Origin: Granulicella sp. dw_53
GTDB lineage: Bacteria > Acidobacteriota > Terriglobia > Terriglobales > Acidobacteriaceae
Direction of reading: 5' to 3'
Length of the DNA: 64,000 nucleotides
Assembly (NCBI RefSeq): GCF_018449545.1
Contig: NZ_JAAVUR010000005.1
Span: 124,001-188,000, forward strand
Shown here: piece after piece, positions 1-64,000 of the stretch
Position numbering within the stretch: the stretch's first letter is position 1
Layout: each line of letters starts with the position of its first letter
Translations under genes and position numbers: made by a program
The notes under the pieces: generated by a model
What the model was told of the DNA's origin: nothing
Database searches by the model: none
Seen by the model: the letters and a program-made list of their open reading frames with translations, nothing else

Positions 1-2
1 GT

Positions 3-374
3 GTCACTGCGCTCTTCGGTCCCGTTTTCGTGCCGTTGCTCATGACGCAGACCTTCCGAGCCAAGTTCTTTCACTTCCTCGATGTCCTTATCAGCTTCGC
101 GATGATTCGCGCAGTCGCCGCCGCATTCATCTTTGTTTGGTCAGGCTTTTTGAATGCCTTCATTCAGCAGACCTTCAATGGCAATTATTCGATGGAGATG
201 TGGCTTGCCAATCTCATACCCTGCACGATGGTCTTTATCGCATTCGTCGTCAACATGCTCTTTATCCCGAGCATGACGCAAGCCATCTTCGGCGGGGCTG
301 CCGGTCTCACATCCGCCGCGACGAACACGGTCGTTGGCGGCGCAATGCTATTGGCTAAGAAAGGTAAATCGTGA
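3..374 (+). CDS. VirB6/TrbL-like T4SS inner-membrane protein, C-terminal part
   Basis: The reading frame is open from the first base of the window, so only the C-terminal ~123 residues are visible. It is strongly hydrophobic, with at least two membrane spans (around FLDVLISFAMIRAVAAAFIF and IPCTMVFIAFVVNMLFI) and a small-residue-rich tail ending AMLLAKKGKS. In type IV secretion systems, VirB6/TrbL polytopic proteins build the inner-membrane channel. Position directly upstream of VirB8-like and VirB11-like genes supports that role. No signature motif is visible, so the family call rests mostly on topology and context. Confidence 0.55.
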   Translation, partial: VTALFGPVFVPLLMTQTFRAKFFHFLDVLISFAMIRAVAAAFIFVWSGFLNAFIQQTFNGNYSMEMWLANLIPCTMVFIAFVVNMLFIPSMTQAIFGGAAGLTSAATNTVVGGAMLLAKKGKS

Positions 375-378
375 CGCT

Positions 379-573
379 ATGAACAATCTCTTCTTTTGGC
401 TCTTTCTCAGAAGCGAAGGCAGACGGATACGTTTGCCGCGATGGGCTTTCACCGTTCTCAAGGTGCTCTTCGTTGCGCTCCTGATCGCAGTATTTCTGTA
501 TACCCTCGATCTCTTCCTCACGCTTCCAGAAAAGGTTCAGTCACACCATGTCTACACACACTCTGCCCGTTGA
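379..573 (+). CDS. Small single-span membrane protein of the T4SS operon
   Basis: A 64-residue protein starting at ATG 379, five bases after the preceding stop. It has a basic N-terminal stretch (RSEGRRIRLPRW) followed by one membrane span at about residues 24-48. Its last 26 bases overlap the start of the VirB8-like gene, which suggests translational coupling. I do not recognise the family. Small one-span proteins are common in VirB/Trb operons, so a structural or assembly role in the conjugation machine is a reasonable inference only. Confidence 0.6.
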   Translation: MNNLFFWLFLRSEGRRIRLPRWAFTVLKVLFVALLIAVFLYTLDLFLTLPEKVQSHHVYTHSAR

Positions 574-1354
574 AGTCGCCTTGACGCCAAAGCAAGCCCT
601 TCTTGCCGACGAGATCGGCAACGAGGTCTATGCCTCTCACTATGCCGAACGGAAAGCATACCGCCTCATCATCAGCTATGGAACGGTGCTCCTGGTCTCT
701 TCAATGGTCCTGAATTTGTCTCTGGCTCGCCGTCCAGTGGCGAATCGCTATATCCGCATCGACGAAATAGGCCGTGCCCAGGCGATTCAGTATAGTGACC
801 TGAACTACAGTCCTCGCGAGGGTGAGGTGCGGACCTACCTGACGGATTGGGCGGACTTCCGTTACACGATCAGCCGCGACACCGTCGCCAAGAAGTATCC
901 ACTCAACTACTACTTCCTGTCGAGCAATCTGTCCTCGCAGCTGATGACGGAAGACAACGCCAATCACCTGGTTTCGCAGGTCATGGGTGGCCAAATCGAA
1001 CAGAGTGATGTCGAGGTCAAAAACGTCACCATTACGTCGATGTCACAGGAGACGGTGCAGGGCATCGCGATGGCTCGTGGAACGGCCCTTGTCGCCATCG
1101 ACAAGCTCTTTTCCCCTCGCAATTCGCACGAGCCTCGCACAGAGCATTGGGGGATAAGCGTCACCTACTACCTGAATCCTAAACAGGTCAGCGATCAGGC
1201 CCGCATCTTTCCACAATTCGAGACCATCAATCCGCTTGGGCTGACCATCACGGAGTTCCACGAAAACCGGCTCTCTGTCGATCGGATTGCTCCTGGGGTT
1301 CCCGAGGTTCAGCCGGCCCCGCCGGCAGCAAGCGCGACAGGAGCGTCGCGGTGA
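548..1354 (+). CDS. VirB8/TrbF-like conjugal transfer protein
   Basis: 268 residues: a cytoplasmic N-terminus, one membrane span at about residues 38-58, and a ~170-residue periplasmic domain that fits the VirB8/TrbF fold (NTF2-like), then a Pro/Ala-rich tail (QPAPPAASATG). VirB8-type proteins nucleate the T4SS core in the inner membrane and contact the channel and the ATPases. ATG 548 is the first start in frame and overlaps the upstream small protein. The stop overlaps the VirB11 start (GTGA), so the genes are transcriptionally and probably translationally coupled. The tail is longer than the minimal VirB8 domain. Confidence 0.8.
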   Translation: MSTHTLPVEVALTPKQALLADEIGNEVYASHYAERKAYRLIISYGTVLLVSSMVLNLSLARRPVANRYIRIDEIGRAQAIQYSDLNYSPREGEVRTYLTDWADFRYTISRDTVAKKYPLNYYFLSSNLSSQLMTEDNANHLVSQVMGGQIEQSDVEVKNVTITSMSQETVQGIAMARGTALVAIDKLFSPRNSHEPRTEHWGISVTYYLNPKQVSDQARIFPQFETINPLGLTITEFHENRLSVDRIAPGVPEVQPAPPAASATGASR

Positions 1355-2325
1355 GCTACCAACTGATATTGCCGTTCTTTCCCGAGGAGCTTCGCGAGCT
1401 TCTGCTAGACCCGTCCATCTCTGACCTGATGATTAATGGAACCATGGGAGTCTACGCAGACCGTGGAGGGGTTGTGCAGCATATACCGCTCACGACCCCG
1501 TACACGAATGACCGGCTGCAGGCAGCGATTGAGCGCGTCGCCCGCATCCTGGGACAGGATCTAACCAGCCAGAATCCCATCCTGAATACGCGCCTGCCGG
1601 ATGGCTCCCGTGTCGCCGTCGTGGGCGCTCCATCGTCGATCCACGGGCCGACGCTCACTATCCGCAAATTCAATCGCTGGTTTAGCTCCGATGATCTGAT
1701 TGCGTCCGGGAGCTTGCCGGTGCAGGTTCGGGATATCGTCGTGGGGCTCGTCAATGCAAAAAAGAACGGGATTATCAGTGGCGGAACAGGTAGCGGGAAG
1801 ACGACCCTGATGAAGTCGCTTTTGGACCATGTCCCCCAGCATGAGCGCCTTGTTGTCATAGAACAACCTGCAGAGCTGAAGATCTCGCATCCCAACGCTG
1901 TTCGCTGGGAGGCCGTCGAAGCGATTCCCGGTCAGGTTGCCATTACTCCCAGCCAGCTTTTGGCCGCTGCTCTTCGGCACCGTCCCGACCGCATCATCAT
2001 GGGCGAGATCCGGGATGAATGCGGCTATGACCTCCTGCAAGCCATGAATACGGGCCATGGCGGAACGCTGTCGACTATCCACGCAAAGTCAGCGTGGGAC
2101 GCTCTCAACCGGCTGTCGGATCTGGCATTGAGTGCCAGGCCAAATCTGAACCATGCGTTCGTGCGGTCGGAGACGGCGGAGGCCATCGATTTCGTTCTGT
2201 ACTGCGAGCGCGATCACGCCGGCAAGCGCCGGGTGAGGGAACTGATTTCAGTGACCGGTTATGACCACGCAGATCAATCCTTCCAGACCGAGGAGATTTA
2301 CCGTGCGTCTGCTTCTGTTGCGTGA
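1351..2325 (+). CDS. VirB11/TrbB-type secretion ATPase
   Basis: 324 residues of the VirB11/CpaF hexameric ATPase family, which powers pilus assembly and substrate transfer from the cytoplasmic face of the inner membrane. Visible motifs are Walker A GGTGSGKTT at about residues 144-152, an Asp-box-like VIEQPAEL stretch, Walker B-like DRIIMGEIRD, and the His box MNTGHGGTLSTIHAKSAWDA. The N-terminal domain has the usual SDLMINGTMGVYADRGG. Length is normal for the family. The GTG start overlaps the VirB8 stop by four bases. With VirB8 and VirB6/TrbL-like neighbours it belongs to the mating-pair-formation operon. Confidence 0.92.
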   Translation: MSYQLILPFFPEELRELLLDPSISDLMINGTMGVYADRGGVVQHIPLTTPYTNDRLQAAIERVARILGQDLTSQNPILNTRLPDGSRVAVVGAPSSIHGPTLTIRKFNRWFSSDDLIASGSLPVQVRDIVVGLVNAKKNGIISGGTGSGKTTLMKSLLDHVPQHERLVVIEQPAELKISHPNAVRWEAVEAIPGQVAITPSQLLAAALRHRPDRIIMGEIRDECGYDLLQAMNTGHGGTLSTIHAKSAWDALNRLSDLALSARPNLNHAFVRSETAEAIDFVLYCERDHAGKRRVRELISVTGYDHADQSFQTEEIYRASASVA

Positions 2326-2756
2326 CCCGGATACGGACTACTGCCATGGAACTTCTTGCTCTCAATGCGGCGCATCATCACCTCACCGAGGAGTGGTCTC
2401 TTGGGCTAGTCAACCGCGACGCGAAGACAGTCAGCTTTCGGTGCAATAGCCGATTCCTTTCGGGACTCTGCGGCGGTTCAGAGGAACTTGCCTTGCCGGG
2501 TGATGGCGTCGAGCGAGAGCAGCGAGAGGATGGATGTTCAGACGTGCGTCTCCCCGATGCAAATCCCGCCTCATGCTCGGTCACTGCTCCGGGGAATACC
2601 CCCACTGCGCCCTGCGGCGCGTCGTCGTTCTGCTTTCCCGGTACCCCCCGAAACAAGTTTGAGAACAGCGGCATAGAACGCCGCACAAACTTCTTCCGGA
2701 CTGCGCCCAAGAAAGCACTCCTTGGCCTTGGGAGCGTGGGCCCCTTCGCTTATTAG
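2322..2756 (+). CDS. Doubtful ORF between VirB11 and ssb
   Basis: A 144-codon frame opening at a GTG that overlaps the VirB11 stop by four bases, with an internal ATG at 2346. The translation is rich in Cys, Pro and Ser with no recognisable domain, and two other frames are also open over parts of it. It could be a genuine small ICE protein, given the GTGA coupling, or a decayed remnant. I list it because otherwise about 470 bases between VirB11 and ssb would be empty. Confidence 0.25.
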   Translation: MTRIRTTAMELLALNAAHHHLTEEWSLGLVNRDAKTVSFRCNSRFLSGLCGGSEELALPGDGVEREQREDGCSDVRLPDANPASCSVTAPGNTPTAPCGASSFCFPGTPRNKFENSGIERRTNFFRTAPKKALLGLGSVGPFAY

Positions 2757-2797
2757 TGACCCGAGCAAGTTCGGGAATTCAAACACGGAGACTCACC

Positions 2798-3175
2798 ATG
2801 TATCTGAACAAAGTAATCCTCGCAGGCTTCCTCGGCAAAGACGCCACCATCCACAACGGCAAGAACGGCAACTTCACCATCCTGGAACTCGCCACCAACG
2901 AGTCCTACAAGGACAAGGAATCGGACAAGTACGTCACTCGCACCGAGTGGCACAGTTTGATCGTCTTCGGCGGTCGCGGGGAGTTTGCGGCCAAGCTCAA
3001 GAAGGGCGACCACATCCTGGCCGAAGGATCGTTGCACCACAACGAGTATGAGAGCAAGAAGACCAACACCAAACAGCAGTCCGACAGCATCCGGGTGACG
3101 AACATCCAGAAGCTCGACCGGTCGCAGAAGGCGTCCCCGGATGGGGATGATTTCGATGAGGGACAGGCCGCATAG
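2798..3175 (+). CDS. ssb: Single-stranded DNA-binding protein
   Basis: 125 residues with the bacterial SSB OB-fold: it opens MYLNKVILAGFLGKDATI and contains TEWHSLIVFGG, the pattern corresponding to the WH.V..FG signature of chromosomal SSBs. An acidic tail follows (DGDDFDEGQAA), but without the classic DDDIPF tip used to recruit replication partners. ATG 2798 follows an ACGGAG ribosome site. Plasmid and ICE SSBs coat the transferred strand in the recipient. The position between T4SS and primase genes fits that job. A GC-rich hairpin lies just after the stop. Confidence 0.9.
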   Translation: MYLNKVILAGFLGKDATIHNGKNGNFTILELATNESYKDKESDKYVTRTEWHSLIVFGGRGEFAAKLKKGDHILAEGSLHHNEYESKKTNTKQQSDSIRVTNIQKLDRSQKASPDGDDFDEGQAA

Positions 3176-3199
3176 GCCGCTCCCTTCATTCAGCCAAAG

Positions 3200-3217
3200 G
3201 CCCGGCGCAAGCCGGGC
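3200..3217 (+). terminator. Hairpin downstream of ssb
   Basis: A perfect 7-bp stem (GCCCGGC/GCCGGGC) closes a GCAA tetraloop about 25 bases after the ssb stop. Only a short pyrimidine stretch (TTC) follows instead of a long U-tract, so this may be a weak or Rho-assisted terminator or an mRNA-stabilising hairpin. Confidence 0.5.
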
Positions 3218-3264
3218 TTCCGGCTCGCTAATCCGTACAGAACTCCGCTAATTTCGAGGTGCTC

Positions 3265-4215
3265 ATGATGAGCGAAATCGCAAAAGGCTTTCTCACCCGT
3301 TGCTTCGCGCCGGATGAGACGATTGCTTTCCTTCTTCGCAGGGAGAGAGCCGACCGACCCGCCCAGCGGATCGTTCGGCTCGAACAAGCACTCGCGCCCG
3401 CTTATCTTCGTTGGCTGGTCCACGAGAATCTTTCCGGCGCAAACATCTACATTGCTGCCAATCCGCTGCGCTTTGGCAGCCGACGGCGCACCAAAGACAG
3501 CATTGCATCCGTTCGCCATCTATATATAGATATCGACTCGGACGGAGATGCCCGTGTCGCTGCGCTCCAGGCATCGGATGCGGTGCCGTCTCCGACCGCG
3601 ATTCTCGCCACATCACCCGGCAAATACCAGGCGCTATGGCGGGTCGATGGCTTTGATTGCGAGCGGCAGGAAGCCGCGCTCAAACAACTCGCCATCGTCT
3701 TCGGCGGTGATCCTGCCTGCACCGACTGCAGCCGAGTTCTCCGCGTCCCCGGATTCCTCAACCATAAGTATTCGCCGGCCCATGCGGTTACGGTCGAATA
3801 CCCCTGCGATTCGATTTGGAATCCGGATGACTTTCGTCTCGACAATCTTGGCGTTGATGCAGCGTTCCCGCCGCGCGGAATCGGACGGCAGATTCGCTCA
3901 GGAAAGCAGAGTCATTCCGAGGCCGATTGGAGCTGGGTTATTGCCGAGCTTGAGCACGGTAAGGACGCCGGGAAGCTGACACGCATCCTGGCGGAGCGAC
4001 GCTCAGACAAACCCAATCCTCTTTACTACGCCCAACGCACAGTTGATATGGCTTCGGCTCGTCTCTGGCTGCTCGAAGGCGCACCCGTTGACGACGTAAT
4101 CACCATGCTCGAAGTCCGCCGTCACTTCGAGTTGCCCACCGCACTTTGCTCCGCTCGCGCACGAGAAATCGCAACTACAGCGTTTCGGATGATCGCCCGT
4201 AAGAAGACCGCTTGA
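3265..4215 (+). CDS. RepB-like primase domain protein
   Basis: About 316 residues related to the RepB/RepB' primase family of mobilisable plasmids (RepB_primase domain), which lays primers on single-stranded DNA. Visible features are the acidic strand HLYIDIDSDGD (metal-binding Asp cluster), an ATSPGKYQALWRV stretch, and the Cys/Arg motif DPACTDCSRVLRVPGFLNHK, typical of these primases. The C-terminus is helical. ATG 3265 or 3268 is preferred over the longer GTG 3259 because a GAGG ribosome site sits five bases upstream of 3265. In an ICE it would prime synthesis of the complementary strand after transfer or during rolling replication. Confidence 0.8.
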   Translation: MMSEIAKGFLTRCFAPDETIAFLLRRERADRPAQRIVRLEQALAPAYLRWLVHENLSGANIYIAANPLRFGSRRRTKDSIASVRHLYIDIDSDGDARVAALQASDAVPSPTAILATSPGKYQALWRVDGFDCERQEAALKQLAIVFGGDPACTDCSRVLRVPGFLNHKYSPAHAVTVEYPCDSIWNPDDFRLDNLGVDAAFPPRGIGRQIRSGKQSHSEADWSWVIAELEHGKDAGKLTRILAERRSDKPNPLYYAQRTVDMASARLWLLEGAPVDDVITMLEVRRHFELPTALCSARAREIATTAFRMIARKKTA

Positions 4216-4240
4216 ACTCATCACTCAAAGGAGAATCACC

Positions 4241-4567
4241 ATGCCGTTACTCGAAGTTATCCAGACCAAACAAATAAGCGCCTCTATCCGGTTGTCCGAT
4301 ACCACTGCGACCCAGGTCGATCAGTATGCCGCTTTCATTCGTGCCTGTGCGGATGATGTCGTCGAGCAGGCTCTCACCTATGTCTTCGCCAAGGATCGCG
4401 ATTTTCAGGAGTTCCTGAGATCGCCGCAGGCGAAGCAGGTGGCTGCCACCCTTCGCATCCGCAAGGTGCCAGCAGTAGAAGCAGCGGCGCCGTCTGCAAA
4501 GGAGCCTGCAAACGGCTCGGTCAACGGCATACGGCCCTCAGCAGTAGCGGCGGGATTGAAGGCATGA
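4241..4567 (+). CDS. Conserved-looking small ICE protein, unknown function
   Basis: 108 residues from ATG 4241 behind a strong AAAGGAG site. The N-terminal ~75 residues are compact and helical (ATQVDQYAAFIRACADDVVEQALTYVF is the most regular stretch), followed by a low-complexity Ala/Pro tail. It resembles small accessory proteins found near relaxase operons, possibly a DNA-binding or relaxosome component, but no motif proves it. It sits between the primase and the palindromic oriT-like region. Confidence 0.65.
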   Translation: MPLLEVIQTKQISASIRLSDTTATQVDQYAAFIRACADDVVEQALTYVFAKDRDFQEFLRSPQAKQVAATLRIRKVPAVEAAAPSAKEPANGSVNGIRPSAVAAGLKA

Positions 4568-4663
4568 TCCTCCGTCGGAATCCGTGGCAGGACCACCACG
4601 GTGCTGCGCACCGGAAGAATGTTGACACTTGATCCCTTCCAGGGTGGTGTTTTGAATGACTCA

Positions 4664-4750
4664 GGTTCCCACCTGCGAACACTCGTTACAAGTGGCAGTT
4701 ACAGGTGGTCGGTTCCCAGCTAGGAACTCGTGGTTCCTAGCTGGGAACCG
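4664..4750. repeat. oriT-like palindromic repeat cluster
   Basis: Two 18-base arms at 4710-4727 and 4733-4750 form a perfect inverted repeat with loop TCGTG. Each arm is itself a near-palindrome (GTTCC, six bases, GGAAC). A third, diverged copy lies at 4664-4680. Between them is a tandem pair, GTTACAAGTGG and GTTACAGGTGG, at 4685-4708. Nested inverted and direct repeats immediately before a MobC-like, coupling-protein and relaxase operon are what oriT/relaxosome binding sites look like. The same repeats may act as an operator for the operon. Confidence 0.6.
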
Positions 4751-4764
4751 GGAGATTTTCGAAT

Positions 4765-5157
4765 ATGGAGCATCCGATGCAAACCCAACCAAGCATCATC
4801 ACGCAACGTATGGGACGGGGGAAGATTCGCGACCGCCGTTCACGTAGCCTCGGCACCAAGCTCACGATTCAAGAAGAGCAGGAGCTTGCCCGCGCAGCCG
4901 AGGCAGACGGAAAGTCTGCCAGCGAGTGGGCTCGTGAAGTCCTATTGCGCGAGGCAAGGCGCTCCGATGACGCCTTATTCACGGAGCTGGTCGCCACGCG
5001 GATGCTGCTTGTAAACCTCATCAAGCCGCTCATCCTGGGCGAAAAGGTATCGCCAACGTGGATCACTGAAGCGATGACGATGGTTCGCAAAGAGAAGCAC
5101 AAGGCCGCTCAAGACGTGATGCAGCAGTACACGCAGGATGCTGGAAAGGAGCGATAA
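4765..5157 (+). CDS. MobC/RHH-like relaxosome accessory protein
   Basis: 130 residues. The N-terminal half is basic (MGRGKIRDRRSRSLGTKLT), followed by an RHH-like stretch (LTIQEEQELARAAEADGKS then ASEWAREVLLREA) resembling plasmid mobilisation protein C. The C-terminal half is helical. Such proteins bind near oriT, help the relaxase open the nick site and often autoregulate. It begins 15 bases after the palindrome at 4710-4750 and ends two bases before the coupling-protein ATG, so it heads the DNA-processing operon. An internal ATG at 4777 is an alternative start. Confidence 0.7.
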   Translation: MEHPMQTQPSIITQRMGRGKIRDRRSRSLGTKLTIQEEQELARAAEADGKSASEWAREVLLREARRSDDALFTELVATRMLLVNLIKPLILGEKVSPTWITEAMTMVRKEKHKAAQDVMQQYTQDAGKER

Positions 5158-5159
5158 CG

Positions 5160-7253
5160 ATGGCAACGCAATGGGGTAGGAAAGAGACGATCATCTGGCC
5201 GCCGCACGCTCCGGTTATGAGCTACACGGCCATCGCAACGGCCCTGCTTTGCACGGTGCTGTTTGTCTGGCAGCGGCTTCATTTCTCGCTGCCGCCGTTG
5301 CAGCAGTCTTACATCACCGAGTACATCCGCGCTGAAGTCGGGGCCGCTGTCCATACGCATGGCACTTACCGACTCTTGTATCTAGGAGGCGGAAAAGCCA
5401 AGCCTCGTCTCGCTCTACCGGTAGACTTCGCCGCAGGGCGGATGTCGCTTCCGAACGGAAGCGTCGTTCCGTTCACACTGTCGGAGTTGGCACAGGCCCA
5501 GGGCTACCGCTTTCCGTTTCGCGGGCCTAGCCAAAAGCTCGCGGATGCCGCGATGAATCACTGGCTACGCTACGCGATCTTCGATGGCAAGGGGCTGTTC
5601 GCCGTCTTCACTATCAGCTTCGTCGAAGGTGGCGTCTGCCTGCTGGCGATGCTCTGGTTCGCGATCCCGAAAGACATTCAGCGGTTCCGGCAAATGAAGT
5701 ATGGGCGAGTCCTGCGCGGCCCGCTCATGCTCTCGCCGAACGAGTTCAACAAGGTCCAGAAGGGTGATGGCATCGGATTCAAGACGACGGAATCTGAGAA
5801 GATGATGCGGATTCCGCTGCGGAAAGAGGCCCAGCATCTTCAGCTCATGGGCGATACCGGGGTCGGGAAAACGCAATTGATAATGCAGTGCCTTCGACAG
5901 ATCCGCCAGCGTGGAGACTCAGCTATTGTCTACGACCCGGCCTGCGAATATATCCAGAGATTTTACGATGCCGGACGCGGAGACATCGTACTAAACCCGC
6001 TGGACACCCGCTGCCCCTATTGGGGACCGGCGCAGGAGATGGAGTCGAACGCCGAGGCGGATGCCATCGCGGCCTCGCTCTACCAGCCCGCAACCGCCGA
6101 CAAAGACGAGTTTTTTCACCAGACGCCCGCACAGATCTTCGCGCACCTGCTGAAGCTGGGGCCGACGCCGCATCAGCTTGCCGAATGGATGGCGAGCGAT
6201 ACGGAGTTGATGAAGCGAGTGGAAGGAACCGAGATGGCCTTCTATATAGACAGGAAGGCAGGACCGCAGCGCGCGGGCGTGCTCTCGTCCCTGGGCCTGG
6301 TCGCAAAATGCTTCCGCCTCTTGCCGCAAAAGGATGAGAAGCGGCCCGTCTGGAATGCCCGGACATGGGCCAAACAACGGAAAGGTTGGATCTTCATTAC
6401 GTCGCGTCCGCCCGAACGGGAAACGCTCCGTCCGCTGCATTCGCTGTGGATTGATTTGCTCGTCATGCGGTTGCTCACCGCGCCGCAGCCGGGGCAGAAA
6501 CCCGTCTGGTTTGTGATCGACGAGTTGGCGAGTTTGCAGAAGTTGCCGCAGCTCCACACGGCCATCACCGAAAACAGAAAGTCGAAAAATCCATTGGTGT
6601 TGGGCTTCCAAGGCAAGGCCCAGCTTGAAGTCATCTATGGGCATCTGGCTGAGGTCATGCTCTCCCAGCCCGCCACCAAAATCTTCATGAAGACTGCGGA
6701 ACCCAAGGCCGCCGAATGGATATCGGAGGCCATCGGAAAGGTCGAGATCGAGCGCCTGAAAGAGACGAAGTTCGATGGCTCCAGGTCAGGCAAGAACTTC
6801 ACAGTAGAGCGCCAGATAGAACCACTTGTGATGGGTTCGGAGATTACCGGGCTCGATGATCGCCACGCATATTTGAAGTTGGGCAACAATGTGGCCAGGT
6901 TCGCTTTCGACTATACGGACCTGCCAACGCCAACACCGGGATTCCTGCCCCGTAAGTCTCCCGACGGCGAGATGAGCTTCGATCCCGATACCCTCAAGCC
7001 CCGCGCTCCGAAAGCCGCTGACGAGGAAGGATCATCAGAACCACTGGCCGCAGATGCTTCGGAAACCGTAGCGAACGATGCGCCGCTGGCCCTCGAAAAG
7101 AATCCCATTCCGTGGCCGAAGCAAGATGGGAATGAATCTACACGCGCCGGCGAAGTGAACCGGCCCGCGCCTGTCGCTACTCCCATCGCGACTGCTGATG
7201 CTGATACCGAACAGGAAGAGGTACTTGGTCCTGAATACATCCGGGAGATGTAG
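5160..7253 (+). CDS. Type IV coupling protein (TrwB/TraD/VirD4 type)
   Basis: 697 residues. Two N-terminal membrane segments (about residues 18-37 and 145-172) anchor a cytoplasmic motor domain. Walker A GDTGVGKT is at about 231-238, followed by a strand typical of TrwB_AAD_bind (SAIVYDPACEYIQRFYD). Walker B-like VWFVIDELASLQKLP and the QGKAQLEVIYG motif also match. The C-terminal ~120 residues are acidic and low-complexity. Coupling proteins bring the relaxase-DNA complex to the T4SS and pump DNA. ATG 5160 has GGAAAGGAG upstream. The gene is followed three bases later by the relaxase, the usual T4CP-MobF pairing. Confidence 0.93.
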   Translation: MATQWGRKETIIWPPHAPVMSYTAIATALLCTVLFVWQRLHFSLPPLQQSYITEYIRAEVGAAVHTHGTYRLLYLGGGKAKPRLALPVDFAAGRMSLPNGSVVPFTLSELAQAQGYRFPFRGPSQKLADAAMNHWLRYAIFDGKGLFAVFTISFVEGGVCLLAMLWFAIPKDIQRFRQMKYGRVLRGPLMLSPNEFNKVQKGDGIGFKTTESEKMMRIPLRKEAQHLQLMGDTGVGKTQLIMQCLRQIRQRGDSAIVYDPACEYIQRFYDAGRGDIVLNPLDTRCPYWGPAQEMESNAEADAIAASLYQPATADKDEFFHQTPAQIFAHLLKLGPTPHQLAEWMASDTELMKRVEGTEMAFYIDRKAGPQRAGVLSSLGLVAKCFRLLPQKDEKRPVWNARTWAKQRKGWIFITSRPPERETLRPLHSLWIDLLVMRLLTAPQPGQKPVWFVIDELASLQKLPQLHTAITENRKSKNPLVLGFQGKAQLEVIYGHLAEVMLSQPATKIFMKTAEPKAAEWISEAIGKVEIERLKETKFDGSRSGKNFTVERQIEPLVMGSEITGLDDRHAYLKLGNNVARFAFDYTDLPTPTPGFLPRKSPDGEMSFDPDTLKPRAPKAADEEGSSEPLAADASETVANDAPLALEKNPIPWPKQDGNESTRAGEVNRPAPVATPIATADADTEQEEVLGPEYIREM

Positions 7254-7255
7254 CC

Positions 7256-10200
7256 ATGATGACCATCCCAAAAGCGCTCAGCTCCGGCCAGGCCCAGACG
7301 TACCACAAGCTGGAGTACACGTCCGCGGCTCAAAGTTATTACAAACAAGGTGACGAAGTAAAAGGTGAATGGCAGGGGCGGCTCGCAACCTCCCTGGGAC
7401 TCTCTGGCGAAGTGAACGCCCGGGAGTTTTCCCGTCTCTCGGAGGGCCAGCACCCGCAGACCGAGGTTCAGATGGTTCGGCACCGAGAGGCCGTGGAGTA
7501 CCAGACGGCCAGCGGGAAGACCATCAAAGCTGTAGAGCATCGCGCCGGTTGGGATGCTACGTTTTCCGCACCGAAGTCTGTCTCGTTGACTGCATTGGTC
7601 GGCGGGGATGACCGGGTCCGGGAAGCCCACGCCGCTGCCGTAACGGTAGCACTGAACGAACTGGAGAAGTACACGCACGCGCGGATCGGCGGCAACAACC
7701 CAGCCGAGGACACCGGGAAGTTCATCGCCGCGAAGTTTGAACACGACACCGCCCGGCCCGTCGATGGCTACGCCGCGCCACAGCTCCATACCCATGCAGT
7801 CATCTTCAATGTCACCGAGCGAGCCGATGGTTCGACGAGGGCTCTTCAGGAACGGCCATTCTTTGAGAGCAAGCAATTCGCCACGGCGGTCTACCAGTCC
7901 GAATTGATGTATCGGTTGCGTGATCTCGGCTATGAAATCGAGCCCGGAAAGAGTGGAGCACCTGAGATCAAGGGGTTTAGTCAGTCCTATCTCGACGCAT
8001 CAAGCCTGCGTTCGCAACAGATCAAAGATGAGATGGAAAGGAGTGGCGTTAGCGGCCCGAGAGCCGCGCAGATCGCAGCTCACTCCACACGCGACAAGAA
8101 GCTGGCCCTCACGCGAGAAGCGGTCCTGGAGGCCCATCGCAACGTCGCCGCCCAGTTCGGCAACCAGCCGCGACAAGTCGTGCAGGAGGCCCGCGAACGC
8201 GCTCAGACCCAGGAACGCAATCCCGATCGAGCGACTCGCGCGAAGGAAGCCATGACCTATGCGCGGGACAGTCTCTTCGAGCGCGAGGCTGTCGTAGATG
8301 AACGGCTCATCTTCCGCGATGCGTTGCGGCGCGGCATGGGAGAAACGACCTATGCCGAGGTTCGCGCCGATTTCGAGGCTAGGCGCCAGCGCGGCGACCT
8401 CCGCTCCGTGGAGACCGCCAAATACGCTTCGGGTCGCAGCTTCGCGACGCCGGAAACCATCGCCGCCGAACGCGCAAACATTGCCTATGTAGTTGCGGGA
8501 CGCAATGCCGTCCAACCCATCATGAGTGCGGAGCTGGCGCAGGAGCAGGCGCGTTCACGGGACTTCCTGAACGACACGCAGCGACGCGTGATCGAGGAAG
8601 TTCTCAATTCCACGGATCGCATTCACGGCTTGCAGGGACGCGCAGGCAGTGGGAAGACGACTGTGCTGGCTTCGATCCGTGAAGGAGCGGAAAAGAGCGG
8701 CTACGTCGTCGAGGGTTTTGCCCCAACCTCCCGTGCATCGGCGCAGCTCCGCGAGGTCGGAATCGACGCTACAACCTTACAGAGTTTCCTTGCGCGTGGC
8801 GACAACCACCCCAGCGCGAGCCCTGAATTGCGGCACCTTTACATGCTGGACGAGTCGAGCCTCGCCAGCACTCGGCAGATGCGAGCCTTCCTCGACAAGC
8901 TGAATCCCAATGACCGCGTGTTGGTGATCGGTGACACCCGCCAGCATCAGGGCGTGGATGCCGGAAAGCCTTTTGAGCAGATGCAGGACGCCGGGATGCG
9001 AACCTCGCAACTTGACCGCATCATGCGGCAGAAGGACTCTGAATTGCTGAAAGCGGTAGAGCAGCTTGCGAAGAACAATACCAAGCAAGGTATCGATATG
9101 CTCGCCAGCCAAGGCCGCATTACAGAGATAACAGACAGGCAGGAGCGCATCGCTGCTATCGCCAGGGATTATGCCTCGCAGCCTGAGAACACCATCGTTG
9201 TGTCTCCCGACAACCGTAGCCGTCAACAGATCAATGAGGTCGTCCGTGCCGAGTTGTTAGACAAAGGCGCTCTGGCATCAGATGGGCAGACTTTCCGCAC
9301 GCTTACCCACCGCTCCGATATGACCGGAGCCGACCGCACCTGGGCGGCGCGTTACAACGTTGGCGACGTGCTGCAATACACCACCGGCAGCAAGGCCGAA
9401 GGCATCGAGCGGGACAGTTTCGCCACGGTCCAAGCCGTAGACGCGCGGGCCAACACGCTCACGGTGGAGCTTGCGAACGGATCAAATGTGACCTATGACC
9501 CTCGGCGTTTGCGCGGCGTCCAGGCCTTCCGTGAAACGGAGCGCGAATTCGCTACTGGAGATCGGATTCAAATGACCTCAACCAATAGAGCGCTTGGCGT
9601 CGCCAATCGAGATCTTGGCACTATTACTGCCATCGAGAACGGTCAGATGTCAGTGAGAATGGATGGAAAGGCCCAGCGCACGATCTCATTTGATACCGCT
9701 CAGTTCCGGCAGCTCGATCATGGCTACGCCGTGACCTCACACAGTTCGCAGGGCCTCACCGCAGGCCGCGTCCTCGCTCACTTCGACACTGGCGGCGCAC
9801 ATAGTCTCATCAGCACCAGACTTGCTTACGTTGCCATCTCGCGGGCCTCGGACGATGCGCGTGTGTATACCAACAATGCCGAAACCCTTGGCCAACGGCT
9901 AGCGACCGACATCTCGAAGACCGCCGCCGTAGACTTCCGGCTGTCGAGTTCCACGACCGAAGTCCAGCAGGCCGTGGCCGCGTTTCGTGCAAACGATCCT
10001 GCGACCGGGACGGCAAAGTTACAGGAGCAAGGGAGAGTTCATGAGTATGCAAGCCCGGAACATCGACTCGCAGCCGTCGCTCTTGAGTACACTGCCCAAA
10101 AAGATCGTGCTGTTGTCGTCGCACCCGAGGCTGACGAGCGGCGGGAGTTGACCCAACTCATCCGCGAAGAGTTGCGACACCAGGGGCGGCTTGCGCCGGA

Positions 10201-10924
10201 ACGCCGTTCCGTCCCAGTCCTGGTCGAACAGCATCTCGGGAATCGTCGACTCGCTGCCAACTACGCGCCGGGTGATGAGATTCACTATAAGATTGGCAGT
10301 CCCGCGGAGCATGGCATCGCCGACAACAGCACAGCCACAGTTCTCGTCGTCGATGCACGCACCAACGCTCTTACCGTTGCGACTCGCGACGGTAACGAGA
10401 CATCCTACAATCCCGCACTTCTGAAAACGCAGACCGCGCAGAGTACGATATACCGCGAGGAGCAACGCGACCTTGCTGTGGGAGAGCGCATCACCCTTAC
10501 CGCATCCGACCGCGATGCTCAGATCCGTTCCGGGGAATTCGCCACGGTGGAGCGGATCGGCGAGGACAATGCTCTCTCCGTGAGGCTTGATAGCGGTAGA
10601 TCGGTCGAACTGGATTCCCATAATGCCCGACACATCGAGTATGGATACGCGGTCGAAATGGCACAGCGAGGCTTTGTCGATCGTGTTCTTGTCACCGGGG
10701 ATGCTTCCCAGCTTGCGCAGCAGCAGGAGGTGCTAAGAAGCTTCTCACCCCACACACGCGATCTCACCATCTATACGTCCGACAGCCGGGAACTGGCAGT
10801 GCAAAAGGCCATTACGGACTTGTCGATCGTACTGTCGCCAGATGGACCCTCGTCTGCTATTGATAGCATCCCAGCGTCCTCTCTGCCTCATATTGAATTG
10901 GAAGGATTCGGGATTGGACGTTGA
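7256..10924 (+). CDS. MobF relaxase-helicase (TrwC/TraI family)
   Basis: 1222 residues. The N-terminal TrwC relaxase domain (about 1-300) has candidate catalytic tyrosines Y16/Y21 and Y28/Y29 and the metal-binding histidine motif PQLHTHAVIFN (H178, H180, with H163 upstream). A RecD-like SF1 helicase follows, with Walker A GRAGSGKTT at about 461-469, DESSLAS Walker B, GDTRQHQGVDAG, and a late TSHSSQGLTAGRV motif. Two related SH3-like/UvrD-C-like segments at about 690-800 and 970-1120 appear duplicated (both have a GDE/GDV..Y...GS pattern followed by YDPRRL or YNPALL). It nicks oriT, stays covalently bound and unwinds the transferred strand. It ends convergently with the PLD gene. Confidence 0.95.
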   Translation: MMTIPKALSSGQAQTYHKLEYTSAAQSYYKQGDEVKGEWQGRLATSLGLSGEVNAREFSRLSEGQHPQTEVQMVRHREAVEYQTASGKTIKAVEHRAGWDATFSAPKSVSLTALVGGDDRVREAHAAAVTVALNELEKYTHARIGGNNPAEDTGKFIAAKFEHDTARPVDGYAAPQLHTHAVIFNVTERADGSTRALQERPFFESKQFATAVYQSELMYRLRDLGYEIEPGKSGAPEIKGFSQSYLDASSLRSQQIKDEMERSGVSGPRAAQIAAHSTRDKKLALTREAVLEAHRNVAAQFGNQPRQVVQEARERAQTQERNPDRATRAKEAMTYARDSLFEREAVVDERLIFRDALRRGMGETTYAEVRADFEARRQRGDLRSVETAKYASGRSFATPETIAAERANIAYVVAGRNAVQPIMSAELAQEQARSRDFLNDTQRRVIEEVLNSTDRIHGLQGRAGSGKTTVLASIREGAEKSGYVVEGFAPTSRASAQLREVGIDATTLQSFLARGDNHPSASPELRHLYMLDESSLASTRQMRAFLDKLNPNDRVLVIGDTRQHQGVDAGKPFEQMQDAGMRTSQLDRIMRQKDSELLKAVEQLAKNNTKQGIDMLASQGRITEITDRQERIAAIARDYASQPENTIVVSPDNRSRQQINEVVRAELLDKGALASDGQTFRTLTHRSDMTGADRTWAARYNVGDVLQYTTGSKAEGIERDSFATVQAVDARANTLTVELANGSNVTYDPRRLRGVQAFRETEREFATGDRIQMTSTNRALGVANRDLGTITAIENGQMSVRMDGKAQRTISFDTAQFRQLDHGYAVTSHSSQGLTAGRVLAHFDTGGAHSLISTRLAYVAISRASDDARVYTNNAETLGQRLATDISKTAAVDFRLSSSTTEVQQAVAAFRANDPATGTAKLQEQGRVHEYASPEHRLAAVALEYTAQKDRAVVVAPEADERRELTQLIREELRHQGRLAPERRSVPVLVEQHLGNRRLAANYAPGDEIHYKIGSPAEHGIADNSTATVLVVDARTNALTVATRDGNETSYNPALLKTQTAQSTIYREEQRDLAVGERITLTASDRDAQIRSGEFATVERIGEDNALSVRLDSGRSVELDSHNARHIEYGYAVEMAQRGFVDRVLVTGDASQLAQQQEVLRSFSPHTRDLTIYTSDSRELAVQKAITDLSIVLSPDGPSSAIDSIPASSLPHIELEGFGIGR

Positions 10925-10973
10925 GACCCGTAAAGAACGAATCATCCAGTACCATAACCGATATCTCTTATTT

Positions 10974-12449
10974 CTAGTTAAACTGCTGCACGACCTCGTC
11001 AAATTTGCTATTCACGAGATCTGTTTTCTGCAGTAATACGCCCTGTTCATCCCTATAGGTTTTGTTTGGATCTCCCCGGAACGACAACCAGTTGAAACTT
11101 GTGATCGCGGCAAACTCCTGATCCTTGATGAGCACTTTGGCGTGCGTGTTCCCAATACGTACAAAGCGCAGATTTGCGTACGCCGTCGCTAACTTCTGAA
11201 GATCCGTCTTCGCTGCAGCGTCTGCCGATTTTGGATTCCTTGTTGGATTAGTCGTAATACCATGTCCGATATACACGGATACGCCAGCCTGTAGACGATT
11301 CTCCAGATCCTTTAAGAAATCTTTGTCTACAACTTCACCCCTGATCCACGGAGAAATAATCAGCAATCGTTCCTTAGCAGTCTTCAGCGCATCCCGAAGC
11401 AACAAAGGATGATCATAAACGTAAAGATTTCGCACTGGCAGCGAGCGGGCCTCAGCAGAAAGCCGAACGATTTCTCCTTCGAGAAGTACAAGTTTCTTCT
11501 TGAGTTCAACTTCTTCATCTGGGGCAGTCATTTCGGTTAGACTGTCTTCCATTTCAGCCTTCCGGTTGCTAGCCTCCTCTATCGCTGTTTGAAGGCTTTC
11601 GCTAATCTGTAACGCCTCCGAGTTGCCTTCACTTATTGAGTCCAAATCGCTCCCGATTTCACTCCGAATGGGAACCGTATTCGTGAGGAAATCTAAAAAG
11701 GAGGGTAAGGATGTAAGAACGCGCTCATGTTCAATCGAAAGTTTGCCTCCGATGACGACGCCGACTTGGAGGTCTGTATTGCCTTCGCGGGAGTAAACCA
11801 GAGCCAGAGCAGGAACGAACCACTTCCTGCATGATTCAATCCCTCTAATTGCAACTAGATCTCTGCGCGACTCGGGAGAGGCATGAAGTGACTTCAGCAC
11901 TGAATCTATCTCCGCAATGCGGAGGTCTCCCACCCTGGGGCGCACTGAGGGATAGTTCGCAATTTCACGAAAACCCTTGGATTTCATTTCGCGATAATCG
12001 ATCAGCTGCTCGCTGCGATACCAAATGGATCTCCGAGTTAGGGCATCAAAATACAATGGGAACGTACGCTCCTCTGTCGTCGTCATCACATGCTTCGCCG
12101 CCGTGATATTGCCTTTCGAAGTTAGGTCAAATTCGTTGCCAGCCGTCGCCGGAGTTGCCACTATGTCGTCGGACTCGATGAGTGAGAGGAGCGCTGGCTT
12201 GAGCACTCGCTCGTCCAACCCCAGAAAGGCAGCGAGAGCATCGAAGGAGCGTATGTCCATCGCAAGGGCTCGTAAGATGAATTCCTCAATTGGAGGCACA
12301 TTCTTATGCGCGATGGTTATTGCACGTAACCGGAGGTGATAGACAGGGAGAGCCACTTCGATATAGTCCCTCAAGCGAAGGCCATCGCGAGATGAAAAGC
12401 GCTGTGCAATATCTTCTATGCTCACGAATCCACCTCCACGATCGTACAA
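10974..12449 (-). CDS. PLD-fold protein, partner of the kinase-helicase
   Basis: 491 residues. The N-terminal ~280 residues are unrecognised and partly winged-helix-like. A coiled-coil at about 285-340 (rich in E, K, L) leads to a phospholipase-D-like domain with one HKD motif, NTHAKVLIKDQEF (H-x-K-x4-D), and ITSFNWLSFRGD after it. Only one HKD motif is evident, so the active enzyme would be a dimer, as in Nuc-type nucleases. Its start lies inside the end of the kinase-helicase gene (28-base overlap), so the two are probably translated together. PLD nucleases paired with helicases are recurrent in phage-defence loci, so nuclease activity is a reasonable inference. Confidence 0.75.
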   Translation of the reverse strand: MYDRGGGFVSIEDIAQRFSSRDGLRLRDYIEVALPVYHLRLRAITIAHKNVPPIEEFILRALAMDIRSFDALAAFLGLDERVLKPALLSLIESDDIVATPATAGNEFDLTSKGNITAAKHVMTTTEERTFPLYFDALTRRSIWYRSEQLIDYREMKSKGFREIANYPSVRPRVGDLRIAEIDSVLKSLHASPESRRDLVAIRGIESCRKWFVPALALVYSREGNTDLQVGVVIGGKLSIEHERVLTSLPSFLDFLTNTVPIRSEIGSDLDSISEGNSEALQISESLQTAIEEASNRKAEMEDSLTEMTAPDEEVELKKKLVLLEGEIVRLSAEARSLPVRNLYVYDHPLLLRDALKTAKERLLIISPWIRGEVVDKDFLKDLENRLQAGVSVYIGHGITTNPTRNPKSADAAAKTDLQKLATAYANLRFVRIGNTHAKVLIKDQEFAAITSFNWLSFRGDPNKTYRDEQGVLLQKTDLVNSKFDEVVQQFN

Positions 12450-15400
12450 TCCTGAGAATGCTGCTCGATGTACCGAAGAACTCTCTTGAATGGGTTCTCA
12501 CCCGAAACATTGCTGAAAAAGACGTGATCCCCAACGAGAATCAAATTCTGTTTACAGCGTGACAACGCTACATTGAGGCGGCTTGTTTCTTTGAGAAACC
12601 CTATCTTTCCGAGTTGATTTGACCGTGTGACAGAGTAAATGACGATATCAGCTTGCCGCCCCTGAACCGCATCGACGGTATTCCATTCGACTTCGATATT
12701 GGTACATGTCTTCAGAGTGCTAGCAAAGCGACGTTCCATGATCGAACGTTGCAGGCCATATCCCGTCAGAACAGCAATGGTCAAGACCTTATTCCCAATT
12801 GCTGCTCGTGCGTTGATCGACTTAAGCGTGTCATGAACGATCTGTAGCTCCGCTTCATTCCAATAGCTATCTCCGGTTTTCGTTTCAAAGCGATTGGCTT
12901 TCTTAGAGGTGGAAAGCCATACGACTGGCGTTGGCAGAATCGGTTGCAAGAGTCGATCCCACTCCTTCTCCGCGCTCTTTAGCGTGTCATCATAAAAGCA
13001 ATGACTGATTAGATTTCCAATGGCCGGAACCATTCTGTACTGAATCGATAACATCTTTTTGCAATCGGCAGGCAACATATCATGCAGGCGATCGAAGATC
13101 GTTCTCTTTATAGAGTCTTCATCAAGTCCGAATTCCTGCAATATAGAGGCATCACGAAATCCTTCGTCCACAAAGGGCGGCAGCTGCTTCTGATCTCCGA
13201 CTACGATCCATTTCCGCGACCGTGACAGAGGGATGAGCATCTCAGTTGGCGTCGCCTTCGACGCCTCATCCACGATGCAAACATCGAAATCGATGTCCTG
13301 AACGCCTTTGATTCCAGCGACGCCCACGCAGGTGCCAGCCACAATCTGCGCTGACCTCAACAGAGCCGGCGCAAAATCAGCAGTTCTGCCGAACCGTGCC
13401 TGCCACTCTGCCTGGGTAGTAAACACAGCACGGACGCGCGAGTATTCGGGCGTGGAAGGAAGATACAGCTCCGCCCATCCCCTCAGATCATCGGTAGAGA
13501 GGTTGACTAAACTTGCAGTATCCGGTTCGAGCTTCCTCAGCAAAGAACGGACCTCGTCTCGTTCACTCGTCTTGAGTCGCATCTCTGTTCGAACCTTAGT
13601 GAGCTCGTCACTAGCTGCTCCATACTTTTCCAGCAGGGCGTCTGTCTTCTCGTCTTTGCCAGGAACGAGAGGCGTTTTCTTTTGGGCGACCTTGTTCTCG
13701 TGCTCTTTCAGCTGAGCCTCGAGCAGTGTCTTACGAACATCAAGATCCTCAAGCTCTCTTTGGATTTGAGCGAGTTTTTCAAAGCCCATTCCAATCTGCA
13801 CTTGCTCGTGAGTGATGCCGTGTTGTTTCGCGAAGTCTTCGAGAAACACGGTTCCCCTGCGTATAACCTCATCGCGCCACTGCCCCATCTGGCTGTCAAG
13901 CAGAAGTTCGTCAACCCCCCGCGATATTTTCGGATTGCCGGAACGGCCTAGTCTCACGGTGCGATATTGTGCATTTGTCGTTAGGAGCTGCTCCAGAGCG
14001 TTGTCTAGAGCCACGTGTGTTTGTGAGGTGAGCAAGATACGACGCGCTGGATTCTCACGAAGTATCTGAAGAATCATTTCGGTAATAAAAGTGGTTTTTC
14101 CTGTCCCTGGAGGTCCCTCCACCACGAGGAAGTCCTGCGCGTTCATTGCAGCCAAGACTGCATCTCTCTTAGGCTCGTCCAACTCGGAGAGGATTGGCGT
14201 TACATCAGCAGTATGCTTGAGGAGTCGGCTCTGTTCAGGGAATACAAGTAAGTCCCCGAGATCCGAACGTACCGAGCGACGATATCTGACCGCCTGCAAG
14301 GCAGAATTTTGTCGCTCGATCGCAAGCCGCGCTGCCTCAATATCAATGGAAACAATTCCGGTTCTTGCTAGTTCCCGCGTGTACCAGCGGTCTACTTGCA
14401 TCACCAACTGAGAATCTGATGTGCTTTCGACATGACCAGTGACTTTTACTAGAGCATCATCCTTCACCAGTCGAGGCTGATCAAGCAGTTCACCGGGGAT
14501 TTTACCTTCTACTTCAAAGATGATTCGGTTTCCCTGGACACTATACCCCTTGTAGCGAATCGGGTTCTCTTTGGTCTTCTCGAGCGCATGTTTTGCTCTC
14601 AGAATCGCCCCCCACGTCCGAAACAAATCATTTTGTTGCGCTTGAGAATCTCGCACCGTGAGTTCGAGTCGAAATGCTTCTAGCCTCTCTCGCAAATACA
14701 AAGGTGCCTCACTAGCCTGCCCTTGGCTAGGTTTGCCAGGTCGGAAGCGGATATTCAGTTGAAGCGCCCGTTCTCGCCGCTTTTCCGTGATGCTCGGGGA
14801 AACTTTCGACAATGAATTGATCATGAGGTGATCAGCGGACGGTATTGCGAACGACACATCACAGATGAATGATCCGCCGTAGAGCTTCAATGAGGGTCGT
14901 CCATTTGCCGACTCGCTTGAGCCAATGCCACATACGAGGTTGAGGTCACTCAAAAGTATTGCGGTGGCTTCATCCCGAGACTTCTCGGGGAACAATTTGA
15001 GCAGTTGCGTTATCGCAGGTTGTGCCAAGTCAAGGAATATATCGATTCGGGGTTCTGCATTGATCCCGCGCTGCTCCTGAGCTGCTTCGAGTTCCGCGAG
15101 GAGTACAGCCGCATTCGCCTGTCTTCTAGCAGGATCATTAGAGACGGCACGTTTCAGAATCGAGTGAATGAGAATTGGAAGAGAAGCGCCGTCGAGAGCC
15201 GAAATCAGGTCTTTGTGCTCCGTGAGCTTGGCCCCACTCAGACATTCGATCGCAACGGCTGTGAGGGCATATATATCCCTTGTATAGGTATAAGCGCCGT
15301 CATCGAGTTCGGGAGGTGCATAAGGCGGGCTCATGAACTGGTTTAAGGTATGACTAGGGAATAAATAGGACTTGAGTTTTGAAATTCCAAAGTCCGTGAG

Positions 15401-15871
15401 CCGTGGCGAACCCGCTGAGTCCACCAAAATATTGGAGGGCTTGACATCTCGATGGGAAATTCCGCGGGAGTGCGCTTCGCTCAGCCCTTCCAGCAGCGGG
15501 CGGAGCAGCAACGGATACAGATGATCCCAAGATTCGAACCGCGAAGATTGGAGAAAGCTCGATAGGTCACTGTCCACCCAATCCAAAACAATAAAGGGAG
15601 TTCTTGTCTCAGGATCTTCTCCTTGGTCCAGAAGATTAACAATCGACGGGTGTCGGAGTTGCCCTAGGGAGCGGACCTCGCGCTCGAACGACTCACGCAA
15701 GATTCCCGCGTCCAGATGACCGGCCGTGAGCAATTTGACGGCGACCTTCGCATCTGTCAGTAGATCTCTTGCGGCGTACACCTCGCTCATGCCACCTACT
15801 TTGCACGCAGGCAATAGAGCATATCGGCCATTGACGATTCGCGGAGTGCTACGCAGTGACGCAGAGGCCAT
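12422..15871 (-). CDS. Ser/Thr kinase fused to Dna2/Upf1-like SF1 helicase
   Basis: 1149 residues. Residues 12-270 form a Hanks-type kinase: glycine-loop region KVGGMSEVYAARD, K46 in VAVKLL, HRDVKPSN at 140-147 and DFG at 160-162. All catalytic residues are present. Residues 270-570 form an unassigned linker. Residues 575-1149 are an SF1 helicase with GPPGTGKT 586-593, DEAS 868-871, GDQKQLPP 892-899, SIQYRM, VDAVQGRQADIVI and LNVALSRCKQNL. A long coiled-coil insert (about 695-785) sits between the first helicase motifs. A protein kinase on the N-terminus of such a helicase is uncommon. It could phosphorylate itself or a partner to license the helicase-PLD machine. Predicted cytoplasmic, defence role inferred. 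Confidence 0.85.
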   Translation of the reverse strand: MASASLRSTPRIVNGRYALLPACKVGGMSEVYAARDLLTDAKVAVKLLTAGHLDAGILRESFEREVRSLGQLRHPSIVNLLDQGEDPETRTPFIVLDWVDSDLSSFLQSSRFESWDHLYPLLLRPLLEGLSEAHSRGISHRDVKPSNILVDSAGSPRLTDFGISKLKSYLFPSHTLNQFMSPPYAPPELDDGAYTYTRDIYALTAVAIECLSGAKLTEHKDLISALDGASLPILIHSILKRAVSNDPARRQANAAVLLAELEAAQEQRGINAEPRIDIFLDLAQPAITQLLKLFPEKSRDEATAILLSDLNLVCGIGSSESANGRPSLKLYGGSFICDVSFAIPSADHLMINSLSKVSPSITEKRRERALQLNIRFRPGKPSQGQASEAPLYLRERLEAFRLELTVRDSQAQQNDLFRTWGAILRAKHALEKTKENPIRYKGYSVQGNRIIFEVEGKIPGELLDQPRLVKDDALVKVTGHVESTSDSQLVMQVDRWYTRELARTGIVSIDIEAARLAIERQNSALQAVRYRRSVRSDLGDLLVFPEQSRLLKHTADVTPILSELDEPKRDAVLAAMNAQDFLVVEGPPGTGKTTFITEMILQILRENPARRILLTSQTHVALDNALEQLLTTNAQYRTVRLGRSGNPKISRGVDELLLDSQMGQWRDEVIRRGTVFLEDFAKQHGITHEQVQIGMGFEKLAQIQRELEDLDVRKTLLEAQLKEHENKVAQKKTPLVPGKDEKTDALLEKYGAASDELTKVRTEMRLKTSERDEVRSLLRKLEPDTASLVNLSTDDLRGWAELYLPSTPEYSRVRAVFTTQAEWQARFGRTADFAPALLRSAQIVAGTCVGVAGIKGVQDIDFDVCIVDEASKATPTEMLIPLSRSRKWIVVGDQKQLPPFVDEGFRDASILQEFGLDEDSIKRTIFDRLHDMLPADCKKMLSIQYRMVPAIGNLISHCFYDDTLKSAEKEWDRLLQPILPTPVVWLSTSKKANRFETKTGDSYWNEAELQIVHDTLKSINARAAIGNKVLTIAVLTGYGLQRSIMERRFASTLKTCTNIEVEWNTVDAVQGRQADIVIYSVTRSNQLGKIGFLKETSRLNVALSRCKQNLILVGDHVFFSNVSGENPFKRVLRYIEQHSQDCTIVEVDS

Positions 15872-16088
15872 AGTGTTTGTGCCACCACCAAGGAAGGCTC
15901 TTCAGGTTTGGACTTGGATGGAAGCCGTCCTATCGTCATCTTCGACGATTCAACCCCGAATTGCAATTGTGGTTGGTCGATGCAGATTCTGACAGCTTTC
16001 CACGGCATCTAAACAGGCCCGGGATGCCTACGTGACTTACTCCTCTTGTGGTTCAGACGGCTTGGTCCACTGCTGCAGTTCCACAACG

Positions 16089-16928
16089 TCAGCCAATCAA
16101 GGAATTGGGCCCGTGAAAAAAGTCCGACTGAAGCTCCACTGGACGCGTTCGCAACTGGATCATTAATTCTTCCCGTTTCGTACGAGAAGGTATTTTGTGC
16201 TCAGAGAGAGGCGGAGATGCGTCATAAAGTTGCCCTCGCAACAGCCGACCATACCGCTTCTTGTGAACACCGCCCCATTGCTTAAAAAAGAACGGCACAC
16301 CCTGTTGCTCACATTGATCCCGGATGGATATCACCCAAGCCTCTTGCATAGGTCGAGCGCGATAACCGCTTTCCCCCCCAACAATGACCCAACTGATCTC
16401 AGAAAGGTCGAGTTCTCCGAGATCCTCCAGTAATGGCTCAACTGAGAGGAATTTGACTCTTGCGTTGGACGATTGAAGATCTTTTATACGAGGAACTCCA
16501 TACTTTTGGTCTTCAACACTCACACCCCACCAGATGTGCGATGCCTCAGTTGTTTCCAATAGTTCTTTATCCAGCATGGCCAGGAGTCGACTCGACCTTT
16601 TGGTGAGCACCTGAAAGGTATGCCACATACAGACAGACATCACTTTGGCAACGTCCCGGATGTACTCGTTAGGAACGTCCTGATGGAATAGGTCACTCAT
16701 GGAGTTGACGAAGACCCTCTTGGCAGAAGACCAGGCTAGCGGCTCCAATAACTTCTCGGGAACAAGACGGAGGTCGAATCCTTGCTCGTAGGGGTGATTC
16801 GGGACTCCCCTAAATCTTTCCGCGAACGTGCTGGCATAGCAGTGCGCGCAACCCGGACTAATCTTGGTACACCCACGCACCGGGTTCCAGGTTGCATCAG
16901 TCCACTCGATTGTTGAGATCTCCGCCAT
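16089..16928 (-). CDS. DUF5131 (phage Gp37/Gp68-type) three-Cys protein
   Basis: 279 residues with the family signature MAEISTIEWTDATWNPVRGC at the N-terminus and three cysteines C20, C27 and C30 (C-x6-C-x2-C), probably holding an Fe-S cluster as in radical-SAM-like TIM barrels. Later conserved pieces are LTKRSSRL, WWGVSVEDQKYGVPRI, FLSVEPLLEDLG, IVGGESGYRARPM and FFFKQWGG. The family is found in phages and defence islands and its reaction is not known to me. It is divergent from the KOW-like/RHH-like gene, with only 59 bases between them. No TcmP-type partner is obvious. The Rossmann-like protein at 20428 may play that part. Confidence 0.88.
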   Translation of the reverse strand: MAEISTIEWTDATWNPVRGCTKISPGCAHCYASTFAERFRGVPNHPYEQGFDLRLVPEKLLEPLAWSSAKRVFVNSMSDLFHQDVPNEYIRDVAKVMSVCMWHTFQVLTKRSSRLLAMLDKELLETTEASHIWWGVSVEDQKYGVPRIKDLQSSNARVKFLSVEPLLEDLGELDLSEISWVIVGGESGYRARPMQEAWVISIRDQCEQQGVPFFFKQWGGVHKKRYGRLLRGQLYDASPPLSEHKIPSRTKREELMIQLRTRPVELQSDFFHGPNSLIG

Positions 16929-16939
16929 GTGATGACCCT

Positions 16940-16979
16940 CTAATTTGATTATTGCAAAAAATTAGGGCTTTGGTATAGC
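16940..16979 (+). promoter_or_regulatory. Divergent promoter with inverted repeat
   Basis: TTGCAA (16952-16957) and TATAGC (16974-16979) are separated by 16 bases, a good sigma-70-type promoter pointing right. The ATG of the next gene is nine bases after the -10 box, so the transcript would be leaderless or nearly so. The inverted repeat CTAATTT (16940-16946) and AAATTAG (16959-16965) overlaps the -35 box and spacer, and is a candidate operator for the small protein encoded next. Confidence 0.5.
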
Positions 16980-16987
16980 CTGACCCA

Positions 16988-17392
16988 ATGGATCTGACAG
17001 CAGGCCTTCAGGTCGGCGACAAAGTAAAGCTGAAGCCGTCCGCTAAGCACAACGCTGGCAGACGGGGAATCGTGCTGTCTCAGAATCGTGGTTCCCTTGT
17101 CGTTAGGTTAGAGGACGGCGAAGAGGTTCGCGCCGAAAGCACTCAGCTTTGCAACTACAGTCTCGCCGCTCGAAAGGCTTGGCTAAAAATGCCCGACCGC
17201 AAAGTGGGACGGCCCAAGGGAAGCGGGGTGGGAGACCGCATATCGGTCACTATCAGGTTTGATAGAGCGCTGTGGGAGGCCTTCCTCGAGAAAGAACGCA
17301 ATGGCGAAGTTCAGAGCCGCACAGCTGTACTGAATCAGGTTCTCAGAGAAATCGTCGGTATCGATGCTGGGGAAAGGTCTCGGAGAGCGTGA
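16988..17392 (+). CDS. Small KOW-like/RHH-like protein, candidate regulator
   Basis: 134 residues. The N-terminal half resembles an SH3/KOW-like barrel (QVGDKVKLKPSAKHNAGRRG followed by LVVRLEDGEEV). The C-terminal half looks like a DNA- or nucleic-acid-binding segment: basic KVGRPKGSGVGDRISVTIRF, then two helices including RTAVLNQVLREIV, which fits a ribbon-helix-helix. It is first in the rightward operon, preceded by a promoter with an overlapping inverted repeat, and its stop overlaps the HerA start (GTGA). A role as autoregulator or DNA-binding specificity subunit of the system is inferred. Confidence 0.7.
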   Translation: MDLTAGLQVGDKVKLKPSAKHNAGRRGIVLSQNRGSLVVRLEDGEEVRAESTQLCNYSLAARKAWLKMPDRKVGRPKGSGVGDRISVTIRFDRALWEAFLEKERNGEVQSRTAVLNQVLREIVGIDAGERSRRA

Positions 17393-18741
17393 AATCCACA
17401 TTGACGACAGCCCAGCGGGAACAGATATCGGATTTACTCGATGCGGGTCATCCTCGAGATTTCATCGCGGAGGCGGCTGGCGTAACACCCGGACAAGTGT
17501 CGGCACTGTCGGCTCACCGAACGATGAAGGCCATGCGACACATCTCCGCGCCGTCGAACGGATTAATTTCAGAAACGAGTTCACCGGCGGCAGTGGACGC
17601 TAGAAAACATAATGCGTTGAAGGAAGACAGGCAGGATGCCCTGCTCTTGGGTTGGGACCAAAACGGAACCGCAGTCAACTGGAATCCTGTTCAGAGTGTT
17701 AACCCTCACGTGATGATTCTGGGAGAAAGCGGGTTCGGCAAAACGTACAGCACATCATGCCTCATAGCCGAGCTGACTCGGTCTCATATAACTTCGATTA
17801 TTTTCGATTATGGGCAAGGTTTCACTGCGGACTCAGCACATCCGACGCTTTTAGCGCTCGCGAAACCTCAGCAGTTCGAAGCCGCGCGGCTCGGGATCCA
17901 CCTCAATCCTTTTGAAATCCTGCCGTCAGACCTACATGGTCCACTTAGTGTGGCCCAACGGATTGCGGATACGCTGGGCCGAGTCTTTCCAGGGATCGGT
18001 ATTCAACAGAATGCCGCAATAAGGGACTCGATCATTTCCTTGTACAAGGAAGTCGGAATTCATAGTCAAGTGATAAGTTCCTGGCAGAAGCCAGTTCCGA
18101 GATTCGGCCGTCTTCGAGACGCCCTTATTGAAAATGCGGACGACCCTGGCCGTTCGGACCGAAATGTATTCCGTACGGCTGCGTCCCACATATCTTCATT
18201 GTTTGTCTTCGACGTGTTTCGCGGAACGGGTATCTCCCTTCCATGGACAGATCTTCTTCGCCAGGCCAATCCCGTGGTGATTCAGTTGCGGGGCTTAGAG
18301 CAAAACCTACAGAGGGCGATCACCGAATTACTTCTTTGGAATCTGATGGGCTTGTTAGAGTCGATCGGCCCCGGTCCGCTCCGTACGATCATCGTCATCG
18401 ATGAGGCCCATAGAATGCCGATGGGAGCCGGTTCTGCCGTAGAGAAGCTCCTTCGCGAAGGCAGGAAGTTTGGCGCCGGGGTAATCTTAGCGTCGCAGCA
18501 GCCCGAAGACTTTACCCCTGTTGCGTTTTCGAATACCGCGACGAAGCTGGTTTTCCAGATCAGCGATCACAGCTCGACTGTTGCGAAACAGTTGTTCCGC
18601 AAGCTGAGGACACCGATAGCATTCCCAGTACTTTGTAAGATTTTGACGACCCTCGAACGTGGCAATGCATTCGCCATTAGCAACAATGAAGGCGCTGCCA
18701 TCAGAGTTGCAACGTTTGAGGAGCGCTTTCCACGCTTCTAA
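17389..18741 (+). CDS. HerA/VirB4-type ATPase with N-terminal HTH
   Basis: 450 residues from GTG 17389, which overlaps the previous stop by four bases. Longer frames upstream lack support. Residues 5-45 look like a helix-turn-helix (REQISDLLDAGHPRDFIAEA, then VTPGQVSALSAH). The ATPase core has Walker A GESGFGKTYS at about 111-120, Walker B TIIVIDEAHRMP at about 333-344, and GRKFGAGVILASQQPEDF, the sensor region typical of HerA-FtsK translocases. HerA motors pump or remodel DNA and often work with nucleases, SIR2 or GHKL partners in phage defence. It is followed 21 bases later by the GHKL ATPase. Confidence 0.85.
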   Translation: MKSTLTTAQREQISDLLDAGHPRDFIAEAAGVTPGQVSALSAHRTMKAMRHISAPSNGLISETSSPAAVDARKHNALKEDRQDALLLGWDQNGTAVNWNPVQSVNPHVMILGESGFGKTYSTSCLIAELTRSHITSIIFDYGQGFTADSAHPTLLALAKPQQFEAARLGIHLNPFEILPSDLHGPLSVAQRIADTLGRVFPGIGIQQNAAIRDSIISLYKEVGIHSQVISSWQKPVPRFGRLRDALIENADDPGRSDRNVFRTAASHISSLFVFDVFRGTGISLPWTDLLRQANPVVIQLRGLEQNLQRAITELLLWNLMGLLESIGPGPLRTIIVIDEAHRMPMGAGSAVEKLLREGRKFGAGVILASQQPEDFTPVAFSNTATKLVFQISDHSSTVAKQLFRKLRTPIAFPVLCKILTTLERGNAFAISNNEGAAIRVATFEERFPRF

Positions 18742-18762
18742 ATTCTGCACTATGGAGATCAA

Positions 18763-20427
18763 ATGGCTCTTGGTTGGCAAGCGATTAAGGATGAGTTCAC
18801 GATAGAGGACATCGGCGCGCCTCTTCTCACGAATCTGGCAAAGGGAATTTACACACCCGAAGCTATGTTGCGAGAGTACGTCCAAAATGCAGGCGATTCC
18901 TACTATGATTTGAGGGAGAAAACGCACCAACCCGTTCCTGCCTCGGATCAGACTATCGACATATACATAGTGAGAGAGGGCGCTCTTGCGATCCAGGACA
19001 AAGGTATTGGCATGGATCTGGAGGACATCAGGAAATATAAGCGCATAGCCTATTCAGCGAAGGGAGGGAGCGACAGGGCCGGCTTTCGCGGGATTGGCAT
19101 CTGGGCTGGGTATTCAGCGTGTGACGAGTTGGTCGTGGAAACAACCAAGCTTGGTGACACAAAGAAATATCGCCTCACGCTCGAATTCGCGAAAATGCGA
19201 AAAGCGGTGTCTCAAAACATCAGTATCAAGAACTTGCTGGACCAGCGCTTCCGAATTGAAGTCTCCGATGCGGCGAAGAAAACGGAACATTACACTCAAG
19301 TCGTTCTTTCCGGCCTAAATGAAGAGTTTGCGGATCTACTCAAGAGCGAAGAGCTTGAGCGGATCGCACAGGAAATCCTTCCTTGCCGTTTCAGCCCACA
19401 CTTCAAGCATACAAACGCAATTACCAAGCGGCTCTCGGCCATAGATGGGTATCAGGAATTTGCCGTACAGGTTAGTGGGACTGAGATTTTCAAGAAATAT
19501 CACCAGAACTGTGAAGAGCCAGAATTCGAGGTGCTGAAGCGCGACGATGAGGAGTACGGATTCGTCTGGTACTGCCAAAGTTCAACAGTGCGAAGCTTCG
19601 CAAACAAGCCCAGCAACTTCCGGTTGCGGGCGAAGAACATCGCAGTGGGTGGCCCTGGGATGTATTCAGCGGAAACTGGCACGCAATGGGGAGTGCCTGG
19701 GACCGTAGCGTCCGGTGAACTGCTCGATTGGTACTTCGGCGAGGTTCACATCACTCATCCTGATGTAAAGCCAAATACGCCTCGCAGCGAGCTCGAATTG
19801 GATACCGAGTCGAGGCGAGCCATAACGTGTGTCCGAGCCTTCTACTCAGACAGGATTGCGTATAGACGTGCCTATTCGAATGTGAATAGTCACAGGACCC
19901 TCGTCGACACCGTATCCAAAGCATTGGACGGCGGCCAAATTTACGATCCGAAGGACCGAGCTCGCCATCTGAAGGCGCTTACAAAGTACGACAAACTGGC
20001 GAAGTCAAAGGTGCCAGCAAAGGACTCTACCAGTCAGGAGAAAACTTCTCGTCACGAGAGGAAAATATTGAAGGCTCTTGAGGCGAAGGAGCCAGTTTTA
20101 GGGCACAATCGGCAAAAAGCAATTGACCAGCTAACAGGGCCTGGAGGAGCCAGCGTTTCCGTTGGAAAACCTGAGGCAGTCAAGACTTCAGTTGATGGTG
20201 CTGCTAGAGTAGAGGCGCCTGGAAAAGGTAAGAGAGATTCAGACTATGAGGAAGGCCTCTTCCCAGAGCGGTCTATAGGCTCTGCGCTTCCCGACTACGA
20301 GCAAGTATTAGCCGAAATCGTCCAAGCAATTGAAAAACGTTTGGCCGACCAGGACGATTTGGCAAGCGAGCTTTGTGAAGGGATACAGGACATCTTCAAA
20401 GACCACGGTCTACTGGTGGTCATATAA
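18763..20427 (+). CDS. GHKL (Hsp90/MutL/paraMORC-like) ATPase 1
   Basis: 554 residues. The Bergerat fold at residues 20-200 has the N-box REYVQNAGDS (E38, N42, D45), D79-x-G-x-G in QDKGIGMD, and a glycine lid AGFRGIGIWAG (107-115). A transducer-like middle domain follows. The C-terminal ~160 residues are charged and coiled-coil-like with no recognised domain. GHKL ATPases dimerise on ATP and clamp DNA. Relatives called paraMORC/MutL-like occur in prokaryotic restriction-modification loci. It shares its layout with the convergent GHKL protein at 21283-22845. An immediately adjacent ATG starts the next gene, so the two are coupled. Confidence 0.88.
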   Translation: MALGWQAIKDEFTIEDIGAPLLTNLAKGIYTPEAMLREYVQNAGDSYYDLREKTHQPVPASDQTIDIYIVREGALAIQDKGIGMDLEDIRKYKRIAYSAKGGSDRAGFRGIGIWAGYSACDELVVETTKLGDTKKYRLTLEFAKMRKAVSQNISIKNLLDQRFRIEVSDAAKKTEHYTQVVLSGLNEEFADLLKSEELERIAQEILPCRFSPHFKHTNAITKRLSAIDGYQEFAVQVSGTEIFKKYHQNCEEPEFEVLKRDDEEYGFVWYCQSSTVRSFANKPSNFRLRAKNIAVGGPGMYSAETGTQWGVPGTVASGELLDWYFGEVHITHPDVKPNTPRSELELDTESRRAITCVRAFYSDRIAYRRAYSNVNSHRTLVDTVSKALDGGQIYDPKDRARHLKALTKYDKLAKSKVPAKDSTSQEKTSRHERKILKALEAKEPVLGHNRQKAIDQLTGPGGASVSVGKPEAVKTSVDGAARVEAPGKGKRDSDYEEGLFPERSIGSALPDYEQVLAEIVQAIEKRLADQDDLASELCEGIQDIFKDHGLLVVI

Positions 20428-21273
20428 ATGCCTCTGAACAGCTTTCCGGACAGTCTCGAAAAAGATGCCATTCGTCGGCGGGATGCAGCAAGCCTTCGAG
20501 CCTTCAGGGCAAGAATTGGTATCACGGGTCTCGCTTACTGTGGACTCACTAGCGCGGAGTTTCGTGACGTCCAGATCTGGCAACCTGCCTTGGGCTCCGT
20601 TTGCGCTGTCGAAAAGGACGAAGAAACACTGAACAATCTATCAATCAACTGGTACAACAAACAGCTGAAGCTTCCGTTCCAAGTGGTGTCGGGCGACATC
20701 TTTGAATATCTCGTCGCGTCAGGAACCAGATGCTACGACGTCTACAATCTAGACCTGTACGGCGGATTCACGAATCGGCGTAAGTCTGGCGAATCACCTT
20801 GTCGAGAAGCAATCATGAGCTTGGCTGCGCGACATCGATCAGAAAAGTTGCCGTTTGCGCTCGTCGCGACTTTCAATGTGAGAGATAGCGGTATGCAGCC
20901 CTATGACGGTTTGATCGCAGAGATAAGGAATACCCTCGAAGGTCTACGCGATGTTGACGCAAACCTGCAAGAACATAGCAAGACCCACGCACTAAAGGTG
21001 AAACTCTGCTATGCCTACACTTGTTGGCATGCAGGCCGGAGCAATGACTTCTCCGTGGAGTTTTCGGATCCAATTCTTTACTCCAGCGGAAAAACAAATT
21101 TGGTTCATTTCTACACCGAATTTCATCACCGCTCTCAGGCGCTTCCCACCCCATCTGCCGACAGGACACGACTCTGCGAAATTATGGCGCTGCCTTTACG
21201 TCGGATGGTCGGGCGCATACCTACAGTCGAGCTTAGGCCCACCATCCCTCGACCGAACGATGCGAAATCGTAG
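20428..21273 (+). CDS. Rossmann-like protein, possibly methyltransferase-related
   Basis: 281 residues, starting the base after the GHKL stop. I do not recognise the family. The pattern of SVCAVEKDEETLNNL (acidic end of a second strand), FQVVSGDIFEYL and YDVYNLDLYGGF is reminiscent of SAM-dependent methyltransferase motifs II, III and IV, but the glycine-rich motif I (expected near ITGLAYCGLTSAEF) is poor and no NPPY/DPPY motif appears. It may therefore be an inactive or diverged methyltransferase, or a TcmP-like partner of the DUF5131 protein. It ends nine bases from the convergent GHKL2 stop. Confidence 0.6.
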   Translation: MPLNSFPDSLEKDAIRRRDAASLRAFRARIGITGLAYCGLTSAEFRDVQIWQPALGSVCAVEKDEETLNNLSINWYNKQLKLPFQVVSGDIFEYLVASGTRCYDVYNLDLYGGFTNRRKSGESPCREAIMSLAARHRSEKLPFALVATFNVRDSGMQPYDGLIAEIRNTLEGLRDVDANLQEHSKTHALKVKLCYAYTCWHAGRSNDFSVEFSDPILYSSGKTNLVHFYTEFHHRSQALPTPSADRTRLCEIMALPLRRMVGRIPTVELRPTIPRPNDAKS

Positions 21274-21282
21274 TGTTCTGCT

Positions 21283-22845
21283 TCACTTGGGCTTACGTTT
21301 GTTGCGGAGCTTAGACAGAATCTTGCCAACGAGCCTGTCTGCTGCGTCCGATGAGCTTTCGATAAGATAGATCGTCTCGATAACATCTTTGATGATCTGT
21401 CGTTGAGCCGGGGGGAAGTCTTGGAGCGCATCTGCTGAATCGGGTTCTTCCGGGAGTCCCTTGAGCTTATTCGTGATCTTTTTGATTCGAAGCTGAAAGG
21501 CGTCTCCTTCCGACCCCGTGAACAACTCTCGCTGGGTGCTTTTTTCCAGTGCTGACAGAGTTGTGGTGATTTCATCTCGGAGCGAGGCGACGACGAAGGC
21601 TGGTGTCCGGGCTTTTGAAGCGATTGCGATGCCTTCCTCGCATTTTGCGAGATCTGCTTCGTGCCGCTGGAGTGCGTTTCGTGTAATGGAGCTCGTCCGG
21701 CAACGATGCGCAATGTCCTTCGCCGTTGGTGTCAGCCGCGTAAGCAAATCGGAGAAGTGGGCGCTCTGCTCGTAATTATCCCTCCGACCATTGGGGATGA
21801 TTTTTCTGCTTACGACATGAGTTTCGGCTATGGCCCAGCCATTGAATCGGCTTTCCGGAAATAGATCTTCCAGGATGTCACTGCCACCTACCTGTACATC
21901 ACCAGACCGAAGACGCCATCCATTGACCATCGTGCTCTTAGGGAGTGAACCAAGGTAGTCATGGTGAAGAATCCAAGTTACGGCTGAACATTCTCCATCA
22001 CGGTCGAGAGTTGTGAACATATCAGGCGGAAGTAAGGTGAGCGTCTTTCCTCCGACGATAATCTTGTCTCGATGTGGCCTGAAGATCTGCCCTGAGCCTT
22101 CAATCTCAACCGAGAGCGGAGTGTATCGGACACCGTTAGCGGCGAGATACGAAGCTATGTCCTTGCCGAAGGCAAACTCGGGATGGAACGCAACCGGAGC
22201 GACCTGGCTGAGATATTGAGACACTTCAAGCTCATTTAGTAGTCGATCATCTCTGTGCCGAACAACGTTGCGCAGTTCTACTTGAAAAAAGTGTTCGGGG
22301 TATCCGGCCGCTGATAGCGTGCGTGCTTCAATGCTCTCGGATATGATTCCGGCAAGATCTAGATGAGCGTCAGCAGACCGCAATAGATCACGAATTCTGC
22401 GTGAGTCCCAGCGCAACTCGTAAACAGCGTCTTTTCCTGCTGGACGTGTACGGAAGATGAGTTCTTGACAATACGCAAGGCCCGCCAATCTTCCCACGCC
22501 CCGGAATCCGCGTGCGTTAGTTCCTCGTTTCGCGCTCCCGCCGATGGATGTGAGGCGCTTATAAAAGTCCCGCTCTCCTAGACCGAGACCATCGTCCGAG
22601 ATGAGTATGCTTCGCTCTTGGCGATTGATTTTGATCTGGACTGTTCCGCCGTGATGGACTTCTGCGTGATCTTTATCAGAGTCGCTCGCATCGGCTGCGT
22701 TTTGAATGTACTCCCGATACATCGTGAGCGGGTCGATGTACATGGAAGTGCTCAGCAGCTCCAGTACGTCTTTGCCGATGAAGATCTCGTGTGCCGGTTT
22801 TTTCCACTGTGGAAGCTTTACTTGGAGATTTACGAGTCCGGACAT
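21283..22845 (-). CDS. GHKL (Hsp90/MutL/paraMORC-like) ATPase 2
   Basis: 520 residues, last gene of the leftward operon. The Bergerat fold has the N-box REYIQNAADAS (E45, N49, D52), SDDGLGLG (D85, G86, G88) and lid ARGFRGVGRLAG (G113-G118). The middle domain parallels GHKL1: PVAFHPEF here against PCRFSPHF there, and VQVGG here against IAVGG there, followed by a similar tail. It is thus a diverged paralogue. The C-terminus is charged (SKLRNKRKPK). Its start shares one base with the radical SAM stop (TGATG), implying coupled translation. A pair of different GHKL ATPases suggests a heterodimeric clamp. Confidence 0.88.
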   Translation of the reverse strand: MSGLVNLQVKLPQWKKPAHEIFIGKDVLELLSTSMYIDPLTMYREYIQNAADASDSDKDHAEVHHGGTVQIKINRQERSILISDDGLGLGERDFYKRLTSIGGSAKRGTNARGFRGVGRLAGLAYCQELIFRTRPAGKDAVYELRWDSRRIRDLLRSADAHLDLAGIISESIEARTLSAAGYPEHFFQVELRNVVRHRDDRLLNELEVSQYLSQVAPVAFHPEFAFGKDIASYLAANGVRYTPLSVEIEGSGQIFRPHRDKIIVGGKTLTLLPPDMFTTLDRDGECSAVTWILHHDYLGSLPKSTMVNGWRLRSGDVQVGGSDILEDLFPESRFNGWAIAETHVVSRKIIPNGRRDNYEQSAHFSDLLTRLTPTAKDIAHRCRTSSITRNALQRHEADLAKCEEGIAIASKARTPAFVVASLRDEITTTLSALEKSTQRELFTGSEGDAFQLRIKKITNKLKGLPEEPDSADALQDFPPAQRQIIKDVIETIYLIESSSDAADRLVGKILSKLRNKRKPK

Positions 22846-24443
22846 CAGGCAGTGATCTCCACATAATCAGAGGCGGCCAGTGTTGACGCTTTTTCAGCAT
22901 CGTCGTCCAATCCTGCATCCTCTACTCTTTCGTCGTCCGGTACCGCAGCGGATGTCCGTGGGGCATTCCAGATTAGAGCCTCTTGCGTTTTATCCATAGG
23001 AACGTAGAACTGCAAGATCCTTCTGACAGCCGAACTCTCCGCCGACCTCGGCAGGAGCTCAAAGTTCCTCGCGTCAGTGGACGAAAGCAAGTTGAGGAGT
23101 TCAGCGCGGTCACTGTCAACCAAGCGTGCAAATTCCGCTTTGAACTGTTCCAGTTCAGGTTTTCCAGGGCCCTGTTCAAACCATTGACGGTTAAAGATGA
23201 AGTGGTGCGGCATGAGGAGAATCTCCTCGAACTGTTCATAGGTGTCACCAAACGCGTGCCGGAAGAAACTTGGCTGACCGCTGACCACTCCGTGCGTGGC
23301 CTGCAAAATCAACTGCATAGATCGCAGCTGGTACCGTGACCATTTATCACCGATGTGTGATCGGTTCGGGAGGTCGGTCGGCTGAAACCGCATTGGAAAA
23401 GACCAGATCCGAATGTTTAAGTCTTCATTAAGCTGGACGTTTAGTCGCATTCTCTCGAACAGATCTGCGGGAGAATCTTTGAAGTTGTATAGCATGTAAT
23501 TTGAAAGCTCCGTCAACCCAAACTCTGTCGCGTACCGAATCGCTTTAGCGTAGGGCTCTTTCAGCCCAAGATGATCGAAAGCGATTCGTAACGGCTTCAA
23601 ACAGATGGTCGATAATTCGCGGAGATACATCTTGTCTTTGCAAAGAATGCGAGCGTCTACTCCTTGGTTGAAGTCCACGCGACGTTGGACAGAAACGCGT
23701 CCTCGCTTGAGTTTCGCACCAGGCGTAAAGCCGAGATCTCTGATTTCAGCGATGATTTCGCGGAAGTTGGCGGAGGCGACCACGTTGTTGTCCATAAGCG
23801 TTAGGTCTTTCTTGGCGCCGTAATACATCTCAACGCCTCGAACGATTGCTGAAATGGACTCCGTGTCCCTCTGGTCACCCTCTAGCTTAGGAACTCCGCA
23901 GAAGCTGCACTTCCGAATGCAGCCCCGTGACCCATACGTGAAATAGGCATCACTCACGGGATATTTGTAATCAATCTGGTCGAGGATGCTGTAGTCCGGG
24001 ATCAAGTCCTCGATGGGAGTTCCACTGACATCACCTGCGTATAGCTCGTCGGAAAAGTCGTCGAGTTGAAGAGAAATTGCAGGTGCTGTATTCAGCAGTC
24101 CCTTGATAACGCGGATACCTTGCCAACGGCGCTCCTCTAAGAAGCGTGCATGCATCAGCGATGCCGCGATACCACCAACGAATACCTTGTCACGGCTCCC
24201 GCCCGCTACTCTCAAAGCAAAATCTATCGTTTCGGCAATTTTGGGATATTCAAACGAAAAGAGGGTTGTCACATAGATGCGATCCCAGGCCTGACCCAGT
24301 ACTGATTTGTCCTCTCCCTTAATGAAGACCACATGATCTCGTTTGCCTCTTGGCCCGTGATACTGCGCGATTTTCATCAAGCCGAGAGGCGGATACTTAT
24401 TCTTGTACCCAGGCTCGATCAGAAGAATTCGATTGTTAGCCAT
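22845..24443 (-). CDS. Radical SAM enzyme with B12-binding-like N-terminal domain
   Basis: 532 residues. The radical SAM cysteines lie in GSRGCIRKCSFCGVP (C175, C179, C182; C-x3-C-x2-C). The N-terminal ~150 residues begin RILLIEPGYKNKYPPLGLMK and continue to VFVGGIAASL, the pattern of the Rossmann domain that precedes B12-type radical SAM barrels. The DxHxxG cobalamin motif is not seen, so B12 use is uncertain. The C-terminal ~200 residues are unassigned. The substrate is unknown. In this operon (DGQHR protein upstream, GHKL downstream) a nucleobase, sugar or nucleotide modification is a plausible inference. The start overlaps the DGQHR stop by eight bases. Confidence 0.85.
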   Translation of the reverse strand: MANNRILLIEPGYKNKYPPLGLMKIAQYHGPRGKRDHVVFIKGEDKSVLGQAWDRIYVTTLFSFEYPKIAETIDFALRVAGGSRDKVFVGGIAASLMHARFLEERRWQGIRVIKGLLNTAPAISLQLDDFSDELYAGDVSGTPIEDLIPDYSILDQIDYKYPVSDAYFTYGSRGCIRKCSFCGVPKLEGDQRDTESISAIVRGVEMYYGAKKDLTLMDNNVVASANFREIIAEIRDLGFTPGAKLKRGRVSVQRRVDFNQGVDARILCKDKMYLRELSTICLKPLRIAFDHLGLKEPYAKAIRYATEFGLTELSNYMLYNFKDSPADLFERMRLNVQLNEDLNIRIWSFPMRFQPTDLPNRSHIGDKWSRYQLRSMQLILQATHGVVSGQPSFFRHAFGDTYEQFEEILLMPHHFIFNRQWFEQGPGKPELEQFKAEFARLVDSDRAELLNLLSSTDARNFELLPRSAESSAVRRILQFYVPMDKTQEALIWNAPRTSAAVPDDERVEDAGLDDDAEKASTLAASDYVEITA

Positions 24444-25476
24444 GTTTCACCAACGTGAGGCGAGCTTTGCCGCGAACTTCTCGTATGCTGGCTACCATCT
24501 TTGTGACGCCGGATTGCCCACCCAGACCATCGAATGTGCCTTTCTGCGTCCAATCGATGTCGTCGATGAACTCGGAAAGCTTGTGCGAAAAGTAACGCTT
24601 GTCGCAGACCTGATCCGCCGCCTCCTGTTGGAGGTCGGCGGCGATTTCCATCAGGGCGTAGACGCCAATGCCCTTGTTCAGAACGTGGGCCCTCGGCGCG
24701 TTCCAAGCGTCTGCCAATACAACAGACACAGCAGACCAAAATGCGACGACCATTGACTTTGCGTCTTCAACGCTTCCTTTGCGAAGGACCTGTGTCTGCG
24801 CCAGAAACTTTTTAATAGCTTTTTGCATTGTGCGTAGGGATGCACGCCGCTTCAAACCGGAGGTTGATGTCCCCCCAAGGTCAAGCTGCTTGTGCCAGGG
24901 AGAGTCGGGATCTGCGTTGAGCTGGATTGCAATATAAAGCTCGGCTTTTTCTTTTCCTAGATTACTGGCGAGCGAAGCCTCATGAAAATCGAGCAGGCTG
25001 TTGCTCAGGCCCCTCGCTTTGCTGTTGATAACGTTGAAGATCTCCATCTCGGCGCGTTCGTCCAAGCCAAGGAACATCATGAATGGGAGTTGCACATCAA
25101 CATCGTTGAGGTGGCCTAGCCGATGCTGGCAATCCACTTGTACGAGCACCTTCTCATGACCTTCACGCACTTTAAGGACCGTAGGTCCATCTATGTCGGG
25201 ATTTAGCGACCACGTATCTGTCGGATTTGCGCGCAAATTGAAAGTCAACGGGATCGTAGAACTTCGCTCTTTCTGGATGTACTTGCGAAAGTCGAGGCTG
25301 TGTTTCGCATTGAATCGCCTCTGATAACCGCGTCCAGTTTCTTCAACCAGCACGTCGGCGAAGCTCAACGCGTAGAGGACTCGCGCGGCCGCAAATCCTA
25401 TCGCGACGCGACGGCCCGCAGACCAACCAACTTGGCACGATATGGAGTGTTCAATCGTCAAAATGCAGTCTTTCAC
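24436..25476 (-). CDS. DndB/DGQHR-like protein
   Basis: 346 residues, first gene of the leftward operon. It resembles the DGQHR-domain family that includes DndB, the regulator or specificity factor of DNA phosphorothioation. The signature is VQVDCQHRLGHLND (D115-C-Q-H-R119), with the conserved second Gly replaced by Cys, followed by FNVINSKARGLS, which matches the FNVIN.K..GLS segment of DndB-like proteins. No other dnd genes are present, so it probably serves another modification chemistry, presumably that of the adjacent radical SAM enzyme. The start has no strong ribosome site. An unrelated 245-base gap lies upstream. Confidence 0.8.
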   Translation of the reverse strand: MKDCILTIEHSISCQVGWSAGRRVAIGFAAARVLYALSFADVLVEETGRGYQRRFNAKHSLDFRKYIQKERSSTIPLTFNLRANPTDTWSLNPDIDGPTVLKVREGHEKVLVQVDCQHRLGHLNDVDVQLPFMMFLGLDERAEMEIFNVINSKARGLSNSLLDFHEASLASNLGKEKAELYIAIQLNADPDSPWHKQLDLGGTSTSGLKRRASLRTMQKAIKKFLAQTQVLRKGSVEDAKSMVVAFWSAVSVVLADAWNAPRAHVLNKGIGVYALMEIAADLQQEAADQVCDKRYFSHKLSEFIDDIDWTQKGTFDGLGGQSGVTKMVASIREVRGKARLTLVKHG

Positions 25477-25720
25477 TGCAAGTATTGCACGCTAGACAGT
25501 GCAAATCGAAGATTGCACCGCCACTTCTTCCATTCGGGCAAGATCAGCGAACTTGGATTGATCAAGTTGGGAAGAACGGTGCACACAATCAAGCGGGCTC
25601 CCGGACCACGGATCAGTCCGCTTACCCGGATTGAATTTGGCAGCATTCCTCCAGCAAATGCGCTAAGCGTGCCGGCTTGGTCGATCACAACCACTTTATC
25701 GTCAATAGCTTAGCCTTCGG

Positions 25721-25765
25721 TGTGCCATGGGAGAGGTCATCGGTTCGATCCCGGTCAGGCCATCA
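25721..25765 (+). other. tRNA-like 3' fragment (possible old attachment site)
   Basis: The sequence AGAGGTC followed by a T-arm (ATCGG, loop TTCGATC, CCGGT at 25739-25755) and CAGGCCATCA looks like the 3' part of a tRNA, closest in pattern to tRNA-Ala. No D-arm or 5' acceptor strand is found upstream and the terminal CCA is not exact, so it is not a functional tRNA gene. Such 3' scraps are left by tyrosine-recombinase integration into tRNA genes. Confidence 0.45.
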
Positions 25766-25978
25766 ATCACCTCCTACAACGAGTCTGTTGCAGACACGTT
25801 TGAAATGTCCTCGTGTCCAAAGACGTGCTGATTTTTTTTGCAACTCCAGCGGCAGCATCAATTCCATCACATCCGTTCGTAGAGTTGGGGGATTGAAGAG
25901 GGCGTTCGAGACGCCCGTTTCGTCTTCGAGACTAAGGAAGATAAACCCTCGGCCGTGCCCGGACATTGTCGGGCGCAC
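25763..25978 (-). pseudogene. Scrap of a dnaE2-type polymerase gene
   Basis: The frame reads RPTMSGHGRGFIFLSLEDE followed by TGVSNALFNP. This matches the OB-domain region of error-prone DNA polymerase DnaE2, and the same region of the larger dnaE2 pseudogene in this window reads RPGTAHGFIFLSIEEE, then SGISNAIIDP. Flanking conserved parts are absent and the frame then drifts, so only a C-terminal remnant of about 50 codons is left. It is a separate copy, on the opposite strand to the one at 34-37 kb and diverged from it. Confidence 0.65.
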
Positions 25979-26414
25979 GTTGCGCTAACGTGGATTCAAT
26001 CTGAACTCGGATTTCGGTAGCGGAGGGCATAAGCGCATTCGCTTTACCTTCGCCTATATGGTCGCCCCGTCATCCCGCATTGCCCTATAAAGAGGTATTT
26101 ACCCTCTAAGTTGTCGAATATAAAAATAATAATCATTAGCTGCGACGCGCTGCACCGTGCGGGCGGCTGGCTAGGAAGATGTTCAATTGATCGTGACGTG
26201 GACGGCCACTATGCGGCCCGAGGTTTCGATCTCAACCGTTCCTAACAGCCGAATGCACTCATCAACATCAGCAATCTGCGTGTAGCCGTGGCGTTGATCC
26301 CAAATCCGACGACGCTATCCTGACGCTAGGAAGGGCCATGTCCTGCGCGAACAAATACTGCCGAGGCCCCACAGGAAATTGCGCTGGAGCGATAGAAGTA
26401 TTGGGCGATGACGT
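25979..26414. other. Intergenic stretch with a possible gene remnant
   Basis: Mostly non-coding. On the minus strand, 26183-26314 is open for 43 codons ending VEIETSGRIVAVHVTIN, with coding-like composition but no start codon, so it may be the tail of a lost gene. An AT-rich patch (ATATAAAAATAATAATCATT) lies at 26119-26138. No promoter or RNA gene is recognisable. Confidence 0.35.
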
Positions 26415-27485
26415 TCAATCTGGCTTCTGCCAGCGAGACAGAGCCTCTTGCGCCGCTTCGAGTGCCGTCTGGTCCTCATACATGACGATCTTCCACTCGT
26501 CGCATTGCTGGACAAACATCATCCCGTGCTGCTCCATCATTTCGCAGATAAGGTCGTATATCGGTGCAAAAACTTCAATGGATTTCCATGCAAACTCGGT
26601 CAGCCAGAGTTCATGCAGAAGGCGCTCCAGCCGGAAAACTAAATCCGCGAGCTTTGGTTCACGGAGGAGTTCGTTTTCGTGGCTGGAAAGGTGTTTGAAG
26701 AGATTCATCTCCAGTCCGTGAACGTGGCCCAGCAGATAGCCTGCATATATAAAGACGTCGCCGAAAAGCTGTTGCAACTCGCGGAAGACGGAGGCGGCCT
26801 CGCGACCCTCGCGATGAGCCTTGATCTGTTCCAAAGCCTTGCCGGAGCAGTCTTCGACGGCGCGGCAGAAGATGTCTTGAAACTCTTCTACCGCCTCGGG
26901 TCGGAACGCTGCTGAAGATCGGCAGGCTGCATACTCGCTCCATACGTCCATCGCTTTGAGAAAGGTCTGTCGGGAACGGTCGCCACACTCCAACGGCTTG
27001 CCATAGCTCTCGGGAAAGGTGCGGTAGAGATGGCTTTCGTGTTCGACGTGAGCGGCTTCGTGGGCGATGCACGCCTGCGCAAGCCGCTGCATCGCTTTGT
27101 CCGGTGAGATCGCCATGACGCTGAGTCCGGGTCGCACAACAATGTGGAACTTCAATTCACCGTCACGGCGAACCGCCGCTGTCCTCGCCAGTTCCATCGA
27201 CTCCGGCTGCGGGCTCAATTCGAGAGGCACTTGTCCTTCAGGCATATTCTGGAGGGCACAGGCCGCAGCTCGGCAGTCGGGCGCTAACGTAATGCCGTCG
27301 AGCGCCTTCAGGTCGATTCCCGCGTAGGCCGCTATATACAGGCTTTCTTCTAGGGCGAAGGACACAGCCTCTTGCACTTCCGGCTGTCCCAAGCAGGAAA
27401 CATCGACTGTGCACCGGCTTGGCAGTGGAAGCTCCGCTTCCGCGCCCACATCGAAGATCAGTTCACGCACGAGATCCATCGCCAT
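26415..27485 (-). CDS. HExxH-motif protein (putative zinc metallopeptidase)
   Basis: 356 residues, family not recognised. Around residue 145 it carries ACIAHEAAHVEHESHLYR, an HExxH motif extended to HEAAHVEHE, with glutamates nearby that could complete a zinc site (for example in DVWSEYAACR). No signal peptide or membrane span is present, so it is probably cytoplasmic. HExxH proteins of mobile elements include regulators that cleave repressors (ImmA type) and ArdC-like proteins. A YhcG-type nuclease gene lies upstream on the same strand, 464 bases away, and is probably transcribed separately. Function is unknown. Confidence 0.65.
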   Translation of the reverse strand: MAMDLVRELIFDVGAEAELPLPSRCTVDVSCLGQPEVQEAVSFALEESLYIAAYAGIDLKALDGITLAPDCRAAACALQNMPEGQVPLELSPQPESMELARTAAVRRDGELKFHIVVRPGLSVMAISPDKAMQRLAQACIAHEAAHVEHESHLYRTFPESYGKPLECGDRSRQTFLKAMDVWSEYAACRSSAAFRPEAVEEFQDIFCRAVEDCSGKALEQIKAHREGREAASVFRELQQLFGDVFIYAGYLLGHVHGLEMNLFKHLSSHENELLREPKLADLVFRLERLLHELWLTEFAWKSIEVFAPIYDLICEMMEQHGMMFVQQCDEWKIVMYEDQTALEAAQEALSRWQKPD

Positions 27486-27948
27486 CCATCCTTGTTCTCC
27501 AGCCGGAGAAAATCAGGGCAGACAAAGCTTCAGCAACGGCGGAAAGCATCCGTGTGCCAACGAGCCGAGGCAAAAGGGGTTCTACAGGGACAGACCGGAT
27601 CAGCATACTCCTCCAATCCGAGGCCGGGAAAAACGTCTGCGGTGCGCCCCCGCAAACAGCCCTTGTAAACCCTCGTCGGGGAGTTCGAAAACCGGCAGAA
27701 ACACGCGGTTCCGTGGACCTTTAGCCGCGAAGCCTGGACATACGTCCATGGCTCCCCGACGCAAAGGCGTTGGGAATTCGTCCCGTGGCTGTCGCCAGCG
27801 CACGGTGTTTCTGCTTGGGTTTCGACACCCAGGACGGTGCGTACCCGTCCCGTCTCTATGATCCCGGTTCGAGCTGGAAATTGCAATGGAGTGGATTCGA
27901 AGGCGGCTGGCCGTTCGCTGCTGCATGGAACAGGATTACCGCCGGGGC
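27486..27948. other. Intergenic stretch without a recognisable gene
   Basis: Several overlapping open frames exist on both strands because of high GC content, but none has a convincing start, ribosome site or domain. I see no repeat, tRNA or terminator. It separates the nuclease gene and the HExxH gene, both on the minus strand, and should hold the promoter of the latter. Confidence 0.4.
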
Positions 27949-28995
27949 CTACGCATCCGGATCGGAGACAAAAGATACCCGTTGTTCGTAGAACTCATGC
28001 AGTTTCGCTTGCAGCAGCTTCTTATCCGGCAGTTGGGTCTGATATTCCGCGACCAGTGCCGGGGAAAGACTACGGCTCAAAGCGTACTCCACAACCTCGT
28101 CGTTCTTGCTCGCGCAGAGCAGCAGGCCAATCGAAGGCTGTTCATGGTTCTTGCGAACCGTCCTGTCCAGCGCCTCCAGATAGAAGTCGAGCTTGCCCAG
28201 GTACTCCGGGCGGAACGCATTGATCTTCAGCTCGATGGCGACCAGGCAGTTCAACCCGCGATGGAAGAAGAGTAGATCGAGCGCGAAGTCCTGGCCGCCT
28301 ACCTGCAATGGATATTCCGAACCGATGAAACAGAAGTCCCGGCCCAGCTCGATCAGAAAGTCCTTCAGCTTGTCGAGTAGGGCGCGATGCAGGTCCGCTT
28401 CGGCATGGACCTCCGGCAACCCCAGAAATTCGAGGTTGTAGGCATCTTTGAAGACGCTTACGGCTTCGGGGTGGAATTGTCGCACCGCTGGGGAGACTTT
28501 TGGAGGACTGAGGACGACTCGCGCGAATAGGGCACTGTTCAACTGCCGTTCCAACTCCCGCTTGCTCCAGCCTTCCTGAATGGCGGTCCGAATGTAAAAC
28601 TCGCGCTCTTCCGGGCGTTTGCACTGGCCGAGGATGAGGAGGTGGTGCGACCACGGCAATTGTCGCACCAGCGGTACGACTTTTTCATCGTCGCGATAAG
28701 TCTCGTAGAACTGCCGCATCCGAAACAGATTGGCCCGCGTGAATCCACGGAGTCCGGGTTGCGTCCGCGCGATATATTCGGCGAGTTGCCGCACGACGCC
28801 ATCACCCCATTCCGAGGAGGCGATCTTCCCACTGATGATCTCCCCGACCCTCCAGTAGAGTTCGATCAGAACCGTGTTGACCGCTCGAATCGCTTTTTCC
28901 TGGGAATCTGCAATGAGCTGCACGATCTCCGAAAAGGTGGATTCCTCTCCGGATGGAGTGCTCAGATGAGACGGATTGGGCTCAGACGAGGGCAT
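27949..28995 (-). CDS. YhcG/DUF1016-type PDDEXK nuclease
   Basis: 348 residues of the DUF1016 family. The N-terminal domain contains NTVLIELYWRVGEIIS, LSPPKVSPAVRQ lies centrally, and LPWSHHLLIL is typical. The C-terminal nuclease domain has FIGSEYPLQVGGQDFALDLL, then FFHRGLNCLVAIELKINAFR, giving a PD-(D/E)xK-like D-x-D and E-L-K pair, and ends with PSIGLLLCASKNDEVVEYAL. The family is widespread beside restriction or toxin-like genes and on plasmids. Its biological role is not settled. It is complete, so a defence or genome-maintenance function on this element is plausible. Confidence 0.9.
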   Translation of the reverse strand: MPSSEPNPSHLSTPSGEESTFSEIVQLIADSQEKAIRAVNTVLIELYWRVGEIISGKIASSEWGDGVVRQLAEYIARTQPGLRGFTRANLFRMRQFYETYRDDEKVVPLVRQLPWSHHLLILGQCKRPEEREFYIRTAIQEGWSKRELERQLNSALFARVVLSPPKVSPAVRQFHPEAVSVFKDAYNLEFLGLPEVHAEADLHRALLDKLKDFLIELGRDFCFIGSEYPLQVGGQDFALDLLFFHRGLNCLVAIELKINAFRPEYLGKLDFYLEALDRTVRKNHEQPSIGLLLCASKNDEVVEYALSRSLSPALVAEYQTQLPDKKLLQAKLHEFYEQRVSFVSDPDA

Positions 28996-29046
28996 GGTCT
29001 TCCTGATCCATGATAGCGAAGGGTCGATAGCAAAGGCGCTCTACGC

Positions 29047-29164
29047 AGGGAGGGACTACGCCCCTCGCCTGTCTCCAGCCGCTTCCAGCGTCTTCCGCCA
29101 CCCTCCCCAGCGGCCTGTTCCTGCCGCAACGCGACCCTGAAAATCCTGTGCGCTGACGCGCACG
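29047..29164. repeat. Dispersed ~118-bp repeat, copy A
   Basis: This stretch aligns, in the same orientation, with 50837-50954. Shared blocks include CTCGCCTGTCTCCAGCCGCT, CGTCTTCCGCC and CTGACGCGCACG, with small insertions and about 80% identity by eye. Neither copy encodes an obvious protein. Copy A lies upstream of the ardC-like gene. Confidence 0.65.
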
Positions 29165-29323
29165 CATAAGGAACCCAGACCTCGCTAGTGGGCTCTGCCC
29201 CCCGCGCTCTGCAAGGCCGTTCGCCCTCCAGGTTTTGGCTCCCCCACGCTACGCGCGGTCCCCCCAAAAAGCTTCGCTCGAAGACCTTTCCGTTTGCTAC
29301 CCCCGCCTTCGCCAGGAGGCGTT

Positions 29324-29339
29324 CGGCATGTACATGCCG
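29324..29339. promoter_or_regulatory. Perfect palindrome upstream of the ardC-like gene
   Basis: CGGCATGTACATGCCG is a perfect 16-base palindrome, 50 bases before the ATG at 29389. It is a candidate operator for an element-encoded regulator. Its binding factor is unknown. Confidence 0.4.
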
Positions 29340-29388
29340 CGTGTCTACGCGGACGTGCAAAAGCAAATGCCGACAAGGAGAAGCCACC

Positions 29389-29562
29389 ATGAGCAGCAAC
29401 GCCAATACCACCATCACCGCCATCGACAGCAAGAAACCTTCCACCAAACAGGAACTCATCGCCGCCAACATCAAGCTGTTAATCGAGCAGTTGGAGTCAG
29501 GACACTCCGAAGCCCTCACCAACTACCTCACCGCCATGAGCCGTTTTCATTCGTATTCCTTC
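29389..29562 (+). pseudogene. ardC-like antirestriction gene, 5' part (interrupted)
   Basis: From ATG 29389, behind AAGGAGAAGCC, the frame encodes 58 residues ending SRFHSYSF. That is the start of the ArdC/DUF1738-type N-terminal single-strand-DNA-binding domain, which normally continues FGNVLEIA. At 29563 the frame enters foreign DNA and stops after two codons. The missing continuation is found intact at 32106-32834, so the gene was cut by the RIT element. The combined gene would encode about 300 residues. Confidence 0.85.
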
Positions 29563-29601
29563 TTATGTTAAGCACAACATAAAAAGCTTTATGTCATCTG
29601 T

Positions 29602-29615
29602 CGGACTATGTTGAG
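29602..29615. repeat. RIT subterminal inverted repeat, left
   Basis: CGGACTATGTTGAG, matched exactly by its complement at 32076-32089. A related AACATAGTGCGG, in the opposite sense, lies further in at 29675-29686 and may be an additional recombinase-binding site. Confidence 0.7.
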
Positions 29616-29729
29616 CGGATGCCTCTGGATAGGCAGAAGGCTCGTGGTTCCTGCCGATGCGCGTTGCGGTGGTTAACATAGTGCGGTCAGACTTCTTCCT
29701 ACCGGCAACTGGCCGGAGGAGAAGTTTTC

Positions 29730-30650
29730 ATGCCAGATCGAAGCTCTGTCGTTATCTCGCTTTCGGATTGTATAGCGCAGTACGACGCCCACCTGCTCAA
29801 GATCCGTGGCTTATCGAAGTCCACGCGTAACCTTCATCGCCATGTAGTTCACATGCTGTTGTGCTCCAGCTTTCCGACTGGCGATATTGCCTGGAGCACG
29901 TTTTGCTTTGGCGATGTCGTGCAGTTTGTCACCACCGAGTTTCAACGGCTGACGAGCCGCGCGACACAACGTGTGTGGCTGATGGTGCTGCGCAGCTTTC
30001 TACGCTATCTGGCGGCTCACGAACATATCTCAGGCGGCTGGGATGCAGCTCTGCCTTCGATTGCCAACCGGCAGCATGTGCAACTGCCACGCGGACTGAC
30101 GCAGCAGCAGGTAGACGCGCTTTGGACCGCGAGTGAGGGATCGAAGCCGCGCGACCTGCGCAACCGGGCGCTGTTCCTGCTCTTTCTGCGCCTGGGACTG
30201 CGCACCGAAGAGGTAGCCAGCCTTGTCCCTGGAGATATCGACTGGAGCGCCGGCAACCTGAAGGTGCGTAGTGCCAAGACCACCCGGGTTCGCACGCTGC
30301 CTCTTGCTCAGGATGTCGGTGAGGCTCTGGTGGCTTATTTACGCAGCCTGCATCGGCGGCCAGTACGTCTCTTCGATCCCGCGCGCAAGCCACCGATACC
30401 AGAACAACGCTACGAGGTCTATGTCAGGAACTGCGTCTACTATCTCTTCGAGCGCGCCGGCATCCGGGATCGCGGGCCTCATTCTTTGCGCCATACGCTG
30501 GCCACGGAGATGGTCGGCAAGGGAGCCACCTTCAAGGCTGTCTCCGATGTCCTCGGCCACAAGTCGATCACGACCACGTTGATCTATGCCAAGCTCGACC
30601 TGGAGGCGTTGAAGCAGGTGGCGCTGCCATGGCCCGGAGGTGCGCGATGA
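29730..30650 (+). CDS. RIT tyrosine recombinase, first of trio
   Basis: 306 residues. An N-terminal SAM-like core-binding domain (residues ~10-110) precedes the catalytic domain with LGLRTEEVASL (first Arg), HSLRHTLATEMV (His-x-x-Arg) and LGHKSITTTLIYAK (His and nucleophilic Tyr). All catalytic residues are present, so the protein could be active. GGAGGAGAAG lies upstream of ATG 29730. Its stop overlaps the ATG of the second recombinase gene. In RIT elements the three proteins are thought to act together. Here the other two are damaged. Confidence 0.9.
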   Translation: MPDRSSVVISLSDCIAQYDAHLLKIRGLSKSTRNLHRHVVHMLLCSSFPTGDIAWSTFCFGDVVQFVTTEFQRLTSRATQRVWLMVLRSFLRYLAAHEHISGGWDAALPSIANRQHVQLPRGLTQQQVDALWTASEGSKPRDLRNRALFLLFLRLGLRTEEVASLVPGDIDWSAGNLKVRSAKTTRVRTLPLAQDVGEALVAYLRSLHRRPVRLFDPARKPPIPEQRYEVYVRNCVYYLFERAGIRDRGPHSLRHTLATEMVGKGATFKAVSDVLGHKSITTTLIYAKLDLEALKQVALPWPGGAR

Positions 30651-31572
30651 ACTTTGCCGCATTGTCCGCCTTCGCAGAAGAGTTTCTCGCTCTCCGGCAA
30701 GCCGTAGCCAGACGCGATCCACATCGGAACGGCCGGGATCGCCGTGGCTTGAAGCACAGGGAAAAACTGCTGCGAAGCTTCATCGCCTACTGGCACGAAC
30801 AAGGTGACCCGTGGCCGATTCGCTCCTCGGTTCTCCTAGACTGGGTTGCGGTCGGATCGGACCGCCAACATCCCTACCGGGATCAGCGGCGCTTTTATGT
30901 TGCCCGCGCTCTTCTCCTGCAAGTGCGCGTCTTTGAGCCGGCGACAGAGATCCCGGACAACATCTTCAAGCCACTCTACCGCAGGCGGGCTCCACACCTG
31001 TTTTCCGATCAAGACATCGTCCGTCTGATCGATGCCGTTGCGCAGGTACGCCCGTGCGGCAACATGCGTCCGCTCACCTTCTCCACTTTGCTTGGGCTGC
31101 TGGCCAGCACCGGCCTGCGCATCGGAGAGGCGATCAACCTGACGATGGAAGATGCAAGGCTTGATGCGGCCCCGCCCCATCTGCTCATCCACGAGAGCAA
31201 GTTCGGCAAGTCGCGCTATGTCGTTCTCCATCCATCGACGGCGGAGCAGCTGCGCATCTATCGGAGCACGAGGACGGAGATACTTCGCGGCAAGCAGGTG
31301 CAACCCTTCTTCATCAACCGCAAGGGAGGACGACTCGACTATAACTCCCAACGATTGGCATTTGTCAGCTTCTCCGCCTCGCCGGCATCCAGGCCATACC
31401 CGGTCAACGTGGACCATCGCTGCATTCCTTCCGTCACACGTTTGCCGTCAACAGACTCACCCTCTGGCATCGCGAGCGACGCGACGTGCAACAGCTCCTG
31501 CCCCATCTCGCCGTTTATCTCGGCCATCTCGGTCCGGAGAACACCTACTGGTATGTGAGCAGCACACCCGAG
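30647..31572 (+). pseudogene. RIT tyrosine recombinase, second of trio, frameshifted
   Basis: ATG 30647 opens a frame of about 240 residues with LASTGLRIGEAINLTMEDA and the normal central region. Near 31360-31369, within RLAFVSF, the homology jumps to the next frame, LLRLAGIQAIPGQRGP followed by LHSFRHTFAVNRL, a one-base loss by its phase. The second frame carries the His-x-x-Arg and YLGHLGPENTYWYV tail. The product would lack the C-terminal active site. The end of this gene runs without a stop into recombinase 3 sequence, indicating an internal deletion. Confidence 0.8.
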
Positions 31573-32014
31573 GTTCCGCGAACTCCAAGCGCAGCCAACT
31601 ATCTCCAGTTGCACGGAAAAGGCCGGAAGGACCGCCTGGTCCCGCTCTGGCCACGGACAGCGAAGATTTTGAAGGAGTGGCATCCGCGGCGAACCGCTCA
31701 CACGCTTCGCGATACACCTGCTGCTCCGCAAGGTTGTCGAACGAGCTCACGCCGCTTGCCCCAGCCTCAAAAACAAACGGATATCGCCGCACGTCCTCAG
31801 GCACAGCACAGCCATGGCCCTGCTCCAATCCGGCGTCGATATCGCAGTCATCGCTCTATGGCTCGGCCACGAGAGCATCGAAACCACGAACCAATACCTC
31901 CACGCCAACATGGCCATCAAGGAGAAGGCCCTCGCCACATTACAACCCGTCGGCAAGAAGTTCCGCAGATTCAAAGCCGACGACACACTGCTCGAATTCC
32001 TCGCCAACCTCTGA
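31573..32014 (+). pseudogene. RIT tyrosine recombinase, third of trio, truncated and frameshifted
   Basis: The sequence starts abruptly at the middle of a catalytic domain, YLQLHGKGRKDRLVPLW. The N-terminal half that should precede it is missing, fused to the tail of recombinase 2. After KILKEW the homology shifts frame to AIHLLLRKVVERAHAA, then ISPHVLRHSTAMALLQSGVD and IALWLGHESIETTNQYLHAN, ending at TGA 32014. The catalytic His-x-x-Arg, His and Tyr are therefore readable only in a frame without a start. It is non-functional. Confidence 0.75.
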
Positions 32015-32105
32015 CCAGAACTATGTCAACCGCAGGGCGCGAAAACACGCGCCCTGCAAAACTTTCCACCTCACACTCAACATAGTCCGCCAATGAACAT
32101 AGTCT

Positions 32106-32834
32106 TTCGGGAACGTTTTGGAGATAGCGCGACAAATGCCAGCCGCAACGCGCGTGGCCGGGTTTTGGACGTGGAAGAATCTTGGCCGTTCCGTGAAGGC
32201 CGGGCAGAAGGGCATCCGTATTCTTGCCCCCATCGTTGGCGTTCGTCGCAAGAAGGACGAAGAGGCCAACAAGGACATCACCAAACAGAACGAGCGCATC
32301 TTGCTCGGATTCAGAAATGCCTATGTCTTCGATATTTCGCAGACCGATGGGGTAGACCTGCCAGAGATGCGCGAAGTCTCTGGCGACCCCGGCGAGAACA
32401 TCGACCGTTTGGCCGCGTTCCTGCACAGCAAGGGCATTCAGCTTGTCTACAACGAGAAGATTGCCCCCGCGCTTGGCATGAGCTATGGCGGACGTATCGC
32501 TCTGTTACCCGGACAATCGAAGGCGGAAACCTTCGCCACGCTCGTCCATGAAACGGCGCACGAGCTCCTGCATAAGAGCGACCGCCGCACCGCAACCACA
32601 AAGACGGTACGTGAGACGGAGGCGGAGGCCGTGGCCTTCGTTGTTGGCAAGGCCGTTGGGTTGGTGACGGGTTCGGCATCCGCAGACTATATCCAGCTTT
32701 ACAAAGGCAACGCATCATTGCTGGCGGAATCGCTGGAAGTCATTCAGCAGACGGCCAGCATCATCCTTGCTGCACTGGAGCCGTCCACGGCGGAGGAAGC
32801 CGCCACTGACGAACTCGCGGAGGTGGCAGGATGA
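32106..32834 (+). pseudogene. ardC-like antirestriction gene, 3' part (interrupted)
   Basis: The continuation of the gene begun at 29389: FGNVLEIARQMPAATRVAGF, WTWKNLGRSVKAGQKGIRIL, then the C-terminal metallopeptidase-like domain with ETFATLVHETAHELLHK (HExxH). ArdC-type proteins protect incoming single-stranded or plasmid DNA from restriction and carry this N-terminal DNA-binding plus zinc-protease arrangement. It has lost its own start. A TTG at 32118 could at best give an N-terminally trimmed protein. The stop overlaps the next gene (ATGA). Confidence 0.85.
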
Positions 32835-33244
32835 AGACCTTACTTGCCATCTTGCAAAAGGCGGGAGGCTGGCGACCCAGCCTCTACGTCAAGATCGACA
32901 ACCCGCCCTACATGCCGCTCGTCATTGAGGCGACGGATGAGTCCGGCCCCCTTGGACTCCCCGCAGTCTCTGTCTGTCATTACGGCAAACAGAACGGCGA
33001 TGCCATGCGCGACCCAGAGATGTGCTTCGAGCTTGGCTTTGCCGGTGGCGCGCACCTGATTCCGTTTACTTGGCGCAACGATTACGTTGCCGTGGAGCAA
33101 GTCTCCCGAGCCATCGTCAACGGCCACTATGTGGCTTTGCTCCAGCTTCAGGAACAACACGAGAAGTTTGCCGCGACGTGGGACAACAACCTGCGATTGC
33201 AGGGGTACTCCGAAGTCTTTACGGACAAGTGCATCCTCGGCTAG
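32831..33244 (+). CDS. DUF6908-like ICE protein
   Basis: 137 residues: MKTLLAILQKAGGWRPSLYV, followed by IDNPPYMPLVIE and a HEKFAATWDNNLRLQGY tail. The pattern matches a conserved small family I recall as DUF6908, common next to ardC-like genes on mobile elements. The function is unknown. It is soluble with no signal. It starts inside the ardC-like stop (ATGA), so it belonged to that operon. It now lies after the RIT insertion and may depend on an element promoter. Confidence 0.75.
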   Translation: MKTLLAILQKAGGWRPSLYVKIDNPPYMPLVIEATDESGPLGLPAVSVCHYGKQNGDAMRDPEMCFELGFAGGAHLIPFTWRNDYVAVEQVSRAIVNGHYVALLQLQEQHEKFAATWDNNLRLQGYSEVFTDKCILG

Positions 33245-33329
33245 TCCGCTCCCATCGTGGAGCGGAACCATGCTCGGCGTGTGCCGCTCCGTGCCTTTAC
33301 CCCCCAACCGCTCGAAAGGAGCCTTCATC

Positions 33330-34169
33330 ATGGAAAAGCGGCTACAGCGGCTCGCTCGTGGCATGGAAGATCATCTGCTCGTGCCAGAAGAGGCAGACCT
33401 CGTTCTCTCCGAAACTGCGGCGCTCGATACGCCGCTCGTCCTGCTGGACTCACTGCTCTTCGTTGTGTCGCCGATGCTGGAACGCATCATGTGCCGCGCC
33501 ATCGAACGTGCCTACGCTCTGCGGAGTCTTACCCTCGGCTTGCAACTGGACAAGGCCCCGGCCTACGAACGGCATATCCGTCCCGCCATTGCTACGCAGA
33601 GCCGCGAGCTTCTGCTCAAGCTGCTCAACCTGGACTTGCAGACCCATCCGCCGCAAGCGGCCATCCTTGGTGTGACGCTCACGGCGGAGGCCGCACGTCC
33701 GCAGACGGCACAGCGCGGCCTCTTCCAGGCTCAGTTCCCGGAGCCGGACAAGCTCGACATCCTCTTGGCAAGGCTTCGTTCGATTGCCGGCGACCACAAC
33801 GTGGGGGCAGCCGAGTTATGCAACAGTCACCGAGACGATGAGGTCACAATGACGGCCTTTCGTCCGAGTGTCCTTGCCGTTGGCTCGTCCCCATCGAAGC
33901 CGTCATGCCTTGCACTCCGCAGGTTTCGACCGGCTCAGCCCGTCCGTGTGTCATTGAAGAACGGAATGCCGTCGCTCCTTTTCTGGCAGGGCGGACGACT
34001 AGACCTCGCTGAAGTCAAAGGCCCTTGGCAGTCGAGCGGTTATTGGTGGGACGGCCGCAGATGGGAAGCCGACGAATGGGATGCCGTCGTCATGCAGCCG
34101 CTATATGCCTTGCGGCTCCGCTACGAACGCGCTCCGAAGGCATGGACTGTCGCAGGTGTGTATGACTGA
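33330..34169 (+). pseudogene. C-terminal part of imuB-type Y-family polymerase gene
   Basis: 279 residues from ATG 33330, behind GAAAGGAGCC. Recognisable ImuB C-terminal pieces are LDTPLVLLDSLLFVVSPMLE, LLKLLNLDLQTHPPQAAILG, then VTLTAEAARPQTAQRGLFQA, LARLRSIAGDHNVGAAELCN and the end YERAPKAWTVAGVYD. The N-terminal palm and fingers (about 200 residues) are missing and no imuA lies upstream. In mutasomes ImuB is a non-catalytic linker of DnaE2 to the beta clamp, and the truncated form would keep part of that tail. It overlaps the dnaE2 start by eight bases, preserving the ancient operon. Confidence 0.8.
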
Positions 34170-37100
34170 CGACTATGTGGAGTTCCACGCCCGCTCCGCG
34201 TTTTCCTTCCTTGAAGGAGCTTCGCTGCCCGAGGCTCTTGTGGCGCAGGCGGCCAAACTCGGAATGCCGGCTCTCGGTATCCTCGACCGCGACGGCCTCT
34301 ATGGAGCGCCACGGCTCTACACGACCGCAAAGAAGCTGGGGCTGCGCTCCCACGTCGGGGCCGAGGTTTCTGTGAGCGATCTTGGCTTACAGGTGCAACC
34401 GGCAGAGTGGCAACCGCATACGATCCCTCAAAGACCGATACGGCTGAGCTTGCTTTGCGAATCGCAGACAGGCTATCGCAACCTTTCGCAGCTCATCACT
34501 GGCTACAAGCTCAGACAGAAGACAAAGGGTGAGGGCGTCGCTACTCTCCGCGAGATCGAAGAGAGGAGTGAAGGATTGGTTTGCTTGACCGGTGGCGACG
34601 AAGGACCGCTTGCCGCTGCTCTCGAACGCGGAGGGATGGAGGAAGGGAGGCGAGTTCTACGTTCACTCGTTCAGACCTTCGGCCCGAACAGTGTTTACGT
34701 CGAACTGCAACGCCATCGCATCCGCGAACAGGAGGCCCGCAACGATGCCGCATTCGCCCTCGCAGGTGAGTTTCATCTTCCAGTTCTCGCAACGAACGGC
34801 GTCAACATGGCGACTGCGTTCGAGCGAGAAGTACTTGATGTGCTGACGACGATTCGGCACCATACGTCGCTTGACGGCGCAGGCCTGCTCTTGCAGCACA
34901 ACGCCAACCGTCACCTCCGGCGAGCGGAAGAGATGGCCTCGCTTTTCCGAGACATTCCCCAGGCCATCGCCGAGACACGCGAACTATCGTCGCGCCTCCA
35001 GTTCGAGATGAAGGACATGGGCTATCAGTTTCCGCTCTACCCGGTGGGCGACGGCGAAACGATGGACAGCTTTCTCTACAAAAGGACGATGGAGGGAGTG
35101 CTCAATCGCTACGGCGCAAAGAGCAGCCCAGCCTTCGCAAACATGCCGAGAAACAGGTCGAGCGTGAGCTTGCACTCATTGCAAAGTTGGGACTCGCTGG
35201 ATACTTTCTCATCGTGTGGGACATCGTGGAGTTTTGCCGCGAGAACGGCATCCTCGTCCAGGGCCGAGGCTCCGCTGCTAACTCCGCCGTTTGCTATTCG
35301 CTGGGGATTACCGCAGTTGACCCCGTAGGGATGGAACTGCTCTTCGAGCGTTTTCTTTCCGAGGTGCGCGGCGAATGGCCGGACATCGACTTGGATCTTC
35401 CATCGGGAGAAGACCGGGAGAAAGCGATCCAGTATGTCTATACCCGGTACGGCCAGTTGGGAGCCGCGATGTGCGCCAACGTCATCACCTATCGCGGAAA
35501 GTCAGCAGCCCGCGAGGTTGGCAAATCGCTGGGCTTCGATGAAGACACACTGACTCGCCTTACTCGGCTCGTCAGTGCGTGGGAGTGGAAGGGCGCGACC
35601 GACACGATGCAGGAGCAGTTCCGCGTGGCAGGATTCGACCTTGCTCATCCTCGCATCGCCAAATACCTTGAGCTTTCGATTCGCATGCTCGACTTGCCCC
35701 GCCATCTGGGGCAGCACTCAGGAGGCATGATTATCGCGCAAGGCCAGCTCGCCTCCGTCGTCCCGATAGAACCGGCGAGTATGCCCGGTCGCAATGTCAT
35801 CCAGTGGGACAAGGAAGATGTCAGCGACATGGGCCTCATAAAGGTAGACCTTCTCGGCCTCGGCATGATGACAGTCCTGAAAGACTGCACGAACCTGATC
35901 CCGCAGCACTACGGCAAGACGGTAGACATCGCGCAGATTCCGCACGACGACCGGCAGGTGTACGCCTCGCTCCGCAAGGCCGACACCATTGGGTTATTTC
36001 AGGTCGAGTCGCGGGCGCAGATGGCCTCGCTCCCTCGCAATAATCCCGACAAGTTCTACGACCTTGTGGTGCAGGTAGCTATCATCCGCCCCGGCCCCAT
36101 CGTTGGCAAGATGATGAACCCTTACATGGAGCGGCGCCAGGGCAGACAGGAGATTACCTATCCGCATCCGCTTCTGGAGCCAGTGCTTCGACGGACTTTA
36201 GGTGTCCCACTCTTTCAAGAGCAGTTGCTTCGCATTGCCATGACCATCGCGGACTTCACTGGAGGTGAAGCCGAAGAGCTGCGTCGGGCGCTCGGAAGCC
36301 GCCGCTCCGCCGACAAGATGCGGGCGTTAGAGATCAAGCTGCGCTAGGGCATGGACAAGAATCAAGTCGGAATCTCAGCCCAGGAGGAAATCATCCAGTC
36401 GATCAGCTCATTCGCGCTATACGGCTTTCCCGAGTCCCACGCCGCCAGCTTCGCCCTCATCGCCTATGCGAGTGCGTGGCTCAAGCTTCATTATCTCGGA
36501 GCGTTCACCGCCGCCATCCTCAACAACCAGCCAATGGGCTTCTACTCCGCTGCTGTGCTCGTCAAAGACGCTCAGCGTCACGGACTTCGCGTGCGTCCCA
36601 TCGACGTCATGCGGTCGAGCTGGCCCTGTACCTTGGAGCGCGAAGAAGACGGCTCGCTCTCGCTCCGTCTCGGCCTTCGCTTTGCCCGTGGCCTTCGAGA
36701 GACCGCCGCCGTAGAGCTTGAGACGGCAAGAACCCACCGAGCCTTCGCTTCCATCGAAGAGCTCGCGCGTCGGGTGTCGTCACTCACCCGCGCTGACCTG
36801 GCCACACTTGCCGAGGTTGGTGCGCTCAACTCGATTGGCGAAGGTTCGCATCGTCGCGATGCTCTCTGGCAAGTCCAAAGAGCGGGACGGCAGGCGGGGC
36901 CACTCCTTGAATCGTTGGACCAAGACGAGGAGCGAACTTCGCCCTTGCAGGCGATGAATCCCGAGGAGCGCATGGTTGCCGACTACGCCGGGACGGGGGT
37001 CACGGTGGGCCGTCACCCGATGGCGCATTGCCGCGACCAACTACGTAGCATGAACGTCTGCCGCGCTGACGACCTCCGTATGCTCCGTCACGGAGTCAAA

Positions 37101-37370
37101 GCCCGCATCGCAGGGTGCGTCATCGCTCGACAGCGACCCGGTACGGCCCACGGCTTCATCTTCCTTTCCATCGAAGAGGAGTCCGGCATCTCGAACGCGA
37201 TCATCGACCCAGAGCTGTACGAACGGAATCGCTCACTGGTGACGTAAGCCCGCTTCCTGCTGGTCGAGGGGAAACTTCAAAACGTCGATCAGGTCATCCA
37301 CATCCGAGCAATGCACATTGAAGAGCTGAATGTTACAGCAGCCCCAACACAGTCCCACGACTTCCACTAA
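34162..37370 (+). pseudogene. dnaE2: Error-prone DNA polymerase dnaE2, three lesions
   Basis: It starts at ATG 34162 with YVEFHARSAFSFLEGAS (PHP domain). Homology runs to the C-terminal SHDFH that is typical of DnaE2 ends. Three lesions are visible. (1) Near 35140 the frame slips by one base, after GAKSSPAFA, and continues as EKQVERELALIAKLG. (2) An in-frame TAG at 36345-36347 interrupts LEIKLR, with GMDKNQVG after it. (3) Near 37245 the frame slips again, to RFLLVEGKLQNVDQVI. The catalytic PDIDLD motif (near 35382) is intact. The gene is dead unless the element has suppressors, and its loss accompanies that of imuB. Confidence 0.88.
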
Positions 37371-37580
37371 ATGAGCGAACACATGACATCGCCGGGTGAC
37401 TCCCAGCCCCCGAAGGATTGGTGGTTGGAGAACGCCTGCCGCATCGCGGCCTTCCGATTGCGGCAATCGAAATACCTCAGCTCAAATACTGTTCCGCTGC
37501 GAGAGCAGGTGCGGGATAGCGTTGAGTTCGTTCGTATTGTCTGGGAAGAGATTGAGCGATCACTCCGCGATGAGGCATGA
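37371..37580 (+). CDS. Small protein after dnaE2, unknown function
   Basis: 69 residues, with its ATG immediately following (or touching) the dnaE2 stop, so it was translated from the same mRNA. The sequence is regular and amphipathic, WWLENACRIAAFRLRQSKYL then VEFVRIVWEEIERSLRDEA, typical of a folded helical protein. No domain is recognised. An ICE accessory role is likely and nothing more can be said. Confidence 0.5.
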   Translation: MSEHMTSPGDSQPPKDWWLENACRIAAFRLRQSKYLSSNTVPLREQVRDSVEFVRIVWEEIERSLRDEA

Positions 37581-37674
37581 TTGTCCAACTTTGGACACAA
37601 TCCGTGCGCAGGCGAATTGTAGTTCTGGCAACAGAGCTACAACGGAATGTCATCAAATGATCGAGGGTATTCCT

Positions 37675-37827
37675 ATGAGCGATAACCCCGAAGTGAAACA
37701 GCCGCTCGATTTGATTCACGTTCACCGATGCACCGGTTGCGGTACCCGGACGCATAGAAGTCGTCTGAACAGCGCGGATAACCATGTGGGTCTGTACGAA
37801 TGTCCCCACCTGAGTTCTTCCAGATAA
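37675..37827 (+). CDS. Small Cys-containing protein, possible zinc ribbon
   Basis: 50 residues from ATG 37675: VHRCTGCGTRTHRSRL, then VGLYECPH. The spacing C-x2-C...C could be half of a zinc ribbon completed by a histidine. It is preceded by a weak ribosome site (GAGGGTATTCCT). It may be a real short gene or a remnant. Confidence 0.35.
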   Translation: MSDNPEVKQPLDLIHVHRCTGCGTRTHRSRLNSADNHVGLYECPHLSSSR

Positions 37828-38086
37828 AGAATGTGCCATGGTTCGTCGCAACGCACGACGAGGTCCCTAAGTGGCGCGGGCAGATCATTGCTAACGAACG
37901 GCGGACGAGCCTAGATTCTCACCATGTCTCGGGCTACCGAAGTTAGCAAGGTGGTCCAACCGCGTAAAGCAAAGCCTCTAGTTATCGATGCGCTGAGATC
38001 GCGTCGTCAACAATCGACAACCATCTCACATCGATGTAAAAGAGGAGTCAGTGGCTATGGGGGACTACAAGAAAAGAGTGAGATAG

Positions 38087-38119
38087 GTTCGAAGGCCCGG
38101 AATGAGAAGGCCTTCGAAC
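38087..38119. terminator. Strong hairpin in the 37.8-38.2 kb gap
   Basis: GTTCGAAGGCC (38087-38097) and GGCCTTCGAAC (38109-38119) form a perfect 11-bp stem with an 11-base loop. It lies 43 bases downstream of the propeller gene that is read leftward and may terminate it, although no U-tract follows. The rest of the 334-base gap 37828-38161 contains no convincing gene. Confidence 0.5.
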
Positions 38120-38161
38120 GTAGACAACAAGATCTATTACTATCTCCTAAGCACTTCTCTC

Positions 38162-39154
38162 TTAGTTGCCCGCTGCGATAAAGGTTAGGTTGTACTGGTC
38201 GTTCGATTTAAACGCACAGAAGAGGGTGACACCGCTTTGAGTCGAAAGATCCTGAACACAAGACGGTGCGCCAGCCATCAGGATGTTCCGATAAGAGACA
38301 TTGGCAGGCGATGTTAAGGTAGATGGGCTCTGACCAGTCGTTTGAAAGAGTATGTGATACTGATCGTTTGATTGAAAAGTCACATACAGATTTGCCAAAT
38401 TGTAGATAGAGAGATTCGGAGCACTCCCCATCAAGATGCCGGGATACGGCGTCTCGTTCCAAGTATTTGTATCAAACGAACCTTCCATTACAAGCATATG
38501 ATTGCCCGCTTGGAAGCCGACGATAAGTTGACCTGCACCTTGCAAAATCGATGGGGCACTTGCAGTGGTGTAATTCGAAGATACTTGATGAATAGAGTAG
38601 ATGGTTTGCCCGTCAGTCTGGGCGACCTGCACATGACCATTGCCATCCGTATAGGCGACGTAGTAGTAGTTTCCGAAAAAAGCTACCGAAACCGGTGTGC
38701 TGGAATAGACTGCGCCGGCGCCGTTCGACTGCTGCAACTGCAAGGAACCTGTGAAATTGACTCCGTCAGTTGAGTTAACCTGTTTGAGCGTTCCATCACT
38801 CGCATCGCGATAGAAAACATAAAGTGTATTTCCGCCATTGTTAAAGGGCGCGGGCGACGCGCCTACCAGGGCTGAGGGAATTTGAGTAGCGGCAGTGAAA
38901 TTAACGCCATCTGACGCAGACGCAACATTAAGTAGCCCGGTACTTGCTGAACCATAAGTTAGATAAAGCCGTCCGTTAAATTTTGTCAGCGTAGGCGTGC
39001 CTCCCGTCACAAACTGAAGGTAACGAGTGGCTGGCTGTTGAAGTGTTTGCGCAGTGACGGGGCTCGTGAGCAGACCCGAAACTAGACCTACGAATAAGAT
39101 GGATGCTGCTTTTAGGAACAGCTTTGGCAGAGAAGAGATTTGACTCAGCGGCAT
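38162..39154 (-). CDS. Secreted propeller-like repeat protein 1
   Basis: 330 residues with a Sec signal peptide (MPLSQISSLPKLFLKAASIL, then FVGLVSGLLTSPVTAQ). The rest consists of repeated ~45-residue units: GRLYLTYGS, DGVNFTAATQIP, NTLYVFYRD, DGVNFTGSLQLQ, GNYYYVAYTD, ANLYVTFQSND, VTLFCAFKSND. This suggests a 6- or 7-bladed propeller, as in sialidase- or lectin-like proteins, but no catalytic or Asp-box residues are visible. The protein at 44878-45897 has the same SND and DGxNF repeats and is a diverged relative. It may bind extracellular glycans. Function unknown. Confidence 0.75.
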   Translation of the reverse strand: MPLSQISSLPKLFLKAASILFVGLVSGLLTSPVTAQTLQQPATRYLQFVTGGTPTLTKFNGRLYLTYGSASTGLLNVASASDGVNFTAATQIPSALVGASPAPFNNGGNTLYVFYRDASDGTLKQVNSTDGVNFTGSLQLQQSNGAGAVYSSTPVSVAFFGNYYYVAYTDGNGHVQVAQTDGQTIYSIHQVSSNYTTASAPSILQGAGQLIVGFQAGNHMLVMEGSFDTNTWNETPYPGILMGSAPNLSIYNLANLYVTFQSNDQYHILFQTTGQSPSTLTSPANVSYRNILMAGAPSCVQDLSTQSGVTLFCAFKSNDQYNLTFIAAGN

Positions 39155-39530
39155 TGAAGTCTCCTGAAACCATTTGTTGTTTGAGATGAATGCTCCGTTT
39201 ACAAAGCACCCGCCAAAGGTAACAATCAGTCAAGTTACCGTCAAGCCGATAGCTTGTTTAATTGCAAAAATTCACACACCTTTTTGGGACTTGGATAAGG
39301 GCACGCGCGTGTTTTTTTGTGAAATGACGTCGCTCTAAAACTTTTGTTCCTCGTGCGTTCTGTTTCAGCACGGGGGCATTCAGTGTGAATCTTTTTAGAT
39401 TCCGGAGTATTCCTGACCCAAAGACTAGGCTGGTATCCGAATGAAGCGGCTTGAATTCAAGCTCCGAAGTATTCGCTGCCAGGCATTCGTTAATTGCCTC
39501 TTTTGAAAATGCATCATCACTGACTAAGCA
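39155..39530. other. Intergenic, AT-richer stretch
   Basis: 376 bases between two leftward genes. The part nearest 39155 should contain the promoter of the propeller gene. I see no repeat, RNA gene or terminator hairpin that stands out. Confidence 0.4.
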
Positions 39531-41015
39531 TCAGATTGGAGGTGGAAAACACGATTGTGTGGAGAGGTAATAAAGCCGATAGCCGAAACTTCTTGCGGTA
39601 CGCGTTTCAGGAAAAAACTGTTCGGTTCTCAAAGAATAGCAGGATGTAAGCCATTCCCTGAACGATGGCCACTGCGACAACTTTTGATATCCGTCGGTGG
39701 TTTCAGGAAAGAGCCCCTTTGTTACCACAATCACGGTTGGGGGATTGCGAACCAAATCCATCAGAAACTGCCTTCGACGCTCCTCCAGAGCTATCGGGAT
39801 GGAATTGTGAAACAGAAATTCGTCGTACATTTCTCCGGTTATCTGATATCGGTGAATATGCACCAGTGCTGCGATGCAGCCTTCAATAGTATCGATACAT
39901 TGATAGGTAGCATCTTTCTTGGTTTGGTCTAGATCGCTCTCTAATTGAGCCAAGCCTGGCGGCGTTGTGAGGGGTCGCTTCAAGGAAGCGCCGACAAAAA
40001 GGGGAGCCAGAACGCAGCAATAGACTGCCAGGGATATCCCATAGACATATTTCCATCCTTTGGATTCGAGCATTCGGATCAGGAACAATGTCAACGACAT
40101 GATGAGAGCGGCAACGAAAGGATAACGATGATAGTTGAAACCTCGTAATTGCAGAAGATAGCTTAGTGCCCCGGCGACGATTCCCCACATCGTGATGCGC
40201 TCCTCAACCGGATGATCGTGGAATAACCAATAACCGGAGATCACGCAAACTAACCAAATCGCTACCGACGGCGTGAAAAGAAGTCTGATAAGAGTATTCA
40301 GTGGCTGTTCGCCAAGTCTCGCATGATAGGGAATTTCTACGATGATCGTCTGCAGGAGGGAATGGATCGCCTGGTGGTACTGAAGAAACATTACCAACGC
40401 AGCGACGGGAAGAACGAATCCAACAATGGTCCACCTCAGGCAGGCCTTATAGCTGAACGTGTTGCGAAGTCGGATAATGGGGATCACAGTCAACAGAAAA
40501 ACGACTGCTACGGGCTTGATGGTGCAGGCGAAGCCTATAGAGAGTCCATAGAAAAATGCTGTTCTTCTACCGCCGTGGCGTAAGGTCGAGATGACCGCGG
40601 CGATTGCAAGCAGAAGAAGTGCGGCGAGTGCTAGGTCTCGCTGTCCCAATTCCTCAAATCCATCCCTTGCATGAAACAGAGCGAAAAGACATCCCGCGCA
40701 GAAGCCCATGAACCGATTGCGTTGGCCTGCTATAAAGGACATCGCGACGGTGGTGGTGGCAAGTAAAAAACAGTCGTAGATCCGTATCCCTGTTTTATCA
40801 GATCCGAAAAAATGAAAGGTAATCCAATCGAGCAGATACGTACCCGGCAAGTTGATATCGTGAATCTGGCGGTATGGAGCGAGATGTCTCTCCATGGCAA
40901 GGAGAACATACCGAATGAGATTTGCATCGCCGATCATTGGCCAACCCCAGGTACGATAAAGCCAGATTCCAACGAAGATGGCAAACCAGCCAGCAACCAG
41001 GCCTCTCCTCAACAT
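39531..41015 (-). CDS. GT-C-type membrane glycosyltransferase-like protein
   Basis: 494 residues with about ten hydrophobic spans and an extended luminal loop after the first (WPMIGDANLIRYVLLAMERH, then LAPYRQIHDINLPGTYL). This layout and the D/H-containing first loop fit the PMT/ArnT-like GT-C superfamily, which moves sugars from polyprenyl-phosphate carriers onto proteins, lipids or sugars at the membrane. No soluble tail domain is recognised. The C-terminal ~130 residues are periplasmic. The target is unknown. Neighbouring secreted proteins could be substrates, but this is only inference. Confidence 0.7.
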   Translation of the reverse strand: MLRRGLVAGWFAIFVGIWLYRTWGWPMIGDANLIRYVLLAMERHLAPYRQIHDINLPGTYLLDWITFHFFGSDKTGIRIYDCFLLATTTVAMSFIAGQRNRFMGFCAGCLFALFHARDGFEELGQRDLALAALLLLAIAAVISTLRHGGRRTAFFYGLSIGFACTIKPVAVVFLLTVIPIIRLRNTFSYKACLRWTIVGFVLPVAALVMFLQYHQAIHSLLQTIIVEIPYHARLGEQPLNTLIRLLFTPSVAIWLVCVISGYWLFHDHPVEERITMWGIVAGALSYLLQLRGFNYHRYPFVAALIMSLTLFLIRMLESKGWKYVYGISLAVYCCVLAPLFVGASLKRPLTTPPGLAQLESDLDQTKKDATYQCIDTIEGCIAALVHIHRYQITGEMYDEFLFHNSIPIALEERRRQFLMDLVRNPPTVIVVTKGLFPETTDGYQKLSQWPSFREWLTSCYSLRTEQFFPETRTARSFGYRLYYLSTQSCFPPPI

Positions 41016-41424
41016 TTAATCTCCGATTTGATGATCCAACTCAAGCGGCGTTAATGTGATAACAAAGTAAGACATATGAAGCTTCATCAGAGCGCCGTGG
41101 TCTTTAATCCCTACGAAAGGACGAGCAGTGTGTATGGTCATCAGATCGAAAGAGGTAAACGATGAATATGCAGACTAGCGATTCGATTGGTGCTCTAAAA
41201 CTCCTTCGAAGCAAAACGATATAGCATGCCAAGGAAGAAAGAGAAAGCAGCGAGGGAGTCCTTCCGTTCTGGATATACCCTCTTCATCCATTTAAGTAGG
41301 TAATTATGCACGACCTCGATTTTAACGCTAAACGTGTTCTCTCGGGGCTGCGCGGAAGTTATATTATCCAACTGTCGATCTTAATTCGCATCGTAACCGC
41401 TTAATTGTTTGTTGGTTCGACCGA
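41016..41424. other. Intergenic stretch without a recognisable gene
   Basis: 409 bases between two leftward genes. The part nearest 41016 should hold the promoter of the membrane protein gene. No convincing ORF, tRNA or long repeat was seen. Confidence 0.4.
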
Positions 41425-44400
41425 CTAGCGCGGGGTGATGGTGAGCTGTAGATCGATCGACCGTGCGAGCGAAGTTACGCTGCCAGCATCGGCTGCTGTC
41501 ACCGTGATAATGTATGTTCCGGGTGGTGTCTTCGCCGGCAGTTTCCCATCACAAGCTTGCAGATTGAGACAGAGTCCAGTAATAAGCATGGACAGAAGCA
41601 GACGTCGCCGAGGGGTATGAGAACATCGACGCAGGTAGCCGAAGAGGCAGCAAAGTGGCATTAAGGGAAAGAGCATTCCAGACAGCAATAGATTGTGACG
41701 CGTATCGGTGTCGACCCGTGGTCGTTGCATACGGCCAACTTTGTTGCCGTAGCCTAATACGTCGCTTGTATTCAGGATAAGCTGGACTGTCTGGGCACCT
41801 TGTGAAAGAGGCTGAGAGGTTTGGGGCTTGAAGACGCATTGTGCGTGGTCAGGCACCGAACTACAGCCGAAGATGACGGCTTCCGCGAAACCGCCGTTTG
41901 GTGTCGCTGTAACGGTTAGCACTTCGTAGTCGCCGCTCGGAAGTGCGAGCGATGTCGAGGATATGGCGAGAGAGAAGTTGAAGTCATTCACCACCTCCGT
42001 GACCGGCGTTGAGGTTCCGGTGGCAAAAAAGCCAGTTGGATTCAGTGTTGCGGTGATCTGATGGCTTCCTGTGGATAGGCTCGTCGTGGTGAGCGTGGCG
42101 ACGCCCGCCGCCACTGGCACGGTACCGAGGACACCGGATTGATCCGTAAACGTCATCGAACCCGTGGGAACTTGTCCCGGAAGAGCCGAAATCGCAGTAG
42201 CAACCAGTTTCACCGTTTGCCCCGCAGTTGAGGGGTTCGGAGACGCATTCAGACCAACACTGGTCGGGATGCCAGTTATTACGACAATGACCGGCCCGGA
42301 AGCGCTATCGCTATAGTTGGAAGTGCCGTTATAGGACGCACTAATGTTGTGGGTACCGGTGAGCAATGTCCCAGTCTCGAAGGTCGCTACGCCGTCTTTG
42401 CCGACATTGGCTGCTCCAATAGTTGTGGTCCCGTCTTTGAAGGTTACAAAGCCGGTGAGTGGGAGGCCCAGTTGAGCCACCAATACCTGAGCTGTAAAAA
42501 TAATTGTCCGTCCCGGAGCTGCACTACTAGGGGATGCACTCAGGCTGGTTGTAGTATCGAGACCGATCACGTTCTCCGGAATGGAGTTCGATGTGCTTCC
42601 ACCGTATTGCGTGCTTCCGCCGTAAACGGCGGTGATGTCGTATATCCCGCCGGTGAGCGTGGAAACGGTCGCCGCAGCGATACCATTTACATTAAGCGGC
42701 ACCGTAGCTAGGACAGCTTCGCCCGCAGTGAACATCACATTTCCTGTCGGCACGGTATAAGCGGAACTCACGGATGCCGTCATGGTAATTGGCTGAAGCG
42801 CCTTGGCCGGATTCGGATAGACAGATTTAAGGACCGTGGCCGTTGGCGGGCCAGTGATGACCTCCTTGACCGTGTTGGAGATGCTGTTATCAAAGTTAAA
42901 ATCTCCGGCATAGGTAGCAGTAAGATCGTGGGTGCCGACGAAGAGACCGGACGTGCTGAAAGTCGTGTCCGCACCACCATTCAGCGGTGCACTTCCCAAC
43001 ACGGTCGTCCCATCGAGAAAGACGATCATGCCAGTTGGAGCGTTACAGTTGCCTGCAATGATAGCGGTCAGCGTGACGCTTGATTCACTGGTCGCAGGAT
43101 TCGGTACGGCGGCAAGTATGATCGGCGGGTGCGGACGAATCTCGTACACACCCATGTCGATTGTTCCACAGACAACACGCGCTTTGGCGTCAAGGTCTGA
43201 TGGAGGAATATCGAGCGCGGTGATGAGGCCTGCTGCCACCACTGGCGAAGTAGGCTGAGTATGAAAGTCATTGGTGACATTCAAAAACTCCGGATCGATG
43301 GAGAGATTGCCACTGCCAATGATGCAACCACCGTCCTGAAACTGACTGACGTTGAAGATGTCATTGTTATTTAGCGTGATGGGCGAACTTGAGGCCTGAG
43401 GGTCCGCGCACCAAAGTCCTGAGTTTGCTCCAGCGAAGGGTGCATTGGCTACATAATTTGCATTGACGAAGACATTGTTTTCAACGACGGAAGGACCGAA
43501 ACTATACACAAACTCTTGCGCCGTTCCTGGGCCGTAGATTGTATTGTTGATCTCCGTCACTGAAGGAAAGGGGGCCTGAAGGGAGCCGCCAAGATATACC
43601 TGAACCGCGGATACAGGGCCTTCATTGTTTTCGGTTGCGGTACTGACGTTATCGTAGATGAGATTCTGGACCAAGACGAGACTCGGTGGAGAGAACATCC
43701 CGGTCATAAAAAGGCCGGGATTGCTACACACGGAGCGATTGTTGCGAATCGTATTACTCCTGAACAGTATCTGAGAGTTTTCGCCTCCGATATTTACTCC
43801 CGCACCGCAGGCGGTCTGAGCGCCATTGGCAAGATTACTTACAACATTGTTCTCGATGGTATTTCCTATGACTCGGATGCTACCTGATCCTTTGAGGACG
43901 AGACCGTTGCCATCCCCCCCTGGAATATTAGTATTTCCTGTACCAATCGTATTTCGAATATCGTTTCCCTGAATCAAAGGGCCGCCCGTGTTGCTGAGCA
44001 CAATGCCTGTTCCAATGTTATTCGTCAACACATTATTGCTGATTGTGGGAGATGCTCCCGAAATTGATATGCCACCGCTTGGTAGTGAGGAACCGATGCT
44101 GGAATGACCATTTTGAATGGTAAAGCCATTCAGCACTGCGGCGGCAGTTTCGTTCGTCGAGAAATTTACGACGGGTCCATCGGTTCTACCATTAATGATT
44201 GTCGACGTAGTTGATGTATCAGTGAAGCTCTTAGCCCCGCTTGTCAGAGTGATGGCTTTGCCGCGAAAATCGATGTTTTCGTTATAAGTTCCAGGCGAGA
44301 CGAGAACGGTATCGCCTGAACGGGCAGCATTGATGCCATCCTGAATCGTAGAGGAGTCCTGCGGGACGTGGATCGTCTGTTGTCCGAAAACCGATCCTTC

Positions 44401-44460
44401 CCACCGGGTTGCAAGGACCAACAGCGCTAACCGATGAAGGAGATGCTTTGTTATAAGCAT
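41425..44460 (-). CDS. Large secreted beta-helix and Ig-like repeat protein
   Basis: 1011 residues. A signal-like start (MLITKHLLHRLALLVLATRW) is followed by a right-handed beta-helix (~30-420) of the DUF1565/NosD type: DGINAARSGDTVLVSPGTYN, then many N-x-I, N-N repeats. Four or five bacterial Ig-like group-3-type units of ~95 residues follow (GTHDLTATYAGDFNF, GIYDITAVYGGSTQYGG, GTHNISASYNGTSNYSD). The last domain is interrupted by a hydrophobic segment (LLLSGMLFPLMPLCCLFGYL, then LLLSMLITGLCLNLQACDG) before PGTYIITVTAADAG. This is a common acidobacterial architecture. Function may be cell-surface adhesion or polysaccharide contact. Confidence 0.8.
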   Translation of the reverse strand: MLITKHLLHRLALLVLATRWEGSVFGQQTIHVPQDSSTIQDGINAARSGDTVLVSPGTYNENIDFRGKAITLTSGAKSFTDTSTTSTIINGRTDGPVVNFSTNETAAAVLNGFTIQNGHSSIGSSLPSGGISISGASPTISNNVLTNNIGTGIVLSNTGGPLIQGNDIRNTIGTGNTNIPGGDGNGLVLKGSGSIRVIGNTIENNVVSNLANGAQTACGAGVNIGGENSQILFRSNTIRNNRSVCSNPGLFMTGMFSPPSLVLVQNLIYDNVSTATENNEGPVSAVQVYLGGSLQAPFPSVTEINNTIYGPGTAQEFVYSFGPSVVENNVFVNANYVANAPFAGANSGLWCADPQASSSPITLNNNDIFNVSQFQDGGCIIGSGNLSIDPEFLNVTNDFHTQPTSPVVAAGLITALDIPPSDLDAKARVVCGTIDMGVYEIRPHPPIILAAVPNPATSESSVTLTAIIAGNCNAPTGMIVFLDGTTVLGSAPLNGGADTTFSTSGLFVGTHDLTATYAGDFNFDNSISNTVKEVITGPPTATVLKSVYPNPAKALQPITMTASVSSAYTVPTGNVMFTAGEAVLATVPLNVNGIAAATVSTLTGGIYDITAVYGGSTQYGGSTSNSIPENVIGLDTTTSLSASPSSAAPGRTIIFTAQVLVAQLGLPLTGFVTFKDGTTTIGAANVGKDGVATFETGTLLTGTHNISASYNGTSNYSDSASGPVIVVITGIPTSVGLNASPNPSTAGQTVKLVATAISALPGQVPTGSMTFTDQSGVLGTVPVAAGVATLTTTSLSTGSHQITATLNPTGFFATGTSTPVTEVVNDFNFSLAISSTSLALPSGDYEVLTVTATPNGGFAEAVIFGCSSVPDHAQCVFKPQTSQPLSQGAQTVQLILNTSDVLGYGNKVGRMQRPRVDTDTRHNLLLSGMLFPLMPLCCLFGYLRRCSHTPRRRLLLSMLITGLCLNLQACDGKLPAKTPPGTYIITVTAADAGSVTSLARSIDLQLTITPR

Positions 44461-44877
44461 GCTAACGAAACCTCATCGGAGATGCGCTGCGATCTCAGTG
44501 GACTTCTGGCAAGAAATAGCAAAACGGGAAGATCGCCTCACTTTATCATTCAGAGTTTCGGAAGGCGAATCTCCAATTCAACCTGAGGATAGCCTATAGG
44601 ACTGGTTGGAATCTATAACGTCGCGATCCGGGCCCGAAAATGCTGTAACCGAACATTATTATTTAATCACTTGACGGGAAATGCTTTGCCAATACAATTG
44701 GTCCTGCATTAGGCCTACTTCCAAAACGCCTATCTATGATAGGGCCTATCGCAAGTAGGTTAGCGATAAAGAATATGCTTGATTTTTCCCGGGTCTCACC
44801 CTCCTCCCGATGCTCACAGTCTATCGACATTTAGATTGACCGCTGCATCGCAACAGCTTAATTTCTTGAGGACAGAG
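44461..44877. other. Intergenic region with nested inverted repeats
   Basis: 417 bases between divergent genes, so it contains two promoters. CCTATC-TAT-GATAGG at 44729-44743 and the outer pair CCTACTT (44714-44720) and AAGTAGG (44753-44759) form nested inverted repeats 120-160 bases upstream of the propeller-2 start. They could be an operator or a cruciform-type site. Confidence 0.45.
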
Positions 44878-45897
44878 ATGAAGATTGTTCGTTTTTTACC
44901 TATGCTTCTTGGTGCGGTCACCTTAGCAACGGCGGCCCAGGCTCAAACTGTTAACTGGACCATTGACGGAAATAGACAAAGCGTAAATATAGGCGGGATC
45001 CCTGGTCGTACTGGAGTTGGAGCATCTGTATTTGGTCAGAACATGTATGTGGCCTTTACCCCTGCCAACGATCCCACCAATGATGGCTTTAATGACCAAT
45101 ACATGCACATATTGTCAACTAATGGGGCGCAGTTTACCAATGATCAACGGTTGAACATGATCAACGGAGCTGGCATCTCTGACGCAAATCCGTCGCTCAC
45201 GACATCTGGGTCTACCCTGTACCTGGCTACTAACTCGCAGCAATCGGGGACGCGTGGTGGATTTACAGACGTTTTTCAGTCGGCAGATGGGATCAACTTC
45301 GCAGAAGCTCCTATACCGCCAATTTCTTACACCTTTACGGCGTATTCGCCGTCTCTGACAACTGACCCGGCAACTGGGGATGTCTATCTCGGGGTCACAA
45401 ATGCTGCTGACCGTACACTCACCCTGTGCCGCCTACCAGCGAATGTTGGCTCCTGGACCTGCACAAATTTTCCTGGTCACACTCAGATGGGATACAACCC
45501 AGCTCTCGCATACTGGAACGGTGTACTGTACGTAGGCTTTACGCAGAATGCCAATTCACATAACTGCGATTTATTCACCTCCACGGACCATGGACAGACG
45601 ATCCAGGAGAACACCAGCCTTGGGGGCGACCAATCCTCAAGTAATCCATCGCTCGCCGTATATAACAACGTCTTATATTATGGTTTCCGCTCGAATGATA
45701 GCGGTAATAACTTCATATATAAGTACTCGACCAACGGTGTCAATTTTTCAGGATCGCTTCAAACCAACAACACGAAAATGGGTGGTTCGCCCATGATGGT
45801 CAATGCTGCGGGGATTCCGTTCAACGGCAATCTATTGTGGAATTGGAACAGCGCCAATGACTCATCCAATTGGCTCTGGTGGGAAACAGCTCATTAG
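44878..45897 (+). CDS. Secreted propeller-like repeat protein 2
   Basis: 339 residues from ATG 44878, behind TTGAGGACAGAG (the longer frame from 44779 is not preferred). A Sec signal peptide, MKIVRFLPMLLGAVTLATAA, then QAQ, precedes repeats such as FGQNMYVAFTPAND, STLYLATNSQQSG, NGVLYVGFTQNAN, NNVLYYGFRSNDSG and DGINFAEAPIPP or NGVNFSGSLQTN. They resemble the repeats of the propeller-like protein at 38162-39154. The C-terminus ends in a Trp-rich NLLWNWNSANDSSNWLWW. Secreted or periplasmic; role unknown, possibly carbohydrate binding. Confidence 0.75.
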   Translation: MKIVRFLPMLLGAVTLATAAQAQTVNWTIDGNRQSVNIGGIPGRTGVGASVFGQNMYVAFTPANDPTNDGFNDQYMHILSTNGAQFTNDQRLNMINGAGISDANPSLTTSGSTLYLATNSQQSGTRGGFTDVFQSADGINFAEAPIPPISYTFTAYSPSLTTDPATGDVYLGVTNAADRTLTLCRLPANVGSWTCTNFPGHTQMGYNPALAYWNGVLYVGFTQNANSHNCDLFTSTDHGQTIQENTSLGGDQSSSNPSLAVYNNVLYYGFRSNDSGNNFIYKYSTNGVNFSGSLQTNNTKMGGSPMMVNAAGIPFNGNLLWNWNSANDSSNWLWWETAH

Positions 45898-45986
45898 CCG
45901 TTCAGAACTGGCGGTCGTCCGGCCTTCTGGGCGGTCGCCAGTTCGCCCAACTTCCTTCGAGCGCCTATCAGACAAAGGAGTCTGCA

Positions 45987-47306
45987 GTGAGCAAAAGGTT
46001 CGCAATGGTGAAGTCGATCGTTCGTGTCTGCGTCATTAATGTCTGTTTCCTCTCCTGCGCGGGCATCGCTCAAACGCACATTCTGGGCAACTCATCTATT
46101 AGCGGACGGATCGCGCAATCCGACGGTAAACCCGTGATTGCTGAGGTCATCGCGTACGCACGACCGATAGTAAATGGTCGCAGGACACTTGTCGCGACTC
46201 GATCTGTCAATACTGATGCGAATGGACACTTTGAATGCTCATTTCTGCCAGCAGGACAGTATGTAATTGCAGTCCGTCCTCATTTGCCAGAAGGCTCGGT
46301 AGATTCAGCTGACCTAAACCGAGCAGTTGAGAGGGTTTTCTACCCAAACGCAACCAGTCTGGATGATGCCGAATTGATACGCCTCCAAGGTGGCCAAGAA
46401 CAACCCGCGAATGTTGTTATCGCTTCAATCCAGCCGGCCAGTGTTGTAGGAGTGTTGCAAGAACATCCTCAGCAAGCGGTCATTCGTGTGTCGTCACATG
46501 GCGGAGGATATGATCTGGTCGATAACGTTTCTGTCGACTATGAACCAACTAGTGGAAAATTTAAGATTGCTGCTATCCCGCCAGGAAGCTATCTTGCGAC
46601 AGCAGATTGGACGGATGGCGCTGTTCAGAAACATAGTGAGGGAACGTTTAGAGCAACCGGTGGGGCTACCGCTAAAGTTTTCATGAACGAAATTCACCGA
46701 CATGTTCTTGAGGGCAGTCTCCATCTTGAGAACGACGATGCGCTTCGAAAGGTAGTAATGCCGACAACCTTGGTCTTGGACGGGACTGGTGACCATGCCG
46801 GTTGGACTCTTAGTGCCCCAGTTGCGCCAGACGGAGCATTCAGGTTTCAGTCAATCGCCGATGGTCAATATATCATCCACACGCCAGAGGGAGACAGCGC
46901 GTATGTAACAGGTGCAACTGTAGGAAGTAGACATAGCGCCGGCGAAAAGCTGCAAATAGTGGGCGATCTCGCGTCGGTCTCGATCCAGGTCGAACTAGGA
47001 CAAACTCAGGCGAGTATAGTCGGCCAGCTCGATCCGAGCGATCTTGTGCCAAAGCAGTCGGGACTGACTTTGCTGGAGACGGACAGCGGTCGGCTTATGG
47101 CTAGAAAGCTTGATTTAAGTGGAAAATTCCAGTTTGAATTCCTGCCGCCCGGGGACTATTGTCTTTATGCTTGGTCTAACGTAGATATAGCGGAATACCG
47201 CGATTCCGAGTTTCTAAAATCCAACAGGAAGAACTGTGTCGAACTTTCTCTCAATAAAGAGACACACTTGACTAATATTGAGCCAACGTTGATCGAACTC
47301 CATTAG
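45987..47306 (+). CDS. Secreted CarboxypepD_reg-like protein
   Basis: 439 residues from GTG 45987 behind AAAGGAG. Longer frames from 45870 lack a ribosome site. A signal peptide, FAMVKSIVRVCVINVCFLSC then AGIAQ, precedes a carboxypeptidase-regulatory-like domain (SSISGRIAQSDGKPVIAEVI, NTDANGHFECSFLPAGQYVI). A second unit of the same kind ends the protein (SGKFQFEFLPPGDYCLYAWS). Such beta-sandwich domains are frequent in acidobacterial exported proteins. It lies 89 bases after the propeller-2 gene and could share its transcript. Confidence 0.75.
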   Translation: MSKRFAMVKSIVRVCVINVCFLSCAGIAQTHILGNSSISGRIAQSDGKPVIAEVIAYARPIVNGRRTLVATRSVNTDANGHFECSFLPAGQYVIAVRPHLPEGSVDSADLNRAVERVFYPNATSLDDAELIRLQGGQEQPANVVIASIQPASVVGVLQEHPQQAVIRVSSHGGGYDLVDNVSVDYEPTSGKFKIAAIPPGSYLATADWTDGAVQKHSEGTFRATGGATAKVFMNEIHRHVLEGSLHLENDDALRKVVMPTTLVLDGTGDHAGWTLSAPVAPDGAFRFQSIADGQYIIHTPEGDSAYVTGATVGSRHSAGEKLQIVGDLASVSIQVELGQTQASIVGQLDPSDLVPKQSGLTLLETDSGRLMARKLDLSGKFQFEFLPPGDYCLYAWSNVDIAEYRDSEFLKSNRKNCVELSLNKETHLTNIEPTLIELH

Positions 47307-47882
47307 ATAATTATCGGCTAGCCCAAAAGACGATCGCCCGATCTCTTTATAACTTTGATCTGCTATTTATGCCCTAGTGTGAGCACCTCACTGGCATTGA
47401 ATTTCGTCATCATCCTGTAGGTACGCGCAGTTCATATTGGGTGCTCATGTTCTGAGCTTATGGCATTAATGGCTTGGATTTCTCGGGTGGATCAATCGTC
47501 TCAGCCGATATCTGGACTAATGACATTTCCATTCACTCGGGAACGAAGTTCAACCGTGAATACTGTCCGTTTTTAGAAACGGACGATCTGCAGATAACTT
47601 CCCGTACAACCGGGCTTAAGAATGTTTCAGCATATAGAGTTGTAAGCGCAATTTTGTGTCGATCTTTTTAAGCAAAAAAAGCCTCTGGACAATAAGGGGG
47701 TGCCAACTCTACGATTACTTCATACTTCCTAATTGAGCTTTACGGGACGGTGGGACGCCGTTAAGTAGTTTTCATTTGAATGGAGACGCTTCAGGCGGCA
47801 CTGCCGACAAGAGATTTTGATATTCGGGCCGTGTCATTACTCCCGGGAGTTCAATTTAGAAGAGCGAGAACCAGACGAAACA
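47307..47882. other. Long gap, no convincing gene
   Basis: 576 bases. An open frame at 47474-47671 (65 codons) has no ribosome site or domain and looks spurious. The region probably contains the promoter of the HTH gene that follows and leftover sequence from rearrangement. Confidence 0.35.
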
Positions 47883-48179
47883 ATGCATTATGACTGCGAT
47901 AGGTTCCTGGCCGCGCTCGCAGCCCGCATCAAAGAGCTGCGAAAAGAACGAGGATGGACCCAAATTCAGATGGTGCGCGACTTTGGCTACCACCTCTCCC
48001 ATTGGCAGAACATTGAATCGGGGCGCAAGATGTCACTCGAAACGATGTTGCGAGTCGCGAATACGTTTGACATAGACCTCGATGAGTTGCTCGTAAGCAT
48101 CGAACGACGCAAAGGGATTGGGTTCGGCTCCAGAGGTTACTATCTGCAGGCGATCATCCCAAAGAAGAAGAGACCCTAA
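47883..48179 (+). CDS. XRE-family HTH regulator
   Basis: About 98 residues from ATG 47883 (an upstream TTG at 47817 is in frame but weaker). The helix-turn-helix covers ~12-65: ARIKELRKERGWTQIQMVRD, then FGYHLSHWQNIESGRKMSLE, TMLRVANTFDIDLDELL. A basic tail ends IIPKKKRP. It is probably a DNA-binding repressor. No toxin-like neighbour is evident within a kilobase. Its target is unknown. Confidence 0.85.
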   Translation: MHYDCDRFLAALAARIKELRKERGWTQIQMVRDFGYHLSHWQNIESGRKMSLETMLRVANTFDIDLDELLVSIERRKGIGFGSRGYYLQAIIPKKKRP

Positions 48180-48624
48180 CTACAACGGAGGGACCTTCAT
48201 GGAAAAAGGTCTCTTTCTCTTCTCCGAGAGCTTATTGAACACATCCCAGTATTCGATTGCCGTGCCGTATCATGCTGTTCAACACTAGTGGCCCGTGGTG
48301 GGCGAAGCTGCTTGCATCTATGCACACGGGATTTAGGCTACCATGCTTCGCTATTCTGAGAGATGAAACGTGCTCAGTAGATAGTGACCTGTTAAGCGAA
48401 TGGGCAGCATAGGTGGCGGATTGATAGGTGCATCAATCGATGAAAGTTGTCCCACCACTGGCCGAATCGAACAATATAAAATTCGATGATGTGCGCGTTA
48501 AGTCTGTATTTTGATCCGGTATGGAAATGTCGCGGGATAGAACTCATCTGGTTAGCAAACGTCCAAACAAAGACGCGTCGCCGTCGTTCATAAATGCGCA
48601 AAAATCCACAGACGGAGTTTCATT
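48180..48624. other. Gap between HTH and outer-membrane barrel genes
   Basis: 445 bases. A short hairpin-like purine/pyrimidine stretch lies just after the HTH stop (AAAAAGGTCTCTTTCTCTTC) and may terminate it. No further gene is convincing. Confidence 0.4.
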
Positions 48625-49221
48625 TTGGATGTAACACAGTCGTCTATGTTGTCACTGAGATTGATCCAATCCTTCCGATCCGTCATTCTAACTATCGGAG
48701 TTTTCACCGTCTCCTTGTTTATGAATGCTCAGGCGGCGCCTACGGCTTCTCGCATAGGCGATCTTCAAGTCGGGGCTGCATTTAATCTCGCAGTTCCAGA
48801 CTATGGTTCGAATCTTCTGCGCGGAGTCGGAATATATGCAACAGTCGACATTCGTCGTCATTGGGGAGTCGAAGGTGCTTTCCATCAGCTCAATGACACT
48901 GATTCCAAAGTGGGAATCTATGAACGAACGTTCGAAGTGGGTCCCCGATACGTCCTACATTTCGACCGCTTGAGCCCTTATGCAAAGTTCATGATCGGTC
49001 GCGGAGTCTTTCAGTTTCCTCCTGATTCGAGACATCCCGAAAATGGATCCGTCGCAAATCTAGCCTATAACATGTGGGCGGGTGGTATCGGTGCTGATTA
49101 TCACCTTGGTCCCTCTACTAATTTGCGTCTGGATTATGAACTTCAAAACTGGAATGCATTTCCTCCCCATGGCTTAAATCCACAGGTATTGAGCATCGGA
49201 GTGGCATATCGCTTTCATTGA
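48625..49221 (+). CDS. Outer-membrane beta-barrel protein
   Basis: 198 residues from TTG 48625, with GGAG seven bases upstream. ATG 48646 is a second candidate. A signal peptide ends NAQA. The mature part alternates polar and hydrophobic residues as a small 8-stranded barrel: VGIYATVDIRRHWGVEGAFH, LSPYAKFMIGRGVF, GIGADYHLGPSTNLRLDYEL, and ends with aromatic RFH, the usual barrel C-terminal signal. It resembles OprF/OmpA-type small porins. Substrate unknown. Confidence 0.75.
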   Translation: MDVTQSSMLSLRLIQSFRSVILTIGVFTVSLFMNAQAAPTASRIGDLQVGAAFNLAVPDYGSNLLRGVGIYATVDIRRHWGVEGAFHQLNDTDSKVGIYERTFEVGPRYVLHFDRLSPYAKFMIGRGVFQFPPDSRHPENGSVANLAYNMWAGGIGADYHLGPSTNLRLDYELQNWNAFPPHGLNPQVLSIGVAYRFH

Positions 49222-49297
49222 TGTCGCGACCCGCATGATCTTCGCTTGATCAGTCGCGGAGGTTTATTCGTATGGAACAGGCTTTCTGTTCCAACGG

Positions 49298-50476
49298 CTA
49301 TCGCAGCAACTCGCCGGTATCGACGAGCAGCACGTCTTCGCCCGCCATGCTAATTTCTCCATCGCCTACTGCGGAGAATAGCGGAGGGAGGGTCTCCACA
49401 TCGCTCTGAAAGTTACTTAGACCCACGCCCACCAAACGATAGAGCTGTTGGGGACCGAGGTCGACGCGACGACAGAGCGTCAACGCGATGGTCGCGAACT
49501 CTTCGCAAGACGACACCGGCGCCGTGACGGTCAGGCTTCGCGTCAGGGATCTGAATTCCTTGGTCTTCAACTTGAGGCCAACCGTCTTCGCTCCACGAGC
49601 GTTGTCGCGTGAAGCAGACCATACCTTTTCAGCCAGGTGTCGAATGTGAACTTCGCATTGCTCCAGAGGAAGATCTTTGGCGAAAGTGTCCTCTGCCGAG
49701 ATTTGTTTACGCATCCGGTTGGAAACCACCGGGTTGTGGTCGATCCCGCGTGCCAACTCGTGGAGACGCGAACCATAGCGTCCGAAGTGTTCTTCGAGAG
49801 TAGACATCTCCATCGCATAGATGTCCCCGACGGTCTTGATGCCCACCTGGGCCATTCGGTTCTCCGTGACCTTGCCCACGCCGGGAATCCGGTCTACCGT
49901 AAGCGGAAGCAGGAATGCCTGGACCTCGTGCGGCTGAATCACGAATTGGCCATTCGGTTTCTTCCAGTCGGAGGCGATCTTTGCGAGGAACTTATTTGGT
50001 GCCACGCCAGCCGAGGCGGTGAGGTTCAGTTCGTCCCATATCTGCCGTCGAATCGCCTTTGCCACCAGTGTTGCAGTCGGCAACCTCAACTTGTTTTCGG
50101 TCACATCGAGATACGCCTCATCGAGCGAGAGTGGCTCGATGGCATCGGTATGGCGTTGAAAGATCTCGCGCACGGCCTGCGAGGCGGCTTTGTAGCGTGT
50201 GAAGTCGGGAGGAACAAAGATGGCTTCCGGACAAAGACGTTCGGCATGGACCGCAGGCATGGCAGAACGTACCCCGTACCGCCGAGCTTCGTACGAAGCC
50301 GCGCAGACGACTGACCGCTTGCCCTTCCATGCGACCACCACCGGTTTGCCTCGTAAAGACGGGTCGTCACGCTGCTCGACAGACGCATAGAACGCATCCA
50401 TATCGACGTGCACGATCTTCCGGGAACCCATAACGGAATGCGTGTCTCTGATAGACGTATCGATTTCTTCAGGCAT
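49298..50476 (-). CDS. dinB: DNA polymerase IV (Y family)
   Basis: 392 residues from ATG 50476, which overlaps the stop of the upstream small gene by eight bases. The longer frame from 50536 overlaps it entirely and is less likely. Motifs are VHVDMDAFYASVEQRDDP (catalytic D-M-D), EPLSLDEAYLDVT (S-L-D-E-A), YGVRSAMPAVHAERLCP and the GIKTVGDIYAM thumb region. The little finger is normal. The tail ends EDVLLVDTGELLR without a clear beta-clamp motif. It performs lesion bypass and mutagenesis. It is the one intact translesion polymerase on this island, whereas imuB and dnaE2 are broken. Confidence 0.93.
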   Translation of the reverse strand: MPEEIDTSIRDTHSVMGSRKIVHVDMDAFYASVEQRDDPSLRGKPVVVAWKGKRSVVCAASYEARRYGVRSAMPAVHAERLCPEAIFVPPDFTRYKAASQAVREIFQRHTDAIEPLSLDEAYLDVTENKLRLPTATLVAKAIRRQIWDELNLTASAGVAPNKFLAKIASDWKKPNGQFVIQPHEVQAFLLPLTVDRIPGVGKVTENRMAQVGIKTVGDIYAMEMSTLEEHFGRYGSRLHELARGIDHNPVVSNRMRKQISAEDTFAKDLPLEQCEVHIRHLAEKVWSASRDNARGAKTVGLKLKTKEFRSLTRSLTVTAPVSSCEEFATIALTLCRRVDLGPQQLYRLVGVGLSNFQSDVETLPPLFSAVGDGEISMAGEDVLLVDTGELLR

Positions 50477-50750
50477 GGCAGAGCTCACAGGAACCGTAAT
50501 GTTCGGAGAACGTCTCCCATTCGAGAATGCCGGCAAACGCCGAATTGTGAAGATTGATCAAGTCGCCAGGTTTAAGAAAGGCGAAGTCAGCGGGACGTGC
50601 TTCCGCAAAGGCCCGGAGAAGAGTCGTTCCCTCGGAACAGGGTAAGTTCTCGTCCATCGGAAACAACACCCCAAGCCTGTCGGCTAGGCCGTCATTTGAA
50701 ACTCGTTGCGCCATCTGCTCTCCGTAGGAACCTCGCGACCATTGTTTCAT
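50469..50750 (-). CDS. Small protein coupled to dinB
   Basis: 93 residues, overlapping the dinB start by eight bases. No domain is recognised. Residues 25-90 read GVLFPMDENLPCSEGTTLLR, then FAFLKPGDLINLHNSAFAG, a composition expected of a small soluble protein. The C-terminus has CELCHA, two cysteines that might bind metal. Co-translation suggests a role with the polymerase, but this is only context. Confidence 0.55.
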   Translation of the reverse strand: MKQWSRGSYGEQMAQRVSNDGLADRLGVLFPMDENLPCSEGTTLLRAFAEARPADFAFLKPGDLINLHNSAFAGILEWETFSEHYGSCELCHA

Positions 50751-50836
50751 GTTCGCCTTGCATTCGCCTACCCGATTCTATCTCTCGGCATGGTCGGAAG
50801 GCTCGGAGGAAGGGTCGTCTTGCTGAAATCTTTGGC

Positions 50837-50954
50837 CGGGAGGAGTTGCACTCCTCGCCTGTCTCCAGCCGCTGCGCGTCTTCCGCCCCCCTCCTCAGCG
50901 GGACGTTCCTTCCCGCAGCGCCCTCCCTGTAATTCCTGTGCACTGACGCGCACG
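50837..50954. repeat. Dispersed ~118-bp repeat, copy B
   Basis: Similar to 29047-29164 in the same direction, with shared blocks TCGCCTGTCTCCAGCCGCT and CTGACGCGCACG. Copy B lies upstream of a short rightward frame and directly upstream of the dinB operon, which is read away from it. Confidence 0.65.
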
Positions 50955-50959
50955 AGAAA

Positions 50960-51223
50960 TTGAGGCAACATGACAAAGAATTTTGGCTCGGCCCAGCTCG
51001 GGGACACAAAGTGAAAGTACGGATTGTTCAGGCTTGCAAAAGAAACGAGGGCTATTCAGGAATACGAAGGCGATCAATAATCCTCGATGGCGAATTTGAA
51101 AAGACTTTAAAAGAAACTCCTGAATACCGACCTGGTGGGGCGCTTGCGGTGGCTGTGATCAGGCTGGATAAAGGCCAAAGTGTGAGAGAATTGCCTTCCT
51201 CAAATGAAGTTTTAACCGACTGA
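50960..51223 (+). CDS. Small hypothetical protein
   Basis: 87 codons from TTG 50960. GTG 51011 gives 70 residues and may be the true start. The part VKVRIVQACKRNEGYSGIRR followed by SIILDGEFEKTLKETPEYRP has a coding-like composition, but no domain. It could be a real short gene or a remnant. Confidence 0.3.
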   Translation: MRQHDKEFWLGPARGHKVKVRIVQACKRNEGYSGIRRRSIILDGEFEKTLKETPEYRPGGALAVAVIRLDKGQSVRELPSSNEVLTD

Positions 51224-51448
51224 CACACGTTTTTTTGCATCGAAGGAAGGCTCAGTTCGGCCTAACCCTTACCGTCAAGGCCGCGACTCAGAGCAGGATT
51301 GAGTGGTATGTGCAGTTGAAGCTTGGTAAGCCACATTGTGCTCCGTAACTACCAGTTGTTCACGCGGAGAATCTCAAAGAAAACCGAGCGAAATGGAATT
51401 TCGAACGTCTGTCTTTAGAGGTACAAATTTCATTAATAGAAGGCCTAA

Positions 51449-52450
51449 TTGCCACATTTACGGAAAATGAGTGTTCTCCTGCTCAGCTGCGGGCTCACAT
51501 ATGCACAGCGCAATGTGCCAGATTCCACTGACCACAAAGTGGAGTTTGTTACGGTAGAAACCGGAGTAAAGCTGGAGGTTCTGGATTGGGGTGGAACAGG
51601 ACGTCCAGTTGTTCTTCTCGCAGGTTTGGGTGATGACGCGCACGTCTTCGATAAGTTTGCGCCCAAGCTGACTGACAAATATCACGTTTATGGAATCACC
51701 CGGCGAGGTTTTGGCGCTTCGGACACACCACCTGTGATTGAAGGAAGTTATGCGGCGAATCGGTTAGGTGACGATGTGATTGCGGTATTAGACGAATTGA
51801 AGCTTAGCCGACCAGTCGTGGCAGGGCATTCAATCGCAGGAGAGGAGCTGAGTTCTATCTGTAGTCGATATCCGGACCGAGTCGCAGGTCTAATCTACCT
51901 AGATGCTGGCTATCAGTATGCGCTATTCGTCGCCACGCAGAGGGACTGGACGATTGACGGAAACGAATTAAAGAGGAAGATCGATGCGATTGGGAAAGCG
52001 ACGACTCCGCAGGAGCAGCGAGCGCTCGTAACAGAGCTGATAAAATCAGATCTCCCTCTATATGCGGAGGACATGACTGTAAGGCTCAAGAGGCTGCAGG
52101 ACATTCCTGATCGACCCGTTCCTCCAGAGGCGCAGACCAAAAGTCGAGCCTTCGTAATTCCATCTGCTGTTGTGGCGGGAGAGCGCCGATACACGCAAAT
52201 TCGCTGTCCAGTGCTGGCCATCTTTGCTGATCCGCACCACATCGTCCCGGCGGTGCCTGCTGATCCGAAAGGAGACGCGGAGTTTGCGGCGAGGGATTTA
52301 GCAAAAGTGCAGGCCCAATCGAAGGCGTTCGAGTCGCTCGGATCGAATGTTCATGTCGTTAGAATTCCTGATGCTGATCATTATGTTTTCTCTTCGAATG
52401 AGTCAGATGTGCTCAAAGAGATCAACGCCTTTATTGCGACCCTCCCATAA
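51449..52450 (+). CDS. Secreted alpha/beta hydrolase
   Basis: 333 residues. TTG 51449 is preferred over ATG 51467 because it gives a signal peptide with a basic start (MPHLRKMSVLLLSCGLTYAQ). The hydrolase fold has the oxyanion-region GLGDDAHVFDKFAPKL, nucleophile GHSIAGEEL (S128), an acid in LAIFADPHH and the His in DADHYVFSS. A typical lid separates the last two. It resembles small esterases and lactonases of the alpha/beta hydrolase superfamily. The substrate is unknown. Context gives no partner. Confidence 0.8.
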   Translation: MPHLRKMSVLLLSCGLTYAQRNVPDSTDHKVEFVTVETGVKLEVLDWGGTGRPVVLLAGLGDDAHVFDKFAPKLTDKYHVYGITRRGFGASDTPPVIEGSYAANRLGDDVIAVLDELKLSRPVVAGHSIAGEELSSICSRYPDRVAGLIYLDAGYQYALFVATQRDWTIDGNELKRKIDAIGKATTPQEQRALVTELIKSDLPLYAEDMTVRLKRLQDIPDRPVPPEAQTKSRAFVIPSAVVAGERRYTQIRCPVLAIFADPHHIVPAVPADPKGDAEFAARDLAKVQAQSKAFESLGSNVHVVRIPDADHYVFSSNESDVLKEINAFIATLP

Positions 52451-52527
52451 AGGGTAGACCCGACATTGTGTCACACAGTCATCTAAGCGAACGGCAACAT
52501 TCAACTTGAAGTCTGGAGAACCCGCGG

Positions 52528-52725
52528 GTGCCGTCCAAGCACACGATCGAAGTCACGCAGTTTGTGGATGCGAACGAGCTGAGCCCTGAGTACGTGGAGA
52601 AGCCATACTTCGTGGTTCCCGAACCGGATAGCGTCGAGGCCTTCGCAGTCGCACGGAAGGCTCTGATGAAGACCGGCAAGGTCGCGATCGGAAAGATCTC
52701 GTTCAGTTACTCGAGCCGTATGTAG
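52528..52725 (+). pseudogene. Ku (NHEJ) gene fragment
   Basis: 65 codons matching the middle of bacterial Ku: HTIEVTQFVDANELSPEYVE, then KPYFVVPEPDSVEAFAVARK and ALMKTGKVAIGKISFS, after which the frame runs into YSSRM and a stop. Bacterial Ku is about 270 residues and has an N-terminal beta-barrel that is missing here. A GTG near 52528 is not a real start. This is a remnant of a plasmid- or chromosome-derived NHEJ gene. No ligD is in the window. Confidence 0.75.
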
Positions 52726-52869
52726 ACGGTCCCCCCTTCGGCTCCCGCCTCGCTTCCGATGGTTTCAGAGCTCCAGATTCACACCCAATATCAGTATCAA
52801 TCCAGTCCGCCAGCCTCGCGTGGTCCCGAGAGCCGTAAATTACGGAAAGATGCGAATGGAATTGGCAGT

Positions 52870-53127
52870 TCAATCCGTCTGTTTTTTTCGCTCGACTTTC
52901 TTCTTAGGCGCGGCCTTCTTGCGCGGTCTGCCACCGGGATCGGGAACGTAGGCCTCTACATCCTTCCGGCTGACAAACGTCTTTCCCCCAAATTTCAAAG
53001 TCCGAAGCCGGCCACGGAGCAATAGACTCCCTATTGCCTGCCTCGATACGCCACGCAGGCGGGCGGCCTCAGACGCACTAATCCAGTCGTCGGGGTTTTC
53101 TCTCTCAAAACCTATTGACACTGACAA
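52870..53127 (-). CDS. Small excisionase-like HTH protein
   Basis: 85 residues. The winged HTH resembles HTH_17/MerR-type excisionases: DWISASEAARLRGVSRQAIG, then LLLRGRLRTLKFGGKTFVSR and KDVEAYVP. The tail is very basic (PRKKAAPKKKVERKKQTD). The start is TTG at 53127, with no ATG in frame. It is the first of three such proteins between 52.8 and 58.3 kb and may be a directionality factor or a regulator of another element. Confidence 0.75.
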   Translation of the reverse strand: MSVSIGFERENPDDWISASEAARLRGVSRQAIGSLLLRGRLRTLKFGGKTFVSRKDVEAYVPDPGGRPRKKAAPKKKVERKKQTD

Positions 53128-53248
53128 TATGTTTTGTTATTCTCCTTATGAGTTTAGTCACGGTTTAACTATAGCTGCGACGACGCACCTGTGTGCGCCG
53201 ATGCAAACCCTTGTTTTCAAAACAGCTCTCTATCTCTGGAGGTCTGCC

Positions 53249-53998
53249 ATGAAATGGGACTTTCGTCATCACCTGCTGCTGCAGATTGAAATGCTGCGCG
53301 GCGGCATATCGTGCGAGGAGTTCAGCGAAAGGCTCGGCGAGATGACCGAGCGCCGCCTGGCTCGCTACGTGGCCGGTAAAACCCACCTACAAGATAGCGA
53401 ATTTAGGCTGATCGCTAAGGCCCTCAGCATCGACGCCCAAACACTCGCGCAAGCCTGGGCATCCTCTCTCGGTCTGCGTGTCTTCAACACCGATGCCGTG
53501 AGCCAGATGGTCCAACGGGCCTATTGTCGGTGGCGCCAACATTCACGTATCTCCGGTGTCCCTTCCAGCCCGTCTCCTATGGCCATTATTCGAGCCAGGT
53601 ATGCCGATCGGCTTCCGATGAAGACTCCTCCTCTCCGGTTTGGTGCTCACTTTCGTAGCCGTAGTAGAAAGGACGCCCGGGAAAATCGGGCACGATTCGC
53701 GCGTGCTTACGAGATGCTCGTCGACTCTGTGCATGGTGGCTTGGCCTCTCGGGAGATCGGAGCGATGCGCGGAATCAGCGGTGAGCGAGCGAGACAACTC
53801 ATGGTTTGCGCCGCTTACATATGGGCGAGTAGCGAACGGATCGACCTCTCCGACAGATCTGTCCCTTTCAAAAATGAGGCGAAGTTCGTGAAAAATCTCT
53901 ACGCGGGGTTGAGGTTCTTCGCCCAACAACGATTCTATGACCTCGCTGCTGAGGCCTTGGCGAAGGGACCAGTCGTCGACGGAGACCAGATTCCATGA
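53249..53998 (+). CDS. HTH protein with sigma-like C-terminal part
   Basis: 249 residues from ATG 53249, with GGAGG upstream. The N-terminal ~65 residues fit a phage-repressor-type fold (ISCEEFSERLGEMTERRLAR, then LIAKALSIDAQTLAQAW). Around residue 180 the segment GGLASREIGAMRGISGERAR, then QL, looks like the sigma-70 region 4 helix-turn-helix. The last third is helical. It overlaps the next gene by four bases (ATGA), giving a three-gene regulatory operon. Its target is unknown. Confidence 0.6.
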   Translation: MKWDFRHHLLLQIEMLRGGISCEEFSERLGEMTERRLARYVAGKTHLQDSEFRLIAKALSIDAQTLAQAWASSLGLRVFNTDAVSQMVQRAYCRWRQHSRISGVPSSPSPMAIIRARYADRLPMKTPPLRFGAHFRSRSRKDARENRARFARAYEMLVDSVHGGLASREIGAMRGISGERARQLMVCAAYIWASSERIDLSDRSVPFKNEAKFVKNLYAGLRFFAQQRFYDLAAEALAKGPVVDGDQIP

Positions 53999-54309
53999 AG
54001 AAACAGACGGATGCTGCTGCTTTGGAACAGTACAGAAAAGAACATGATCGTTGTCTCGGCATCGCTACGATCGAGTTTCGAACGGAGAAGGGCCTGTCTC
54101 AAAGCGAAGTCGCGAAGCGAGCACTAGTTTCCGTTCTGTGGATCCAAAGGCTGGAGACAAATGAACTCCACACAGACTACACAATACGTAGGCTGGACCA
54201 GGTTGCCGGTGCCTTGGGGATCGAGCTCTATGACTTGTATAAACGCGTGAGTGAGATGATGGGGCCACCACCCTGGCTGAAAGGGGAAGGTACGCAAAAC
54301 GATGAGTAA
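53995..54309 (+). CDS. XRE-family HTH regulator
   Basis: 104 residues. The helix-turn-helix at ~25-80 reads TEKGLSQSEVAKRALVSVLW, then IQRLETNELHTDYTIRRLDQ and VAGALGIELYDLY. The start overlaps the previous gene and the stop overlaps the next, so the three form one transcript. It may be a phage-like repressor of the element. Confidence 0.85.
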   Translation: MKKQTDAAALEQYRKEHDRCLGIATIEFRTEKGLSQSEVAKRALVSVLWIQRLETNELHTDYTIRRLDQVAGALGIELYDLYKRVSEMMGPPPWLKGEGTQNDE

Positions 54310-54574
54310 CCCGAAACGTGCTGTGCTGGTGATCGATGAGGCCGAAGGAAAACGAATCCGCCAGTTGTCTTTGGCAGAGCCTTACCCAAGGTCCCAGGAT
54401 ATCTATCTAACCGTCGAGTTTGACGATGAGACGGAAATCTTGATTGAGGTGGGGTGTCGTCCGTGGTTTGGTATCACACATCTTGCCCGTGACGCACATG
54501 GGGAACTAGAGCCAGTGAAACAACCGTTGCGTGGATCAATCCGTTCGCTCACAAAACAAAAGAGCGGTCAGTGA
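54302..54574 (+). CDS. Small hypothetical protein, third gene of HTH operon
   Basis: 90 residues from ATG 54302, eight bases inside the previous stop. It has a compact alternating sequence (VEFDDETEILIEVGCRPWFG, then ITHLARDAHGELEPV) and a basic C-terminus. No family recognised. Its place suggests a regulator-associated protein. Confidence 0.6.
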   Translation: MSNPKRAVLVIDEAEGKRIRQLSLAEPYPRSQDIYLTVEFDDETEILIEVGCRPWFGITHLARDAHGELEPVKQPLRGSIRSLTKQKSGQ

Positions 54575-54730
54575 CCCCAGCGGCCGACCAACGCTCTTAG
54601 CGAAAGAGCACGAGTTTCTACGTTGATAAGTCCGGCACCGCGGCTGTTCCCGGGTGAATGCTTGCAGCTTGCCTAAGTAGATCAGTGGCCCCACAAATCC
54701 AGGCGTTACGAACGCTCAGGACTATTGTCT

Positions 54731-54952
54731 TTAGGGCAGGGAATCGAAGAGTTCTTTGGTCCTGACTGAAAGGGCCAGGGCCAATTTCACTATATTTTCA
54801 AGGGCCACGTTGCGCTCGCCTCGCTCGACTCCGCCGACGTAATTTCTGTGCAGACCTGCACGTTCCGCAAGTTCCTCCTGAGAGTAACCGCGCTGTTCGC
54901 GTAAAGCTCGGAGTGCTTTCCCGAAAATGGATTTCGTCGAGGGCTTAGGCAC
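54731..54952 (-). CDS. XRE-family HTH repressor
   Basis: 73 residues, nearly all [23 protein letters not shown], then [36 protein letters not shown] typical compact controller of the C.AhdI/restriction or phage type. It is read away from a 61-base stretch with direct and inverted repeats (54975-55035), which is its likely operator. Confidence 0.85.
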
Positions 54953-54974
54953 ACCATAATATTTTTCTCTTGAC

Positions 54975-55035
54975 CACTATGAGTCTACACACTATGAGTA
55001 CATAGGCTTTTTCTGACGAATCAGCCTATGTACTC
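54975..55035. promoter_or_regulatory. Direct and inverted repeat operator region
   Basis: CACTATGAGT is repeated at 54975-54984 and 54990-54999, spaced 15 bases apart. The second copy runs into GAGTACATAGGCT (54996-55008), matched by AGCCTATGTACTC at 55023-55035, a 13-bp inverted repeat with a 14-base loop. Position between the XRE gene and the HD-GYP gene suggests an autoregulated divergent promoter, possibly of the controller-protein type. Confidence 0.65.
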
Positions 55036-55086
55036 GCCCAAAAACATTGCCGGAAGAGGTGACCTATTAAATCCTTAACTTCAGTT

Positions 55087-55686
55087 TTGACCCAGGTGCA
55101 GCATTGGATGAAGGTTGCCTACGATTACGATCCATTGCTGTACTGGCACAGCTTGCATGTGGCGAGCTTCGCAGCGCCATTCACTGCGTACCTTGGATAC
55201 CCTCCTCAAGATCAATATCGAATCGTTCAGGCCTCGCTATTGCACGATCTCGGAAAGATCTATATCCCGCATTCGCTCCTGAACAAGCCTGCACCTTTAT
55301 CCGCAAGGGAGTTTGGAGAGGTGCAGCGTCACCCCGAGATCGGCTACGCGCTGCTCGCAGAAGAGGTACAGGACGATCTGATCCTCGACGTAGTGCTACA
55401 TCACCACGAGCGCCTGGACGGTTCGGGCTACCCGGATCGGCTCCGGGGAACGGAGATCTCCGACTCAGTGAGGTTGGTTACCATCTGCGATATCTACGCC
55501 GCCATGACGGAGGTTCGTCCTTATCGAGCGCAGTTGTCGGCTCAGAAAGCATTCCAGACGATGTGGAGTATGACCGACGGCATCGATTCGATGCTACTAG
55601 ATGTATTTAAGGATTCCCAGATCTGGAAAGAGCGCGAGCCGAAGCTGGCGGAACTATGCCCCATCGATTATAAGCGCGCGAACTAA
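55087..55686 (+). CDS. HD-GYP domain cyclic-di-GMP phosphodiesterase-like protein
   Basis: 199 residues, almost only the HD-GYP domain. Metal-ligand motifs are QASLLHDLGKIYIPHSLL (H53, D54), EVQRHPEIGYALLAEE, LDVVLHHHERLDGSGYPD (the GYP signature), then LVTICDIYAAMTEVRPYR. The catalytic residues appear complete. There is no sensor domain. The first start is TTG 55087. ATG 55108 gives a version seven residues shorter. It would hydrolyse c-di-GMP or another cyclic dinucleotide in the cytoplasm. It may share control with the XRE gene that diverges from it. Confidence 0.9.
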   Translation: MTQVQHWMKVAYDYDPLLYWHSLHVASFAAPFTAYLGYPPQDQYRIVQASLLHDLGKIYIPHSLLNKPAPLSAREFGEVQRHPEIGYALLAEEVQDDLILDVVLHHHERLDGSGYPDRLRGTEISDSVRLVTICDIYAAMTEVRPYRAQLSAQKAFQTMWSMTDGIDSMLLDVFKDSQIWKEREPKLAELCPIDYKRAN

Positions 55687-55935
55687 TCGGACAGTGATCG
55701 ATGGTTATGCGGGATCCGCTATAAATACACTGCAATCGAGAAGCGGATTTGAGGCTGGCCCGCGTCCTGCGAGACCTCTGTGCTCTTCCACTTCACTTCC
55801 CAACAAAGCTTCTGCAGAGAATTCCGTAAGGCATTTCTTATCGATAGTTCGTTTTTAGTGTCGAATCGTTTGTGAGACGTTGACGAATTCCTGAATAGGA
55901 GAAAAGATGTTGCCAAAGGATCGGAAGGAGATTAG

Positions 55936-56139
55936 ATGATCGAATGCGCCGAATTGGAAAATAAAGTGATCAGGAGTCTGAAGATCTTTCAGGAGCCCAC
56001 TCCAGAAATACATATTGAGTTTGCCGATGGCACAATCTTTTCCGCTAGTCTGAACGCAACCTTGTCCGTCGACGCAAAGTGTATTCGCGACGAAGGCGGC
56101 GAACCAATAGTGCTAACTCAATACACCCCTGCAGTCTGA
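55936..56139 (+). CDS. Small hypothetical protein
   Basis: 67 residues behind a clear GAAGGAGATT site. The regular pattern (SLKIFQEPTPEIHIEFADGT, then IFSASLNATLSVDAKCIRDE) suggests a folded beta-rich protein. No domain is known to me. It is convergent with the LysR gene. Confidence 0.6.
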   Translation: MIECAELENKVIRSLKIFQEPTPEIHIEFADGTIFSASLNATLSVDAKCIRDEGGEPIVLTQYTPAV

Positions 56140-56180
56140 ATGCTTATCGAATTGTCGCTTCTAGCCGCAAGGTCGGAGTT

Positions 56181-57107
56181 CTATGCCAGTCTTTGCAACT
56201 GGGATCCTTTATTCCGCAGAGCCCTCAGGTAGCTTCTGACGAAGCTGTTCACCAGCCTAGAATCATTGTCAGCTCGCAAAAATAGCGAAGTGTGCAGGAC
56301 CAACTCCTCATCCCTAAGCGGGCGAAAGACGATCCCATCCTCCCGTGCTCGAAGGGCGGTCGATTGAGTAAGGAACGTGATGCAATCCTGTTCCAGAATC
56401 AACGGATACGCCTCCTGGGCAGTCAGAATGTGCTGCACTTCTTTGACGTTGATCCTCTGTCGACTGACGATCTCGAAGATTCTTTCGTACAGAATGGGAT
56501 GGACCGTTTTGGAAAACACGGCCCAGCACTTGTCTGTGAGTTCCTGAAGCGCTACTGTCGCATTCAACGCGCGTGGATCATCTTCACTCAATGCGACATA
56601 CAAGGGAGCGGATGTGAGTGGAGTGTTGGTTAGACTCCTTGGGGTTCCCGCCTCGGTCGCGATGGCGAAGTCCACTCTTCCGGTTGCGACCGATTGCACC
56701 AGGTCAAGCGAAAAACCGCTTTCGAGGTGTACCTTGACGATCGGGTACTGGGGAAGTTCTACCGTGAATAGCGCCGTGATCAGATCGGGGTCGGTATACG
56801 GAGTCCGGCCTACCGAGATGACTCGCTCGGCTCCATTCTCCGCAGCGCGTGCAAGATGGACCGCACGTTGCGCATGAAGGACAGCCAACCTTGCTTCGCG
56901 CAGAAATTCCTCGCCGGCCAGAGTAAGCGCAACGCGCCTCTTGTCTCGTTCGAACAGCGCGAACCCCAGATATTTTTCAAGCTCGCGGATTTGTTTTGTT
57001 AGTGCGGATTGGGTGATGTGTAGACGATTCGCAGCGCGCGTGTAGTTCAATTCATCGGCGAGTGCGATCACAGCCTCTTGAAAGCGAACTTCGACAGCGG
57101 TAGACAT
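56181..57107 (-). CDS. LysR-family transcriptional regulator
   Basis: 308 residues from ATG 57107 (28 residues shorter than the longest frame, which has no support). The N-terminal winged HTH reads EAVIALADELNYTRAANRLH, then ITQSALTKQIRELEKYLGFA, LFERDKRRVALT. The C-terminal effector domain begins VISVGRTPYTDPDLIT. The diverging gene that a LysR would control is missing from the expected place upstream. The nearest rightward gene is the small HTH at 57448. Ligand unknown. Confidence 0.9.
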   Translation of the reverse strand: MSTAVEVRFQEAVIALADELNYTRAANRLHITQSALTKQIRELEKYLGFALFERDKRRVALTLAGEEFLREARLAVLHAQRAVHLARAAENGAERVISVGRTPYTDPDLITALFTVELPQYPIVKVHLESGFSLDLVQSVATGRVDFAIATEAGTPRSLTNTPLTSAPLYVALSEDDPRALNATVALQELTDKCWAVFSKTVHPILYERIFEIVSRQRINVKEVQHILTAQEAYPLILEQDCITFLTQSTALRAREDGIVFRPLRDEELVLHTSLFLRADNDSRLVNSFVRSYLRALRNKGSQLQRLA

Positions 57108-57447
57108 GAGACCCCTTTTCTCTGTTAGGAAGGGACGTTCACGTTCTGCCACGGGCATCCTCGTTTGCCCCGAGGCTTTAGATCGCCACATTTGCCTGTG
57201 GAAATCTCCCAGCCATTTTCCTCTTTTGTGAGGATTTCGTAAAGACCACCTGGATCCACGACTCCAGGAATCGAGCGAGGTCTCACATCACTGCGATTTC
57301 AGAGACGCATTATTTCGCGAGCTAAGCGTCGTTATTCCACAATGGAATGACACTCTCCCGAAATTTCATTGGACGATTGGGACTTGAAGCGCGACCCTCG
57401 CTTGTAAGAAAGGCAACGCAGCACTTGCGTGCAGAAGAGGAGTCATC

Positions 57448-57669
57448 ATGTTCCACGAGAAGAAGCCACCGGCGAGTGCAGGAGGGCCAGATGGCCGTCC
57501 CCAAATCGACAGGGAGCTCTTGCTTGATAGCCATCAAGCGGCGGCCATTTTGAAGGTTCATCCGAGACTTGTGCATCGGGGCGAGATCGCCACCGTGCAT
57601 GTAGGGAAGCTGTGGAGCTTCAGGGCATCGGCGCTTGCAGAATGGATCGACAGAGGACTTGCAAGCTAA
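57448..57669 (+). CDS. Excisionase-like HTH_17 protein
   Basis: 73 residues behind AGAGGAG. The HTH is RELLLDSHQAAAILKVHPRL, then VHRGEIATVHVGKLWSFRAS, ALAEWIDRGLAS, the pattern of DNA-binding excisionases. It lies 690 bases from the integrase end, with a second similar gene between them, and could be the directionality factor. Confidence 0.75.
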   Translation: MFHEKKPPASAGGPDGRPQIDRELLLDSHQAAAILKVHPRLVHRGEIATVHVGKLWSFRASALAEWIDRGLAS

Positions 57670-57969
57670 CGCTAAAAACATCGCAAAATCGGCCAATGGG
57701 ATGCACAGTTGTTTACGAACAGTCTTGAGAGCCTGCCAAAGGCGTTAGGCCACGAGATTTCGCAGCAGCGCGCCTATAGGCCGGAGTATGCTATCGCTCA
57801 CCCGAGCAGCAGATCACACCAGCGCTGGACAGAGAGGCGAGCATGGTTTGGAGTTGAGTCTTTGAAAACGTCCCAGTTGAGGGATGAGGCGTCATGGTAG
57901 GCAAATCACGGTAGCTCAAGACGGGGACGTTCAGAACACGCAAGAGAATCTTGTAGAGGAGATGAAACT

Positions 57970-58278
57970 ATGTCGGCGGAATGGGACATTAATTTCGAGA
58001 GAGGCAAGGTTAAGTCGCGACAACGGGAGTACAGAGGGACAGAATTCAGGGATGGTCTCAAAAAGCTTCCCCAGCGGGTCACCGTGGCACCCGAAGACAA
58101 GCTGCTGGTGAGCCGTGAAGAGGCCGCTCAACTTCTGTCTATTAGCCAGCGTGGTCTTGACTACCTTGTGGCGTCGAAACGTTTGCCGATCCGGAGAATC
58201 GGAGGACGAGTTCTTATTCCCGTAGCCGACCTTCGGAAGTATGCTCGCTGTGATCATCCGGAACGAATCGTCGGCTGA
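57970..58278 (+). CDS. Excisionase-like HTH_17 protein near integrase
   Basis: 102 residues behind TAGAGGAG. The N-terminal half is charged and unassigned. The HTH_17 is KLLVSREEAAQLLSISQRGL, then DYLVASKRLPIRRIGGRVLI, PVADLRKYARC. It is convergent with the integrase and the closest candidate to its recombination directionality factor (Xis). Confidence 0.8.
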   Translation: MSAEWDINFERGKVKSRQREYRGTEFRDGLKKLPQRVTVAPEDKLLVSREEAAQLLSISQRGLDYLVASKRLPIRRIGGRVLIPVADLRKYARCDHPERIVG

Positions 58279-58355
58279 AGCGGTGCGGCACACTTCATTT
58301 GCATGGGGGAACGATCACGTACGGTTAACCCGGATCACACCGATAACCTTGCGGA

Positions 58356-59633
58356 TCAAGCTGCTCTTTTGCTGTTCAAAATGGATACAGCATTCTCTAG
58401 ATGTCGTTGGTCCATGTGGGCATAACGCGCAGTCATCTGGATTGTTTTGTGGCCGGCGAGTTCCTGGATCGTCTTAAGGGGAACGCCAGCCTGGGCTAAA
58501 CGGGAACAAAATGTATGCCTGTTGTCGTGCCAGCGGTAGTTTTTCACCTTGGCCTTTTTGAGCGTTTCAATCCACCACTTCTTGTTATCGCCGATCCCAA
58601 ATATGGAATCCGAAGGAGCCTGATTGGGCATGTCTTCAGCGCGATTCTTGCGCGACAAGTCCATGGCAAGAAGCGCCCTAAATGCCCCATAGACATCGTC
58701 GTTCATAGGTATATAGCGAACTTCACCGTTTTTTGTCTCACGGACTGAAATGCGGCGACGCTCGAGATCCACGTCTGGCCTCTGAAGGCCATACTGCTCG
58801 CCCTTCCGCATACCTGTCCCAAGTGAAATAGTAAGCTCATGGATGCGATGCTCCAGCCGTTTCCGCATCTGCTTGTTCAACGTTGGGCAAGCGTCCACCG
58901 CATTCTGCAAGACCTTACGGATTCTTTCTTCTTCCTCCTCGCGCAGAAAGCGAATCACACCGTTGCCGATTTTTTTCTGTTTTACATCGCGAGCAGGATT
59001 CACTTGAACCTTGTCCCGTTCCTTGCCATAGCGGTATATGGACGAGAGCGTGACCTTAAGGCGATTGCGAGAAGCTGGAGCTAATGGTTTACCCGTCCTG
59101 TCATTTTTTACGGAGTCAAGCCAATCTGCGAGTTCAGGCGGCCTGATCGATGCAGCCACACGATCTCCGAACTCCCGCTTGATTAGGCCGATGCGGTAGA
59201 CCGGATTCCTTTGGTCTTTGTACTCTTTCGGATTACGCTGGATATGGCGCAATAGGTCATCGCACAACTCGCTGACTGTGACCGAACCAGTGACGATCGG
59301 GGTGGCTCTCAGATCGTTAGCGGTCTGAGGTTTCTCTTTGGCTGTCTTTGGAATGTAGCCTTCTCGATCATCCCTGATCTTATGAATCGTGGCCAAATGA
59401 GCAATCGCCTTTTTCATGCCGGCCTTGTTGGGGCCAAAAGACTTCTTTACGCCAACGCCCTTGACCTTATAGCGGGCGTACCAGTAGCCATTGCGTTCAT
59501 AAAGGCCAGGGAAATCCTCATGGGCGAACATTGAACCGATGGTCCTTGCTGTAAGGTTGGCAGCCACATCCACCTCCAAAATCTCGGCTTCAGAATACGC
59601 CAAAGTGGCACACCTTTGGTACACCACGGCCAA
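58356..59633 (-). CDS. Tyrosine site-specific integrase
   Basis: 425 residues. The arm-binding/SAM-like N-terminal region extends to about 190. The catalytic domain has SLGTGMRKGEQYGLQRPDVD (first Arg), YRWHDNRHTFCSRLAQAGVP (H-x-x-R) and IQELAGHKTIQMTARYAHMD (His and nucleophile Tyr). All five residues are present. The start lies only 117 bases from the tRNA 3' fragment at 59751-59801, the arrangement expected for an integrase next to its own att site. A shorter start a few dozen residues in is possible. It would integrate the element at a tRNA-Arg gene. Confidence 0.93.
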   Translation of the reverse strand: MAVVYQRCATLAYSEAEILEVDVAANLTARTIGSMFAHEDFPGLYERNGYWYARYKVKGVGVKKSFGPNKAGMKKAIAHLATIHKIRDDREGYIPKTAKEKPQTANDLRATPIVTGSVTVSELCDDLLRHIQRNPKEYKDQRNPVYRIGLIKREFGDRVAASIRPPELADWLDSVKNDRTGKPLAPASRNRLKVTLSSIYRYGKERDKVQVNPARDVKQKKIGNGVIRFLREEEEERIRKVLQNAVDACPTLNKQMRKRLEHRIHELTISLGTGMRKGEQYGLQRPDVDLERRRISVRETKNGEVRYIPMNDDVYGAFRALLAMDLSRKNRAEDMPNQAPSDSIFGIGDNKKWWIETLKKAKVKNYRWHDNRHTFCSRLAQAGVPLKTIQELAGHKTIQMTARYAHMDQRHLENAVSILNSKRAA

Positions 59634-59750
59634 ATTTTAATGCAGGATATTGCAACTGTTTTCAAAATCAGGAAGCATCACTAAGCCGAGTTATTACAAG
59701 GCATTAGACGCATCGGCCTGCAATCCTTCGAAGTGGAATGCAATGCCTTG

Positions 59751-59801
59751 AGCGCACTCCTAACGCGAAGGTCGCAGGTTGGACTCCTGCCCGGGCCACC
59801 A
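59751..59801 (+). other. tRNA-Arg(CCU) 3' fragment, right attachment site
   Basis: The sequence contains a CTCCTAA anticodon-loop-like segment (59756-59762), AGGTC, a T-arm (GCAGG, loop TTGGACT, CCTGC at 59774-59790), acceptor CCGGGCC and ACCA, ending at 59801. The matching D-arm and 5' acceptor half are missing upstream. It looks like the 3' ~50 bases of tRNA-Arg(CCU), the normal target of tyrosine integrases, with a few mutations (the T-loop has G where C is usual). An intact copy is expected at the other end of the element, outside the window. Confidence 0.75.
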
Positions 59802-60135
59802 CTCAAGTTATGACAACTACGTGGTTTATGTAGAGGGCTTGTTTTTGCTGTGGGTCCTAGGTATGTGCTGTTCTCGGCGCGTGGAGTGCGGAGTCGTCTT
59901 GTTGGCTCACCACGCTTAGGGTCAGACTAAACGCTATGGATAGGCGTTTGGTGTTGACACTCGGGGATAGTTCTCATAACCTTCATCAACCAAAGCAATC
60001 ATTTTGATCGACTTTCGCAATCGCTCCGGGGAGATAGCTGGGATTATCCGGGGTGAATTAGATCACTTATTGAAATAAATCAAATGAGCCGCGTTTTTGC
60101 AATGCGGACGTTGCCGTAGTTTCTGGAGGTTCTGG
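59802..60135. other. Intergenic region next to the right boundary
   Basis: 334 bases between the tRNA fragment and the first chromosomal-looking gene. It contains no gene I can support. It should include the promoter of the Tat-signal operon. Confidence 0.4.
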
Positions 60136-61104
60136 ATGCTTCGACGAGAGTTCTTGAGTTCTGGATTGAGCGCGGGACTTCTCTGTGGAGCCAGTGCTAC
60201 GCCGGCGGGTGCGTTGGCTCGGGCGATGCTTTCTGCCGACTCTGCTTTGATGGAGATGGCGCCGGTTACCTGGAAGCCGATGGCTCTGGGGTTGCTGATC
60301 AAACCTGCACGCGATCCTGAGGGAACTATTGGACGGGTCAAGCAGCTTGGATTTTCTAACTGCTTTTTCTCGTTGGACGACTATCTGGGTAAGTACACGA
60401 AGGCTCTTGCCGAGCAGTTACACGGACTGCTCGATAAGTATAGGGTTACAGCGACTACGGCGGAAGTTGTTCAGCCTGGACCTTTGAAGTGGAACTTTAC
60501 CGAGGGGCCTGCGACGATTGGCGTGGTCCCGCGGGCGACACGGACGGCGCGTGTGGACGCGTTGAAGCAGACCTCAGATTTTGCAAAGCTGCTTGGCATT
60601 CCGTATGTGCAGACGCATTGCGGGTTCATTCCTGAGGATCCTGCAGATCCGCTCTATGAAGAGACGGTGCTAACGATTCGCGGCCTTGCGGAGCACTGCG
60701 CGGGGAACGGTCAGTCTTTTCTGATGGAGACGGGGCAGGAGACTCCGACGACCATGTTGCGGGTTATTCGGGATGTGAACAATCCAAGTCTCGGAGTGGG
60801 GCTGGATACGGCTAACCTCATCTTGTACGGCAAGGCGAATCCTGTCGATGCGGTCGATATTCTTGGTCCGTATATCAAGAGCATGCATGCGAAGGACGGT
60901 CGATGGCCTACCGATCCGGCGAAGCTTGGGCAAGAGGTGGTGATTGGAGAGGGGCTGGTTGATTTCAAACAGGTCTTCGTCAAGCTCAAGAAGCTGGGTT
61001 ATACAGGAGCGATTACTATCGAGCGTGAGACGTCGGGCCCGCAGCAGGTGGAAGATGTGAGGCGGGAGAAGATTTATCTCGAGCGCATCCTTTCGCAGAT
61101 CTAG
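60136..61104 (+). CDS. Tat-exported sugar phosphate isomerase/epimerase-like TIM-barrel
   Basis: 322 residues from ATG 60136 with GGAGG upstream. The longer frame at 60097 is less likely. A twin-arginine-type start (MLRREFLSSGLSAGLLCGAS) precedes a xylose-isomerase-like TIM barrel: IGRVKQLGFSNCFFSLDDYL, YVQTHCGFIPEDP, SFLMETGQETPTTM, VGLDTANLILYGKANPVDA, IKSMHAKDGRWP and AITIERETSG, with the usual Glu, Asp and His metal ligands. It probably isomerises a sugar or inositol-type substrate. It heads the Gfo/Idh/MocA and M81 gene set. Confidence 0.85.
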   Translation: MLRREFLSSGLSAGLLCGASATPAGALARAMLSADSALMEMAPVTWKPMALGLLIKPARDPEGTIGRVKQLGFSNCFFSLDDYLGKYTKALAEQLHGLLDKYRVTATTAEVVQPGPLKWNFTEGPATIGVVPRATRTARVDALKQTSDFAKLLGIPYVQTHCGFIPEDPADPLYEETVLTIRGLAEHCAGNGQSFLMETGQETPTTMLRVIRDVNNPSLGVGLDTANLILYGKANPVDAVDILGPYIKSMHAKDGRWPTDPAKLGQEVVIGEGLVDFKQVFVKLKKLGYTGAITIERETSGPQQVEDVRREKIYLERILSQI

Positions 61105-61167
61105 CTACAGGTTTGGTCACATATTTCGTCACAGGTCTGCAATGGTCAGGCTGGGAGAATCTAGGAC

Positions 61168-62436
61168 ATGGATCGAAGGAAGTTCATAACGAAGGCGGCG
61201 GCCGCTTCAGGACTTTTGATTTTGAAGTCGAAGACGGTGTTTGGGTATCAGGCCAACTCCGCTGTGCGTCTCGGGCTGCTTGGTTGCGGCAATCGCGGGA
61301 CCTCGGTCGCCACCTCGTTTGCGAATAATACGGGCGCCCGCATCGTCGCGCTGGCGGATATCTTTCCTGACCAGTTGGCGAAGGGGAAGACTCACTTCGA
61401 TGCGGTGAATGGCAAGCTTGGACATGGAGCGATCGATCCAAAGCTTATGTTTCGTGGGCATACTGCTTACCAGCAGCTTGCGGCTTCTTCTGAGGTGGAT
61501 GCGGTTCAGATCTCGACGCCGCCCTGGTTTCATGTTGAGCATCTGGATGGCGTGGTGAGTGCGGGAAAGCATGCTTATTGCGAGAAGCCTGTGGGCGTCG
61601 ATATTGCACAGACGGAGCGTGCGCTTGCCATTGCGAAGCGGGTAGACGGCAAGGTGAGCATGGATGTTGGGTTTCAGATTCGCAGCGCTCCGCCGTTTGT
61701 TGAGATTGTGCGTAGGATTCATGCGGGCCAGATCGGCAAGATCGCTGCGATCTCCGCGCACTACAACGCGCCTGCTTCGAGTTATCCGGATCGCACAGGC
61801 ATGGCTGCGGATGAGCTCAGGTTGCGGGATTGGTTGTGGGACCGGACTCTCTCTGGAGATATCCTGCTGGAGCAGAATATCCATGTGATCGATGTTTGTA
61901 ACTGGATCATGGGGGCTCCTCCGATCAAGGCCGTGGCGAAGAGCAGCCGCATGGCGGTCAAGCACTTCGGCAATACTTCGGATAACTATGAGGTGATCTT
62001 TACTTATCCGGGTGAGGTCGAGCTTAGCTTCTCCTCGACGCAGTTTGGGCATAACGGCTACTTCGATGTCGCAGAGCGGGTCTTCGGCGATGCGGGTATC
62101 GCCGAGGCGCCTTATTCCGGGCCGTTGCGCATTCTGGGGGCCGATCCGTGGACATGGGATGGAAGTGAAGCTCAGGATAATGCACCTGGCAAGTTCGCCG
62201 CGGACGGCGCGTTTACGAACAACCTGGCCCTCGCCGATCCTATGAAGGACCGCAGCTTTATCGAGAGCATTACTTCGGGTAAGTTTCATAACCAAATTGC
62301 GGCGGGTGTGGAGAGTGCACGCAGTTGCATGCTGGGCCGTCAGGCGGCGGTGTTGGGGCGCGAGCTCACCTGGAGCGAGATGATGAAGCACCCGGAGAAG
62401 TATTCGCTCAACATGGATGTGACGAAGTTCAACTAG
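61168..62436 (+). CDS. Tat-exported Gfo/Idh/MocA family oxidoreductase
   Basis: 422 residues. A Tat-type leader (MDRRKFITKAAAASGLLIL) is followed by the NAD-binding fold VRLGLLGCGNRGTSVATSFA, then the catalytic-region YCEKPVGVDIAQTERA and a conserved WDRTLSGDILLEQNIHVIDV. The C-terminal domain reads GAPPIKAVAKSSRMAVKHFG. Acidobacterial and planctomycetal members of this group act outside the cytoplasm on sugars. The pair with the TIM-barrel enzyme is common. Confidence 0.9.
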   Translation: MDRRKFITKAAAASGLLILKSKTVFGYQANSAVRLGLLGCGNRGTSVATSFANNTGARIVALADIFPDQLAKGKTHFDAVNGKLGHGAIDPKLMFRGHTAYQQLAASSEVDAVQISTPPWFHVEHLDGVVSAGKHAYCEKPVGVDIAQTERALAIAKRVDGKVSMDVGFQIRSAPPFVEIVRRIHAGQIGKIAAISAHYNAPASSYPDRTGMAADELRLRDWLWDRTLSGDILLEQNIHVIDVCNWIMGAPPIKAVAKSSRMAVKHFGNTSDNYEVIFTYPGEVELSFSSTQFGHNGYFDVAERVFGDAGIAEAPYSGPLRILGADPWTWDGSEAQDNAPGKFAADGAFTNNLALADPMKDRSFIESITSGKFHNQIAAGVESARSCMLGRQAAVLGRELTWSEMMKHPEKYSLNMDVTKFN

Positions 62437-62537
62437 AGGTTCTTGCAGCGATGGTTCGGTTGTGGAGGCGTTTTATGCGTGGGCCTCGATGTTCTCTCAA
62501 GCTATGACGTTCAATTTATTAGTAATGGAAGGAAAGT

Positions 62538-64000
62538 GTGAAGAGACGATCTTTCTTGAAGACGGCATCGGCGGCGACACTTATCTCGGCAGTCTCGCGG
62601 ACTCTCCTGGCGGCTGCACCTAGTGGGCAACCACGGATCGCCTTCGGCGGCATCGGTATTGAGTCGAGCACGTATAGCCGCATTCGTGCGCGTATGGTGG
62701 ATTTCAGCGTGCTTACCGGAGATGCGCTGACCGACTCGCAACGTTTTGCCTTCCTCAAGAAGTACCCCGTTCCTTTTCTTCCTACCGTGGTGGCTGCGGC
62801 TACGCCGGGTGGTCCTGTTGAGCGTGCGACGTATGACACCATTAAGGCAGATTTTCTGAAGCGGCTGAAGACGCTGCTTCCGTTGGATGGACTCTTCCTG
62901 CCTATGCACGGCGCCATGTTTGTCGATGGGATGGAGGATGCGGAGGGAGATTGGATGGAGGCGGCGCGCAAGGTGGTGGGACCTGATTGCCTTCTGTCGG
63001 CCAGCTACGATCTTCACGGCAACGTCAGTCAACGCGTCATCGATAACATCGATATGTTTTCGGCGTTCCGCACGGCGCCGCATATCGACCGCGAAGAGAC
63101 GATGCAACGCTCCTGCGCGATGTTGATGCACTGCATTGAGAAGCGCATTCGTCCGACGCTTGTTTGGGCGCCTATTCCTGTCCTCATGCCGGGCGAACGG
63201 AGCAGCACTACCTGGGAGCCGGGGCAACGTCTCTGGGCACAACTGCCGAAGCTGAATATGGAACCGGGGATCCTCGATGTCTCTCTGTTGGTCGGTTATG
63301 TGTGGGCCGATGAGCCTCGTTCCTCGGCGAGCGCGGTTATCACAGGGACGGCGGTGGCGACGGAGAAGAAGATCGCGGTTTCACTGGCGCAACAGTATTG
63401 GGATGCGCGCAAGGAGTTTCAGTTTGGCACCGAGACGGGAACGATTGATTACTGCATCGAGCGTGCGATGAAGGCTACGACGCATCCGGCGATTCTGGCT
63501 GACTCGGGCGACAATCCGACTGGCGGCGGTACGAGTGATCGTGCAGAGGTGCTTGAGGCGCTGCTTCGCTACAAGGCGCAGAACACGGTCTTCGCCGGGA
63601 TCACCGATCAACCTGCTGCAGACAAATGTTATGCCGCAGGCGTTGGAGCTTCGCTGCCCCTTTCGATTGGCGGGACGCTCGATCCACTTGGCAGCAGGCC
63701 GGTTAAAGCGAACGCCAAGGTGGTGTTTCTAGTGCCAACCAAAGATCCGTTGGAGCGGGAGGCGGTGGTTCAGATCGAGGGGATTACGTTGGTGCTCTCG
63801 GCCAAGCGTAGACCCTACCATGACATCGCGGACTTTACGCGGCTGGGGCTGAAGCCCGATACCTACAAGATTATTGTCGTTAAGTCGGGGTATCTGTCAC
63901 CGGAGCTCGCCCCGCTTGCAAACCCAAGCCTGATGGCGCTGTCGGATGGTTCGATCAACCAGGACATCGTTCATCTGCCGGCGAACAAGCGCCGAATTCC
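62538..64000 (+). CDS. M81-family (MlrC-type) metallopeptidase, C-terminus beyond window
   Basis: An open frame from GTG 62538 (GAAGGAAA upstream) to the last base, so the end is missing (at least 487 residues visible). A Tat-like leader (VKRRSFLKTASAATLISAVS) precedes RIAFGGIGIESSTYSRI, LPMHGAMFVDGMEDAEGDW, SASYDLHGNVSQRVIDN, FRTAPHIDREET, and ILADSGDNPTGGGTSDRAEV, the MlrC zinc and catalytic motifs. MlrC cleaves microcystin tetrapeptide products in sphingomonads, but many homologues have unknown peptide substrates. The start lies 101 bases after the dehydrogenase stop. Confidence 0.9.
   Translation, partial: MKRRSFLKTASAATLISAVSRTLLAAAPSGQPRIAFGGIGIESSTYSRIRARMVDFSVLTGDALTDSQRFAFLKKYPVPFLPTVVAAATPGGPVERATYDTIKADFLKRLKTLLPLDGLFLPMHGAMFVDGMEDAEGDWMEAARKVVGPDCLLSASYDLHGNVSQRVIDNIDMFSAFRTAPHIDREETMQRSCAMLMHCIEKRIRPTLVWAPIPVLMPGERSSTTWEPGQRLWAQLPKLNMEPGILDVSLLVGYVWADEPRSSASAVITGTAVATEKKIAVSLAQQYWDARKEFQFGTETGTIDYCIERAMKATTHPAILADSGDNPTGGGTSDRAEVLEALLRYKAQNTVFAGITDQPAADKCYAAGVGASLPLSIGGTLDPLGSRPVKANAKVVFLVPTKDPLEREAVVQIEGITLVLSAKRRPYHDIADFTRLGLKPDTYKIIVVKSGYLSPELAPLANPSLMALSDGSINQDIVHLPANKRRI

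Follow-up and report, generated by a model that had tools for sequence, protein, structure and literature searches.

A radical SAM–GHKL gene pair with exchangeable partner cassettes, a candidate modular defence system in Granulicella sp. dw_53 and other bacteria

In the Dnd/Dpt and Ssp systems, as proposed for the locus described here, a modification core is accompanied by restriction partners of at least two kinds, and PMC10853773 reports an optional DndB protein in 51% of Dnd taxa. A second precedent is offered by the MORC/paraMORC loci, mobile restriction loci in which GHKL ATPases are found alongside nucleases and SFII helicases (PMC2292703). Our locus lies in a 64,000 nt window (the whole stretch of DNA that was analyzed), and all its ORFs were confirmed at the positions (16089..25476) given in the initial annotation. 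Its features are:

16089..16928, minus strand: DUF5131 three-Cys protein; cassette, divergent; resembles radical SAM mobile pair protein A
16988..17392, plus strand: small KOW-like (N part)/RHH-like (C part) protein; cassette, probable regulator
17389..18741, plus strand: HerA/FtsK-type motor; cassette, close to the DptH/DndH motor domain
18763..20427, plus strand: GHKL ATPase a (GHKLa); cassette, paralogue of GHKLb
20428..21273, plus strand: class I methyltransferase-fold protein (MTl); cassette, nearest solved fold Trm1
21274..21282, no strand: gap of nine bases between two converging stops
21283..22845, minus strand: GHKL ATPase b (GHKLb); core, adjoins radical SAM
22845..24443, minus strand: radical SAM protein with a B12-binding-like N-domain lacking DxHxxG; core, proposed marking enzyme
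24436..25476, minus strand: small DGQHR-family protein with motif DCQHR; core-associated, likely accessory regulator like DndB

As had been described, two operons face each other, their stops at 21273 (+) and 21283 (−) lying nine bases apart, and the overlapping or abutting starts and stops are also present: the TGA stop of the RHH gene (17390–17392) overlaps the GTG start of the HerA gene at 17389, the stop of the GHKLa gene abuts the start of the MTl gene (20427/20428), base 22845 is common to the GHKLb and radical SAM genes, and the radical SAM and DGQHR genes overlap by 8 bases (24436–24443). The HerA start at 17272 from the ORF list was discarded as too far upstream. The grouping into two units was retained, modified in that the second GHKL is the partner of radical SAM and GHKLa that of HerA.

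The constant part of the system is the pair of a gene for a highly conserved radical SAM enzyme and a downstream GHKL ATPase gene, found in all 97 loci that extend far enough to show it; the loci were retrieved by their radical SAM protein, whose presence in all of them is therefore by construction. The window protein belongs to the radical SAM superfamily by motif and fold: its CxxxCxxC motif is intact and its predicted fold is radical SAM, with AprD4, OxsB, MiaB and RimO among the close folds; the Pfam Radical_SAM match (18.8 bits) is below the cut-off of 29.5. Across the family, 92 of 98 copies show the pattern RGCxRKCxFCG and none of the 98 shows the cobalamin-type DxHxxG motif in the first 140 residues, a motif without which some radical SAM enzymes bind B12. 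The protein falls into no DNA-modifying family, and its fold neighbours include several enzymes with protein or small-molecule substrates; MiaB acts on RNA, OxsB on nucleotides and AprD4 on sugars. The earlier model had GHKL and HerA act as sensor and motor; we assign GHKLb (HATPase_c_3, 42.0 bits) to the proposed marking side because it travels with radical SAM.

Distant relatives of the radical SAM protein were also seen in 11 phage records, ten at 22.8–34.1% identity and a short one at 43.5% over 70% of the query, and in five plasmid records (22.8–29.0%). DNA methyltransferase genes lie near two of the four distant phage or plasmid contexts examined; at this degree of divergence we draw no conclusion from these relatives.

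The small DGQHR gene is found upstream of the core in 51 of the 98 loci with room for it, and so looks accessory, like DndB; the 51 include L026 and L049, where it was located by tblastn, and the 98 leave out L050 and L082, which are too short upstream to judge. Its product matches TIGR03187 (114.9 bits, cut-off 58.85), scores below the cut-offs of the DndB and DpdB models (DpdB, 66.9 bits against 300), and had no match in a PDB sequence search. The motif reads DCQHR in 47 of 50 core-type copies, versus DGQHR in 24 of 24 cassette copies. This protein had been proposed to mark DNA together with the radical SAM enzyme; we rejected it as an essential marking enzyme because 47 of 98 loci lack it upstream. 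With this absence and its variant motif, a role as the marking enzyme is unlikely, and a DndB-like accessory role would fit better.

A single fixed seven-gene system was likewise rejected, because relatives carry different cassettes: the core is combined with one or several cassettes drawn from a set of at least six that can replace one another. One or more of six unrelated cassettes adjoins the core in 94 of 100 loci, the other six being cut by contig ends, and in 63 of 63 loci with 7 kb on both sides. The genome loci retrieved were the best 80 of 126; the cassette models were built from loci that were also counted, which makes the figure of 94 of 100 circular in part, and the plasmid search described below serves as an independent check. 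Two relatives from the same genus have radical SAM genes 91% and 82% identical, yet carry other cassettes. On the radical SAM tree, cassette labels require 42 changes (minimum possible 13, shuffled mean 48.8), and therefore cassettes have moved frequently; the labels are also somewhat clustered, with as few changes in none of 200 shuffles, and part of the pattern is thus inherited.

Nuclease or DNA-motor families occur in three cassettes: PIN_8 in one, an SNF2 helicase with ParB-like proteins in another, and in the third a weak Card1-like endonuclease match beside a DGQHR protein. PDB sequence searches with the large-DGQHR and PIN proteins gave no match. In cassettes 5 and 6 only one protein has a Pfam family (DndB), and the Pfam scan, the one scan applied here, recognized no nuclease domain. 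The scans revealed no family that every one of the six cassettes contains. That one core serves many unrelated cassettes would also suit a core making a small signal or altered nucleotide that switches on the resident cassette, with no DNA mark. Viperins, which make ddhNTPs, offer a parallel, OxsB and AprD4 are small-molecule enzymes, and DGQHR/ParB and GHKL proteins bind nucleotides; the SNF2 and HerA motors suggest DNA, however, and no common ligand-binding part is seen, there being no family common to the six cassettes, so that we consider this explanation improbable, if the strongest of the alternatives. The closeness of MiaB and RimO to the radical SAM fold, the Trm1-like fold of MTl and the PIN_8 domain of one cassette would instead be expected if the core modified tRNA, rRNA or a ribosomal protein, with cassettes that attack translation (PIN RNase) or guard the change. 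The DGQHR/ParB proteins, like the SNF2 helicase and the DptH-like motor, speak for DNA instead; we regard this explanation as quite unlikely.

The window carries a rare cassette comprising RHH, DptH-like HerA, second GHKL and methyltransferase-fold genes with a divergent DUF5131 gene. The HerA-like protein, with Walker A GESGFGKT, matches DUF87 (32.2 bits), the PADLOC DndH model PDLC02684 (135.9 bits, translated from 17386) and DptH in 7es4 (E 6.7e-11 over 281 residues); it is a stand-alone protein of 450 aa, and the match covers only the motor domain of DndH/DptH. GHKLa (HATPase_c_3, 43.5 bits) shares 30% identity with GHKLb across 285 residues (E 4.8e-21). The gene first called Rossmann-like turned out to have a methyltransferase fold, and could be the marking enzyme of the window; its sole NCBIfam match is PP_RS20740 (18.8 bits, cut-off 200), it does not reach the TcmP three-Cys-motif partner model, and a Pfam scan of four relatives gave no match, though the protein database assigns PF28273 to some. 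The KOW-like/RHH-like call is weak: the L043 relative resembles the BrnA antitoxin (PF14384) at E 1.6e-4 and 22.4 bits, below the cut-off of 26.1. The DUF5131 protein at the left was correctly recognized (PF07505, 321.5 bits; PDC-M41B, 340.4 bits; TIGR04471, 74.2 bits with a cut-off of 355). It had no match in a PDB sequence search, and the literature matches listed for DUF5131/TcmP were unrelated uses of the acronym. No nuclease domain was recognized in this cassette.

Partial forms counted, the HerA cassette occurs in 7 of 100 loci, a rarity that might suggest that the two halves of the window are unrelated neighbours joined by chance. In L043 and L053, nevertheless, the core is flanked by the full RHH-HerA-GHKLa-MTl-DUF5131 set, and in L031, L033, L060 and L068 by parts of this set, making a chance junction very improbable. 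The RHH gene is retained in L043, L053 and L060 and the DUF5131 gene in L043, L053 and L031, and the loci with this cassette sit on several branches of the radical SAM tree.

Restriction to one genome, which would have spoken against a system, does not apply, since the locus recurs across several phyla: the core is present in Acidobacteriota, Pseudomonadota, Verrucomicrobiota, Nitrospirota, Binatota and others. A phylum search with one sequence gave 2 of 396 genomes, and a class profile search 7 of 280. As a check for cassettes without the core, the ParB-like model hit 15 of the 280 class genomes at E 1e-10; matches with E < 1e-60 were in core-bearing G021, G023 and G464 and in G014, which lacks the core at E 1e-30, and the remaining 11 were weaker. 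The PIN model hit six genomes of the class, full-length only in core-bearing G021.

Among 72,556 plasmid records, 12 carry the core, including rhizobial, sphingomonad and other plasmids (e.g., pNL1 of Novosphingobium aromaticivorans DSM 12444), and long matches to three cassette proteins were found only on these 12. Core-cassette linkage is far beyond chance (log10 p of −27, −32 and −19 for the three proteins, on records that are non-independent). These plasmids, the conjugation genes in the window and the frequency of PIN and RHH families in toxin-antitoxin pairs would agree with a system for maintenance of plasmids or other elements, or for transfer conflict (addiction, exclusion of rival plasmids), rather than phage defence. 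Set against this are chromosomal copies (L055 and L062, judged by record title, and, in a one-contig genome, G023; most retrieved loci are draft contigs of unassigned replicon type) and anti-phage families in the flanks; moreover, restriction and plasmid exclusion can have a common mechanism. We consider it a minor alternative. Defence families were found among 83 flanking proteins, a count without a control set, and the Mokosh type I pair (MkoA and MkoB) was recognized in genes adjoining the locus (12422–15871 and 10974–12449), not in the locus itself.

Our preferred reading, to which we give a probability of about one half, is that of a defence system built of modules and spread by horizontal transfer, which would act like Dnd/Ssp or restriction-modification. 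The radical SAM enzyme would put a radical-chemistry mark on host DNA, GHKLb would load or gate it there, and the small DCQHR protein, where present, may tune or repress marking as DndB does. The partner cassette would be an exchangeable reader and executor; in the window, it would comprise the HerA/DptH-like motor, GHKLa as a second GHKL clamp and the methyltransferase-fold protein, while control or a second modification would come from the RHH protein and the divergently oriented DUF5131 gene. The unrelated cassettes around one core suggest a common mark and not a common protein partner, and DptH, nearest to the motor of the window, is the phosphorothioate-dependent restriction protein. The analysis establishes the gene content, the linkage of core and cassettes, the exchange of cassettes and the intactness of sequence motifs in the genes of the window; we infer that DNA is the substrate, that the cassette restricts and that phages are the target. 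The earlier model is supported in its modification-like and restriction-like units, and is changed as to the DGQHR protein as marker and the side to which GHKLb belongs. More tentatively, this may be a widespread immunity class in which radical SAM and GHKL write a new bacterial DNA epigenetic modification, with six or more restriction modules, each replaceable by another, as its readers. If true, it would be a new defence family with a core unlike Dnd, Ssp, Dpd, BREX and DISARM, would predict nucleic-acid modification by radical chemistry, and would make available naturally occurring, exchangeable readers of a radical-made modification.

The combination had been called unnamed, and indeed no named system in the libraries scanned has the same gene set and no PADLOC or NCBIfam model fits it; the literature search retrieved no description, in a literature whose subscription papers and preprints were mostly outside its reach, so that a description elsewhere is possible. 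The PADLOC candidates PDC-M30 and PDC-M41 were rejected because only their B component was matched, strongly, by the DUF5131 protein (PDC-M41B and PDC-M30B), the other components having no match among the other nine proteins scanned. Dpd, the 7-deazaguanine system, has a DGQHR protein in common with the locus; membership was rejected since DpdA had no PADLOC match among the locus proteins of the window or those of cassettes 1–4 and DpdB was below its cut-off. MORC/paraMORC loci likewise have GHKL ATPases in a mobile restriction setting, but their modifiers are DNA methylases, and the text of PMC2292703 never uses "radical". In HerA/FtsK capture systems, DndH-related motors also occur outside DndFGH, whereas the accessible text of section 22 of PMC10853773 has no radical SAM/GHKL neighbourhood; GHKL has no mention in the text of this source. 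Membership of Dnd phosphorothioation was rejected because DndC, DndD and DndE had no match among ten proteins scanned, and of the DndFGH restriction partner only the motor domain was represented. Dnd/Dpt nevertheless has in common with the locus a DptH-like HerA motor and an optional DndB, comparable to the small DGQHR gene (accessible text of PMC10853773), and both Dnd/Dpt and Ssp differ from it in that the locus has radical SAM and GHKL instead.

The genes that the initial annotation had named were recovered by an ORF check at 16089-25476 of the window (G000:C44:124001-188000, in a 6.15-Mb genome), with nine bases between the converging stops. The overlapping starts and stops it described were also found: DGQHR and the radical SAM gene share 8 bases, the radical SAM gene and that of the downstream GHKL ATPase (GHKLb) share 1, and the HerA start lies over the RHH stop. 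Its claim that the combination is unnamed held up in profile scans, in which no PADLOC, Pfam or NCBIfam model named the gene set (all three collections for proteins of the window locus and of cassettes 1-4, Pfam alone for cassettes 5 and 6); likewise, the literature searched contained no description of it.

We tabulated 100 loci: the window itself, seven loci from genomes and 92 retrieved through similarity searches. Nine of them are near-identical to other rows. A simple script called the genes, and models built from the same loci supplied the labels. The radical SAM is present in 100/100 by construction, as every locus was found through it. A GHKL gene lies directly downstream in 95 loci; of the remaining five, three stop at a contig end (L061, L081, L083), L050 has a GHKL that the script did not call, and L108 carries it upstream, so that GHKL accompanies the radical SAM in all 97 loci where it would be visible. 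In L108 (8836-10953) the radical SAM relative, of 705 aa and following the GHKL, aligned in three pieces, as if bearing an insert. A small DGQHR gene is directly upstream in 51 of 98 loci (49 called, plus L026 and L049 via tblastn; L050 and L082 have too little upstream sequence to be counted); of the 47 loci that lack it, 7 have cassette 3's large DGQHR gene in this position. The motif reads DCQHR in 47 of 50 copies of the small type and DGQHR in 24 of 24 cassette copies, a split that suggests different roles for the two proteins.

Beside this core we distinguished six cassettes, found as follows:
Cassette 1: ParB-like proteins and a SNF2 helicase, in many cases with a small protein; 54 loci plus 4 partial
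Cassette 2: PIN_8 protein and another GHKL; 28 loci
Cassette 3: large DGQHR protein whose N-part weakly resembles an endonuclease; 19 loci
Cassette 4: HerA/GHKLa/methyltransferase-fold set, as in the window; 7 loci, partial forms included
Cassette 5: DndB-like protein (PF14072, 40.2 bits) and a 275-aa protein; 5 loci
Cassette 6: two unnamed proteins and a GHKL; 4 loci

At least one cassette occurs in 94 of the 100 loci, a figure partly due to construction because the cassette models were built from those loci, and in 63/63 loci that extend 7 kb to each side; every one of the six cassette-less loci has less than 2.3 kb on one side. Cassettes 1 and 3 coincide in full form once (L079), and three rows, two of them the same locus (L062, L117), combine cassette 3 with partial cassette 1 labels. 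Among HerA cassettes, L068 has a Radical_SAM protein weakly matching spore photoproduct lyase (16946-18064) in the place that DUF5131 occupies in L043, L053 and the window, and that of L053 adjoins a single protein with a Peptidase C26 and then a HEPN domain (18340-19542).

As an independent check on the linkage of core and cassettes, we took cassette proteins of two plasmids that carry the core and searched them against the complete set of 72,556 plasmid records. The 7 records matching the ParB-like protein, the 8 covering at least 80% of the PIN protein and the 5 covering at least 80% of the large DGQHR protein all fall among the 12 core plasmids; chance values for this linkage assume an independence that the records lack, several being from the same plasmid or from sister plasmids. 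Some PIN match occurs in 12/12 core plasmids, and three core-less records match just 14-36% of the protein; 31 other records match only the shared DGQHR part of the large protein (20-36% of the query). Cassettes 1 and 3 divide the core plasmids 7 versus 5, with zero overlap. A ParB-like cassette protein (L148:9288-10322) occurs in G014, a genome in which the radical SAM core has no match at E 1e-30.

Cassettes show much exchange and some inheritance. G023, whose radical SAM, GHKLb and DGQHR are 91, 80 and 71% identical to those of the window, carries cassettes 1 and 5, and G021 (radical SAM 82%) carries 1 and 2; no ParB-like or PIN match was found in the window's genome at E 1e-10. The cassette nearest to the window's, from L053 (GHKLa 61%, HerA 56%, methyltransferase-fold protein 62%, DUF5131 65%), accompanies a more distant core (radical SAM 69%, GHKLb 37%). 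On a radical SAM tree of 87 rows, built by a quick method, 42 changes of cassette label are required (minimum possible 13, shuffled mean 48.8), and cassette 4 taken singly requires at least four; since all 200 shuffles required more than 42, there is some inheritance too.

Identity to the window's protein is 71-90% for the best 120 of 7997 radical SAM matches (E 1e-3 or better); the total may take in more distant radical SAM proteins and is not a count of the system. A genome scan confirmed 126 relatives via two short conserved patterns, and the best 80 were kept, which favours close relatives. IMG/VR yielded 7 loci; 17 plasmid records matched, 12 with at least 80% query coverage, and 11 phage records, none at that coverage. 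Near-full-length matches occur in 3 of the 37 genomes listed for the window's genus, its own included (two more have short weak matches only), and the radical SAM in 7 of 280 genomes of the class, a patchy distribution that fits horizontal movement.

Around the locus, the window contains:
548-10924, + strand: conjugation genes (VirB8, TrwB/TraD-type coupling protein, TrwC relaxase)
10974-15871, - strand: Mokosh type I pair directly beside the locus, MkoA (kinase-helicase, 754.7 bits) and MkoB (PLD, 232.6 bits)
25742-25762, + strand: 21 bases resembling the 3' end of a tRNA gene
29730-31558, + strand: two consecutive phage-integrase-family genes

The first region is possibly an integrative conjugative element. 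The 21 bases are a possible attachment scar without an intact partner, since they occur once in the genome (at most one mismatch allowed) and no tRNA was called within the window. A random draw took 93 of the 301 eligible flanking proteins of the collected loci, and 83 of these were scanned; most of the ten omitted were truncated at the end of a locus. At E 1e-20 their PADLOC hits comprised, among others, Mokosh, type IIG restriction, SngA, UzuA and reverse-transcriptase helicase, nearly all with one or two members each in this uncontrolled flank sample. Distant radical SAM relatives precede three DNA methyltransferase genes on an archaeal plasmid, with a phosphoadenosine phosphosulfate reductase nearby (L107:4657-10230), and face HerA and an exonuclease gene in a Marinitoga phage (L104:5992-9818).

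The best explanation so far is that the core would mark DNA and the cassettes restrict. Within the core, the radical SAM protein stands out as the candidate enzyme, and we infer that its substrate would be DNA because the cassettes hold DNA motors and nuclease families and the window's HerA is DptH-like. No nuclease was recognised in the window's cassette; cutting there might be carried out by GHKLa, DUF5131 or an unlinked nuclease, or else the HerA motor might block instead of cutting. Were the DNA mark real, the system would be closer to categorically new. As it stands, with marking by the core and restriction by the cassettes as putative functions, we file the locus with modular modification-restriction systems. 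On mechanism, our strongest inference is that the system is organised like Dnd/Ssp, with a single putative modification core, candidate restriction partners of several kinds and an optional DndB-type protein, DndB being given for 51% of Dnd taxa (PMC10853773).
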